NCBI GenBank assembly: GCA_009869945.1
Contig: WIXG01000330.1
Coordinates: 23,384 to 87,383, forward strand
Length of the DNA: 64,000 nucleotides
Direction: 5' to 3'
Source of the DNA: Mesaphorura yosii
Taxonomy: Eukaryota > Arthropoda > Collembola > Poduromorpha > Tullbergiidae
Shown: in pieces, positions 1 to 64,000 of the stretch
Layout of the letters: each line of letters opens with the position of its first letter
Position numbering within the stretch: position 1 is the stretch's first letter
Translations under genes and position numbers: made by a program
Notes under the pieces: generated by a model
Told to the model about the DNA's origin: nothing
What the model saw: only the letters and a program-made list of their open reading frames with translations
Databases searched by the model: none

Positions 1-3000
1 ATTTTTTATGCATTTCAATAATTCGGGGTTTGTTTTATTACGGATTTCAACAGGAATGCCGAGGGAAGTATGCAAAGATTGGTTGCTAGACGCAAGATCA
101 GCCTTGGAAGCAAATCAAACATTATTTGCTCTTATGGTCCATGCCAACTCAGTCAACTTGCAGTAAACGTATTATTTCGTTCATCGTCTTTTAGATAGCT
201 TAAACATGAATGGTCTGAACAATGTGCTAACTCGAAGTGTTGCCTCAAGCCCAAGGGGCTGGTAGTTCCTTCTCTTAGTACATTTACTCGGCTGAGCCGA
301 TCTAGTTTCAAATAACAGTATCCGTTTTTTATTTTTTGTCCGAATTTTAAATTTCCGAATCTGACTTCTACTTTTTCGCACTTTTCAGCGTATGTATTCG
401 ACAGTTGACAAACGTTGTGAGGAGTCTAAATCTTTTTCGACAAGCTAATTATGAGACATCTCTGGGAAATCTATGACGTAACGTAAATGGGATCTATGCT
501 TTTTTGATTAAGTGATCAAGCATCAGGTTAGCAGTCTGGTAGTGATTAAGTGGCCGAGGGGTCATAAGAAGTTTAGCAGTCTGGCAGTGATTAAGTGGTC
601 AAGCAGTGTAGTCACTGTGGCTGCCGTCGTTTAAATTAGTTAAACCCAATAAACTCTATTGGCACAACTTCCTCGGGACACTTGTGAGGTAGCCCTTCTA
701 AATGCGAGTAGTTGAATCTAAATTGCCATTTGCAAGGGCCTTTGTTCAGTTCCGTTCCGGTTCAAATGTTCACTGCCCTGTCGCTAGAATTAAATTCGCC
801 TTTAAAGTAATGCAAGTTCTAAAGTGATGTCAAGGGCATGCCCGTAGTCAAAGCTAGTTACTATATGTACAACCACTCAATGCGAAAGTAAGGACGGTGA
901 ACAATTCCGTGTGTATAATCGCGTAATAATGCAATTAGCATTAATGATAGTTGGAAAAATGTCTTACTATTAAACTTGTGTTAAGTGTTTTGCTTGAAAT
1001 AAAAATTTATTTTCCAAAGACATGATGAAATGACCCTGAGTTTGAAAGCTGCTTTAATGGTGTTTCTGATGCGAACGCAAAAATCAGTTAATGCTTGGAT
1101 GATTTTTAAAACACGCACGTTTGTTTATTATACCACGGTTACAATAGCACACATTTATAGTCGCACCTAAGTCCTTAATTTTGATTTATAACTAATGGCC
1201 GAAATGTTTTCATCTCTTTAGGGCGTTGAACGAACGAATGGAAACGAATTTGTAAGCGCTTTACCCTTATTAGCAATTAAGTCTCGTTTACAAATTAAGG
1301 TTTACATAGATTACATCTCCTTTGTTTTTAGCACACATTGTTTGTAGTAACACTAATTGTAATTGTTGTAGTGCGAACACAATTGTTTCTGGAAACCCCA
1401 AATTCTCTTGATAATGTACGTTAAATTTCGTGCTTGAGATCACATTCAATTCAGTTTTGTTTCAGTGAATGGACGTTCCTCTATCTTAGCAGTGTGTTGA
1501 GTGGACATGCCCGAGTCAAAGTGTACAACTCTAAAGTTCATCCCGTAGTCCAGAATTAGTTAGTGTAATTAAAACATTTCAGGCACGAATGTGCGGTTGC
1601 GGTACAATTAAAATATGTGGATACTCTTCCATCTTCTAGCGCATGCGTTCTAGACCTATAAAGTCAGATTAGAATCTAAAAATCCCCGCAGTTCGTGCCG
1701 TTGGCCTGATGTTTACTAGAATCCTTCATCCTTCCCCTAGTAGACTGACTGACTGCCTTCTTACATCTGAGGTTCATCTGTTTCATGGCTTATGCTAGAA
1801 ATTAAAGCTATCGTTCACAAATTATCACTTAAAGCGCTCAGATACTTAAATCTATTAAACTTAGGTTGTGAGTAAGTATTGTACGATTATCCTAGTTAAA
1901 GCTAACATGAATCCGCAAATGCTTAAAAATTTCATTTGTTGTAAAATTTCGTCTTCCTTATCTGTACGAACAGCTGACTATTTGGCCTTGTTACCCGAAT
2001 ATAAAATCTACTTGCTCCATGGAGCTACGCCGCAAAGTTGCGTCCTTGAGTCCTACAACCTAAAAGTATCACGTTGTTTAGACCTTAGTAATTTATCACA
2101 TCTAGTATAGACTACAAAATATTTTTCCTGTTCTGCGGGAGGCTGAGCAACCTGTTTCTAGTCCTGTAGAATGCAATTTGCTAAATAAATTAAAAGTTTG
2201 TACGTAAAATAGACAAAACTTCTGAATATCACAAATTAAAACGCAACTTTGATAAGAGATTGATTAGCTACGTAGAATTGTAACGTTGGATTTTGCTAAT
2301 CCTTATCACATTCGCGTTCACAAGGGTTTGAAAAATAAAAACGTAAAATTTAATTAACGCTTCTAATTTCAGTCATTTGGTCTCACTTCAGCTGCCTACC
2401 ACCTGAGAATGGAATTTGTCACAAGTAAAATTGTCACAGTTTGGAATAGAAATTGGACCACACATTTCGTGAATGGCCAAAGACCCGACCTTAAAATATC
2501 TTAAACTCGTCTGCCAATTTAGAATCATTCGAAGTGAACGTATTTTTGAAATTATTGTCATTATTTTGGAGAATTAATAGACACGAAGCTAAGCAGTTCG
2601 CAATTTCATTTTTTCATTTCCTGGTCCTGCACAGACACTGGTTACGTTAACTTGCGTTATCGCAGAAAACTTAGGCAAATTGAAACAGAATCGCATTCCG
2701 TTCCCTTTCAGATAAGAATACGCTTGACAAATTGAGAATGAGAACTGGAAGGCAGCGTTAAATTAGCTATTAGTAATAGTAAGGAATGTTTAAAGCACCT
2801 TATTGGGCTAATTGTCATGCAGTCTGATGAGTTTAGCAACGGAATCATATTTAACGAGCATTAACAAAAATTAATGCCTGGGTGAAATTAGAAGATTTCG
2901 AAGAAAAGCTGGAAAATATTAAAATAACGACGAGTACATTGTATGACTAATTAAACCTTTTGTCTACTAAATTTGAGCAATTCAAAATTCTTAAATCCTA

Positions 3001-3030
3001 TCCCTATCGTATATGAGTATTCAATTACTG
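1..3030. other. Non-coding flank, probably 3' UTR/downstream region of the E93-like gene
   Basis: AT-rich sequence with frequent stops on both strands. The longest open stretches (for example 1868-2110 on +) show no recognisable domain and no splice-compatible partners. Because the neighbouring E93-like gene runs on the minus strand and stops at 3031, its 3' UTR should extend leftward into this region. I could not place a convincing polyadenylation signal close to the stop. The only structure I see is the degenerate tandem repeat at about 506-608. Confidence 0.5.
506..608. repeat. Degenerate tandem repeat of about 45-83 bp spacing
   Basis: The word TTAGCAGTCTGG[T/C]AGTGA followed by TTAAGTGG occurs at 528-553 and again at 573-598. 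GATTAAGTG[A/G]TCAAGCA occurs at 506-522 and 589-605. The copies differ by only a few bases, so this is a short local duplication in non-coding sequence. No coding or transposon signal is associated with it. Confidence 0.7.
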
Positions 3031-5791
3031 TTAAAATTTCTTGGACAAGTCTAGAAGACTGTTCGCTTCACGGCTAGGACCGAGCCTGGAAAATTTACTT
3101 AAAATGTTAAACACAGCACTGTCAGAAGCTCGAACGTGGCCGGAATCTTGGTGTTCATTAATGCGGTATCTCAGAGCCTCCGCCTGCTCGACCGAGTTGC
3201 TAGCTGTCTCAGGTGAAGAGGGAGAAGAGTACGTTTCGAAAGGCGCGTTCAAATTCAGATACCGGCTCAGACTCTCTCGCAAGTCAGACGACAGGGGTAG
3301 ACTGTTCGAGCCTTCCCCTCCTCCAGCTGCATGACTCTCAGACCTTTCATCATGATTTGAAGGCAACTCAGAGCCCGACAAACTACTGTCAGGGCTTGAC
3401 CTTTGCGTTGACTTCGGACTTGCAGCGCCTCCTTTTCTTTTCGGACGCCGAAGCAAATGTCGCTCCTTGACCTTGTACTCCAGAGTTGAATGAGGAACTC
3501 CAAAGTAGCTTCCTATGTGTTTACCATTATGTCTGGTTAAGTTCTTAATGCTTGAGAGTATTTATCGTTTATTACCTGCCCGATGTACGCTCATCTCTCC
3601 ATTTTGAACGGCCTTCACCGCTTTCAGGAGCGCATCTCGATCGTAATTCCGGTATTTCCCGCGTTTTGGGCGGCTTTTCTTCTCGTCGACATCCGCAACG
3701 GATTTATTGGCAACATTTTGACCCGAACCGGCAGCTTCATGCCTGAGTTCACTTGTACTCACGCCATTGGAATTCACTCCGTTACTTGAGTCGAGTTCCG
3801 AGTCGTAGTCGTAAGCAGAATTGTAGTCAGATTTTAGCTTCTTCCAGGAACCTGCGCCATCCACACGGTGAGTCGGAGTTCTGAAATGTATGAAATCGAA
3901 CATATTGAGTGAATGGCGAGCCACGTCGGATTGAGAGTTCAATATTTCGCTTTTACCGCATGCTCATTTGGACGCCGCCATTTCTGTTACTTCTCAGACT
4001 TCTCGAAGTCGACTTGTTGTTTACAGATGGAATTTTGAGAATTGTGTCATGAACTCCGTTCGAGATGTCGCTATTCCCGTCTTCACTGCTATCATTGGGA
4101 CAATCTGCCGCTCCATCATTTGGCAAGAACGATGTGTCTGACCCAAAACCCTGCCTGGATAGTTTACTTCGAAGCCACTCCTTTAGCACCTTCTTTTGGG
4201 GACTGATCGCCTCGCCCGGACTGTATCCCTCTGTCCCATCCTCTCCGTTATCATTGTTTGGATACTCGTCGTGAATAGAGTAAAATGGTGCCAGGTTTGT
4301 ACTTATTCCAGGATTTCGGTCTTCAAAATCAGCTCTTAAGGAAGGATGCTCAGCCAAAATCCTTTCCTGGACATTCAGAGGACTATTTGGCATGTTGGAG
4401 TTGACCTCCATCATGTTGACCCTTTTCCGGTCCCCGCCTCCGCGAATGAATGCTCGATCCTTCCCCAACTTGTAAACCTTGTTCCGCAAAGTAGAACGTG
4501 GGATTCCATAGATCACTGCAGCACGCCTAAAATCAAAGATTTCAATTATTTCTCTCTGGATTGGGCAAAGAAATTAGAAAATGGTGACAAACCCTAACGA
4601 ACCCTACCTCGTGCCTAGTTTTCCACTCTGAATATCCTTCAGCGCCGCCTCAAGTTCTTCACTTGTGTACCCTCTTCCTGCTCTCTGATTTGATCTTGTC
4701 ACAACTCTGCTCGTCGAACTACTAGACGCATTTCTTGCGCTTTTTCTAAATCCATTTTCAGTCAGATCGTTGCTAGTTTCTATGATGGGGAGCGTTGAGT
4801 AATTTCCTTGTACAATCTCGTTCTCCACATTTCTAGCAAACAAAGCAGTAACGTCTATGAAATTGATAAGAGGTTCAACACTTCAATGAAAATCCGCTCA
4901 CTTTTTTTTCTTAGTCAGATCAAGAGGCTCGTCTGAGATGGATTCAGTTACTAAAAGACCTTGAGGAATGGCTAAGTTCACACCGGCGTTTGATTCGGAA
5001 CCGAATTTTGAGGTAGAAAAGCTTCTAGCTGCTTCTGTGGGGGCCTGAAAAGAAATCAATACAGTTTGAGAGTCTGTATACTTCGAAGTGGAATTTAGCA
5101 AAAACGTTTCTTACTATAGTTTGTTGTGCTAGCTGCTGCTGCTGCTCCAATGACTGTAGAAATAATAGACGCTGCGCATCTAGCATTTCAAGCATGCTGT
5201 TGTTAAGATTCAGTTGGTTGAGCTCTTCTGGAATGGCATTGTCAGTCGGAACTCCGGGAACCCCGAAGCCACGGTTGAAGAAGTACCAGTACGGCAAGAA
5301 ACGAAACAAGTTTTCCAAAATATCTGAATCAGAAATTCAGGAATACAGTCTGAACTGCGAAGTTTGGAAACTGCCAAGAGACTAACCATTCTTGTCCTCG
5401 TTCGTTTCTTCTTCGGTTGTTTCGGACGGATCAATTTGGGAGTCCTGCGAACAAAGCGGGGATTTAATCGACTCGTTAATTGCAGAGCTCGAGTTTGCAC
5501 AAGACCCCGACGCCATTTCAGCCAACTGATCGGCAAGGTCAGATGCACTTGACGTACGAGTGAGTTTGTGTCAGAGGTCTGTCTCGGTTAGACTGCACTG
5601 ATCAACTGGCAGCATAATTGGTGAGATTTGGGGATTAAAACACAGGAATGTACGTACATTTGCTTCTGGTTCTTCGGACACTTCAGTTGGGTCAAAATCG
5701 GAAGCCGTTTCCTGAAGCCAAACTTGTTGTAGCGGATATATTTGTTCCCATTTCTCTTCGCCAACCAGTTCTCTTCCAACGCTCTCCAAGC
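3031..5791 (-). CDS. Eip93F: E93/Mblk-1-like pipsqueak-type transcription factor (5' end incomplete)
   Basis: Ecdysone-cascade nuclear transcription factor (family knowledge: E93/Mblk-1 in arthropods, LCOR in vertebrates). Minus-strand exons by splice consensus and phase: 5791-5658, 5547-5387, 5323-5115, 5044-4902, 4832-4608, 4526-3957, 3880-3576, 3512-3031 (about 742 codons from the first listed exon). The sequence shows a CtBP-type PLDLT motif followed by a lysine run at the end of exon 5044-4902. A first HTH-psq domain has GYTSEELEAALKDIQSGKLG joined to RRAAVIYGIPRSTLRNKVYK. A second has GKYRNYDRDALLKAVKAVQ joined across a 63-nt intron to GSYFGVPHSTLEYKVKERHL. The region DILENLFRFLPYWYFF is also characteristic. 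The start codon was not found. In the most 5' exon only one frame (AWRALEENWLAKRNGNKY) splices in phase to the next exon, so that exon is less certain. Divergent from hexokinase. Confidence 0.92.
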
Positions 5792-8700
5792 CTAAGAAGC
5801 CATTAAATTAACAATCATGCGCATTATTTATCAGATTGCTGCAGATAAATTTGTATTTCTGAAAAATTCAACACTTGCTATCATCGGGGTTTCTCACATA
5901 TTATAACTGTAAGATATTTCCGTCCAACAAAGAACAACAATGCCCGTGGTCCGCGCAAGGTGCAATTACGGCAAGTAAGGAAAATGCTTCATCCCTCATC
6001 ACGACCATTTTTTATACCTGCTTAACCTTCCTTGATTGACACGGGGCAAGCAGAAGAACCACAGCGCGCTTACATTTCATCGCATGGGATTAAATTATTC
6101 AATGGGAAAGGAAGGAACCAACCTCTCGGTATGAGAACTAGAAACATTATTACAATAAAATATAATGAATGCATCCTATCCCAATTTATACGAAATGTGA
6201 AGCTGTGTCTTGACGCGATTTCTCAAAAATCCTCACTTCACTACCGAGCCAAGCTAAATTAAGCAGGAAAACACAAAATGCTTAATTAAAATAAAGTAGT
6301 ATGAATTTAACTGGTTTACGGTCTCACGCTCATAAAACTGACTGTCCTAAATTCGTGGGGTAATTCGTTGCTTAAGAATGATGGACGGGACACGGCGCAG
6401 TCGTGTCGATAATTGACCTTCAAGTAAATCAACTCAAGCTCACTCATAACAGCATGAAAACTTGAAATCGGATCGTATTTCCGATTGGAAGTCAGCTCTA
6501 ATCATTTGCCGTATTATTTAGTTATTTTGAGAATTTTAATCACATTAATAATCATTAATCACTAATTTTTGAGGACCCCCGAAATACGTGGTACGCGATC
6601 GTATGCACTGAAACTCATTTTATTCATTCTGCCCTAGGATAAGGCAACTTTGTGAGCAATGCCAAATGAAAGACGAAGAGTCGGCATTTGCAAATCTCGC
6701 ACGGCACTTCTCCCTTTTCATATTCTTGTGGCAATTCTTATTCTTGCAGTCAGCGAGAGTAGACAGAGGACGAACGACAGAGGTGGTGCATTAAATTCGC
6801 TTGAATTTCATGATCAGGTGGTCGGCGAGTGCCCCGGTGCATACGGCGTTCGTAATTGATAAATTAATTACTCCTTACCTATAGTGAGCAGGAGTTTCCG
6901 AGACCACCGATTCAGCTCCTTCCGAACTTTGTGTTTAAGGACCTCAGACATGTTGCCGCACACTTGTCCCCCTTACGTCATTCTGGATGGTTAGTTGTTG
7001 CCAGCCCAGTGCACTTAACAGACACCACTTCGCCACCATGCAGCTCATCAACTGCCTTCGTTAACCTTAACCGTGCTATGCTACGAGTCTATCTACCTCT
7101 AAGTACTAAGCTACTATTGGGTTCAGTTTAAAGTGGCATTATTTATTATATCATCGTATGTAATTGGAATGTAATGAATATTTTAAGTTAAGATAGGGAT
7201 AGGAAAAGGAGAAGAACCAACAGCAGCAGCAGCAGCAGCCTGTTGCTGAAGAAGAACTGACTGACATTGCAACGCTGACAAACTACCTGTTGCTATATCT
7301 CTAAATATAACACAGCCATCCCGTGTTCGGCAACCACTTTCTGTTCCATGCACGGCGGCTGGCTGGCACTGGCTCACTCGACTGGTTAATGCTCGTTTCA
7401 AGAACCATCCAACTTAAAAAAAATTACAGAACAACTTACACCAGTTCCAGAACCAAAAGCAAGAATATCGGCAGCAAAAAATAGAACCAGGGTTATAAAA
7501 AAGAGTCCAAGAGTTTGATTACGCTTGTCCTCAGCAATTCAAGATTCCATCGAATCTATTAGTCTCATGCTCTTCATTTCATGTGTCCTGTGTCCGTGCC
7601 ATTTACCAATGGCTGTGCACCATATTTCATAAAAAGTATAGTCCAGTCTCAAATCTCCGTGCTTCAATGCACTTGCGACTTGAAACACAGTGCACGCGTC
7701 CAGCTGACTACTCATTATCATTATACTCATTATCATTACAGTTCTGGATACCAAGCAAATTAACATCATCATCTCACTGCCGGCGATGCATTTGAACAGA
7801 AGCCATGGAGTATTTAAGCAGTTATCTGTATTCCACCTTATAAATGAAGTTGAGTCCAACGAAAGAGTCCAGAGGAGAATTGAATGAAAGATTCGCATTC
7901 GTGTAAACAACATTACAATAATTGTCTTTACAGCTGCCTTCGATGAGTTTGATTGGCGGTCAGCATCAGATCAGATTTCTTGAAATGCCGAGTACGAGTG
8001 CGACTGAACACGAGTCATTTTGCCGCCGCCGTGTCAAATTATTACCGTACCAAAGTAGAACTAGGTCGGAAGATGAAAAGAGTTAAACTGAAAGCCAATG
8101 AAACCAGACGATGAGACGACAATTTTATTCGAGCTATCGTGACTTGAGTTCTGCAGAAATTTCAATTATTTTATTCGGATATAAAAATTTAGCAATGCGG
8201 TGGACTCATGAAATGTCTCACAAAATGCACTAAGTTAAGATAAATACTGCATAAAATCGAGTATGAATCATTCATGAATCTCTTGCTTGAGATGCAACTG
8301 TAACTGGGCCTTCGGCGTCGGCCGTCAAATTCCTCGTGACTCATGTTTTGGAGAATTGCCTGCCTGATTCCCGTGATGTAGTTAATTACTTTATCATTGC
8401 TTTGTCTCGAGTGCGTAACCAGGTGAGATAATTAAAGTACTTTAATTTATAGTTGCATACTAGTTTAAGTAAGCAGTAGTTAAAAGTTGACGTATGAACG
8501 GCCGTCTCTTGTCTCTTGCTACTGGCCGTATCGCTCTACAAACGACGTCACTATTTAAGCGACATAAAAATTAAAGGCTTTTAATATACTTTTGAGATAT
8601 GCCTCAACGTGAATGCATAAAGAGGCCTAATTGCAAAGACCTTGTTGCTGATTCGGCAAGCTGCATTTAATGCAAATTGCAAGCAAATATATTGCAAAGG

Positions 8701-10003
8701 CGAAATCTGCCTCCGCTGCATTTCCGGTGACGATTCTTCGTAATCCTATGAATATCTTGACGAAGGGCTCGTACTAGAGAGGGACTATGAACCTATGACT
8801 TTTGATTTACAAAGGAAGAAGAAATTGAGACATTGCACTTGCATCGTTTCCATGATTTCATACTGGTACGAATTTGGGATTTCCCTCTCGAATCTTCCGG
8901 TCCGAAACATAATAGAATGTTTGAAATTTGACTCTGGTATTGAATGATTTGTTTCCATGTTCCAGAAGCGGCGTGATGGCCTGAAGTGCGAATTGTGAAG
9001 CGACGTCAGAACGACCACCATCCACCAGTATGTGTTGTGTTTTGTCGTTCGGTGTAAATGAACGGAGTCTTGTGACGTGTATCCGCAAAGCAGCAGCCGT
9101 ATCTAAACACAGATACCCGGAAAGTTTCTCTGAGCATGCCGTCGATTCATCTTGTGGCCATGCCATGCCGAAGTCAGCAGACCGGACTCGGTTTGCGTGT
9201 GCAATTTTTACGTAAAATTATGTAATGCGTTGGTTGAAGGCGAAGAGCACATGCTTGAGGAGGATCAGCTAAGAAGTAAAAAATCAATGAGTGTGACGTA
9301 TCAGGGAAAGTTTGGATGTGCAAAACCCCAAATATTCGCATCATGCACACGTCGTGGCTGAGCATGCGAGGCAGTGGGGGAAGGTGTGTCGGTTCTAGCA
9401 CCCGCCGTACGAGGTCTAGCTCGCCTACTACGGAGTCCAGTCCAGAGTAGTTCGTTCCTTCGCGCTACGGGTCTGTCTACTGCTTGCTGTCTACTACTAC
9501 TCACCAACTTACTACTAGCGAGAAGATACTACTACAAAAAGCATCAATCAGTCCCACGTATTGTTAGTTGTGAAAAGTACGTGATATTACTAATATTTAT
9601 TATTGTGCTCTCGAGTTGTGATGGCCATGAGCTAACCCCGACAACTTTTATACGTCGTGTGCTAGTATCCAGTCTGACGACGAGTGGTTCATTTGCCTGC
9701 TAATAATGTAATAATCGTGAAATTGTTAACTCGAGTTTATAGTCCGCTTTACTTTACAATTGGACGCAATCTCGCGAGCTCCCTTGAAAGTCTCATTCTG
9801 AGTTGGCTGTTTGTACACAGTTTGTGCTCGGCGTAATAAATACACCGTTCAGCTGTGCCTCAGATTCCAGTTAACGTTTGATTTTTCAACACTTCTCAGT
9901 TCTCGTCTCAGTTGCAGTCATAGTTTGTTTCGTCGTTCGTTCACACTTGATCAGAAAACCCAACTCGCCTGAGCCACATCCGTTGCAGTCGCAAGTCGTC
10001 ACG
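5792..10003. other. 4.2-kb region between E93-like and hexokinase genes: missing E93 5' exons and hexokinase promoter/5' UTR
   Basis: The two flanking genes diverge, so this interval should hold both promoters. No complete gene is visible. A minus-strand open stretch at about 7186-7410 is preceded by a T-rich AG acceptor and encodes a Gln/Ala-rich tail from the CAG/CTG run. It is a candidate E93 5' exon, but its link to 5791 is unproven. A minus-strand open stretch at 8858-9166 has no recognised domain. A plus-strand open stretch at 9374-9703 is probably hexokinase 5' UTR or promoter sequence. CTACTA-rich microsatellite-like sequence lies at about 9490-9535. Confidence 0.45.
7218..7241. repeat. 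CAG/CTG trinucleotide run
   Basis: About six tandem CAG units on the plus strand. Read on the minus strand in the open frame they give consecutive Ala codons after a short Gln run. Such runs are common in arthropod transcription-factor exons, which is one reason to consider this a missing 5' exon of the neighbouring E93-like gene. The repeat itself is certain; the coding role is not. Confidence 0.75.
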
Positions 10004-13000
10004 ATGTCGTGTACCATCACAAAACAGGTAACAAAGCCAAATTCAAAATTTGTGTCATGTCAGAGTAGGCAGCCATAATTCTTTGCAGAGAATTGTTTTA
10101 TTTTTGGAGTCATCAAGTGACGATGACGGTTAACTCGGGCAAAACGAGTTGCTATTTATATCTCATGTACATAGCATTATGTATACCGCACCGAACGACT
10201 ATGATTTATTAACACCGGGACATATTAGCTCCTTCGTTACGTAATGACGAGCGCGACCGCGTGTTGGGCACATTTTCTAAGTCATCGTTTGAGACTAGGA
10301 AGTCGGCTTGAAATGTGTGCTGTTAATTACGTGATGGCATGGCAAGCAATGACGCACGCATGCTCATAACCGTTTGTGCATGCACCGTGTACCAATTTCC
10401 TTATTCAGAAGACACCGAACCCGAAACCCAATTTCCGATTTGTGCTACTTAAACTCGTAGTGAATAAAGGTCGTAGACTTTCAATGGCTTCGCCGATTCT
10501 CTTGGATGATTCAAAACTGAAACTTTTATAGTTTACATTGCGCGACACGAAGTGTTTCCAGTTAACATTCATAAAAGGCATGTACTTGTCTTGTTCATGC
10601 CAACTCAGAATTCGACGAGTTTGACGAACGCGTGTGATGCCGCTTTCAGCGAGCAGCCTCATGTGCATGTACATATTAAGTTCGACTACAGTTAAACAGT
10701 GTCACTGTTTATCCTGGACGAAAGATGAAAGTTTCAGTTTCAGCAGCAACAAGCAACATGTTGACAAGGCTGACCTAATCGAGATCATGAGTCAGAGTCA
10801 AGTCAATACAACTCAACATGATAAATATTTATATCAAATTTCATGTTCAGATTTCTTCAACGCAGCGCAGGTCCCAGTCCAGTTTTGAAATATATTTTTA
10901 TTTTGAGAACTTCAATGTTAAGAAACAAAACTTCCGCTCAGTTTGCCTGGAAAAATTCTCTAATCTTTATCATGATGACGAAATACGATGGCTAATCATT
11001 CCGTAGTCTAAAAATACAGGGCAGGCGTTTTTCATGTCATCCATACTCGAAACCCTGGATGGAAACAAAATGCGTCTAAGATGACATTTATTTACATCAT
11101 ATCACCCTGTCATTACATCGAGCGTGAAATCATTCATCTATCACCAATCTGGAAGTTTGCATTGACATGACCACCGATGACTTCATATGTTGAATTACAC
11201 CGAAGAAGTACGACTTCCACCTGCCCGGCAACTAGCTGATGTCATGCTATTCTGCTGCTCTATTATAATAGGGTAGTAGTCGGATTGGAAAACAATAATG
11301 CAAGCACAAACGACAAGCATAATATTGTATGTAATAAGCTATAACTTGGCATGCGTTGCTAAATTGCAGGCCAAAATGCACTCATGACAAGAATTATTAA
11401 GTCATCGTGCGGCAAGTGCACTTCAAAATAATCAAAAGCGAGTAAAGTTAAGGTTTTAGACTGGATTAGCCGAATATCTCGAGCTGAAATGTGTCGAGTG
11501 ATGTCATGTCATGTTCTAGTACCCGCATTGCGAGTGCAACTCAAGAAGCCGTGAAACCCTGCAGTTCCTAGTTAGAAATTCCTTACTGTCATTTTAGAAC
11601 CCATTGTGACTTGGATTACGCACGCAAAATTTAACACGTAATTTCGATGTATTATTCCATACATGACAGCAGCACAACGCAGTAGTGCTCGATTGACAGA
11701 CAAATTCAGCACTTCTACTTGACGTGTCTGCTATCTGATCCTTTAATTGTACGACGTCATTCATTGCTCGCAGCTCGCACCCGTTGTAGTCGCATAGTTA
11801 ATGGAATGATGTTAATTTGGAATCACGTATGGACATAGTGGCATGCGTGATGAATTAACATTTACCTTAATTAGCATTATCATTTGGCATTTAAGGATGA
11901 GTTATCGAATGACATTTCATTTAATACCTAACCAATCGCCGAGCAGCCATAAAGTCAAAATCAGCCATTGTTGCCAAACAATAATTTTTTGGTGCAGGTG
12001 AGAGAAAAGACCAGCCGGCGGGTACGTCACATTATTTTTCAAGAGCATGCACCAGCATAATATAAGTAAATAAATGCGCGCCGTCGTCAATTTTACATAA
12101 TTTACCTTAGGCTTGCCTTTTAATCAGTAATCATCATACGTCAATCTGGATCAGACACTCATAAACTCTTCATGCTAACAATACAATTTGTATGCTCTGC
12201 TCTGAGATGACAAACCCCGCCTACGTTCACACACTGGCCCTACTCTTCTGCCGATTAAGGGTCTATAAGCTTCCGGGTGCTCAAACTTTTACACTTCCAT
12301 GTTCCGTGATTCACTTCCTCCATATTCGCAATGTGGCTGTAGCTTTACAGTGCTTGTAGTGTTCGAATACGAATGCGTATACAACAAGAATACTGAATTA
12401 CTTGAATCGAAGCGAGCTTGACGACTGACGTGGCTTGTCTTCTACACAAATTGTAATCAATCCTCTGTACACATTTTTTCTCTGCAGGTTGAGAAAGTAT
12501 GCTCGGAACTCGTGCTCTCCGATGAGACTCTGCACCGAGTCATGCAACTAATGCTCACTGAAACTGAAAAGGGTTTAAAGAAAAGGTCAAATGAGGAGGC
12601 GAAAGTCAAGTGTTTTCCAACATACGTGAAAGAACTTCCGAACGGAAAAGGTAAGCAAGTCGAGGACTAGAACGCCGCGTCGCACCAAACCAAAGCGCAA
12701 AGTCATCATTCAGCAGAGTGATCTCACGAATGACACTATCATGGCTCAGAAGATTAACTGGTTGGATATCAGTATCAGCAGATTTATTCGGAATGCACGG
12801 CCATGGCCTGTGAACCATGTCCATTGTTATTTGTCAAATGTGAATTAATCTTTCACTTTCAGAGCGCGGAAAATTCCTAGCCCTCGACCTTGGCGGTACC
12901 AATTTTCGTGTCCTTTTGATCGAGCTGGGTGGAGACAATAAAGCGCCGTCGAAATTTAAGATGCAATCGAAAATATTTGCAGTGCCTCAGCACATTATGT

Positions 13001-16000
13001 TGGGTCACGGCAAAGGAGTGCGTACCAATTCCTTCAATGCTTCCAAAGTGCCGTGGTACAAAGTGCTAAAATTTGGTGTTTTGTATTTTTTTCCAGCTAT
13101 TTGACCATATTGCTGAATGCCTTGCGACTTTTGTTAAGGAACACAACGTGTCTACCGAGAAGCTTCCATTAGGATTTACGTTTTCATTTCCATTGAAGCA
13201 GGAAGGGTTAACCAAGGCCAGACTGGTGACGTGGACGAAAGGCTTCAATTGTGATGGTGTGGTCGGCGAAGACGTGGTGCGACTTCTGCAAGAAGCCATT
13301 CTGAGACGAGGAGTAAGTCACCTCGAAAGTCTTTATTAGTGTCATCATCATTCGATCATACTTACTCGGCATAAAATAATTTCTTTGAGTCCACACTAAA
13401 ATTTCAGCAAGTGCATTTTTCCGACTCATGCAGAATGGCTTCCAGGTGTCCTTTAAGAAATGAAGAAAATCGTTTTTCGCTTCATTCGAGCCCAGCCTCG
13501 AGTGTTCTAATCGTCTGAATTGAGATGTTACATAACGTAAATAATTAAATAGGTAGCATGCAAGCAGACGCGCGATGTGCACGTGCAAATTGAATCAAGT
13601 GAGAATTCCAATGCACAAAGGCAATAGTACTTATTAAACCTAATATGCGACTATATTATCAGATGGTAACAGAAAACTGGACACTGTGAATGAGACGTTA
13701 TGAGCCCGTGCATAGCGTTATGGCATACAGACTCGTAGTATGTGTGTTGGCCAGCATAATTGTCCAGTATCTCTTATATTATGCACTTTCTGGAAAGGAC
13801 ATTGGAATAGATGTACTGGCAGTCCTAAATGATACCACTGGAACCCTCATGTCGTGTGCATACAAAAATCCAAACTGCCGAGTCGGGCTAATTGTTGGTG
13901 AGAATCTTGTTCGTGTTTAGCTAGAAACGTTTAGCCGAAAAGAGGAAGAAGTGAGCCGCATGAGCCGCATGACCCAAATAATTTGCCATTTTTTATGATT
14001 TTGCTGCTTCTCTTTGCCCCTCACATGCAAATTATATCACAGACACACGAAATCTCATTAAATTCTCGCGTAGCGCGCAATTTTCGACAGCATTCCTGTG
14101 AAACCTGATTTAGAATGGTCACCGTGGAGCTAAAGAACACATCACGATATAAAAGTCACGCGATGCGCACGCTTTTGCGTGGCAGACTGGCAGATTGGCC
14201 AATGTAAAATTTTTAGGAATTGAACGCAGAACTGGTCGTCTAATTATTTTTGTAAATTGTCTGATTATTCACTACTCACTCAATTATTTCCTTATGTTTG
14301 TTCATTTATTATGTAAAGGAGTAAACCAGCTTTGTACAAGTATTTTTGATTTTTAGGACGTACAAATTGATGTTTGTGCTATTCTGAATGATACAACTGG
14401 AACCCTAATGTCATGTGCATGGTTAAATCCGAACTGTCGTATCGGACTTATCGTCGGTACGTAATTCATCACTACATTCATTTATCTCAAGCGAGCACAG
14501 TGGATTTTCCTCTTCCTTCAATTCTTACGGTGTACCCTCCATTGTCTCATTATTCCCGTTTTCTCTTTCCGTCTTGTCTTCTATAATCTGTCGCTTCACC
14601 GTCCTCGATCCGACCGATTAAAATTGTGAACAATCAGGGGTTGAATGTGACTAACAGCAAATGTGTTCTCCAACTGAAAGTTTGGCCATTTCCCAACCTA
14701 ATCACTTGTACGTACATGTATTTATTTAAATGCTTAACTATTTAAATGACTTTATTACCAGAATTTATGCTTATCGCTGACTAACATTAACACAATGTGT
14801 AGACTAGAATAGACTCCAACGCTTCTTTACTGTTTCTGTGATGCTTTTATTTACAGACCGCTTTTCATACTGCTAATTGTGTCCTAAACTGACTTTAGTG
14901 TGAAATGCTTGTTAAAGGAACTGGAACTAATGCGTGCTACGTGGAGAAGTTGGAAAATGTGGAGCTGTGGGACGGGGACACCAACGAGCCTAAACAGGTA
15001 CCTTTAGAACACAAAATGCCTAGCCTCCTAAGTAAATGTTGGATTTGAAAGTGCTTTAACACTAATCTTAGCATTGCCATCAGGTAATTGTGAACACGGA
15101 GTGGGGTGCATTCGGCGACAACGGTTGCCTAGACTTCATCTTGACGCAGTACGATCGCGAAATTGATACAAGTTCCATCAACCCGAAAATGCAATTGTGA
15201 GTCTCAATTCACTCGTATTGTAAACGAAGGTTGTGTGAAGGCTATACGGAATGCCTCTCGTCCCTTGCAGATTCGAGAAGATGATCTCCGGAATGTACAT
15301 GGGAGAACTCGCAAGACTAATTATTGTCAAACTAACCAGTGATGGGGTCTTATTCGGTGGTCAGGGGTCCGACTTGCTATTTCAGAAAGGAAATTTTTTT
15401 ACGAAATACATTTCTGAAATTGAAAGGTGAGAAATGCAATTGGAAAACGGTGACTTTGAATGGTGGCGTAATATTTTGACTTTCTTGTTTGGGAAAATAG
15501 CGACAAACCAGGGGAATACACAAATTGCCGACAAATTCTTGAAGAACTTTGTTTGGCTACAATTACTGCTCAAGATTGCAGAGATGTGCGATACATCTGC
15601 GAAGTTGTATCCAAACGTGCAGCTCAACTAGCAGCTGCTGGAGTGGCTTGTTTGTTGGACAAAGTGAGATTTCTTTTCATAAAGAAAGGTCCGAGGGTTT
15701 ATCCATTATTTCAACTTTTAACCCTGTATTCGCAACTGTTTTACAGATGAACGACAAAAGCGTGGTTGTCGCTGTCGATGGTTCTGTATATCGTTTCCAC
15801 CCTCATTTCCACAATATGATGACTGAAACCATTCAAAAATTATTGGAAAGCAAAAACCCCGACATAAAGGTAGCCAATTCGATAGTTCGTCGTCTTGTTC
15901 CGATTTGGGATTAGACACTGTCATTTCATGTACGCATCTTTCTCATTTCAGTTTGACTTGATGCTGTCGGAGGACGGAAGCGGTCGAGGCGCGGCCTTGG

Positions 16001-16029
16001 TGGCTGCCGTGGCATCTCGTAAGCGGTGA
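10004..16029 (+). CDS. Hex: Hexokinase, single-domain, with alternative exon 5
   Basis: ATP-dependent phosphorylation of hexoses in the cytosol, first step of glycolysis. Exons: 10004-10027, 12488-12650, 12863-13017, 13097-13312, then either 13798-13897 or 14357-14456, then 14918-14997, 15084-15196, 15271-15426, 15501-15663, 15747-15869, 15952-16029. Either choice of exon 5 gives 456 residues, the expected size of a 50-kDa single-domain enzyme. Visible motifs: nucleotide-binding [13 protein letters not shown] (residues ~68-80), sugar-binding [10 protein letters not shown] (~137-146), catalytic Asp in NDTTGT (~198), [10 protein letters not shown], and the C-terminal small-domain segment [16 protein letters not shown] followed by [12 protein letters not shown]. 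Intron 1 is 2.46 kb and interrupts the gene after only eight codons, so alternative first exons are possible. All junctions are GT-AG and in phase. Convergent with the CPEB gene. Confidence 0.96.
13798..13897 (+). CDS. Hex: Hexokinase alternative exon 5a (catalytic Asp exon, upstream copy)
   Basis: Acceptor ...GGAAAG before GAC, donor G|GTGAGA; 100 bp, entering in phase 0 and leaving one base. It encodes [16 protein letters not shown] then [18 protein letters not shown]. It carries the catalytic Asp of the hexokinase active site. Because 100 is not a multiple of three, splicing 5a to 5b in one mRNA would shift the frame, so only one of the two can be used. Confidence 0.85.
14357..14456 (+). 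CDS. Hex: Hexokinase alternative exon 5b (catalytic Asp exon, downstream copy)
   Basis: Acceptor TTTTTAG before GAC, donor G|GTACGT; also 100 bp with identical entry and exit phase to 5a. It encodes [16 protein letters not shown] then [18 protein letters not shown]. By my count 27 of 34 residues match 5a (the last Gly is completed by the next exon). The substitutions cluster just before NDTTGT and just after LMSCA (Tyr-Lys versus Trp-Leu). Both copies keep the active-site Asp and look functional. Confidence 0.85.
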
Positions 16030-16109
16030 AATTTAGCTTCAAGTTAATTTTAAGATAAATTTGACCCATGGCACGATACGACAGTTGTATTCAATGCGAT
16101 AAAGATCAG

Positions 16110-16115
16110 AATAAA
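16110..16115 (+). terminator. Hexokinase polyadenylation signal AATAAA
   Basis: AATAAA on the plus strand 81 nt after the hexokinase stop. This is the first canonical signal downstream of the gene and would give a short 3' UTR. Confidence 0.6.
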
Positions 16116-19100
16116 CAGCCATGAATGATCAAACGATGCAGATAGTACGATAGTATTAGTATCAAGCTGTTCAAGTAAGACTAAAAGATACTATTGATAA
16201 GAAAGTAGCTATTTTGCAATATATAGAGAAATTGTACGAATAATTCGACCGCCTACGAGTAAATAATGATGCAGACGTCGTGATTGTTGAGTAATTTTAG
16301 CCAAGTGATACGAAGGGAGGACTCTATATGAACGATTTCTTCAATATGATCAACGCATACGTGGAATTCTACTTCAAATATTGTCTCGTTTCGCTTTTCG
16401 AGTTGTGGGATTTAGTTAAATGAATCTGCAAGGTTTAGAATCGACTCTGCCATAAGCTTTTATTTTCAACTGGAGTTTTGTAATTCCGAGTTCCAGCTAA
16501 CGTGTAAAGTAATCACGAGTTCATCAAACGTTGTGTTCGGTTGTATAGTTTTCTTCAACTGCTATCAGAGAATACTTAGGCCAGCAGAAGTGTATTTTAT
16601 TTTGATACCAAGTCGAATTTGTGAAACTAAAACAATTTAGACTGACACTGTAATAATATAGCAGACTTCTAGTGATCATTGTATCAGAAAATGTGTGCAC
16701 GACTGTTACTTAGTAAATAATAAAGATGCAGAGCGGATTCGGAGACAGGATATGACCGACCCAGTCCACGCATGGCCTCGCAGTTATTTTGACACCCGAC
16801 ATTCCATTCGACAGCATCATTTCTTTGCTTTCACGAATGCAGAATTGGAAAATGCAACGACGGTTTCTAGATTCAATGAATGCGAAGTACATAAATTCGA
16901 TATTTGCTACAGCATTGATTTATTGAGAATTTTTCATCTTTGATGTCAAATCTCAAGGCTACCTTTTTGTTTAATCTTCGTTCTACATGTACACTTATAA
17001 TAAAGTGAGAAAATTACAACAATAACACACATTGTAGCGCTCAAGATGACCTTCCAGCCGACTTGATCCGATGAATTAGACAAACGACAAAGATAATAAT
17101 ATTCAAAGATTCATTGTTATGGTAGTACAAATGACTTACAAATTTCTTACCAAGTCGTAGATTTATAAATGACTAAGTATGAAAAATTGTGTGTGCAAAT
17201 TTTATAGAAGATTGACTAAAACACGAGAGTTAGAAAACCGAAACAAATCTGCGAATTTGCATGGCATGTTAATATGGTAGTAAAAGTCTTTGCACGTAGT
17301 ACTGAAAGTCAAAAACTATCTCAATTTGACTATAAAGTTAAGACTACTAAAAAAGTATCAAACTTCCTGATTATTTCCGTCTTATGGTAGTTAGCATAGT
17401 AGCACCTCTCTCAAATCACGTGTCGTTTACTCATGCAATAACGACGTAAAGTAAAGTCCAGTTGCCACACTCCACAATTCTAATGTTACGATTAGTGTAT
17501 TACAATAATAAGGTTGAATATGCACGCAATAACTCCCTAGACGAATTACGACGGTCATTCGTTAGATTAGAAAGCTATGGCTTCAACGCAGTAGTCAACA
17601 ACTTTAGAGCTAGAAGGAATAGCAAAATACGTACCACTACGCCCACCCACGACGAATACGAGCTAGTTTGGTTTGGATGAATAAGATCACACGGTTTTGC
17701 AACGATCTTCCACCGATCGGTGATTCATGGCAATGGCTGATTGCGCTTGCTCGGTGATTAACAAAACTTACAAAAGTGATACTTGCATATAAAAGTTAAC
17801 AGTACAGCAGATCCACAAATCATCAAAATTGGCATTCGTCATTTCCTGCGCCTCATCCTTCCAAAGGATATGCACTTTCACTCTGCAGTTTGCAGCAGAT
17901 TCCTTACTCCATTACTACACGCTTAGTAAAGTACCATTCGGTAACCATCTTGGATTGCTTTGCTACACACCTAGTTAACGTTGTAAGCTACCATACTCGT
18001 CGCAGAAGAGACAAACATTATTACTGTGATAGTCCGAAATCTCATAATATGTTAAAATTAATGATGAACAATCGTGTAGTAATGAGCCATGTCACGTGCT
18101 TTAACATTACACAGTATTATAATGACTGACAATACTTAGAATTGTAATAGTCTTTAACGCCCTATGAAGACATGTAAGCACAATATTTTGGTAATCAAAA
18201 TTCGTAGTATTTGAACAATGACGGCATTCGAATTGCAATTGTTGCAGTGGCTTCGACTGAGAAGTCCATCTTGCATAAAACGATTCTGCTTGCAGTTGTC
18301 GCATTCGACACAAGCGCAGCGTTACTCATCTACATTCCTGCAGTTAGCATCTTCCTTTAATAACTTAGACAAAATTGTTCTGCATATGGGAAAATGGGGA
18401 AAACTTCCAGAAATGGCTACACGTTCTCAATCATTCGGGTATCTGCACTGGACAGGCTTCTACCTAAAAAGTGTTCAAAAGTCACATTTGAGACCGACAA
18501 GTTTCTATGTAGAAAATAATATGACTTTCCTCCTTAATGCGACTTTTATAACGAAACTGCTCCCATTACAATCGCAAGCGGTGGCCAGTTAAGCGAAAAC
18601 GAGTGTCTGATACAATCATCAATCTTTCCATGTGAGTTTTCGACAAACTGGTTCTCTTCTATAGTTGTAGAGTCGTTGCATTTGCAATCTGCTTGCTATC
18701 CGCGTTATGAAAATACCTCAATCAAGTGCCGACTGTTCCTAGTTGCTTATCAGTGGGAGCGTAATAACGTTAAGACTTACAAGTAGTTTTAACTTGTCGT
18801 ACCGGAAGGGTACGTGCAAGCATTGGTCATTCTTACATCAATATTGTTCCGATTGCATCCGTGTCTCATATCTCACACTTATTGTTTAAAAAAAGTGGAA
18901 AACAAAGTGCTAGTTATTGTATTCGAGTGAAGAAGTGTCAACAACGTTAAGATACTAAGTATACTCTGGCATGACATTAATAGTTGGCTGATTGAAGCAA
19001 TCACAATAATGCATGTAATAACGTGTAAAACTACCGAACCGTGGCAATCTAATTAGTTTTCGTAGACATTTAGATTTAGATGAAGCGTACTCTAAATACT

Positions 19101-20695
19101 GGCCACTACAGTTCGTGTTCATGTCGTAGTCTTCATAACACTCGACTCTCGTGAGGGACAATTTGAGACTCGATACTTACTCATACGCACGCGTCACGCA
19201 TTGCTTAGCCTCTTGATTTTGGTTTGCAAGTTAAATGGTTGAACAAATGGACGGATAAACTAAAAGGACAAAAGTACTATCAACACCAATTGTATGCTAG
19301 TATCAAATTAGAGTTTGCGTCGATCGGAGGATGTCTTTAAAGTCGCAAGCAAATACTTCTCATGCCTATTTGCGACGTTTAGCTGAATTAGCGGATAGAA
19401 AGAGTCAGGCGAAGGAGTTCGTCAGATGAAGTAAACGATAAATGAAGCCATGCTCAACACAACTGAAAGTAGTTGACATAAAAATATAATGTATTCAGTT
19501 AAAATCAGGACATAAGAAGGGTGTAAAACAAAGGACAGGAAACAAAAGATAACCGACACTAGAAATTATCATCGAAATAAAAAGTATAAAATGGGTGCCA
19601 TGCGAAAGTCAGATTTTCAAAACGACTTAAACCCCGATCGTTCGTTACGTAAGTGAGAACCACTGAATGGCACCATGGCATAATTAAGTTGTTAATAAAA
19701 AAAAAACTAAAATTCAACTCTTAAAAATTGACCATAAACAATGACTAGCCTTAAGATTGCTCACAAATTACAGAAGCTTTGATTCAGACTCGACATGCTA
19801 ATGCCGAAGAAGGTTTCCGATAGCAGGTTCAACTCAAGCGCCAACGTTCCGTACCGTTACACACGATTGCAGTTACAAAAGGGTGATAAAACTAAGAGTA
19901 CCCGAACCAATTGTATTCAAAATAGAAAACATCTACGATGCTCAGAGGTTCCCGTAAACCAACTAGTAGGCGAAACAAGTGGAGCAAGAAGTGACTCCAA
20001 AGAAAGTTCTCGTAGCACATTTGTAGGTTTTGATTGTCTAGCATGACTAACAGTTAGTCCCCTGAACAGTTGCAAATTTCAGTGTCTCAATCACGTTGAC
20101 TATCAAAGTCATTTGAACACGGGTTATTCCGCAGATAACGATCTATTTAAGTATTCTAAATTAGTGGTCAGTCGGCGTTGCTAACTACAAAACAAACAGG
20201 CAAGTTTTGACTGCGTAAGCAGGTCTACAAAATTGTGATGGCGTTAAGAGAAAGAGAACTGCGAATACAATTGTCAACAGCTGAATCTTAAAATATAAAA
20301 CATTATCTCAAAACATTTCCGCCAAAACTGGTAAACTTTCCTTTGAAGCGTTTATCAAAACCGTAACAAGAGTAACTAGAAAACACATGAGGTACAACAA
20401 ATCACTACAAAATATGCTCAGGGAGTTCAAGTTTCATTCATATTGAAATGCGTCTACAAAATCGCAACCCACTACCCTAATATTGCATGCTAAAATTATA
20501 AACTCTGAATTCAAAGAAGACTAAAAAGGCTAGAAAGGCTAAAATCTGAAAGTAAGAAACGACGCTGGCTGGGTTTGCTTCCTTAGACTTGCGAGTTAAC
20601 GGCGACTAATCTTCTGTAGTAGTTGGGACTGCGTGAACGAAACAGACAATCAGTATACTGAGAACTAAAGTTTAATGCGCTTGTATTGATTCAAT
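16116..20695. other. 4.6-kb AT-rich interval between convergent hexokinase and CPEB genes
   Basis: No gene is recognisable. Open stretches on both strands (for example 17462-17680 + and 18218-18592 +) are short, have no recognised domain and no convincing splice partners. CPEB-family mRNAs often have long 3' UTRs, so part of this interval may be CPEB 3' UTR on the minus strand. TTTATT (AATAAA in reverse) occurs at about 16596-16601 and again near 16918, but I cannot tell which site is used. Confidence 0.4.
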
Positions 20696-23508
20696 TTACC
20701 GAAAAGGCAAAGACCTGGGACGATCAGCACCTTCTTTAACTAGTGGTTTGTGATATTCTCGTCCTGAGCGCGAGTGTATAGTAGCCCAGCAGTGCTCGCA
20801 GTAGTACTAGTGTTCAAAACATTCAAGCGTTAGCATTTGCGATCATTTCACCGGAATTGCTCTAGAATGTTTAGTAAATACCTGCAGACAAGTTACGTTT
20901 GCACAGAAAAACGGAGCGAACTTTCCTCCACATCTTCCTCCGCCGCACTCGTCGCAAAGTTGATCATCCAGAACGTACGGTTTCACCTCGACCTGACAAT
21001 GTACAAGAGGACACACATTCAGTAAGGAAGCAAAATGTTTTATCCTTGAACTGTTTAGTAACTGCAACGTCCAAGACATTTTTCCTCATACGGTCATAAG
21101 ATTTGAAAGCAGATGAATAGAAAATCGAAATCATTACCCGCTTGTCAATATCACCATGCTGGAGTTGAACAAACCGAGCGGATATAGCAGCAATGTAGCT
21201 TTGTTGATTTGAAAAAGCTACTCTTCCAGCTCCCTTTGGATATTTCAATTCAGGATCGGTGTCAATGCCAGCATAACAAACGCCTCCATACAGACGATCC
21301 ATGATCATAGCAAGCTCGACTGAACAAACAAGGACGCATAGGCTGAGTAACTTCAGAGGCTGAAGAAGAATTCGTCTGGCCACTGCATTGATAGTTGTAC
21401 GTGTATCTTACCTGCTTTCAACGGGCGTGGAACTCCACCAACAAACACAGTTTTTCGAGGATCTAACGGCATTGATGCATCCAAAACAAAATCTGCATCC
21501 GAAAGTCTCCAGGGTCGAATCTGTACAGGCTTATCCTTAATAGTTGGTGACGAGACACAAAGATACAGCTTGTCATCATCTTGAATGCAAGCATCAATCA
21601 ACTGCTGTACAGAACTTTCCTCCTGAAGTCGGAATTCGAATATTAGTTAAGAAGATTTGAGTCAAATACTCGTGTATTGTATAGTTAATTACCTGAAATA
21701 ACAAGAACGCATATCCCTTTGGAGGGAAGTAAGATTTGCTCTCCGCTTTATGAGGCCAATCAACAACTAATGGACCAAAGCGTCTGAAGCTAGCAGTTAT
21801 CTCTTCTGCAATGTTAAATATTAGTTAGCAGACGTAATTTAAATTGGGGTGATTGGCAGATTTAATTTCAGTTATTTCGTATTATCAGCAAGGAAACGAA
21901 ATGTCATTAGCACAAGCTCACCTTCATCAATGTCTGGTGGCAAACCACCAACGAACACCTTTCTCGAGAAACGCTCATTGCCATCGACGCCTGAACCAGC
22001 ACCAGCCATTCCGACAGACATTCCCAATCGCGGTGATAAGCTAGTTACAACTGTTGCAGCACCAGTTTGATCAATTTCATCCAACAGAAAGCTACCTCCA
22101 CCGGAAACTACGTGCTCGTCTCCCACAGTTGCATAATTCCATTTGGCTACAAATATAATGCAATAAAGTGATGTCATGATACACTGGTAACACGTCGTAT
22201 GGAAGATAGGTCCATTTGACTTTGTCCTAGAGCCCCAGAGCTGTCGAGGCCACCATTAGGTGTGTGATCTTACCAGCACGGTTGTCCGGTTCACCGGTTC
22301 TCATCATCTCAGATAGATACTGCTCCAAGGAACGCATATTATCAAGAGGCCCAGCACCATTACGCTCCTAGGAATAAATGCCAATTTCATGTTAAATAAC
22401 ATTACTGGAAATTCACAAGTATCATAATTTCTTGCTAGCCTGCTTCCATTATCATTGAGAAGAAAACACGATGCACAGGAAAAGTGGTTTACCTGGTAAA
22501 GCTGATCTGGCTCGGTACCAAGTCCAACATTATCAAAAGGAGCTTGAAATCCTTTTCCGGTGAAGCCCCGACGAAACGATGGCTGCATCATCATGCCAGG
22601 ATTTGGTTTACTGCAAGTGCAAATAATAAATGGAAATATTACTCACTTGTCATCGCCGTCACTACAGAATTGTTTCTCGGGTTTCTGTTCCGATAAACTT
22701 CTTAAATTGAAAAATTACAAATTTCACTTGCTTTCCAAGTTGGTTTGGCTAATATGTCGTGCACTGTCTCAAGGCCTAACCGAACATATAAAGATTTTCT
22801 TAATTTTGACTTTGAAATGTAATTATGCACCTACAGACGTGCATAATCGAAACCTTAATTCAGTATTGAGGCTCGGGTCGAGAAAAAATAATGTAAAATC
22901 ATCTAAATTTACCCATAAAGAGAGTTGCCAGTCTTCAGCCCTGGTCTCATTTGCTGTCTCGGTTGATAGCCAAAATTCGGAGGAAATCTTCCTAATCCTG
23001 CACCAGCACTATTCACAGCATGTCGTTGGTTTTGCTGAGGAAAAGGTGACCTTCTCGGAACATACGGCCCATTTTGTGTCATTCCTGAAACATATGTACA
23101 ATTAATAAGGAGCAGGGGAAGAGATGACACAAATAACTTACCCAAGTTTGGAGGAGGTGGTGGACCGTAGTTTTGATAATAGAAGCCATTTTGTTGGAAA
23201 CCCAGCGTCGAGTTGAAGTAGTAGTTGTAGTCCTCAGTTCCTGGTGGTGGTGGTGAAGCCCAAACAGGTGCTAAGTCTGGTGGTCCTCCGATCGAACCTC
23301 CAATAGTCGTGGCAGCCACAGTGGAGAGTCCACTGATGCTGGATGTCGTTACGATTCCACCGATACCATTGCCACTCCCCGCGACGACAATATTGTTTCC
23401 ACCGCTTAACTTTAACCCAATCTCATCATTGTTGGCGACAGCAGCACTGTTACTCTCTGGCGTTGAGGTTGTAGAATTGAGCTTGAAGGTATCATTCTCT
23501 TCACTCAT
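20696..23508 (-). CDS. orb2: CPEB2/3/4-type cytoplasmic polyadenylation element-binding protein (Orb2-like)
   Basis: Cytoplasmic mRNA-binding translational regulator. Minus-strand exons: 23508-23142, 23084-22913, 22610-22493, 22367-22274, 22146-21922, 21805-21693, 21622-21412, 21319-21138, 20992-20882, 20806-20696; 567 residues, closing in frame. The N-terminal ~300 residues are low-complexity (Gly/Ser/Thr/Pro-rich, with PPPPP runs). RRM1 starts at KVFVGGLPPDIDE (~residue 312) and includes GPLVVDWPHKA and KGYAFLLFQ. RRM2 starts at RKTVFVGGVPRPLKA (~418) after the CPEB2-4 hallmark VQIRPWRLSDADFV. The C-terminal ZZ-type zinc domain shows the Cys pairs CDECGGGRCGGKFAPFFC and YYCEHCWATIHS, then KPLVKEGADRPR. 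RRM and ZZ content places it with CPEB2-4/Orb2, not CPEB1/Orb. The start chosen is ATG at 23508; the frame is open to another ATG at 23556, so a 16-residue extension is possible. Confidence 0.95.
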
Positions 23509-26219
23509 TGTTATAAAAACAAGTAACAAGTAGTAACTAATGGCTTGCACGTGCACAAATTAGAAAATGTAGTAACAAATCAGACTCAAAGTAATGAATA
23601 CTTTATAGTTATGTGGTTCAGTGTATATACAGCTCCTGACGTGCCTAGCTTAGGGAGGAACAATATTGCAAACTCTGATGCTGCAGAGGGCTTGTCTTCC
23701 CAACTCTTATTTTTAATGTTAATAGAGAAGAGAAAGGGTCAAGGTGGCAAATTTGGAATACAAATATTTCGAATTCGTTCTCTATTTTAGCAATCCAAGA
23801 TGGCTGTGGGTGGAAAATTTGGTTCTTGACGAGACAGCACGACGACTACCACGGAACTGACTGGTTTGAGTCTCCAAAAAGTACTAAAAGGCTGCACTTA
23901 CTACAGGAGGAACCAAAATATATATGAAATCTCCTACTAAATATTTCCTCGCCTTCGTGTTGGTCGCTAGCGAGAATTCGTGGAGTGGTTCGTATTAGAG
24001 CTTTGGAGCAGGAGTAGTAGACATGTTCGGGTTCTTGCAGCGAAGGTTGGAAACTAGGAGTCTTGCCTTGTGTTGAAAAATTCCGTAGAGTTGGTTCTTG
24101 ATAAAGTAAGTCAGTCTTGTTGGTGATGCGTATAGAGCTATGCCTTTCTGACCTTTTTAAGAACTGAAACCGAACATTTGGAAACCGAACCTTCGTTTCT
24201 TGGCTGACTCGTCTAGTAAGTTGGTCGAAATAGCAGCACTCTAGTGATGTGGTAGTATTGGAGTATTTTTATTTCTTCAGGAGACTCAAATCTGCTCTTG
24301 CTGTAGTGTGAATCCAATGCTGTAGTCTGTGGCGATGAAGACTAAATACATGCGAAGAAAATTCTTGTCTCGCTGAATAAAAATAAAATGAAAGAAAATA
24401 TAAAAGTATAGTTTTCCTCCTTCTATTCCATTGCAACACAACTATTACTTATTGCATGTTCCACGTAGTATTAAGTATTCAGCAGCCCGAACATCCATTC
24501 ATGCATCCATAATCATGCTAACCGCTAGAGCTCACCCAAGATTCGTTATGTAACTTGGCCTCTTTAAATATCCGAGCCATACTTTAAACCTGCTCTGCTG
24601 CAAGCAAAAAGAGTCGCACAACACAGCTGATTCTATTATGAAGGCCGTGATGGTTGACTTGGTTGATGGTTCGGCCGACTTTGCTGCGACTGACTACAGG
24701 TTAGCGGTCAAGCCTGGGATATGAATTTAAGCTTTAGACAAACGCCACGGCAAGATTGCCGTTTGCGGTGAAACCATTGGGAGATAAGTCTGGCCAAGTC
24801 CAGCCATGCACTAACTAAACTAACCACCGTTGATCTCATTAAGGGAGTCAATGCCAACGACCACATGGTCGCCTGGACATGTTTACATGTGTATCGTGTA
24901 AGTTTTTGCAGGGATGCACTGGGCCATCATTTCACCAAAGTCCTTCTGCAATGCAGGTGAGATAAAATGCCCGTGAACCATTTGAGACGAAAACAAATCA
25001 CAGCGCTCGTTCATTTGGAAGCATTCATACTTTATACTACGTGGAACGAAGCCTTTGTTGTAACTCACCCATTTCTGAGATCTGAGACCTGACAAATCTG
25101 GCGACCCAACCCTGCATGTTAGGGGCGGCATGGCCGGAGTCAAGGTAGCCCCCATGCCCCGCGACGAACTGCACCACCCGCTTTCCGTCGGCAGTTTGAT
25201 GAGCATGAGAATGATGGGAAGAGAATGAATGCATTGAGTTTCCGAAGAATATCCCATCTTCAATCCGTAGATCATTCATTTTTGGCTCACTTTGTCGATG
25301 ACAAAATTCTGTCTCCAGTTTTTGAGCCTACTAATTAAAATGCATTTGAATCAGGCAACAGGCCGTAATCGCGAAAGTTTGTATGTTCCTTCAGATCTTG
25401 GGTTCGTTCGTTGATTTACAGCTGCTGAGGCATCTGTCTTCATTCACATTCGCTTTTTCCTTACCGTTTTAGAAACGGCAGCTTTTGTCCGTAAGGCAGG
25501 CCACTGGAGACAATCCCAGGGGTGAAAAAAGCTGGCTATACATCACTTTAGAATCCTGAATGTCTATGGAGCGTCAGCGTTCGCCGACACTCCTTTGCCT
25601 ACTTTGCCATTGTACCACATGACTCATGATGGGAGCCGGCTACGGCTTCACCAGTCTTTATCTTCTAGAAGTCTGCTATAATATTGGAGCCTATGCTCTT
25701 GATGTTAAATTGAATTGTAAATCCATGTACTGCAAGAGAAAAGAAGCTTCCAGATCAGTTGAATAGATTGGCTCTGTCCAAATTTAGTTGCGGATCGATG
25801 TGGATTCGAAAGAGTGCGTCGCAAGAAACGGACTTAAGAATGTGAAAGGGTTGAATTAATTCGCACGCCAAATGAACAGGAAGCATGGTCTGCAAACGAA
25901 CTAGACCGCGGTCAAGGTAGACTTAAATTGCACGTAAGTAGGAGCTCTCGTGACTCAGCATTCAAGGGTGGATGTGAGACTTGCTAAATTGAGGCAAATA
26001 AGTATGGTTTTGAACGTAGAGTGGTGTTTCCTGTTCTATCCTTCACAAAATGCAGAAAAGTGAGACTGAAAACGAGAGATGATAAAAACCCAATACCAAC
26101 TTAAATTGATCGGAATTATGACATCAAAAAGATGAGCAAGATTATTAGTAAGTTTCCAGTTACATTGTTCACCATATCCTAAGTTGTTGAACTGGTCGAG
26201 TAAAAGAAGCTGGTTTAAG
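23509..26219. other. 2.7-kb interval between CPEB and CK1 genes
   Basis: CPEB 5' UTR and promoter on the CPEB side, CK1 3' flank on the other. No gene is recognised. Two overlapping minus-strand open frames at about 24883-25279 have a coding-like composition (for example RVVQFVAGHGGYLDSGHAAP) but no start, no splice partners and no family I can name. They could be a decayed gene fragment. Confidence 0.4.
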
Positions 26220-26225
26220 TTTATT
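26220..26225 (-). terminator. CK1 polyadenylation signal (TTTATT on +, AATAAA on -)
   Basis: AATAAA on the minus strand about 250 nt after the CK1 stop; a second copy lies near 26253. Confidence 0.5.
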
Positions 26226-26465
26226 CACAATTACATATTCAAATACTTGCATTTATTCATTACGATTGTTAAAGTTTGTTCGGTTTACGGTACAATTTGG
26301 ATTTCGTGTTAACCCAGCCTTCTTCATCAGAAATTCACGTTAATAGGATTGCTTTAAAAAACGGCTTTCAGTTTAAACTTTAGTTTAGCTTGTAGAAATG
26401 TTCTGCTTGTATACTGTGGTACGCGAGATAAAAGCATGTGAGTGAACTTATTCGTACGCAGTATA

Positions 26466-26473
26466 GTATTTAC
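26466..26473 (-). promoter_or_regulatory. Pumilio-type element UGUAAAUA just after the CK1 stop codon
   Basis: The minus strand reads TAA (stop) followed after one base by the TGTAAATA motif, an exact match to the Pumilio consensus UGUANAUA. It falls in the first nucleotides of the 3' UTR. An 8-mer like this can occur by chance, so its function is inferred. Confidence 0.4.
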
Positions 26474-26474
26474 A

Positions 26475-29305
26475 TTACTGACCACCTCCAGTTGTGGCGC
26501 CTGGGACCGTAACCTTCGTCGGTGGCTGCGACGGCTGAGACTGAGTGTTGGCAGCCATGGTTGCCGCGGTTTTCTGTTTCAGCATGGTCCAGTCAAAAGT
26601 GTAGTCGTATTGGTGGTTCAATGTACGAAACAGAATTCTGAAGAGTTGGCGGAGATACATGTAGTCTGGAACTTCTTCGAAACGCAAACCGCGACAATAA
26701 TTTAAATACATCGCAAACTCGGCGGGGTAGCCCTGCAAGGAAATACTCTTGCTTAGTAACAGGTCAACCGTGTAACGAATTCACTATCTTCAAGCAAGCA
26801 CACTTCAAGCTGGAGATTAGAACTTTGGGCCTACCTTGCACAACAATTCCACAGGAGTCGACATCTTCTTCTCGCTAATTTTCTCATACTTTTGTTTCTT
26901 GGTAGCTGCTTTCAACCCTTGCCATGGAAGACTCCCACGATTGAAATACATCAGTACGTATCCAAGCGATTCCATGTCATCACGGCGGCTGTGAATTAGT
27001 CATTAGTGCGATTAGTGACGCAATTTTGTAATCTATGCACCACAAAGCAATTCTAGTTTCTCCGGACTGAATTTAAGAATAGCTGTCTGTGCTGTAAGAC
27101 TAATCACTGAACTGAAATTCTGCTTTGATTATGGCCCTCATGGCATGGCTAGTCAAACTAATGTGTCTTCATCTCATCTTCTCTCATACTTGCGACTTGA
27201 AATTTCAGGTTCCGTCTGCTACAAAATGCAGTTTATCACTAACAAATTGATGACTCACCTTTGCTCAATTCCCAAATGAGCATTAATAGAAGCGTAGCGA
27301 GCCGTCCCTGTCAAGTTTTTATCTTCACGGTAGGGAATGTGATGACGAGTGCGAGAATCTCGGTACTTTTTGGCAAGGCCAAAATCGATCAAGTAGAGCT
27401 GCAAAAGTAAATTTTTAGGTCAACATTTGGTCTATCTGCGGTAGCAATATTCTTCCAAACTGAACACTCACTTTGTTGCAGTGACGACCAATCCCCATGA
27501 GAAAGTTGTCTGGCTTTATGTCGCGGTGAATAAAATTTTTGGTGTGAATGTACTCCACACGGCCGATCATCTGATCCGCCAACATGAGAACTGTCTTGAT
27601 TGTAAAACGTCGTGAACAGAAGTTGAATAAATCTTCAAGGGATGGCCCGAGTAAATCCATGACTAAGACGTTGTAGTCTCGCTCTTGTCCATACCATCTA
27701 TCAAGTTACAAAGGCGCATATTTAAGAATCGCTGCATTATAATTTGCACACCTGGAATGGGACATTAGGGAATCTTTCGGCCAGTGATGTCATAAGTCGT
27801 TAAAGCTTCTGCCTGTTGCCCTCTATAAAATAATTAATGACTTACCACCAGACAAGCAGAAATTGGAAGACGGTGCAAACCCGACGTAATAGAAACTAGC
27901 CGCCTGGCCTTACATTAGCACTCAAATGCGAATAAAATAAAAAAAGCAAGGCCGGTTTTTACCAGAAAACAAAATTAATGAACGTAATTAATTTGCAAGC
28001 TTAAGGCACCGTGCTACGGTAATACATGAGCTTCAGGTACCGTGTACGAATCATGACTCGACAGGCCCGTCATAGACGGTAGACCTTGGATTAGCTATCA
28101 AACCTGAAGGGCGTAAGGGGGAAGTTATACTTATCCCAACGGTGCAGAATCGATTTTTTGAAACTTCTGATTGATGAGACTTGAAAATCAATGTGAACTT
28201 GTTACTGCTGGCAATGAAACGAGATGCTCTCGCTCTACTTACGTTAATGTTACTTTTGTGACCTATGACATTAAGAATAGGTTGCATTGTTTTCAGCACA
28301 TTTTCACCCACTTCCTTACCGAATGTGCGGAATACCGACGCCTCCTTGTAGGATCTTGTACAATTTGCTTTCATAGAGCAGCTGAGGATGACGAGCCTTA
28401 CAGCTCTCTAGTTTCACAGCAACCTCCTGTAAAGCACCAGAAATCAGAATTGAAATTACTCCTCAAAATCTACTTTTTTCGCTCCTATCTACAGCTAAGA
28501 GCATTTTTAGAGGGAACTGCTTTCCAAGAAGTTACTTAAAATGACAAAGGCTGTGGCCTCCATCTTGAAGACGTACCTCTCCATTTGTTATGTTGATACC
28601 CAAGTAAATGTCGCCAAAAGATCCGGATCCAATCTTGCGAACGAGGCGATATCTTCCGCCAACGATGAACTCTGATCTCGAGGACGGGGTCGACGAGGCC
28701 ATGAGACCCTATCAGTGATTATTCACACAATTTTAAGCAGTTTTCGTCAACAATTTAATATTTCTTAGTGTATCAAGGAGCAGTAGACAATGCAACCTGA
28801 CGAACCTGAATACTACTTTCCATTCTTGCTTCTTCTTCTTCTGGCAATAGCGAATGAAAGCCAGCAATGATCCGCTCGTACTCAGAACCAGAATCAGCTA
28901 CACAATTCATACAGTTCAATAATATTTCGTGAACTCGACACAGACAGAGGTAGAACGAAAGCCCACAGAGAAGCAGCCTATACGTTTTCTTGTTGATTCC
29001 CTACACTCCCAGCCTCGTCTCTTATGAAACAGTTTTACCATCGTCATCACTGCGCCCATAGAAACCCAAGCAGACAGTTATGTCTGTACTACTGTCGACT
29101 GTACCACTTACCCCACAGTTTTCAGCCAGCATTAACTGCACACGCTCCCTGAAACCTGATTGCCTGCAACTTCTGCTCTGGCTAACAATGGCTTCATGTA
29201 CACGCGCAGAGTGAAGCTCGCCAATGAACGAATGCTTCTCAATTTGGGCTCTCGGCTATAGTCGGCATCAACTCAGAATAGCGCAGTGAACGAGAACTTA
29301 CCCAT
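26475..29305 (-). CDS. CkIalpha: Casein kinase 1 alpha, with probable N-terminal extension
   Basis: Ser/Thr kinase acting in Wnt, Hedgehog and circadian signalling. Core exons: 28702-28577 (ATG), 28426-28320, 27697-27472, 27398-27259, 26988-26835, 26732-26475; 336 residues, the usual CK1 alpha size. Motifs: [26 protein letters not shown] (Lys ~47), HRDIKPDN (Asp ~137), [12 protein letters not shown], the CK1-specific [21 protein letters not shown] spanning two exons, and [18 protein letters not shown]. The Gly/Thr/Gln-rich tail ends TGGGQ. Upstream, two further exons join in frame: 29305-29302 (ATG plus one base, strong donor GG|GTAAGT) and 28897-28806 ([18 protein letters not shown] then [13 protein letters not shown]). 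These splice to an acceptor at 28708 and add 34 residues (370 in total). The extension is inferred from phase and splice sites only; initiation at 28702 is also possible. Confidence 0.95.
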
Positions 29306-31632
29306 TTTCGTCTGGTGGGGATCGAAAACCGAGTAAAATGAACGAAGAACACTGTCAGTGAATAGCACTACAAACGTGCTCTGAGAGTTTGGCAAAGGCT
29401 GTCGAAACTAACGACTTGTCGCTTATGTGCTATCGTGATGTGGTTACAAGAGACTTACTAACGGGTGAGACTTAATTTCATGTACGGGCGCACCCAAACT
29501 CTGGGCATAAAACCGGAACCAATTACGCAAAGATTCTGGAGTGGTGACTTTCACCACAATGAACTACTTACTCTTGAGTTTGGTGACCAAGCCTCGAGTT
29601 CGCAGTTTGTAGTTATAAGGTCGCCTTACAACACGACCCACCCATCGCTTTCCTTGTATACCAATCTCAATGCTATGAGACTCCGGGCGTGTACACGAAA
29701 CGAAGTCTGTTTGAACAAAGAACAGATCCGATCCGACGCTTACTGTCCACTTCTCGGGATGAGAAACTCTCATTGAGAATGTCTCCTTTCTGTGACTGCT
29801 GGCTGTTAGCTTGTCCCTTCGCTTCGAGTCGGATGGAATTTACTAATGACAAAATACACGGATTTTGTCCATGTAGCCTTTGGTGGACTTTCAATGAGGA
29901 TGCATCGATGAATGCATTTCTCGTGTTTAATCAGTACATTTTGTGTATTGTCTTGCGTCTTTCTTCACAATACTTCCAATATAGTTTTCGTTGAGTAGAA
30001 TGCTGTCAACCTTTTGATTTAACGTTTGGTTTGTTGAAAACATAAAATGAAGGAACACTACAAGGTTTGCATGGCGGAAAAATAAAAACAGAGGTTGATC
30101 GGGTCGGTTTATAACACTACACGACCAAGCGAGGCTGTAATGCGAAATCAGTGTTACATCTTAAGGTTGCACTTGTGCATACGTTCGGCTTTTGATGCTT
30201 CGGGCTGTCTCATTTCAGTCTTTCATTTCTACCCTTCCCTTCGTTCAGCCAAGTCCAAGTCGAATTTGTCCTGTATACAAAGATTCAGCATTCAATGATG
30301 GTGCAGGGTGTAGCAGTCCCAGAAGAGCTCATCCGTATCGTGAGCTGTGGAAGTGGCGTGGCAGGATGGAAACTCGCGAGATTTCATGTATGTCTGCTCC
30401 TTCCAAGTACTGCATAGACTCTGGCGGTCTGGCCCCGTAAAAATCAGCCAGAGGATTTTCGAGGTCCGACTCTATCAGGACTCGCACAAAGCTTAGCCAC
30501 TTTTTGATGTCAAATTTCTTGACAGCAACCCTTGATATGAGCAAATTTTGCCGAATAAAGAAAGTTTACAGCAAGCAAAGTTGTCTACGGCCACGAAAGA
30601 GAGTCTTTAAAAATGTCGTGGAAATCGTATGGACTCAGTTCGGATGGCACCAGTCAACTGCAATCACCGGTTGTGCCCAGTGCCTGTTTCGAGGTTAGGG
30701 CCAGCATAGCATTGCACACAAGAAACTTGGAAGCGAATCCACGAAGGAAGAGCTGAGCGTACAACAGTAAACGCATAATTCCAACGCACAATGCAACCCA
30801 ATGCATTGCACGGGATGAGGGTCTTGGTCTGGTGGTGGTGGAGTGCAGTTGTGAGAAAATGTTATTTGCTCTTTGGCAACCTTGGGGAGCAGATCACTGG
30901 CGTGTGTTGTGCGACGAGGATCAGAGCAACTTCCTCTTTTATTCATTATTTGTTTACTAATTCAACAGCAATGGAGCCGTAGCTAGTGGATCCACCATCG
31001 TCATCTTGTGTTTTCAGCTGCATTGTGGTTCTGTGACAATCGACTCGACCGACACGATTCACTGCGAAAAGATTCACATTCACGTCGGTGTTTACTTTGA
31101 CTATCACCACGATTCAGCTTGAATAAGTGAGCTCCTGTTACCAATCTGATCTTAGCCAGTGTCGCCTGTCGCGGTTAACTAGAATTTATTCTTGGTTAAT
31201 CGTCGTATGCAGCAAATAATGTCGAAGCAAGTGCCGAGACGAACGGTTCAACGGACGGAAATATCGTTATGATATCAAGATTAGTGTTCGTAAAGCTCTC
31301 TAGCTCTTAGCTCTGGGCAATAATAGTTATGAAAATATCTGGGCTTCCTGAATCCTGACGCAGTGACTTCCTAACTGGTTTTCAAGTTGAGTTGAATTGC
31401 CTGTATCAGTACAAGTCCGATGCCAGTGCGTATAACAGGTACATTTTCGCTAACTTCGATTTGAGATATCTGAAGAGAGTATTCCCATCTCGCCACAATT
31501 TCCGAATTCAAAACAGAAACAAACGACCACAGCGGTAGTCTTCGTTTCAACTGCGAGCGTCCCATAAATTTCACTTCGAGAATATCAGCACCAAAAAGAT
31601 TATTAGGAGACGGACAGCGCAACCAGTTACAA
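29306..31632. other. 2.3-kb head-to-head region between CK1 and RNF38/44-like genes
   Basis: Should contain both promoters and 5' UTRs. Overlapping open frames at 29465-29994 (both strands) and a minus-strand frame at 30329-30544 (with the coding-like strings KKFDIKKWLSFVRVLIESDL and ENPLADFYGARPPESMQYL) are unexplained. None has a confirmed start or splice partner, and I recognise no family. Confidence 0.4.
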
Positions 31633-35570
<3,938 letters not shown>

Positions 35571-37517
35571 TCCTGAAAGTTCAGTTGTTCTCAAGTATCA
35601 TCGATACGTGAATTGTTCACTGGTGTACCAGGGAAAATATCTGAATCCGGTTTCAATGGCGAACAAAAGACAAGCTGAGAATGGAGGAACTGAAACCAAA
35701 TCAAATTGTCAATCATATTTTCTTGTTATTGTTAAGTGCAGTGCTTTTAATGTGCGTAAGCAAACGTACTATGTCTGGATTCGGGATTGTAGTTTCTTAA
35801 TTTTAATATTGCCGTTGAGTGTATCGGTAGGTAATTGTAGGAACACATATTGATGTACTGTGTGCCCTCTGATGTTACACTTGCTATTTTAGTATTTTCC
35901 ACTTTCGTAAACTGTGTGTTTCACACAATTGAAATTAAGATCTGCTTCCGGCTGCAACGTTCAGAAATATATTCTGTTTCCGAATTCTCGCATTCTTGAA
36001 TCGCGAAATCAAGGGATTAAAATAACAGTAATGAGAGAACCTTTTTTTGTCGCTTTTCTTATCTTATCAATTTAGCAGCACGAAATGAGATATCTTGTAA
36101 TTTGTGATTCTCTTTCCCCCGAACGTTTTCGTCAGGAGTTTGCTAATGTTTATAAAAGACTTAATCTCTTGTTGAGACTCTTTTCCTCTTTTTTATTACG
36201 CATTTATCGAATCGAAAGAATTACAATTCTCTTCTTAACCTTTTATATCTTTGTCTAAGTTATATTAATTTTTTAGCATTAATAATTTGCATGCCTGAAG
36301 TCTGTCATTTTGCATGCTGATTCATTGTTTTAGACCCTTTCGTCAGTTTCTCGACGTGATAAATTTATAGCAATAATTGTGACAATGTCCACTACTACTT
36401 TAGTTAACCTCGCAATAGTTGCTCAGTTACTTTTATCTTCGCTCTAAAGTAATCTTCAATACTTGGGTTCCCTGGCCTACTCACATTAGTACAAAATTGA
36501 AGCAGCAAAAACGCCAGTGGCCAGTACTTTCACAGCCATTTGTGGGATTTTCTCTCCGTGTGGTGTGTTAAGTTTAAAAATTTAGGAATGCACGCTGCAC
36601 AGCAGTGACAGAGCTTAACTTCGTTTATCGCCTTAATAATTTCTTCCTTCCTTAATATATTTTGTTATATTCGTGCTCCGCTCTCGTATCGTAGAGTTCG
36701 TCATCGTACTTAATCGCTAATGTGAGTTTGTGGGCCATAATTGTACTTTTCTGCACAAAAAGATCGTTTGCTTAGCACTACAATTGTGAATCATTCGGAA
36801 TATTCCTCTCGTTAGTCGCCATTTCTTGAACGATGTGAACTTGTGATTACTATGCATTCTTACTCTCTAAGCGATATAAACTTTCTCGAGTACGCAAGTT
36901 TAAGCTGACATTCTCTCTTGACAGATCTCACTTACGTACAATTAATTGTAGGCATTCCAGTCGTTTAGTGAGTCTTGCAATCACAATGAATGGCTCGGTT
37001 TTTTACCAAATAAATTTTAGCAGATATTTTTTTACTATACACATGCGTTTTAGTTCGTTCATTCTTCAATCGTTCTTCAACTCAGACCAGCTGCAGGGTC
37101 CCACCCTCGATTCCACTCCCTACAATGACCATCCCATTGTTTTTCTCCTGTTACAATGTTACATCTGTTTAACTTGTATGAATCCAATGGCCATCCACTG
37201 TTAAGCATAAAATATTGTTTCGCCTCAAGTGTGTCTTCATTATCATTCGTACGTAAGCGTATTTATTACAATTGTTGATCTAGTGGCAATGAATACCTAA
37301 CTGAGCTCAATAAATACTTGTATTACTTTAAATCTATTTCAGTCGTGGTTGAAAACGTTCTGATACTCGATTAATGAAACAATGGGACAGAAGACATATT
37401 GACTTGACTGGTGCACATTCGTTGAATTTGCAAAGTTCTCCGAATCCTCTGATTTTTACTACTTCCAATTAAGGTTAATGCTATAATAGAATAATTGAAA
37501 CAGTTATAGAAGTTGAG
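35571..37517 (+). other. 3' UTR of the RNF38/44-like gene and intergenic spacer
   Basis: AT-rich and without a recognisable gene. A canonical AATAAA lies at 37309-37314 on the plus strand, which would give a 1.75-kb 3' UTR. The convergent CACHD1-like gene has its own signal about 200 nt further on. Confidence 0.5.
37309..37314 (+). terminator. Candidate polyadenylation signal AATAAA for the RNF38/44-like gene
   Basis: AATAAA in the sequence GCTCAATAAATACTTG, 1.74 kb after the stop. It is a good match in a plausible position, but not proven to be the one used. Confidence 0.45.
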
Positions 37518-37523
37518 TTTATT
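37518..37523 (-). terminator. Candidate polyadenylation signal for the CACHD1-like gene
   Basis: TTTATT on plus reads AATAAA on minus, about 185 nt beyond the stop at 37708. The two convergent genes would end only about 200 nt apart. Confidence 0.5.
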
Positions 37524-37707
37524 CACCGTTTGATACAAATACAAAACTCGGGTTTAAGTCTTTTCGTATTTTTTTTTCAAGCTGCTAAAACAAGAACAGG
37601 TAGAAGAGAAACTTGTCAGGAATAAATTAAGTAGACCGTTGCCTATAGAAATAGAGAAGAAATCGAGTTACGAACTTATAAAATATTTACCCGTTGTGTC
37701 TTGAATT

Positions 37708-40700
37708 TCAGTCATTCATCAATTGCTGTGGTTGCGGCAGTACTACTAGTTTACGGTCGCTGGCGTCATCAGTCGTGAGGTTGACTTGATTGATGTCAGA
37801 ATTGTGGCTACGGTGTGTCTTCGCGTCCACTGCAATTAACGGTCGTGCCCTTGGGAGCGGGATCACATTGCCCAAGTACGGACCTGGGCCCGCTCCACAT
37901 TCTGATACTGTTTCAGTCATTGTGGAGTAGCCCAAATCGACGCTACTTGCAACCGGGCTTCGAGGAGGTGGAATGGCGGCAGGGGGTTGTCTTCGTCGTA
38001 CTCTGGCTACTGGCACAACAAGGCGTACGTTGTCGGCGTCGCTGTCACTTTCACCCTGGTCTGGAACGACAGGTACGCCCACCATATTGTCTTGTAATGG
38101 AAGCAAGAATAAGTTTGGTTGGGACTCGGAGACGGTTAAAGCTCGATGTCGATAGCAATAAATAACAAGTGCGATGAAAACGATGAAGACGGATAGCACA
38201 ACCAGGACTGGCACCATTGTTATCTGTGAGTCGTGCTTGGCAGAATGATTGTCTTTGTCTTCTAGGGCAGAACCATTTTCTAAGGTGGCGGCCTCTTTAA
38301 GATGCGCGTTGTCTTCTTTAAGATCTGCGAAAAATATTAAATATTTCCGCATACAATAAGCTCCAATTGCTAGAAGTCAAAGAGCATAAGCTGTATTTTA
38401 CCGTAACAGTCTGAATAGGTCAAACATGTTGGCAATGCGAAATTTAGCTGGCACCATTCACAATCCCACGAGCCTTTGCACATACTAGAATAAACAGAGG
38501 GAACAGATTCAGAAACTGGACAACTCAGTACAATTATTATGAAGAAATTAATAATGCTTGACATAAAACATCACTTACGCGGCTTCTTTAATGGAAGTAC
38601 AGGATCCTTTCACATAGTCGCACGAAAAATTTCTGAACCCTTGTGACTCATTTCCTTGGCAACTTCCTCCAGCGTCCACTGCGACCATGGGAAGATCTTC
38701 GGAAGGAAATTCGCACGGCACGATATTCTCAGGCAAATCCTCGAAGTTCTTCCTTGTGCAGAAACTTGGCTCTCTTGGACACTCGCAGGGGCATTCACAA
38801 TCACTTTGTTCCATCCGGAGACAATTCAAGCATAAGTTATCCACCTGCAAAGTAAAAATTAAATGTATTGACGGCTGATGTAGATCAACTATTAGGGGTA
38901 ACCAGGAGTAAAACTGTAATTCGTGACTTACCCTACTGCAAGGACAAAACGCTGTCGGTGAAGAACAATTTTCCCGAACTACCCCAAGAATGAGATTTGT
39001 CTCTGGCACAGGAACTATGAAATACATGCTACATGGCTCTCCGTGCTGCTTGCTTATTCCGCTTGCACTAAGCAGGAATTTGTACATCCTTTTCAGACTT
39101 CCTTGTGTGACGGAAGTTTCGCTGATTTTGTGACACACGTACTTCTTCAGTCTTGATTTATTCGTTTGTGATTGTTGTAAGATGTCGATCACGGACAACG
39201 GCTCCACTTGCGTTAAATGCACCTCCGAAGTTTTGTGAACGGAGCCAATCAAATGAGGATGATATACCACAAACTATTTGAGCAAATTCTCTTAGACACC
39301 GGGTGCCGTGACATTAATGGAGTAATTTATTGGTCACTTACCCCGCTCTCATCAACCAGAAAGCATCTGGTATGACCGCTTCCAGTGTAGCTTGAGTTAG
39401 AGTTCTTGTTAGATGTTTTCTGACTGGATTGATTCCTGCACTCGGGAAGCAGGTCGTCCAAAAGTTTCTGCAAGAAGCCAGCATGAAGGTCCGCTGCAAC
39501 AACAGCCACTGGAGTCTTGTGCAGTACTCGACTGAAAGGAGTCTTCAGATCCACACTAATAGCTTGGCTCATTGTAACAATAGGAATCCCAGCTTGTGTG
39601 TCAAATTTTGCTTGAAGGAATATAAGTTTGCCGTCCCCATTCACGGCTTTTGTGTACCACTTGGCAGAACTTGGAGCATATCCAGATGATATGCGGTGTC
39701 CAGGATAAGTTAGCTGAAAACAAACCATTCACACTCTGTTACTTCTCTCACATTTAAGACATTTCTGAACAAAATGATTACAACTTACCAGGAAAGCTCC
39801 AGCACCTCCGCTCGCAAACCTGTTAAAGAGAAACGCGTGTATGTTATGTGTTATCATAAAATGTCAAGCCAGCAATTTATATTCGATCATTTTTATGTAG
39901 AATATGAAGTTAAGTACCTCCTTAAAACGTACTTGTTCCAATCAGATTGAAAATATCTCTGCTTCCAAATTTGTACACTTGGAGCGAGCACTCCAATGTG
40001 GTGCTTCACTGATGGTTTCAATTCACCTCGTGGATTTTGTATCATTCCACTGTGGTCTCCAATGAACGCCATCAGGGATAGCAAACGCTTGAAGTTCAGC
40101 GTCGATTCATCACGAGCCATGTCCGCTGGTCTGACAAACGCACTTGGAGCCAGGTACAGCCCAGCTTTAGTTAGACTAACCAACTGGTTACGACAGCAAA
40201 TATTTTTATCTAGCAGCAAATGGTGCTGTATTTCGTTTGTGCTCAGTGCATTCTTTTCGAGAACAAATTCGTGTCTTGCAGGACTGCAGCCACCGCTTTC
40301 TCCGAACAGAGCCAGGACAATCACATAGTTGAAGCTATTAGCCCAAGTGTACGTTATCTGCAGTAGCACACGTTCAAGTAAATAAAGTATCAGGCCAGAG
40401 CATTCTAAGGGTCAGTGCACACTGAAGTCTTACCCAAGTACTGTCACTATCAGCCCGCAGGCTTGCACAGCCTATCTTTTCGGAAAGAAGTCGTTTCTTC
40501 AGGGCCGGAAACCCTTTGTAAACCTCCACCTGCTCAATCGAAACGGAGGAAAATAGACCTCTTGATTGTTCAGGCTTCCCAAATGCGGGGTGCATAATTA
40601 TTTTGCCTAGAAAAAGAAATCCCCTAGACTTAAACGAGCATCAAATATGAGTGATTCATTAGTTTTAAGAATGATCGCATCACCAGTCGCCCATACCGTT

Positions 40701-42778
40701 TTTTTCAATCAGAAACGCGTAGTTTCTGGGATCCACGATATTACCATTGTCACCAAATGTCGATAAATGCTGTGTGAATGCCATTAACGGAATTTCAACC
40801 GAACTCAGGCCAAGCGGTCTCCCATTGTGGAACACAAATCTCTTCGCAACGATGACCAGCTCTGAGGAAAGTTCAGAATAGTTATGAGTGTTATTCGAGG
40901 ATTGAGCTTTCGTAGCTAACCTTTTGAAATGGGGTTCCAATGCGGAAGTGAAAATTCGCGAAGATTTTGAGAGTAATTATTTTCATGAGGCAGAAACTGG
41001 CTCAAAATGTCCGAGAATGACCACCATTCCTTTTTAGTATTTAGCTGTAGAGCCACTTTCTCTGCGAAGGCAGTCGGGTCAGTTTGTTGAACTGAATAAA
41101 CTTGCACTCTCCAAATATTTTTCGATGCAACATTTTGCATTGTTTTTCTAAAGACTTCTTGTTCAGACTGGTTGTAAGGCTTCAAAAAAAGTGATTCGAT
41201 AAAAACCGGACAATTCACATTTAAGGTTTGCAATTGGAATTTGTTGATATCAATTCCAGATGATGACAGCTGAATTATTGTTGTTGCACACGGTGGAAAC
41301 ATGCTTGACGATTCGGACGAATTCTGACAAGCCATTGAAATTGCCTTCTCCAGACCTGCGTAGTGGTCAGGTTTGGACGTGTCGTCTGTATCTGATTCAT
41401 TGACATCGAGACTGGAACGAGGTGCGCTTGTAGTTTTGTAACGGTTTTCCAGATAGGCGATGTAGTTGATGATTTGAAACCTTGTCCACGAAGAAGTTTT
41501 TAGCATTTGGTCGCAAATGAAGTTAGACCACAGCTGGTCGGATTCAGAGCTAATTATTCCAATCTCATCGGACTCATCCATCAGTTTCAACAATTGGAAT
41601 ACTATCAAATAATCAAGAAGAGAAAAAGAATAGACAACACGATGACAAAAATTTCATTTCGGTATATTATGGCACATTTATTCTTACCAATGTTCTTGAT
41701 AGACTTTATGATGAATGCGTCCGTATTCTCATCCAACTGGATTAGGAAGATGATTTTATGAATTTGTGAGTCACTGCTTGACTTCTGAATAAGCCATGAC
41801 TTTCGCTCAGGTGCTGGCTTTCCAGTCTTTCTATTTTCAATTTCTTTTGGGCAGTTTTGTCTGCTGGAAGGAAATTGTACTTGGACGCCGTCGGGAGACA
41901 CAAAGTATTGCCACTTTAGATTAGGAAGTCGGTCATTGTTGTCCAGCAGGACTATATGATGTAAAAGTACGAAATTCAATGAAAATTGAATTATTGAAAT
42001 TCAAGCCAAGACGTAAATCTCACCATCGCTGAATGTTTTTCCAGGAACAAATATCTTTTTCTGGCCAATCGGTCTACTCCAACATGGCGAAGATGCGCTG
42101 ACCAAAGTTTTGTAATAATCGTCGAAACTTAAAAATTATATTAGTGTGAGTTAACGTGAATCGTCACCTTAAACTTTGCCTTTAAGGCTTACCGAAAGCT
42201 TTGAAGACTTGTATCACAGCAAAGAGGTAGTGTGCCATCTTGTCCGTAAGTTTCATAACTTAATTTTACAGCAGCTACCATTCGATCGAGGGCATCTTGA
42301 TAAATTGTCATCTCTTCAGTAAATTTGCTGGCGAGATTTTGAACCTGCCCCAGTGGGTCTATTGCTTGCTTTGCGTCAAATGAAACTGATTCGTATGCAG
42401 TCTGTCAGGATAAAGGCAAAGTCTATAGAAACATGTCCTGGACATCTCGATAATGATTATGCTCACCTTCGTTTCCTGCAGGCCAAGTTCCAATTCAGCA
42501 AACTTTCTTAGAAATAAGCCAAATTTCGTGCCTTTTTCCACCAGTAAAGAATTGGTTTTCACAAGAGTGTTGTTTGTAAAGCTTGGCACTGAAGGTGGAA
42601 CGCTGTTGATGATGTAAGCCCAATGCTTGCTGAGGTATTGCTGCTTGTCAGTGTTTCGACTTCCCTCATCCAAAATTATCCCACTGGGATGAATATCTGC
42701 ACCAGTAAGCAATGAACCTTGGGAGGTAAGGAGGCCGAAGAGGAGAATGAATTCCAATGAAATTCCCGGGACGGTCAT
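37708..42778 (-). CDS. CACHD1-like VWFA and Cache domain membrane protein (alpha2-delta family)
   Basis: Single-pass surface protein related to calcium-channel alpha2-delta subunits. Exons: 42778-42467, 42401-42193, 42127-42024, 41951-41688, 41601-40921, 40861-40697, 40606-40434, 40357-39918, 39819-39789, 39713-39342, 39273-38932, 38844-38579, 38484-38402, 38324-37708; 1352 residues, slightly longer than vertebrate CACHD1. The start has a clear signal peptide (FILLFGLLTSQG). A VWA domain follows at ~275-430. A Cache segment has DPRNYAFLIEKN joined to GKIIMHPAF. A second Cache-like region is at ~820-1000, then Cys-rich sequence (CPCECPREPSFC). A membrane helix (MVPVLVVLSVFIVFIALVIY) lies at ~1187-1208, followed by a ~140-residue cytoplasmic tail. 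DCEWCQLN before the helix and GYSTM in the tail are CACHD1-type features and separate it from ordinary alpha2-delta. The canonical MIDAS DxSxS is absent (the equivalent strand reads FLIQLDENTDAF). Confidence 0.88.
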
Positions 42779-44251
42779 CGTGATGTTTTTTAAATCTTCA
42801 TTTACATTGGTTCAGCGACAGATCAGGACCATGACGTCGAAGTTTGAATTTCTTGAGATTCTGAGGTTGTCTTAATTGTTTGAGGTGTAGGAGCTGGAAC
42901 CGGCCTGGCTGGGTTGACTGTTAACAAGCCGAAGCTGCCACAGGACTCTTCAGCCATCCATACCAACACCTAAATTTGAAAGCACCGTTTCATTTTAGGT
43001 TTGAATTGTCGATAACGTTTACAAGGGCCATATCACGTCGAATGCACCCGTCATCGCTTGATCAATAAAGTTAAGCCTGGGCCATAAAATTTCTAAACTT
43101 AACCCCAAACCCCCCCTAACAAACTTTCTGAAGCTGGTATAATGTTTGCTTGTTTGAATCGAAGTATATTAGTACACTCTATCGCACTTATGCACACATG
43201 AAAGGCGGTACAACTCTCAGAGGTCTTCACTTACCAGATAACCACGTCCAAAGGATTTTAATGGACGGACACAGCCCGCTGATAAGATAACTTGTTTGAT
43301 GTTTGTTGCCTACGTCAGGTTAGTAAACTTTGTTTGTCAGTAGTGAAGCGGATCTGGAAGAATTCTTTGTTTATTTTAGTTGTTGGTTTGTGATTGATTC
43401 AACTCACAGCATTGGAATCAAGTAGGAATTTTGATGCACTGTTGCGGCGCCTTTGATCTTTTAATATTCTGGTCAGCATAGTCGAGATGAGACAGTCGAG
43501 AAAGGCATGTAAAAATGCAAACAGAAGGCGAAAGGAACGTGAGGTGGAAAGAGCGAACGCAACACAGGCAAGCGCTGGACTTGTGCTACATTCTACATGC
43601 GTGCACACTGGCTTTCAACACCAGAAAACATAGACCACCGTGACAAATTGCACATGTGAGACGTAAACATTTCCGCAAAAACAAATCTCGCTAAAAGGCC
43701 GCTTAGTTTTTGGACCCAGCCACTGACTCCCTAACTTTTATGATCGTGGAGCCTTTGCAGGAGGATTTCAGGACATCGCTGGCGAATAAATTCGGCCAAG
43801 CAAACATCGCAAGCACATATAGTCTCGAAATGGATGATGCTAGCTTGTCAAATAATCTAAGGAAGCAACGATGAAATGTACATAATCAATCTTAGAAACT
43901 GCAAGAATATCTCTTGTGCATCCAAATTCCAATTCTAACCTCAATACGAACACATTTTGCTCAACATTTACAAAGCCAAGTCTCAAAAAGGACTTCAATT
44001 GTAATCTTATACGCTGAAGCATACCAACTTGTCTGCCGTCACGCGCCTTTTTCAACTAAACTCCATTTCCACTTGCATTCTAATTTTCAACGCACGTGTG
44101 TAAAAAGTTTCCGCAAATCGGAGTAAGGGCGCAAGAATCCCGAGGGGTAAGAAAATGGCCTCGAATTTTAAGCACACAGTACTGGCTTTAATAATTAACT
44201 TTGCCAAGGACCGTTTCCACATCAGCTCTGCCGTCTACAAATCCATAGGAG
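42779..44251. other. 1.5-kb head-to-head spacer between CACHD1-like and NOPCHAP1-like genes
   Basis: Expected to contain both promoters and 5' UTRs. I see no recognisable coding exon; short open frames at 43399-43608 (-) and 43840-44126 lack domains or splice partners. Confidence 0.45.
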
Positions 44252-44780
44252 ATGGATAAAAAAGAGACCAACTCAAGCTCTACGGGCCAAGTTATAACGA
44301 GGAATGCTGACGCTAAAGCTAAACCCCAGACACAGAACAGGAATTACCTGGAGTATTGTGAAACGAAAAGTAAGGGACTGACGTTGGCGAGATATCGCGA
44401 CAACGCCGGATTGGGGATTGATAGAATATTACCGTGTGAATCTAAACCCTGCTTCTTTCTGTAGAGGTCATTCAGAAGGAGGTGCTGATTGCAAAACTAA
44501 TGAGAGATTCAAGCAAAACCAGTGCCCAGACGCAGAAGGTTCCCCCATCTTCACTTTTAGCTCAGGTGAAATCTTTTCTACCTCAACTGAAAGACGCAAA
44601 CGACAAGTTAGCTGGTGCTGATAAGAAAGATTTTGGACTGGAAGAACCCTGCGATGATCATTACGTTGAAATGGTACGCATGTAAATGAAAATGCAGACA
44701 GATTTCGTTTTTATTATCAAATTCTTAAGCATTTGTTCAACTATTCACAGAATATTGCTGTCTATGAAGAGGAAGACTGA
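44252..44780 (+). CDS. NOPCHAP1 (C12orf45)-like small protein
   Basis: Exons 44252-44369, 44465-44673 and 44751-44780; 118 residues. The family in vertebrates is a cofactor linking NOP58 (box C/D snoRNP core) to the R2TP/HSP90 assembly machinery. Here the recognisable core is PPSSLLAQVKSFLPQLKDAN then DKLAG, followed by DFGLEEPCDD, YVEM and NIAVYEEED. This parallels the conserved family block in order and spacing (SPLL-x-QV-x-x-FLPQ-x-x-x-AN-x-KL, then VIQMDVALFE). The protein is short because the vertebrate Ser/Glu-rich C-terminal tail is missing: the stop follows directly after the EEED cluster. The last coding exon is only 30 bp. Identification rests on this short motif block, so function is inferred. 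Convergent with ADO. Confidence 0.72.
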
Positions 44781-45109
44781 CGGAAGGAAAGTTTTGGCTG
44801 GAGCTGGAGCACAACGCAGCTTTTTCGGGAACCGGAAGGCAGACCGGACAAGAACAGTGACAGTGGAACACAATACATTGCATTGCATTCGAAATGACTG
44901 GTTTATTGAAGAGGATTATTGGACAACATGAATATGACGTTGTCATTTTTTTTTACTTAAAACTTAATATAAAATTCACGGGATTGGGAATTCCGCGACG
45001 TTTTTTCATAGAAATCACAGGATAAAACTTACGGCACTAAATCTATTGATTTTCGTACTTGTCCACCATTATTTATTTATCGATCACAGAATCGTTGCAC
45101 ACCTTCGAA
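44781..45109. other. Short spacer holding the facing 3' UTRs of the NOPCHAP1-like and ADO genes
   Basis: 329 nt between two convergent stops. A canonical minus-strand signal is present for ADO (TTTATT at 45072-45077). The plus-strand gene has only weaker AATATA-like sequence near 44966. Confidence 0.5.
45072..45077 (-). terminator. ADO polyadenylation signal
   Basis: TTTATT on plus (AATAAA on minus), about 33 nt past the ADO stop, implying a very short 3' UTR. Confidence 0.55.
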
Positions 45110-45832
45110 TTACCTCAGCTCATTGTAAAGTTTTCTCAGATCCGGACCCAAGTAGGGTGCTGTGTCATTGTAAAACCCTCTTGGACATGCACACTTGCGC
45201 AGCTCCATCAAAGGTTTTCCTTCGTTTGATATCTCCTTTTCAGCCATCTCTGCTAATTTAACTGGGATGTAGTAATTGCACTCGGGTTTCTCGTTGGAAG
45301 AATTGTACGGTGGACTCAGGATGTCTAGAAACGCTGCGTAGTCGAACTGGTCGTTTTCTCCTTTCACGTAGTCCAGCTGATGATAGTTCCTTTCGTTTGG
45401 TGTGAGAACCGCAACTGGAGAGGAAGAATTTAGAAGGCTCTGCTCCTCGTGCGCAGCGACTTGAAACGAGCTCAGGCTTTTCACTTTTGTGTAGCTGGTC
45501 AGTTTCATTTCGCCACACAATACTTTGATGAAGCCAAACATCCCGGGATGGTCGTGCAAAGGAATCTTGGCATTTCGATGAATGACGAAGATTCCGATGG
45601 TGAACAGCGGATGATCAAATACGTCGATGTAAGTGACTGGTGGCCGTTTGCCTTCGTTCGTGGCTCGCAGTTCCAAGCTACCGTGCAGGTTTATGTCCGA
45701 TGCGCCGCATTTGCCCAGCAATTCGCGAAGCTTCTGCTGGTCGGACGTGGACACAGAAAGCTTCGACGGTGACTTCGAACTTCGAGTAAACACGTCGAAA
45801 GCTGAGCGAATCAATAATTCAATGCAATTCAT
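45110..45832 (-). CDS. ADO: 2-aminoethanethiol (cysteamine) dioxygenase, ADO/PCO-type
   Basis: Non-haem iron thiol dioxygenase that oxidises cysteamine and, in animals and plants, N-terminal Cys of proteins in oxygen sensing (family knowledge). An uninterrupted 240-codon frame, the only multi-exon-free gene in the window. The cupin fold is evident: FTIGIFVIHRNAKIPLHDHP then GMFGFIKVLCGEMKLTSY carries two of the three Fe-binding histidines (His93, His95). The third is expected at His151 in NERNYHQLD. The C-terminal family segment CACPRGFYNDTAPYLGP then DLRKLYNEL is also present. Length fits animal ADO (about 250-270). The start ATG is at 45832. Head-to-head with HYI at a distance of 1.3 kb. 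Absence of introns could reflect an ancestral single-exon gene (vertebrate ADO is also intronless) rather than retrocopying. Confidence 0.93.
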   Translation of the reverse strand: MNCIELLIRSAFDVFTRSSKSPSKLSVSTSDQQKLRELLGKCGASDINLHGSLELRATNEGKRPPVTYIDVFDHPLFTIGIFVIHRNAKIPLHDHPGMFGFIKVLCGEMKLTSYTKVKSLSSFQVAAHEEQSLLNSSSPVAVLTPNERNYHQLDYVKGENDQFDYAAFLDILSPPYNSSNEKPECNYYIPVKLAEMAEKEISNEGKPLMELRKCACPRGFYNDTAPYLGPDLRKLYNELR

Positions 45833-47123
45833 CCTTCTTCGTGGAGACCAAGTTGGCCCCTAGTTAATTATTGAGCAGAGAAATCCCCTTGTTACAAACT
45901 ACGCAAAAATATAATGGATAACGCAAATAGATTTTTATAACAAACTGGGATTTTTGCTTATGCTCTCACCTGAGACGGATCGATGCGAGTGAAGAATGTT
46001 TAGTTAGCTAGTTAGCTGTCGAAATAAAATCAATGCAGTCAGAAATCTAACAACGGTTATCTCTCAAGGTGAGATAACGATGAATCACCAAATTCGCTGG
46101 ACTGTATCAAGTATTTGGCAGATCAAGTGCAAGTTTGCTCATCCGTTGTCCGTTGTATCAGGAGTTCACTGAAAAATATTAGCCAACAGGAAAGGTAATT
46201 TAATAGACGATTATCATCGGTTAGGATATATCATAAAATGGCGAGCCTCTACCTAGTCCAACAAGTTGGTTTTCAAATTCAATGAAGAGAGTCGAATCAA
46301 TTGCAGTAAATTGTAAAATGCGGAATTAATTAGATACGCACTCGCTTTGTAAAACAGGCTAAGATATATTTGCAAGCTTTAAGTTAAAATCTGTTGTGTT
46401 GAAGAATTTTGAACGACAATTAACTCGGGGACAGCATTTTATCAGAGTCAAGACGAAATTGCAGCCATTACTCATACGACACGAACACAGAGGAAAGTGC
46501 CTTCGAATTCGAGGCAGAAATGCTCCAATGAGCTTTTACAAACTCTCAAATCTTCCTTTGTTTCTTGTGCGCAAAAAAATTAGTATTGGCGAATTAGTGT
46601 GTTATTAACTGCATTATCCTTATCCTAAATCCGTTCTTTTCTGAGACAAACTTCTCCGTGAACTTGACAGTGACGAGGCTCTGACCAACACACACAGGAC
46701 CGAGGCCAGGTCAAAGTTTTAAGCATTTTCTGTTTTCTGAAGGACACATTTGTAAATGTGTTGGCTTCTATGGATCCGTGAAAATTAATATCTGGGTTGC
46801 AATTTTATCTACGGTATTTGTATTAGTTATGATAAGTATGAAGCACTTGCTGGTCGCACGATCATACGGAAAGAAAGTCGACCGCTTGTTACACAAGAGA
46901 TATTCAAAAGGATTATGCAATCGTGTAATGAGAAACACTGAACACATGTTACACGTATCGTATGCACTGTTGTAAAGAGATCACTAAAAGCAGGCTACTG
47001 AGATCGTGATCGGGATTTGGACTAGACAGTAGATTAAGAGATGAAATTGATGCATGCGCGTACCATTCTGTAGTCAGCTGTATCTGATCCATCTGATTTA
47101 TTTTGTAGTGACAATTGTACGAA
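45833..47123. other. 1.3-kb head-to-head promoter region between ADO and HYI
   Basis: No coding exon recognised. Just before the HYI start, TTATTTTGTAG (to about 47107) looks like a splice acceptor, suggesting a 5' UTR intron for HYI. The adjacent in-frame TGA supports the annotated ATG. Confidence 0.45.
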
Positions 47124-48389
47124 ATGTCCAAAACGCACCTTAAACTTTGTGCAAACTTGAGTTTCTTGTACCAGGACAAGCGCTCATTTCCGGAACGTCT
47201 GGTCGCAGCGAGTCGTGCTGGGTTCAAAGGTGTGGAGGCTGCGTTTCTCTACGCCATTGATATCAATGAATACGCCAGGATGAAGGAGTCTGTCGGACTG
47301 CAACAAATCCTCATCAATGCGTATCCAGGTAAAATTGACGCCTGCCAAGTCTCAAGACTCTGTGAGGATTTGTCATTGAGCTTTGCAATACGTGCCAGTA
47401 AAAGTGTCGAACATTTGTAGGAGAAACCGGAGAGCTAGGATACTTGGCCCTGCCAGGGCGAGAAAAGGACTTCGAAAATTCTGCAGCACAAGCATTTCGA
47501 GTAGCGGACATTCTCAATTGTAAAAAGTACGAACACATGTAAAAAAGAAACTCAACGAAATTCCACGGTGTGGCCATGTTAGATTTCAAGTTTAATTTAT
47601 GCTTTCTGTTCTAGGATACACTTTATGAGTGGGAAAATGCCCACAGGTCAGCTTCTAAGCAAAGACGCCTGCTACAAGACCCTTGAGGCCAACTTACGGA
47701 AACTGCTTCCGATGTTGGAGGAGAAAGGAATCACGGCGCTTATCGAGGCATGGTTTTCTCACATGGAGCTCCAAATTAAATTGCTTACACTGTGACCCAT
47801 GTCAAATACTACTTTAATTTGACATTTATAGCCCATCAATAGATACACCATTCCCGACTACATTCTCAACGACTTTGACGCAGGTAATAGCAAAAGTATG
47901 ATGCCACCCGAAACAGGTCTTAATTCTGCTGATGTCTCTATTTATGACAGCTTTCTCCATCATAAAGACTTTGAACAGTCCTCTGATTCGTCTTCAGCTG
48001 GACGTTTTCCATTTGCAGCAAATTCATGGAAGTATCACGCATCGGATTAAAGAGTTGATGCCATACGTCGGTAAGTTAATAAAAGTGACCACTTTTGGAT
48101 GATGAAGTATTAATTTGAAGATTATGATTATGCTTCCAGGACACATTCAAATAGCACAAGTTCCAGGGCGTCAGTAAGTCCCTGAAATGGCTGCCTGATT
48201 ACTACACTGAGGCAATTCATCCATTTTCTTTTAAGCGAACCCGACACTCCAGGCGAAATTGACTACAAATACGTCTTCGACCTGATAAAGGACTTGGACT
48301 ACGACGGTTGGATTGGGCTGGAGTACACGCCATTGGAGTCCACTGACGCGGGGCTGGACTGGATCCGCAAACTGGGATTAAGTCTTTGA
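47124..48389 (+). CDS. HYI: Hydroxypyruvate isomerase
   Basis: Putative hydroxypyruvate/tartronate-semialdehyde isomerase of the AP-endonuclease-2 (xylose isomerase-like) TIM-barrel family. Exons: 47124-47328, 47421-47526, 47615-47747, 47832-47883, 47951-48070, 48140-48173, 48236-48389; 267 residues, matching the family. Recognisable segments: KLCANLSFLYQDKRSFPERL at the N-terminus, ERL-x-x-AS-x-AGFKGVEAAF, IHFMSGKMPTG, ALIEPINRYTIPDYIL, LQLDVFHLQQIHG, GHIQIAQVPGRHEPDTPGEI then DYKYVFDLI, and DGWIGLEYTP. These include the metal-binding Glu/Asp/His positions of the fold. The third intron starts with GC instead of GT (GAG|GCATGG at 47748); no GT donor in that area preserves the phase. An in-frame TGA five codons upstream supports the start. 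Convergent with SLC41A copy A. Confidence 0.93.
47748..47831 (+). other. GC-AG intron in HYI
   Basis: Donor GAG|GCATGG, acceptor TTTATAG|CCC, 84 nt. Joining gives ...TALIE|PINRYTIP..., the conserved family sequence, in phase 0. The only nearby GT (47752) would shift the frame. Confidence 0.8.
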
Positions 48390-48749
48390 AAAGTTTACAC
48401 GAAACCTGACAGTACGACGAAATTACGATGAGAAATAAAAACTATAAATAATTGTAATCAGGATTTATTCCAGCATTATGAGTAGTTCGTTTGAACGATT
48501 CAATCAACTTCCAGAAACACAAAAGGCGAGATGAGCAGATTAGATTGGCGATTGGACTACTTGGCGAACAATTGTGCTTTTTACTTCCGTCCGTAGTCCA
48601 ATCCACTTTTTATTGTCCAGTAATGTCCAGTAACAAACTATGTAACAAGCATTTTCTGTCACTGAGAACAGACAGAGACATCATCAGGACAAAAGGTGGT
48701 TCGAGAACTTAACGCTTCCTAAATACTGTTTATATTTGGGGATCTTCAA
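48390..48749. other. Facing 3' UTRs of HYI and SLC41A copy A
   Basis: HYI has AATAAA at 48434-48439 (+). For the convergent SLC41A copy A, minus-strand AATAAA (TTTATT on +) occurs at about 48608 and at 48464-48469. If the distal one is used, the two transcripts overlap tail to tail. Confidence 0.5.
48434..48439 (+). terminator. HYI polyadenylation signal AATAAA
   Basis: AATAAA 45 nt after the HYI stop. Confidence 0.6.
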
Positions 48750-50862
48750 TTATTTAGACATTATGAAGAAGACGAGGTAGAGGAGCCCAGAACCGAGCAA
48801 ATCACCCAAGGCTGTCAGGAAAGGAATAGCCGAAGTATCGGGATCTAAAATCAAGAAATAAACCTCTAATTTACAAGCACTTCAGGAAATGCTTTAGTTT
48901 GAGTCACACCTATTTTCTTAGTCCAGAGCCAATTGATAAGTATAGTGGCAACGTAGAGCAAGATGACGACCTGAATAAGCGCGGCTGTCAGGTAAAGAAT
49001 CAGAAACGTTATAGACAGTTGATCCTCACCGCCTGAAACAAAATATGTGACCGTGGTGAAAGTCAAGTGTCCCGGAAGGACGATAGCGAGTAACACACGG
49101 GCGGCGACCGAATTCACGCCTGCAAAATGCATTTGTTAACTGTATAAAGTATAAATGCTATCGGGAAAATAATGTGTGCTTGAAGTATTTGTCATTGCCT
49201 TGCTTGAAAAACACGCTCCAAGGAGAAATCCACACACTGGAATCTTTGCCGGAGGGTTTCTTGGCCAACTGTCCAATGTCACAATCTCTGTGAAGGGTGG
49301 TGGATATACGGCTGGCTTGCACGCTCACCAGGTTGCCACCTACTCCATTTATCACTGAAGATTTCCAACTAATTATTCTATGTCGAATAAATCAACAATA
49401 TTCCTACTTCTTACCCGGCTGATAAAGAGCTAGCTTCGGGAAGCTCGACTCTGCCATGTCAAGCAGAAGACCACCACCGCTGAAAGAAAGAAATTTAATT
49501 AGAATTGAGTCACGACGCTTCTTATTTGGTGCTGGACCCTTAATCAGGTTAATGAGCTAACCTACTGATGGACATTGCAAGGATGACTGGCGGCCAACCA
49601 GTTCTCAAAATTCGCCTAGTATAATCGTTCTTGTATGATATCCAAATCCATAGAGGCAGGAAGGCAAAGTAGGCTAAAGTGATAGTTGGAGCCAGCCAAA
49701 ACTTATCTTCTGAAATACCAGAAAGCACAAGGGTCGGTAAATTCGGGTACTTTACATGATCTGGAACAACGTCTTTCAGGTTCGGTTGACTGACCGACTT
49801 CTTCGTACAAAGTAGCTCCAAGCCAAGCCAGCAGGAACAGAGTGACCAAGTCTCCCAAACTGGCTGCGATCGGTGTGGCTACATTGTCGGGATTGACTTT
49901 CAGCTTCCGCGACAAGAGAATTACAGCAACCATTAAAACTCCTAATATGCAACTGGCGGATGCAGCCGTGAGGATGGAGCAAGCACACAACAGGAGGGCG
50001 TCGTCGAGCACAAAAGGACGCCCACATGCCACGCCCATTATGGTTGCGACAACTGAAGCCAAAAATCCAACCACGACGGCCTGGACCTGCCCAAGAGATT
50101 GACAATCGGAATGAGATCCTCCAGTTACAATGACCCGGCAATGGCAATTCAAGCAAAGTCGTCGAACCTGAGTTAAAGCAAGATTGCCAAATGCAATGTG
50201 AAGTTGCAAATGTGTGGAGTCAAAGTGTCCGAGATTGGCATGCGTTGAGAGACGTGACGCCAGCGTCATTTCGAGGTTCCCTGTCGCAAATTACTTAATT
50301 GTTGCAATGCACACCCAAATTGAAATACCCTTTTTGGACTATACCCTTAAGACCAAGAAGTGGAGTGACCAGCACCAAAAATTCGGGGATTTCCTTGAAT
50401 ACTTTCCAGTCCTACAATGTCGAATCAAATGTGCCGGCGCATGAGGATATTTCGTAATTGTCAATAGTTTAAGTATTGAGGTGCTACCTTCACACGATCC
50501 AGAAGCAGGCCGGCTCCTACCATGCCCATGCCGGCAATCATGAATGGCCCAAACACTTGAAGCAGGATGATGTACCATTTCTCGTGAGTTTTGAGATGAA
50601 TCAGCGAATCCCGAGAGTCGTAACTGCTGCTTTCCTTCAGCGAAGCAATGGACTCGGACCCATGAAACCCGTTTGGAGCCGCGCCGCTTATTTGGGCCTC
50701 AACTTCCGACTGATTCGTTAAAGTACTAGTTGTGAAAACTGGCGCTTCAAGTCCCGGCTTGACTGACAGCGTGGGAGTGGATGTGGGTCTGGAAATATCG
50801 GAGGGATTGTTCTTGACAGCATAGTCCTTGCCACTGACGCTTCCTCCGGAAGGGTTGTCCAT
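48750..50862 (-). CDS. SLC41A-type magnesium transporter, copy A
   Basis: Membrane Mg2+ transporter/exchanger of the MgtE-related SLC41 family. Exons: 50862-50488, 50411-50345, 50280-50168, 50086-49795, 49709-49562, 49479-49415, 49354-49199, 49119-48910, 48844-48750; 506 residues, typical of SLC41A1-3. After a ~95-residue Ser/Thr-rich cytoplasmic N-terminus come [92 protein letters not shown] and DTSAIPFLTALGDLLGSGLL. These are the hallmark repeats of the two MgtE-like halves, including the acidic/Asn residues lining the pore. The seventh intron uses a GC donor. Exon lengths 67, 113, 148, 65 and 210 (split in B as 149+61) match copy B, so the two genes are paralogues in the same orientation, 3.2 kb apart. 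Confidence 0.93.
49120..49198 (-). other. GC-AG intron in SLC41A copy A
   Basis: Minus strand: donor CAAG|GCAATG at 49198, acceptor TTTTGCAG|GC at 49120, 79 nt. Joining gives FFKQ|GVNSVAARVLL, matching the family. The homologous intron of copy B has the ordinary donor GAAG|GTAATT in the same phase. Confidence 0.78.
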
Positions 50863-53800
50863 ACTTGTGCCCGAGATTTCTGCGTTTCACTTATTTCGTG
50901 CGATTAGCAATCCACTGCCTGCGAAAAAACGTGAGGATCCACATTAAACTCTGGGACGCCAAGTGCTTGCAATTGTGCTGAAAAAGTTTGAACCATTGAA
51001 CATGTCCCGTATACACTTCGCGTACGTCACGTCGTGACACATAAATTCCGTTTTTCAATAGAAATGCTAAGGTTGAGTAGGACTAATACTCTTGATAAGG
51101 TTGTGTCATGCATGACTCAACCTTCTTAGGTTGAAGGATTGCGATATTCGCAACTGGAGGCTGGTGCATGAAATTGCAGATTGTGCGTGCAAAAAGTGCA
51201 ACTCAATTGAAGGTCATAAATCGCGTACTGTTGACGTTCACGTCTCGCACAGACGTAAATTCGCATGGGTTCAGCAAGTCAATCGTTCACAAACTCATCC
51301 GGTGCACCCCTAACAGAATCAATCACGTTTAATCCTACTTGGCTCAATTTCGAACTTCGTATTGTTGTCTGGATAACTTCAGACAACAATACTCCACGTA
51401 GTCATAGACGTCAATTGACCGTCAAGTCAATTTCTTCAACCCCAATTGCACGCTGTACAGCATCACGCGCCACGCTCTACAGGATTTCACTCAATGCCGA
51501 TTGTCTTAGTTCTTTAACCAGGAGTAATTGACTGTAGCAATACCATAGGTGGCACAATGTTTAGATGTTTGAACTTACCAATCCGGAGAAATTGACTAAC
51601 CAATTAAGCCGGAATTAACATTTGCAGAAATCCACCAGACTCAAGACCTTAACTTTGTCTCACTCAGATGCACTCTTCGTGTGCATAGTAATACCTCTCA
51701 CTCATCACATTGAAGACTAATTGAAGTCATATAATGCTGTCGAACATAAAAGACTGGAAAGACTGACTCATTTCCACCCGCTAGAATAAAAAATGAAATA
51801 GACAAAAGACGGCAATGATATACGCGTTGTCTGATCAGCAATTCAAGGGAATATTTCATTGTTACATGACAAGTCCTTCGTGCAGTGCGCTTTCAAATTC
51901 TCTTCTGGGAAAAATTATGCAATGCAGCGAGCGACCTGAAAGTGTAGCCCCAATCTGTCCACAGAGTCCACACGATCGTGTCGTGTCAAGAGCAACTCCG
52001 TGGGAAACAAAAAGTGGCTTGGCAGGTATCGCATCAATCGGAATCAAGAATCGGTCGCTTTAACCACATTAACGCGCACGTCTCAAGGGCGTCAACGACT
52101 GCATTGCACTGCTACTGTGGAATGTACCTATCAGCATTCTAGCTCCAAAAATATTCTTAACTTCGATTTTTGAGTATTTTATCTTTCTCTGTACCTCGAA
52201 ATAAAGAATCTTAGCGCGAGCGCGCATTTGACGAACTAATTACCCAGACACAAACACGACGCGAGTTAAGGCATGCATTTGTATGTTGCATGTTTTTTCT
52301 CATCCACCATTAAGGATTCCGCGATAAATGCTTGCATGCTCAGAGATATCCAGGAACGACATAATAACAGAGATAAGAGCGACTTTCTTCCCAGACACAA
52401 GAAAAAACGTGGGTAGACTGATTGAGGAGCAAATTATATGCCTTAAAGTTGAACGTCTACACAAAATTAGGCACTGGCACCTTCTCTTCGTGTGTCACTC
52501 GCCCTTCAAGTCCAAGCGTTCAAATTGCAAGGCAATGGTGATGTTTCTAATAATTTCCCCTGGACATGACTGACTATCGATGCTACGATTTTTCAGCCGA
52601 CGATAAGCAAATACGATATAAATTTCTCACACACGACGATGATCAGTTTATGTCCTTGGAGCCTTGGGTCTGAAACCTGGAGACACAGCAGGCCGAGTGT
52701 CTAAAACTGATACGAAGCCTCCTTTGAGGATAAGGCAAACACACAAAAAACGGGCGTCGTGTTGATTTCTCCTCGGCACCAGAGACTGACACTGAAATGA
52801 AGCTGCTTCGGAAAGAAAAGCTAAATGGTCTCATGATTTGGAAGCGTGTCGAATCTCACCTGCAGTTTGCACTAATGCCATGCCTTGCCTGTTCCGAGCG
52901 TGTGAGACATGAAAATTGCTTACTAATGTCGACGACAATGGACAATAAACATTTAATGTTAAGCAATGAGAGTGTGCAACCTTGACGTGTGTTTGGCGGA
53001 ACCATAAATCCAGTCATTCAGTGCAGGGTAGAAACCAATTCCACTCAATGCAGTACGTGCTTCTAGTGAATGAGCGGAATTATTCACAGGCATCAAACTC
53101 GTAATGCCGCCGTCAATTGATTTCCCATTCACGAGCGAATGAATGTGCCCAAAGCCGAAAATGAAAACATGTAATTTTTAATATATTTTCATGCACATGT
53201 GAACAATGCAATGCAAATTGATTTTAGAATTTGTACTGGAACGGTCATCTTGAATTCTGAAGCCCAGTTCCTCAGTCATCCAGCTGGCAATTTTCAACCT
53301 GGAGAAATGACGCCATTTACAAAATGTACATGCAATTATGATCGTAGTGCTTTTATTCAACTCAGACGCGGATAATGGTTTCGTTACAATTCCGAACAGA
53401 ACAAAGCGAGGAGGATTAACTAACGATTAAACAAGAGCAGGGAAGAAGTACATTATATAAATGCGAATATTTTCTTTGGCTAAGGTAATGAACTATTTGA
53501 AACTGTCCAGATACATTGCAGTGCAGGGAATTAAGATTCTAAGAATACAATCTACACTACAAGCGGAAAAGGTGCGAGATCAAACTGATTGTCACATAAT
53601 TCGATGATGCTGATATAACACATTACTGCAGTTTACATCTATGTGATGCCTATAATAGTAACAACAATAACAGTCACAGACGATGGGCAGCACAATGATT
53701 GAATTTCATAAATGAGCAGAGGTCTCACAAACTTCCAGTTTCTGGGAAACACCTATCGATTCAGGAACCTAATCTTATCCCTTGATTATGGTCAGAAGGA

Positions 53801-54043
53801 CTCGTTGTTTTCGGAACCTAACCTTAAAATTACTATTTGCTCAACGTCGAAGTATTTTTAAAAAGCGAACATTGTAACTACAGAAGGCACTTAATGGTGC
53901 TAGACTATTAGGACGGTGCGAATAAGAAGGTGAGAAAGCCCAACAAAATGTGGGTTATTGTCTTCAATACAATAATCGTCCATCACTGGATTAATGCCAA
54001 ACAATCCAACATAAATTGTGCGTAGTTTGTGTGGCTCTTGCTT
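50863..54043. other. 3.2-kb spacer between the two SLC41A paralogues
   Basis: Contains the 5' flank of copy A and the 3' flank of copy B (minus-strand AATAAA candidate near 53351). No additional exon or third SLC41A fragment was recognised. The main structural feature is the perfect inverted repeat at 51359-51392. Confidence 0.45.
51359..51392. repeat. Perfect 13-bp inverted repeat with 8-nt loop
   Basis: GTATTGTTGTCTG at 51359-51371 is followed by an 8-nt spacer and its exact reverse complement CAGACAACAATAC at 51380-51392. Either strand could fold into a hairpin. It is intergenic, upstream of SLC41A copy A. Confidence 0.85.
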
Positions 54044-56484
54044 CTAGTCACCGACGTCGCTATCTCGATCCCCTACCCAGTAGAGCAACAGAAACGCAAT
54101 AGCCAAGAAAGAAGTGCCCACCAAGTCACAAATCGCCGTCAAGTAAGGGATGGCTGAGTTGTCCGGATCTGCAAGTGGATTTAATGTAATGCAATTGGTC
54201 ACATATTCAAGATTCATTCCATTTAGACTTGCGTAGCAAAATGCGGTTACCTATCGAACTCTTCCATAAACACAAAATAAGCACCTCGGCAATATAGAGT
54301 AAAATGATAACCTGGAACATAAACAAGCACTTTTAGCATTTTGCTTTTTGGTCACATGGAGAATAATGAAAAAGAACAGAAATACCTGGAGCAATGCCGC
54401 AATCAGATAAAAGAGAAGAAACACAGGTGTGATGGACGTGTGTCCAGCTTGTATATAGCTGATTGTGTAAGCAAATATGAGATGGCCAGGAATGACCATC
54501 AAAACTAATGCTCTGGCAGTCATTGCATGTCCACCTGTGGGAATAAAAGGTTAGCTGTGATCAGACTGCTTCTAGTTTGTTCTCTAAGAATTACCTTCGT
54601 TGAAAAATGTCCCAATCGGATTGAGGCACACTCCGGACATGTTGTCCGGCAGAGTTCCCAACTGACAGTGAAAGTGTAAGTACGTTGATATGCGACTAGC
54701 TTGAACCGCTACTAAATTCCCTCCGACTCCGCTTATAACTTTTTGTAATTAAAGAGTGAGCATTATTTTAAGAAAAATTATTCACGTGCAAAACAAATGT
54801 ACCTGGCTGAAATACTGCTATTCCTTTGAAAGTTTTGACCGTGTAGTCTAGAATAAGGCCGCCACAACTGCAAAAGGCAAAAATGCTTTGGTAAATAAAT
54901 TCAAGGCGAATCAAAATGTAGATCCTGAATTTTTATGTCCTGCTAATTCTGACCTGCTAATGACCATGGCAGACAAAACGGGTGTCCAGCCCGTGTACAG
55001 CACCTTTTCAGTCAATGAATTTTGTTTCGCTAAGTGAATCCAAAGTGATATAGACACCAAGTAAACTCCTAATATGACGGGTGCAACCCAGGGATGATTT
55101 TCTGCATAATATCAAGCGCAGAAAACTACTTCTCAGAAAAAGTACCATAGACATCTGGCATGTTTAATTGAGAACGCATATCTGTCACCTATTGCCCCAT
55201 GAATTCCATTAGATATTCCCGCGAGGAGAGAAAGAGTTGTCAAATCTCCTAAACTGGCGGCGATTGGTGTAGCCACGTTGTCCGGATTAATTTTTAAGTA
55301 CCGCGAAACAAGAACTACTGTGACCATTATCACACCAAGACAAAAACTAGCAATACTGGCAGTCATCTGAAAAAAGATGTCAGGTTGTGATTTGCGAACT
55401 GAATAAAATGCATTCATTTGCACTCTTCCTTACCACGCTGCTTGTACATAATATCAAAGCGTGATCCATGTCGAAATGGCCATCAAGGAGCCAACTCAAG
55501 ATTACTGCTGCAACTGAAGCGAGAAATCCAATCACAATCGCCTGACACTATCGATCGAAAATATACCAGTTAATGGCAACCATATATTTGGCTTTCATTA
55601 TAACTACGCAACAACCTGTACAAGGCTCAAATTTCCCAGCGTCATTTGCCACTTTGATTTGGCACTGTCTAAATTTCCAAGGTTTGCTTGTGTAGAAAGT
55701 CGTGATGCCAATGTCATTTCCAAATTTCCTAAATCCATTACCAAATTATTCATATCATTTCGCTTCCAACTTCGAGATGTTTTCCTCCTTACCTTTAAGA
55801 CCAAGTAATGCCGGAACCAGGATAAAAACTTCAGGGACTTTCACAAAAACTGGCCAATGCTAAATAACACCAGTCAATGGTTTGAATAATTAAAGGATCC
55901 ACGTTCATTGGAGCATGGTATTATAATTGATTGTATACCTGAACTATGTCGAGAACAAGACCGGCACCGACCATTCCCATTCCTGCTATCAGGAAGGGAA
56001 TGAAAACTTGCACAGAAATGGACCAGAATGACTCCTGAACAAGGACTTTTGTTTCTGCTTCGTCGAAGAGCTTGTTTTTATTTTTGTTGTCATCTTCGGG
56101 CTGAGACTCTTTAGAGATTAGCAATGCATCCTCGTCGAAATCCCCGTCGTCGTCGCTATCATTTACTGATGCAAATGTTGTCATCTGAATGCTGCTGGAG
56201 TCAACTGCAGATCCGTTAACATTTGGACTAGAGGATGTGTCTGACATGGACGATCTGTCTCCATCGTTTAAGTCCGCCGCGTTAATAAAGTCAAATGATT
56301 CGAATTCGTTCTCTTTGCTCATGTTGTGGGATCTTTGGCCTCTTTCTAGCGTGCTTTGATCGGTTCCCTTTTCTGTAGACGGTTTAGAATATGGTGACGC
56401 AACTGAGGTGCCGGAATGTCGACGACGTCGGACAGGAGAAAGCTTAACGTTACTGTTTGGGTCGCTTAGTCCGCCCTTATTCAT
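54044..56484 (-). CDS. SLC41A-type magnesium transporter, copy B
   Basis: Paralogue of the neighbouring copy A. Exons: 56484-55939, 55859-55793, 55728-55616, 55541-55434, 55366-55189, 55101-54954, 54867-54803, 54738-54595, 54534-54386, 54311-54251, 54168-54044; 567 residues. The N-terminal cytoplasmic region is longer (~150 residues) and very acidic near its end ([15 protein letters not shown]). Family motifs: [116 protein letters not shown]. Compared with A it has two additional introns: A's 292-bp exon corresponds to 108+178 bp here, and A's 210-bp exon to 149+61 bp. All donors are GT. The C-terminus ends in an Asp-rich GDRDSDVGD absent from A. B resembles vertebrate SLC41A motifs more closely than A does (for example [10 protein letters not shown]). 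Confidence 0.93.
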
Positions 56485-58109
56485 AATTAGAAGTCTTGCC
56501 AGCGAAGGAAACAGATTATAGCAAGATGAGTTAAGCCCGGGTCAGACCTCCATCACGATTTATATGATACTCTTCCACCCGACGTCTCAAGTCTCCACTA
56601 GGTCAAACTATTTCCTCCATATTCTGTAGTTGGCCAGTTAAAATGATGCAGGGAGACACCGTCTGAATTGTTCAGAATGAATGTTCAGAGTTTGCACACA
56701 CGTCAAAGTCGGGCTCACCTTATGCTGCAGAGTAATGAAAAAGAGACTTGTGTAAACAATGAACTATTCCATATGGAGTTCGTAAGGAAATCTAATAGAG
56801 AATTGCGGAATTGTCACCAGGCCAGATTATCAAGATTAAATCACTACAAGGAAACTTACGTACCATATACCACCCATGGATGTGAGATCAGTTCTGAGCC
56901 GAAGCAAGTCGATCCTTTTAATTGCTATTTAAATTGTCATTTAATCTAATAAAATAGACTAGAGAACTCGAATTTTCACTTTCCGCGAAATAGTTCAGTG
57001 TGCAAATCATATGGCGAAATAGGTCTGGGTTCTATTCCTGGAGAGATGGGAAAGCGCAGTGCAGCGGGTTTAGAATCAAATACAGAGTCTTTGTTGCATG
57101 TGCGTATGCGAATGATTTGACATGAGATATTGCATGCTTCGCTACGTTCTGATTATAAAAATCCTTCATTGATTTACCCTTATCTTAATTTATTCTTATC
57201 AGATTTCATTTATTCTCTAGATTCATCGTCACATACAATTACAAATTGAATATTCCCCTTCGCAGGGTAGTTACATCAAATCAAATATTGCATCACTCTG
57301 ACCATATTAATATCTTAGACTAGCGAAAATTGATAGTACGTTATACAGTGTAATAGTTTAAAAATGTAAATCCAGTAAATTGTGCCGGATAAGTAATGGA
57401 ATTACAGGGCGTATCACCCCAACTATAGCAACTCGCATATGAAATTATTATAATTAAATTCTCTCTGCTCTGTGTCATAAAATTACAAAATTGAATTACT
57501 AATTACCCGTTAAGGCATAGGGCCAAAGTGTGTGGACTTATCATGTTCCGTTAAGGTCAATCTAACACATCCTAGTTTTCAGGCTTAAATCTAGTTCTAG
57601 CACAATTTTATACATGCTTTACATGAAATACTCGTCCTTTCAACCAATTTTCATTTACTTTCACCATCAGTGTCGCTTTCTACCTCGTGTTTCTGCGTTT
57701 GGCCTTACTGGTGTTGTTAATCTAGTAAGTGTGGTTTACTTCTCTTCTTGTTCTCGCATTGCAGGAAGAAAAACGGAAGAGAAAATTGCAAAAGAGTCTT
57801 AACCGAGGTGGAATACAAGACAGTGATCAATGCCCACCGTTAATCTGAAAAAGCTTCTCTTGCCGCGCTATCTAATAACGATAAGTGATTACAGCTGGAC
57901 GGATAAAATCAGAAGAGAAGTTTGCAGGGTATAAGAATTAAGATGGGCGTATGTCAATGATCATAATTTACATTTCGCAATAAGAAAGCTGATTTAGGAT
58001 TGTTGAACGCGTTCGCTTTGCTATTATTCAGGTGCATCAACCCTTTCTCGTGCAAATGATTCTAGATTATTTCAGTATCGAAAACCAGTATTCTAGTTTC
58101 ATGAACAAT
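56485..58109. other. 1.6-kb spacer between SLC41A copy B and the helicase gene
   Basis: AT-rich. Open frames at 56668-56949 and 57614-57802 (+) are short and unrecognised. It should contain the copy B promoter and 5' UTR. Confidence 0.45.
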
Positions 58110-58115
58110 TTTATT
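58110..58115 (-). terminator. Polyadenylation signal of the helicase gene
   Basis: TTTATT on plus (AATAAA on minus), 116 nt past the stop at 58231. Confidence 0.55.
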
Positions 58116-58230
58116 ATCACAAGATTTCCGACCGTTGGAATCTTTAAATAGAAATTATACTGCATATAATTCTAACCAAATTATGACAACAAGAATTCCA
58201 ATATAATTCCTTTCGAATTAAATGATCACA

Positions 58231-61200
58231 TTAATTTCGCCTGACAGAACCTTGCTTGCCATTCTTTCTGTTCGATGCTACCTTCCAACCTCGTTCCTCT
58301 TGACGCGAATGAGACGCTCGCTCGTCATACGCAGTTGACGTACGTTCGGGACGTAGATGAGAAGATAGTTTACGTTTGAAATCTTCGGTGCTTAAAATCT
58401 TGACTGTAGAACTCAAAAGCTCAGCATGCACCTAGAAGATAAATAATTCCTTAATTAGTACAACACAAAACAAAGATGATGCAATTACGAAATTCAGAGG
58501 AAGTGATTAGATTCATCATACCTCATGCAATTTACCAGTAGCAAAAAAGTTCTGGCACACAAACTTCCACTGACTCCTTAGCTCGTAAATTCGTTCTATC
58601 ACTTCCGTGTTCCCTCTAAATGCAATCCATTCGCCCACTTTCAATATCCGTGAAGTTTCATCAGCACCTGAAACAGCAGACAAGCAAGCAGCAGAGCCAC
58701 GTGGCAGTTCAATAGAGTGGAGAAAGGCTCTAATATCGACACCTATGATTCGTACTAACCATTAATAACGTTCACTTGAACAGCGCTATCCAGCCCTGCC
58801 ATTAAAGCAACGGTAATAGGAGACACCACGGAACATTCTTGGATGCTGCATGATGTTGAGTTTCGTCCCATCTCGCCATACACTACCCAATCGGAAGGCA
58901 GGTTTAGCACAGTTAAATTTCCAGTGGAAAGTGTGCTCAAAAAATGAAATCGAATTTTCTGATCGATTCTGCCAAAATGGGGGAATACATTCTCAATTTA
59001 CATAGACAAGAGTCATGTGGACTCACCAAAACATTCAGGTCACGCATTAAGTGAATTCTTATTTTAAATTAAACTTACTTGTTAAATAGGTTCGCCTTCG
59101 ATTCCGCAACTTTGCATAAGTTCGGATATAATCCAATGGTCAGTACTGCTCGTATCACGGACCAATTCCTCGAATTACTGTTGAATAAACTCCAGTCGGT
59201 GTTTTTGTACATTTTCAAACATGAGGAGCTCAGGATGTCCAGAAGCTGATGAACGACTCCATTAATAATCAGCAGAGAGGAGTGTGACAAATAATTCTTT
59301 TCACAAAACCGTCTTTGATTAGGCTGTCCTAAGTGAGAGGCCCACCCCTAGGAACAATAGAGAATTGCATTTGTAATCGCAATAAATCATTGTTCTCGTT
59401 CCCCGCTAATCTCGATAAGAGAAAGCAACACAAATCACCTCAACAGCTTGACTGATTGCAATGTGATCACTGTAAGCTCCCCTGCTTAGTTCCTTTTTTG
59501 CATTTTGTGCGGCTGTTTTCTCTTCATTTCCACCCACTGTCAGGAAAGGCGACCTGGAGAAAAAAAGCCAATTAATACGTGATTACTTCATTCATTGTGC
59601 ACCTGCCAGAACTTCACCTGCAGCAAAGTGTAGCTACAATATCCACAATAGGGTTCAAGCACTTAAAAATGACCGAGTATACGAGCGTCTTTGCTAGCGA
59701 TGGCTCCATTGGGAACTGCGCCAAAATTCTTCCAAGCTCGGTTAAATCTTCGTCTTGGGTTAAGGCGTCCATAGCCTTCAGAGCCTTTAGAGAGTCATTT
59801 ATTGAGATTTCTGGCGGAGGCTCAGGCACATTACAGAAAAATTGTGCAATTCCAACGCCCTTTGGAAGAAATGTTTTGCAATGCAAGCACAGTTCCTGAA
59901 AGGAAAGTGGTTTAAAGTAAGTTGCATTTTAACGCAAACCATGCCGATGTTTAATTTGAAACAGTCTAACCTGTAGCGACGAGCGGACGATATCACTTAA
60001 CTGGAAGTCATCCATTGAAGAAAATCTCTTCTCCGTATACAGACGGTAGCAAATTCCAGGACATTGACGCCCTGCACGGCCTGAAATTGCCCCAAACAAC
60101 GAAATTGTGCGACCAAATATTTAGTAGAAAACTTGCTCGAAATACCTCTTCGTTGATTCGCACTGGCCTTGGAAATCCAAGTCAATCGTAGCATTGAACA
60201 ATGCGTTTGAGAATCGTATGACTTTTCCTTCACTTTACCGGTATCAATGACGTAGGCCACCCCATCAATCTGTAAAAAAATCTGCCATTCGTATCAGTTC
60301 AACAGAAGAATCAACAGGAAATGATACCGTTAGACTTGTTTCTGCAATATTAGTGCTGAGTATAATCTTCCGGACGCCGTGTGGTACACTCTTGAACACA
60401 TTTCTTTGATCTGCTTCGATGGTAGAATGCAGTAGAAATAATCTGTAAGTATTTGAATCGCCAAATTCTTTGTGGGATATTAAATACTTTAAGGTGATTA
60501 TATCTTCAAAACCAGGCAGGAACACCAGAATCCCGTAGGTGTCACACTTTGTCCCATGAATATGCCGTATCAGCTTGCAAATCAATGCGGCGTCTATTCT
60601 TTCTATGTCGACAGTCTTTAAATAACTATTCACAAGCGCATCATCGTTTTCGAGGGCTTGTGCGGCCTGTGTCATCTCAAATCGTTTTACCCACGATGAA
60701 TCCATCATACCAATTAGATCTCTTGGTTTCCATCCGTTTGATTCTTTGTCTAAGTCAGCTCCCAAAAGCATGAGTTCGCCAACTTGCCGAACCATGAAGC
60801 GACTCGCGCAAGCTCCGAGGATAGTAACATTTAGTTCGGTGTCTAGGAAGTCGACGTCCGCCTTTCCAATTTTAACCAACTTGACGAGCTTCGATGCAGA
60901 AAACTCATCTTCCTCTGAGAGTACATCCGACAGCAATTTATGCACATCGCAGGAAATCTTCGCACTGGTTTCAATCGGTACTCTTGCTTTCTTCATTGGA
61001 CGATCTGAGGAGTCAGCTTTAAATTCCACCAGTTGAAGGACATCGTTCAAGTAAAGCTCCTTCACTGGGAACATGGTCCCTTCCACATTGATCATGCGAC
61101 AAGATTCAAAGAAGTCTGAGAAGACTTGCGCGTCCACGTCCGCCGACATCATAATCACTCTTAAACGTTGCAGACTTCTTCTCTCGTGCTTCAAGTACCC

Positions 61201-62565
61201 GAGCAGAAAGTCCGAAAACTTATCACGCTCGTGGACCTCGTCCAAAATTAAATGAGTTACTCCGGTCAGGAAGCTCGGGTCCGATAAACTTCTTAGGAGC
61301 ACTCCAGGAGTACAGAATGTTAAGACAGTATCAGCTGATGTCAGAGCCTCCAAGCGTATCTTGTATCCAACGATCCTTCCAACTTGTTCACCTACAAAAA
61401 TTGGTCGAAATATGTATGAGGTAGTACGATATTGTTCTAGTATCACATGGAACAGGGTTACCTCGCTCAGAAGCAACGCGGTCACAAATCTGTAATAAAG
61501 ACGTATATTAGAGCATTAGAAAAGAGGCATTCACTCCAATTTTTCACAACTCAAGTTCAACAGAAAATACCTACCGAGATCGCGGCTACCCTCCGTGGCA
61601 ATGTACAAATGACATTGATGGATTCTTGACGCTGAGCCGCCTCCTCCAACAAGTACTGAGGTACCTACACAATGGAATTACAAAATTAGTACGCGAGTTT
61701 CCCATATAGCACGACACAGGTTATATAAATAAAAACATACCTGCGTGCTTTTGCCACATCCTGTGCCACCCTGAATCAGTACAGCTCTACACTCGCGGAC
61801 CGTTTTCAAAATTTCTTCTCTCATTTTCCAAATTGGAAGCTCGAATCTGTGTTGTTGATACGCTTGCGGAGGCGGTGGTACCTTAGTCATCCAGTTTCCA
61901 AACCTTTGCTTTCCTGATGTAAATATGACAGTCCGATTTATGCAGTTAATTCAGCTATAAACTATTTTAAAGCTTTACCTGGATTCTGCGCAGATGGACG
62001 ATTATTGCTATAGGATTCATTTCTAAAGTTCTTTTTGGAAAGGTTCTTCATTACGCTCAAGGAATCCTGTGCCAGTGTGATCGTCTCACAAGCTTCTGAG
62101 CTGCCTGTTCTTTTCTTTATTGTTACATATCTATGAGGCTCCTTCCTGCAATCAAAAGCACTTGTCATTCTAATCCATTTCCAAGATAAGCAAATTAAAT
62201 AAAACTATCACGCATACCCAACGCTCTTAGTTATGAACCCCATTAGCTGGGCCTTCAAGTGCACAAATCTGAAAAGTGTATACGCATGTTCCAAGGATTT
62301 TTAACTTGTAAATTGTTTGGCGACAGTTTTACCTGCGTTCTTCATTCGTTATGCTGTCAGAGAAGGCATACTCTGAGAAATAAGATCAAGACCATCAAGA
62401 TGCTGGCGCTGAGAATGAAATTCTTTCAAATCCAATATTCCCTGTTCACTTACCTACTGCCCCTCCTGTATTCTCACATTTTATTCTGAAATCCTCGATC
62501 TCTTGTTCGAGCTCAAGCTGCCTCCTCTCATTTAGTTGGATCGGCGCTTGCTGACGCGCCTTCAT
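58231..62565 (-). CDS. YTHDC2/Bgcn-like DEAH-box RNA helicase with ankyrin insert, no YTH domain
   Basis: RNA helicase related to vertebrate YTHDC2 and Drosophila Bgcn (germline differentiation). Exons: 62565-62454, 62372-62333, 62268-62218, 62145-61979, 61913-61741, 61664-61575, 61489-61462, 61391-60328, 60269-60146, 60080-59971, 59895-59618, 59553-59439, 59347-59079, 58968-58760, 58667-58522, 58431-58231; 1058 residues, fully in frame. N-terminal R3H-like segment (NEERRFVHLKAQLMGFITKS, EPHRYVTIKKR). Walker A GGTGCGKST (~172), DEVHERD (~271), ankyrin-like insert (ELMLLGADLDKESNGWKPRD) between the two RecA domains, STNIAETS (~568), NQRRGRAGRQCPG (~612), HA2 region (QELCLHCKTFLP, DLTELGRILAQFPMEP), and OB-fold (AVLTIGLYPNLCKV, LPSDWVVYGEMGR). 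It ends with a basic tail, so the YTH reader of vertebrate YTHDC2 is missing. A 5' UTR acceptor near 62629 and an in-frame TGA upstream support the ATG at 62565. Confidence 0.9.
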
Positions 62566-63657
62566 TACTTCGCAGATTTCTTCTTCGCGTAGATTCTCAA
62601 TTCAGAATAAGACGCCTGACACGACCCTGAAAATAGAATGCGCCTAGTGATTCTTGGGAGAATCTAATAGTCTTAACTGTAAAATGAGTTTTTTCGTCTA
62701 ACAGAACTTAATCAATATGGAGTGTTTTTCAGGCTGCAACCTTGACGTGTGGAACAAATTTTCTCTGCGTGTTACCTTTCAATGCCAGAGTGCGACTAGC
62801 AATAGCATCGTTCATGGCACTTTTCTTACAGGGAAGGGAAGGCGTTTTATCAGTAGGGCGACTTACCCCCACCCTGCAGCAGAGATAATGCTAATTACAA
62901 TTACAAATGAGGGTTTTCCTACCAATGCCGAACTAAAGCCTACCACGGCGCCAGGCACAATTCATCAATTGGAGGAGAGACTCCAGTCTCTAGAGGCAAC
63001 TACTAGATTCCACTCTTATCTCTTTGTATGGCTGTATGGCCCGAGTTCAAGCGTAGGAGATGACGTGCCCCGTACCGATAGAAATGCGATCCCGTATAAA
63101 GTACGGAACCAAGACACGATATTCTGTGCCTGTGGAGTTTACGCACATCTGAACTAATTTTCAAATTTTTGTCAGAACCTGTAATCGGCTCTTCTTAATC
63201 AGAAACAAAAGTATACGCAAGTTCTTCTGACAAGGCCGAATAATTTAACTCACTCAATTGACTCCATGATATTTCTAAGGGTCCAAGCGGCAAGGAATTC
63301 AGTTTAATTATTCGTAGTAATCTTCAATGGCCCCACCAATTTGTAAATTGAAGCACAAAAGTCAGTCCTATCGAAAAATGCTGAGATTAATACTTCGGAG
63401 TAGAAACTTCACATTTTTTGAAGTGAAAATCCCTCTGGCTCGTATTTAAAAAGTTGTCTTTCCTTGGCTCTTGTTCAAGACTTCGAACGTCAAATCATCG
63501 AATGGTGCACATTGAAAGTAAACAAAACTCGACCGCCGTTGTCTAATCACCGTTCGACCAACTTATGTAGAAGCGCCTTAATAATTACTTGGCGCCTGAA
63601 CTGAAGTGTTAATTAACAAATCAACCAAAAACGCGCTAACTGCTTTCTTCTGTCAGA
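62566..63657. other. 1.1-kb head-to-head promoter region
   Basis: Between the helicase start (62565, -) and the next gene (63658, +). A 5' UTR exon of the helicase begins at about 62629. A 146-codon plus-strand open frame (62717-63157) lies here, containing the coding-like string TIHQLEERLQSLEATTRFHS. No domain is recognised, so it is listed as unresolved. TTCTTCTGTCAG directly before the 63658 ATG resembles an acceptor of a 5' UTR intron. Confidence 0.4.
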
Positions 63658-63954
63658 ATGTCTGAAGATGACGATATCACCGACCATTCAGTGCTGGAGG
63701 AGTTTGACGAGGTCACGAATGAAATCGTGGTCAAGAAATTGAAACTCGAAATTAAAGATCTCAAGGCTCACGTGAGCCACATTAGCTTACTGGTGGACGA
63801 CGTCCGGGACTTCACTGGATTATCAACGGAGCGTATTGAGCTGATACGAGACACACTGAGTTCATATTCTACATTAGCCTCATCGGATGACATTCGTAAC
63901 TTGGAACGAGAGATACGGTCATTAGAAGTGCGGCGAGGTGAAAACAACTACATT
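63658..63954 (+). CDS. Unidentified acidic, coiled-coil protein, first coding exon only (truncated by window edge)
   Basis: ATG at 63658 follows a T/C-rich TCAG acceptor-like sequence. The exon runs 297 bp (99 codons, phase 0) to a good donor ATT|GTAAGT at 63955. The protein starts with an acidic segment (MSEDDDITDHSVLEEFDEV), then heptad-like helices (VVKKLKLEIKDLKAHVSHI, DIRNLEREIRSLEVRR) that suggest a coiled coil. I do not recognise the family; a cytoskeletal or kinetochore/dynein-associated scaffold would fit but is a guess. The rest of the gene is outside the window. Divergent from the helicase gene. Confidence 0.7.
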
Positions 63955-63985
63955 GTAAGTCTGTCTTGATTGGCACTCCTCGCTC

Positions 63986-64000
63986 GGGGGGGGGGGGGGG
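63986..64000. repeat. Terminal poly-G run
   Basis: Fifteen consecutive G bases at the very end of the window, inside the first intron of the last gene. This may be a true homopolymer or a sequencing/assembly edge; the sequence alone cannot tell. Confidence 0.9.

Follow-up and report, generated by a model that had tools for sequence, protein, structure and literature searches.

A hexokinase gene with two candidate mutually exclusive exons for the catalytic aspartate segment

Vertebrates tune the entry of glucose into metabolism through separate hexokinase genes, and vertebrate hexokinase isoforms owe their variety to paralogous genes and to different first exons. Elsewhere in metabolism, pairs of mutually exclusive exons are found, such as exons 9 and 10 of PKM or exons 3A and 3C of KHK, a member of the PfkB/ribokinase family, unlike the hexokinases. 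The choice between 3A and 3C is reported to be tissue-specific, with the C isoform binding fructose with greater affinity (PMC6464065). The swapped region of KHK is described as adjoining the ATP site, with the catalytic residue kept in both versions, and the PKM exon swap as involving an allosteric-ligand residue (PMC9741552). In the case of OGDH, the choice between exons 4a and 4b reportedly tunes calcium sensitivity (PMC7969005). In coq-2 of C. elegans and helminths, the homologous 134-nt exons 6a and 6e are described as switching the core of the enzyme and altering its substrate (PMC7434440).

Here we describe a hexokinase gene from which the animal is probably able to make two forms of the enzyme, judging by a pair of homologous exons, called A and B in the following. 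The protein segment they encode is the same as that of exon 6 of human GCK. This GCK exon is also 100 bp long, and to our knowledge its segment is single copy in vertebrates. Variants reported in GCK exon 6 include Met197 and Tyr214 (PMC11382428). Among the literature matches listed, no case of hexokinase exon duplication or alternative splicing was found, and no word starting with ‘hexokinase’ occurs in the main texts of two studies on tandem-duplicated exons (PMC9741552, PMC9013439). It is possible that the hexokinase exon pair has already been annotated in the gene annotations of relatives.

Gene model and frame of the exon pair

The window, i.e. the whole stretch of 64,000 nucleotides that was analysed, contains a single-domain animal hexokinase gene on the + strand, whose exons were traced from 12488 to a stop codon at 16029. 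Exons were called by GT-AG boundaries preserving the frame, which gave nine constitutive and two alternative exons. The compactness of the introns hints at an animal with a small genome. The features of the gene are as follows:

12488..12650, + strand: hexokinase constitutive exon, 163 bp, the first one identified (GT-AG and frame; Pfam PF00349 on the spliced protein)
12863..13017, + strand: hexokinase constitutive exon, 155 bp (GT-AG and frame; alignment to HK1/HK2)
13097..13312, + strand: hexokinase constitutive exon, 216 bp, with the PLGFTFSFP and TWTKGF segments; its donor is common to exons A and B (GT-AG and frame; HK1/HK2 alignment)
13798..13897, + strand: predicted alternative exon A, 100 bp, 33 residues and a split Gly; acceptor weak, donor G/gtgaga (translation, frame, splice matrix)
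13898..14356, + strand: intron separating A from B, 459 nt, GT-AG, long enough for splicing (frame, splice matrix)
14357..14456, + strand: predicted alternative exon B, 100 bp, 33 residues and a split Gly; acceptor strong, donor G/gtacgt (translation, frame, splice matrix)
14918..14997, + strand: hexokinase constitutive exon, 80 bp; weak acceptor used by both predicted isoforms (GT-AG and frame, splice matrix)
15084..15196, + strand: hexokinase constitutive exon, 113 bp (GT-AG and frame)
15271..15426, + strand: hexokinase constitutive exon, 156 bp (GT-AG and frame)
15501..15663, + strand: hexokinase constitutive exon, 163 bp (GT-AG and frame)
15747..15869, + strand: hexokinase constitutive exon, 123 bp (GT-AG and frame)
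15952..16029, + strand: last hexokinase coding exon, including the stop (GT-AG and frame)

With either alternative exon alone, the spliced protein has 448 amino acids (start exon left out) and no internal stops. Isoform B matched the Pfam families PF00349 (3.3e-76) and PF03727 (4.3e-87), each covered almost completely, and isoform A could be aligned over almost its full length with HK1 and HK2 chains among the PDB sequences. Together with these two domains, a catalytic Asp in an (L/V)NDT motif and an LGGTNFRV motif place the protein in the hexokinase family. Over the alternative segment, A is identical to the four HK1/HK2 domains compared at 16-20 of 33 residues, and B at 13-18. In tblastn searches of the window with either isoform, every other exon was matched once; no copy of the alternative exon besides A and B, and no second hexokinase, was found (next-best matches E >= 2.8). 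A pattern search of prokaryote and viral contig collections returned 17 and 1 matches, respectively, with no relative among them, and Rfam gave 0 matches in the window at gathering thresholds.

Several other genes lie in the window. An ORF at 49703-50290 (-) encodes an MgtE/SLC41-type divalent cation transporter (PF01769, 9.3e-15). The ORFs at 50461-50886 (-) and 55921-56541 (-) have, by eye, a similar stretch in common, so that the transporter may be present in two tandem copies; Pfam gave no match for these two. At 45110-45859 (-), a 249-aa open frame, apparently a single exon, matches PCO_ADO (E 1.6e-36) and is presumably a cysteamine/N-terminal cysteine dioxygenase. Two neighbouring ORFs at 3562-4573 (-), each with a partial pipsqueak HTH_psq domain, resemble, as we assume, the ecdysone-response gene Eip93F/mblk-1. 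At 59614-61515 (-) lies a helicase gene whose product has HA2 domains (PF04408, PF21010), and the long ORF beside it, for which there was no Pfam match, is one that we take to be YTHDC2. The ORF at 21872-22255 (-) matches RRM_7 in part (2.2e-05; its 24.8 bits fall short of the family cut-off of 27) and is by eye presumably CPEB-like.

Regarding the exon pair itself, A and B are each 100 bp long, are entered at phase 0 and leave one base at the exit. They are thus adjacent homologous exons of equal phase and compatible length, with an open frame when either is used, as tandem-duplicated exons are. A first-pass annotation of this DNA had proposed them as mutually exclusive, and its coordinates, lengths and phases as well as its four proposed junctions were all exact on recheck. 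Its distance of 559 bp is correct from start to start, the intervening intron itself being 459 bp. Its count of about 27 of 34 residues in common was likewise reproduced (26 of 33, or 27 of 34 counting the split Gly present in both); a motif given there as ‘V/C-A’ was a misreading of L/C-A.

The same annotation had argued that inclusion of both exons or of neither breaks the frame, and this was borne out. Splicing in both A and B places a stop inside exon B, 724 nt upstream of the last exon junction, and skipping both places one 554 nt upstream of it. Double inclusion or skipping with such early stops normally marks an mRNA for nonsense-mediated decay (NMD). With premature stops this far ahead of the last junction, NMD would be expected to clear both kinds of product, leaving the transcripts with one exon or the other.

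Divergence and splicing of the two copies

The similarity between A and B is far beyond chance: peptide A scored 144 against 13898-14917, and the best of 300 base-shuffled versions scored 40. At the nucleotide level, 28 of 100 positions differ, distributed as 6, 4 and 18 over codon positions 1, 2 and 3 (p 0.0008). The Nei-Gojobori method (NG86) gave a dS of 1.86 and a dN of 0.167, thus a dN/dS of ~0.09 (bootstrap 0.009-0.28), an estimate based on 33 codons only and with dS close to saturation. When the same base changes were distributed randomly over exon A, a mean of 16.7 residue changes resulted. Seven or fewer residue changes were seen in 0 of the 20000 trials and a stop codon arose in 54% of them; neither exon copy carries a stop or an indel. 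Near-saturated dS together with the low dN/dS indicates that selection went on constraining the protein sequence of both copies for a long time after the exon had been duplicated.

The sequence around the exons was also compared. In the 200 bp before and after A and B, no similarity was detected (169 and 106 of 200 shuffles, respectively, scored as high), and in a blastn of 10000-17000 against itself the exon pair was the sole direct repeat. The pair is consequently neither a recent copy nor an assembly duplicate. That the second copy results from an assembly error or a haplotype duplication is hardly conceivable with a nucleotide divergence of 28%, mostly at third positions (18 of 28), and flanks that are dissimilar within 200 bp; nothing was found in its favour. 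Altogether, the third-position bias, the few residue changes and the missing flank similarity point to an old duplication, both copies of which have been translated during most of the period that followed.

To score the splice signals, a matrix was built from 8 donors and 9 acceptors elsewhere in this gene, and sites were ranked within 13313-14917. The acceptor of B reached 7.1 (rank 2 of 72 AGs) vs 0.4 for that of A (rank 23), and the donor of A 4.9 (rank 5 of 99 GTs) vs 3.2 for that of B (rank 16). With this small matrix, 22 AGs and 4 GTs in the region score above exon A's own sites. Thus, the earlier statement that both exons have good acceptors and donors holds for the two donors and for B's acceptor, and has to be corrected for the acceptor of A, which is weak. 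A weak acceptor does not imply disuse, because the nine constitutive acceptors of the same gene range from -5.5 to 8.9 in leave-one-out scoring. The acceptor of the constitutive exon following B (14918) is also weak (-3.2 when scored in this way).

These signals bear on the idea that one of the two exons, most likely A with its poorly ranked acceptor, is an unspliced relic of the old duplication and that only one hexokinase is made. We regard this as very improbable, given that near-saturated synonymous divergence is combined with a dN/dS of ~0.09 and that both copies have stayed free of stops and indels; moreover, A is slightly nearer than B to the HK1/HK2 domains, which is the opposite of decay. 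As judged by the sequence, the case for A and B as real, mutually exclusive exons is strong, and this reading of the first-pass annotation is supported by the frame logic, by purifying selection on both copies and by splice signals at both, with the reservation made for A's acceptor. We consider it highly likely that A and B derive from an ancient tandem duplication of the catalytic-Asp exon, that both were kept under purifying selection and that they are spliced in a mutually exclusive manner into two full-length hexokinases. Both would then be spliced in vivo, one per transcript. As the acceptor of B is stronger, exon B could serve as the default, and exon A would be used where a regulator assists its weak acceptor.

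Several mechanisms that could enforce the choice were considered. Neither steric hindrance nor U2/U12 incompatibility applies at this exon pair: the 459-nt intron is of GT-AG type and no U12-type donor ([AG]TATCCTT) is present in 12401-16100. What keeps A and B apart can therefore be neither a shortage of space nor a clash of intron types. RNA pairing gave no clear signal either, as no docking/selector pairing stands out between the introns. In detail, for three intron-intron pairings in this one species, 59, 5 and 57 of 60 shuffles were at least as stable. When segments at the splice sites were paired with the region, shuffles were at least as stable in 24 (donor A), 39 (acceptor B), 40 (donor B), 14 (exon-4 donor) and 23 (next acceptor) of 40 cases; acceptor A gave 0 of 40, with a pairing target that overlaps the acceptor A segment itself. 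When the hairpin over acceptor A was folded directly, 11 of 200 shuffles were as stable (z -1.68). Of the five sites folded it stood out most, though not clearly; the other four were matched by 44, 35, 147 and 77 of 200.

Two further features of the region were recorded. An inverted repeat of 15 nt with 87% complementarity joins 13402-13416 to 13781-13795 (duplex -16.8 kcal/mol, raw energy). The second arm spans the tract immediately 5' of exon A's acceptor, and the repeat could act as a mask of this acceptor. Additionally, the splice-regulator motifs GCATG and TTGTT occur four times each, with two TTGTT at or just past the end of exon A (raw counts only).

Residue differences and their putative function

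A and B agree in the catalytic Asp and its LNDTTGT motif, as well as in the stretches NPNC and GLIV. Seven exon positions differ (A/B): 2 I/V, 3 G/Q, 7 L/C, 9 V/I, 22 Y/W, 23 K/L and 29 V/I. In glucokinase, the catalytic residue is given as Asp205 (PMC10131484). With gapless HK1/HK2 alignments, exon position 12 thus corresponds to Asp205 and positions 22 and 23 to 215 and 216, a numbering that is an ungapped offset from Asp205 and not a structural correspondence or a residue-by-residue alignment of glucokinase itself.

The allosteric activator site of human glucokinase is described as comprising Arg63, Met210, Tyr214, Tyr215, Val452 and Val455 (PMC6661843; PMC4370448). The Y215A variant is reported, citing earlier kinetics, chiefly to bind glucose faster and to be mildly shifted towards the closed state (PMC10131484). 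Position 215 is Tyr in A and Trp in B; of the four HK1/HK2 domains, three have Tyr and one has Phe. At position 216, the four domains have Asp or Glu, and the isoforms have Lys (A) and Leu (B). The position equivalent to Tyr214 is Ala in both predicted isoforms, which means that neither retains the pocket in its glucokinase form. In liver fluke hexokinase, the Tyr214/Tyr215 positions are reported as Ala-Leu (PMC4370448), which indicates that the allosteric pocket varies among animals.

An intact catalytic motif combined with Tyr or Trp at the Tyr215 equivalent and a change at the adjacent 216 suggests that the isoforms differ in the balance of domain closure or in regulation rather than in chemistry. 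Both would then be active enzymes with different conformational tuning, hence different glucose affinity or regulation. The first-pass annotation had already proposed a difference in sugar affinity or regulation, an idea that is plausible and is sharpened by the difference at the Tyr215 equivalent. A simpler consequence is also conceivable: within glucokinase residues ~150-200, almost every substitution is described as reducing activity (PMC10131484), and with positions 2, 3 and 7 (195, 196 and 200) inside this stretch, one isoform might simply be the weaker enzyme.

Both exons could also be in use with equivalent products, the pair being kept by drift or for control of the amount of enzyme through NMD. 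This would fit the identical catalytic Asp and LNDTTGT, the conservative nature of four of the seven changes (I/V, V/I, Y/W, V/I) and the possibility that double inclusion or skipping acts as an NMD switch, but Gly/Gln, Leu/Cys and Lys/Leu are non-conservative and Tyr/Trp, one of the seven differences, falls on a residue of the glucokinase allosteric site, so that we think equivalence unlikely. Similarly doubtful is the most far-reaching version of functional divergence, in which a single gene would toggle between a high- and a low-affinity hexokinase by exchanging the exon for the catalytic Asp and for some of the segment that makes up the glucokinase activator pocket, and would sense glucose through splicing and not, as vertebrates do, through gene paralogues; Ala at the Tyr214 position in both isoforms makes such a switch less likely. 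The reading we prefer stays with two active isoforms that may differ in conformational balance.

Comparison with known exon pairs

KHK resembles the present gene as a sugar kinase with a mutually exclusive exon pair. The alternative exons of KHK are in frame on their own, so that it has no quality control by frame breakage, unlike hexokinase A/B. Like 6a/6e of coq-2, A/B is a homologous pair of equal length that is not divisible by 3. However, coq-2 encodes a polyprenyltransferase and not a kinase, and its transcripts, conservation and function have been shown, whereas the hexokinase pair is a prediction from sequence. Swapping A for B preserves the frame, and a C. elegans study describes the same for every mutually exclusive pair that it found (PMC13247117). 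In PKM and OGDH, as proposed here, an enzyme of central metabolism is tuned through a pair of exclusive exons, and exclusivity of OGDH 4a/4b is enforced by distant branch points. If the proposal is true, tissue- or state-specific glucose affinity would be placed under splicing control, and nature would provide an enzyme pair only seven residues apart, one of them at Tyr215, with which to test how this region sets glucose affinity. Hexokinase would then join KHK, PKM, OGDH and coq-2 among the metabolic enzymes tuned by exon choice.
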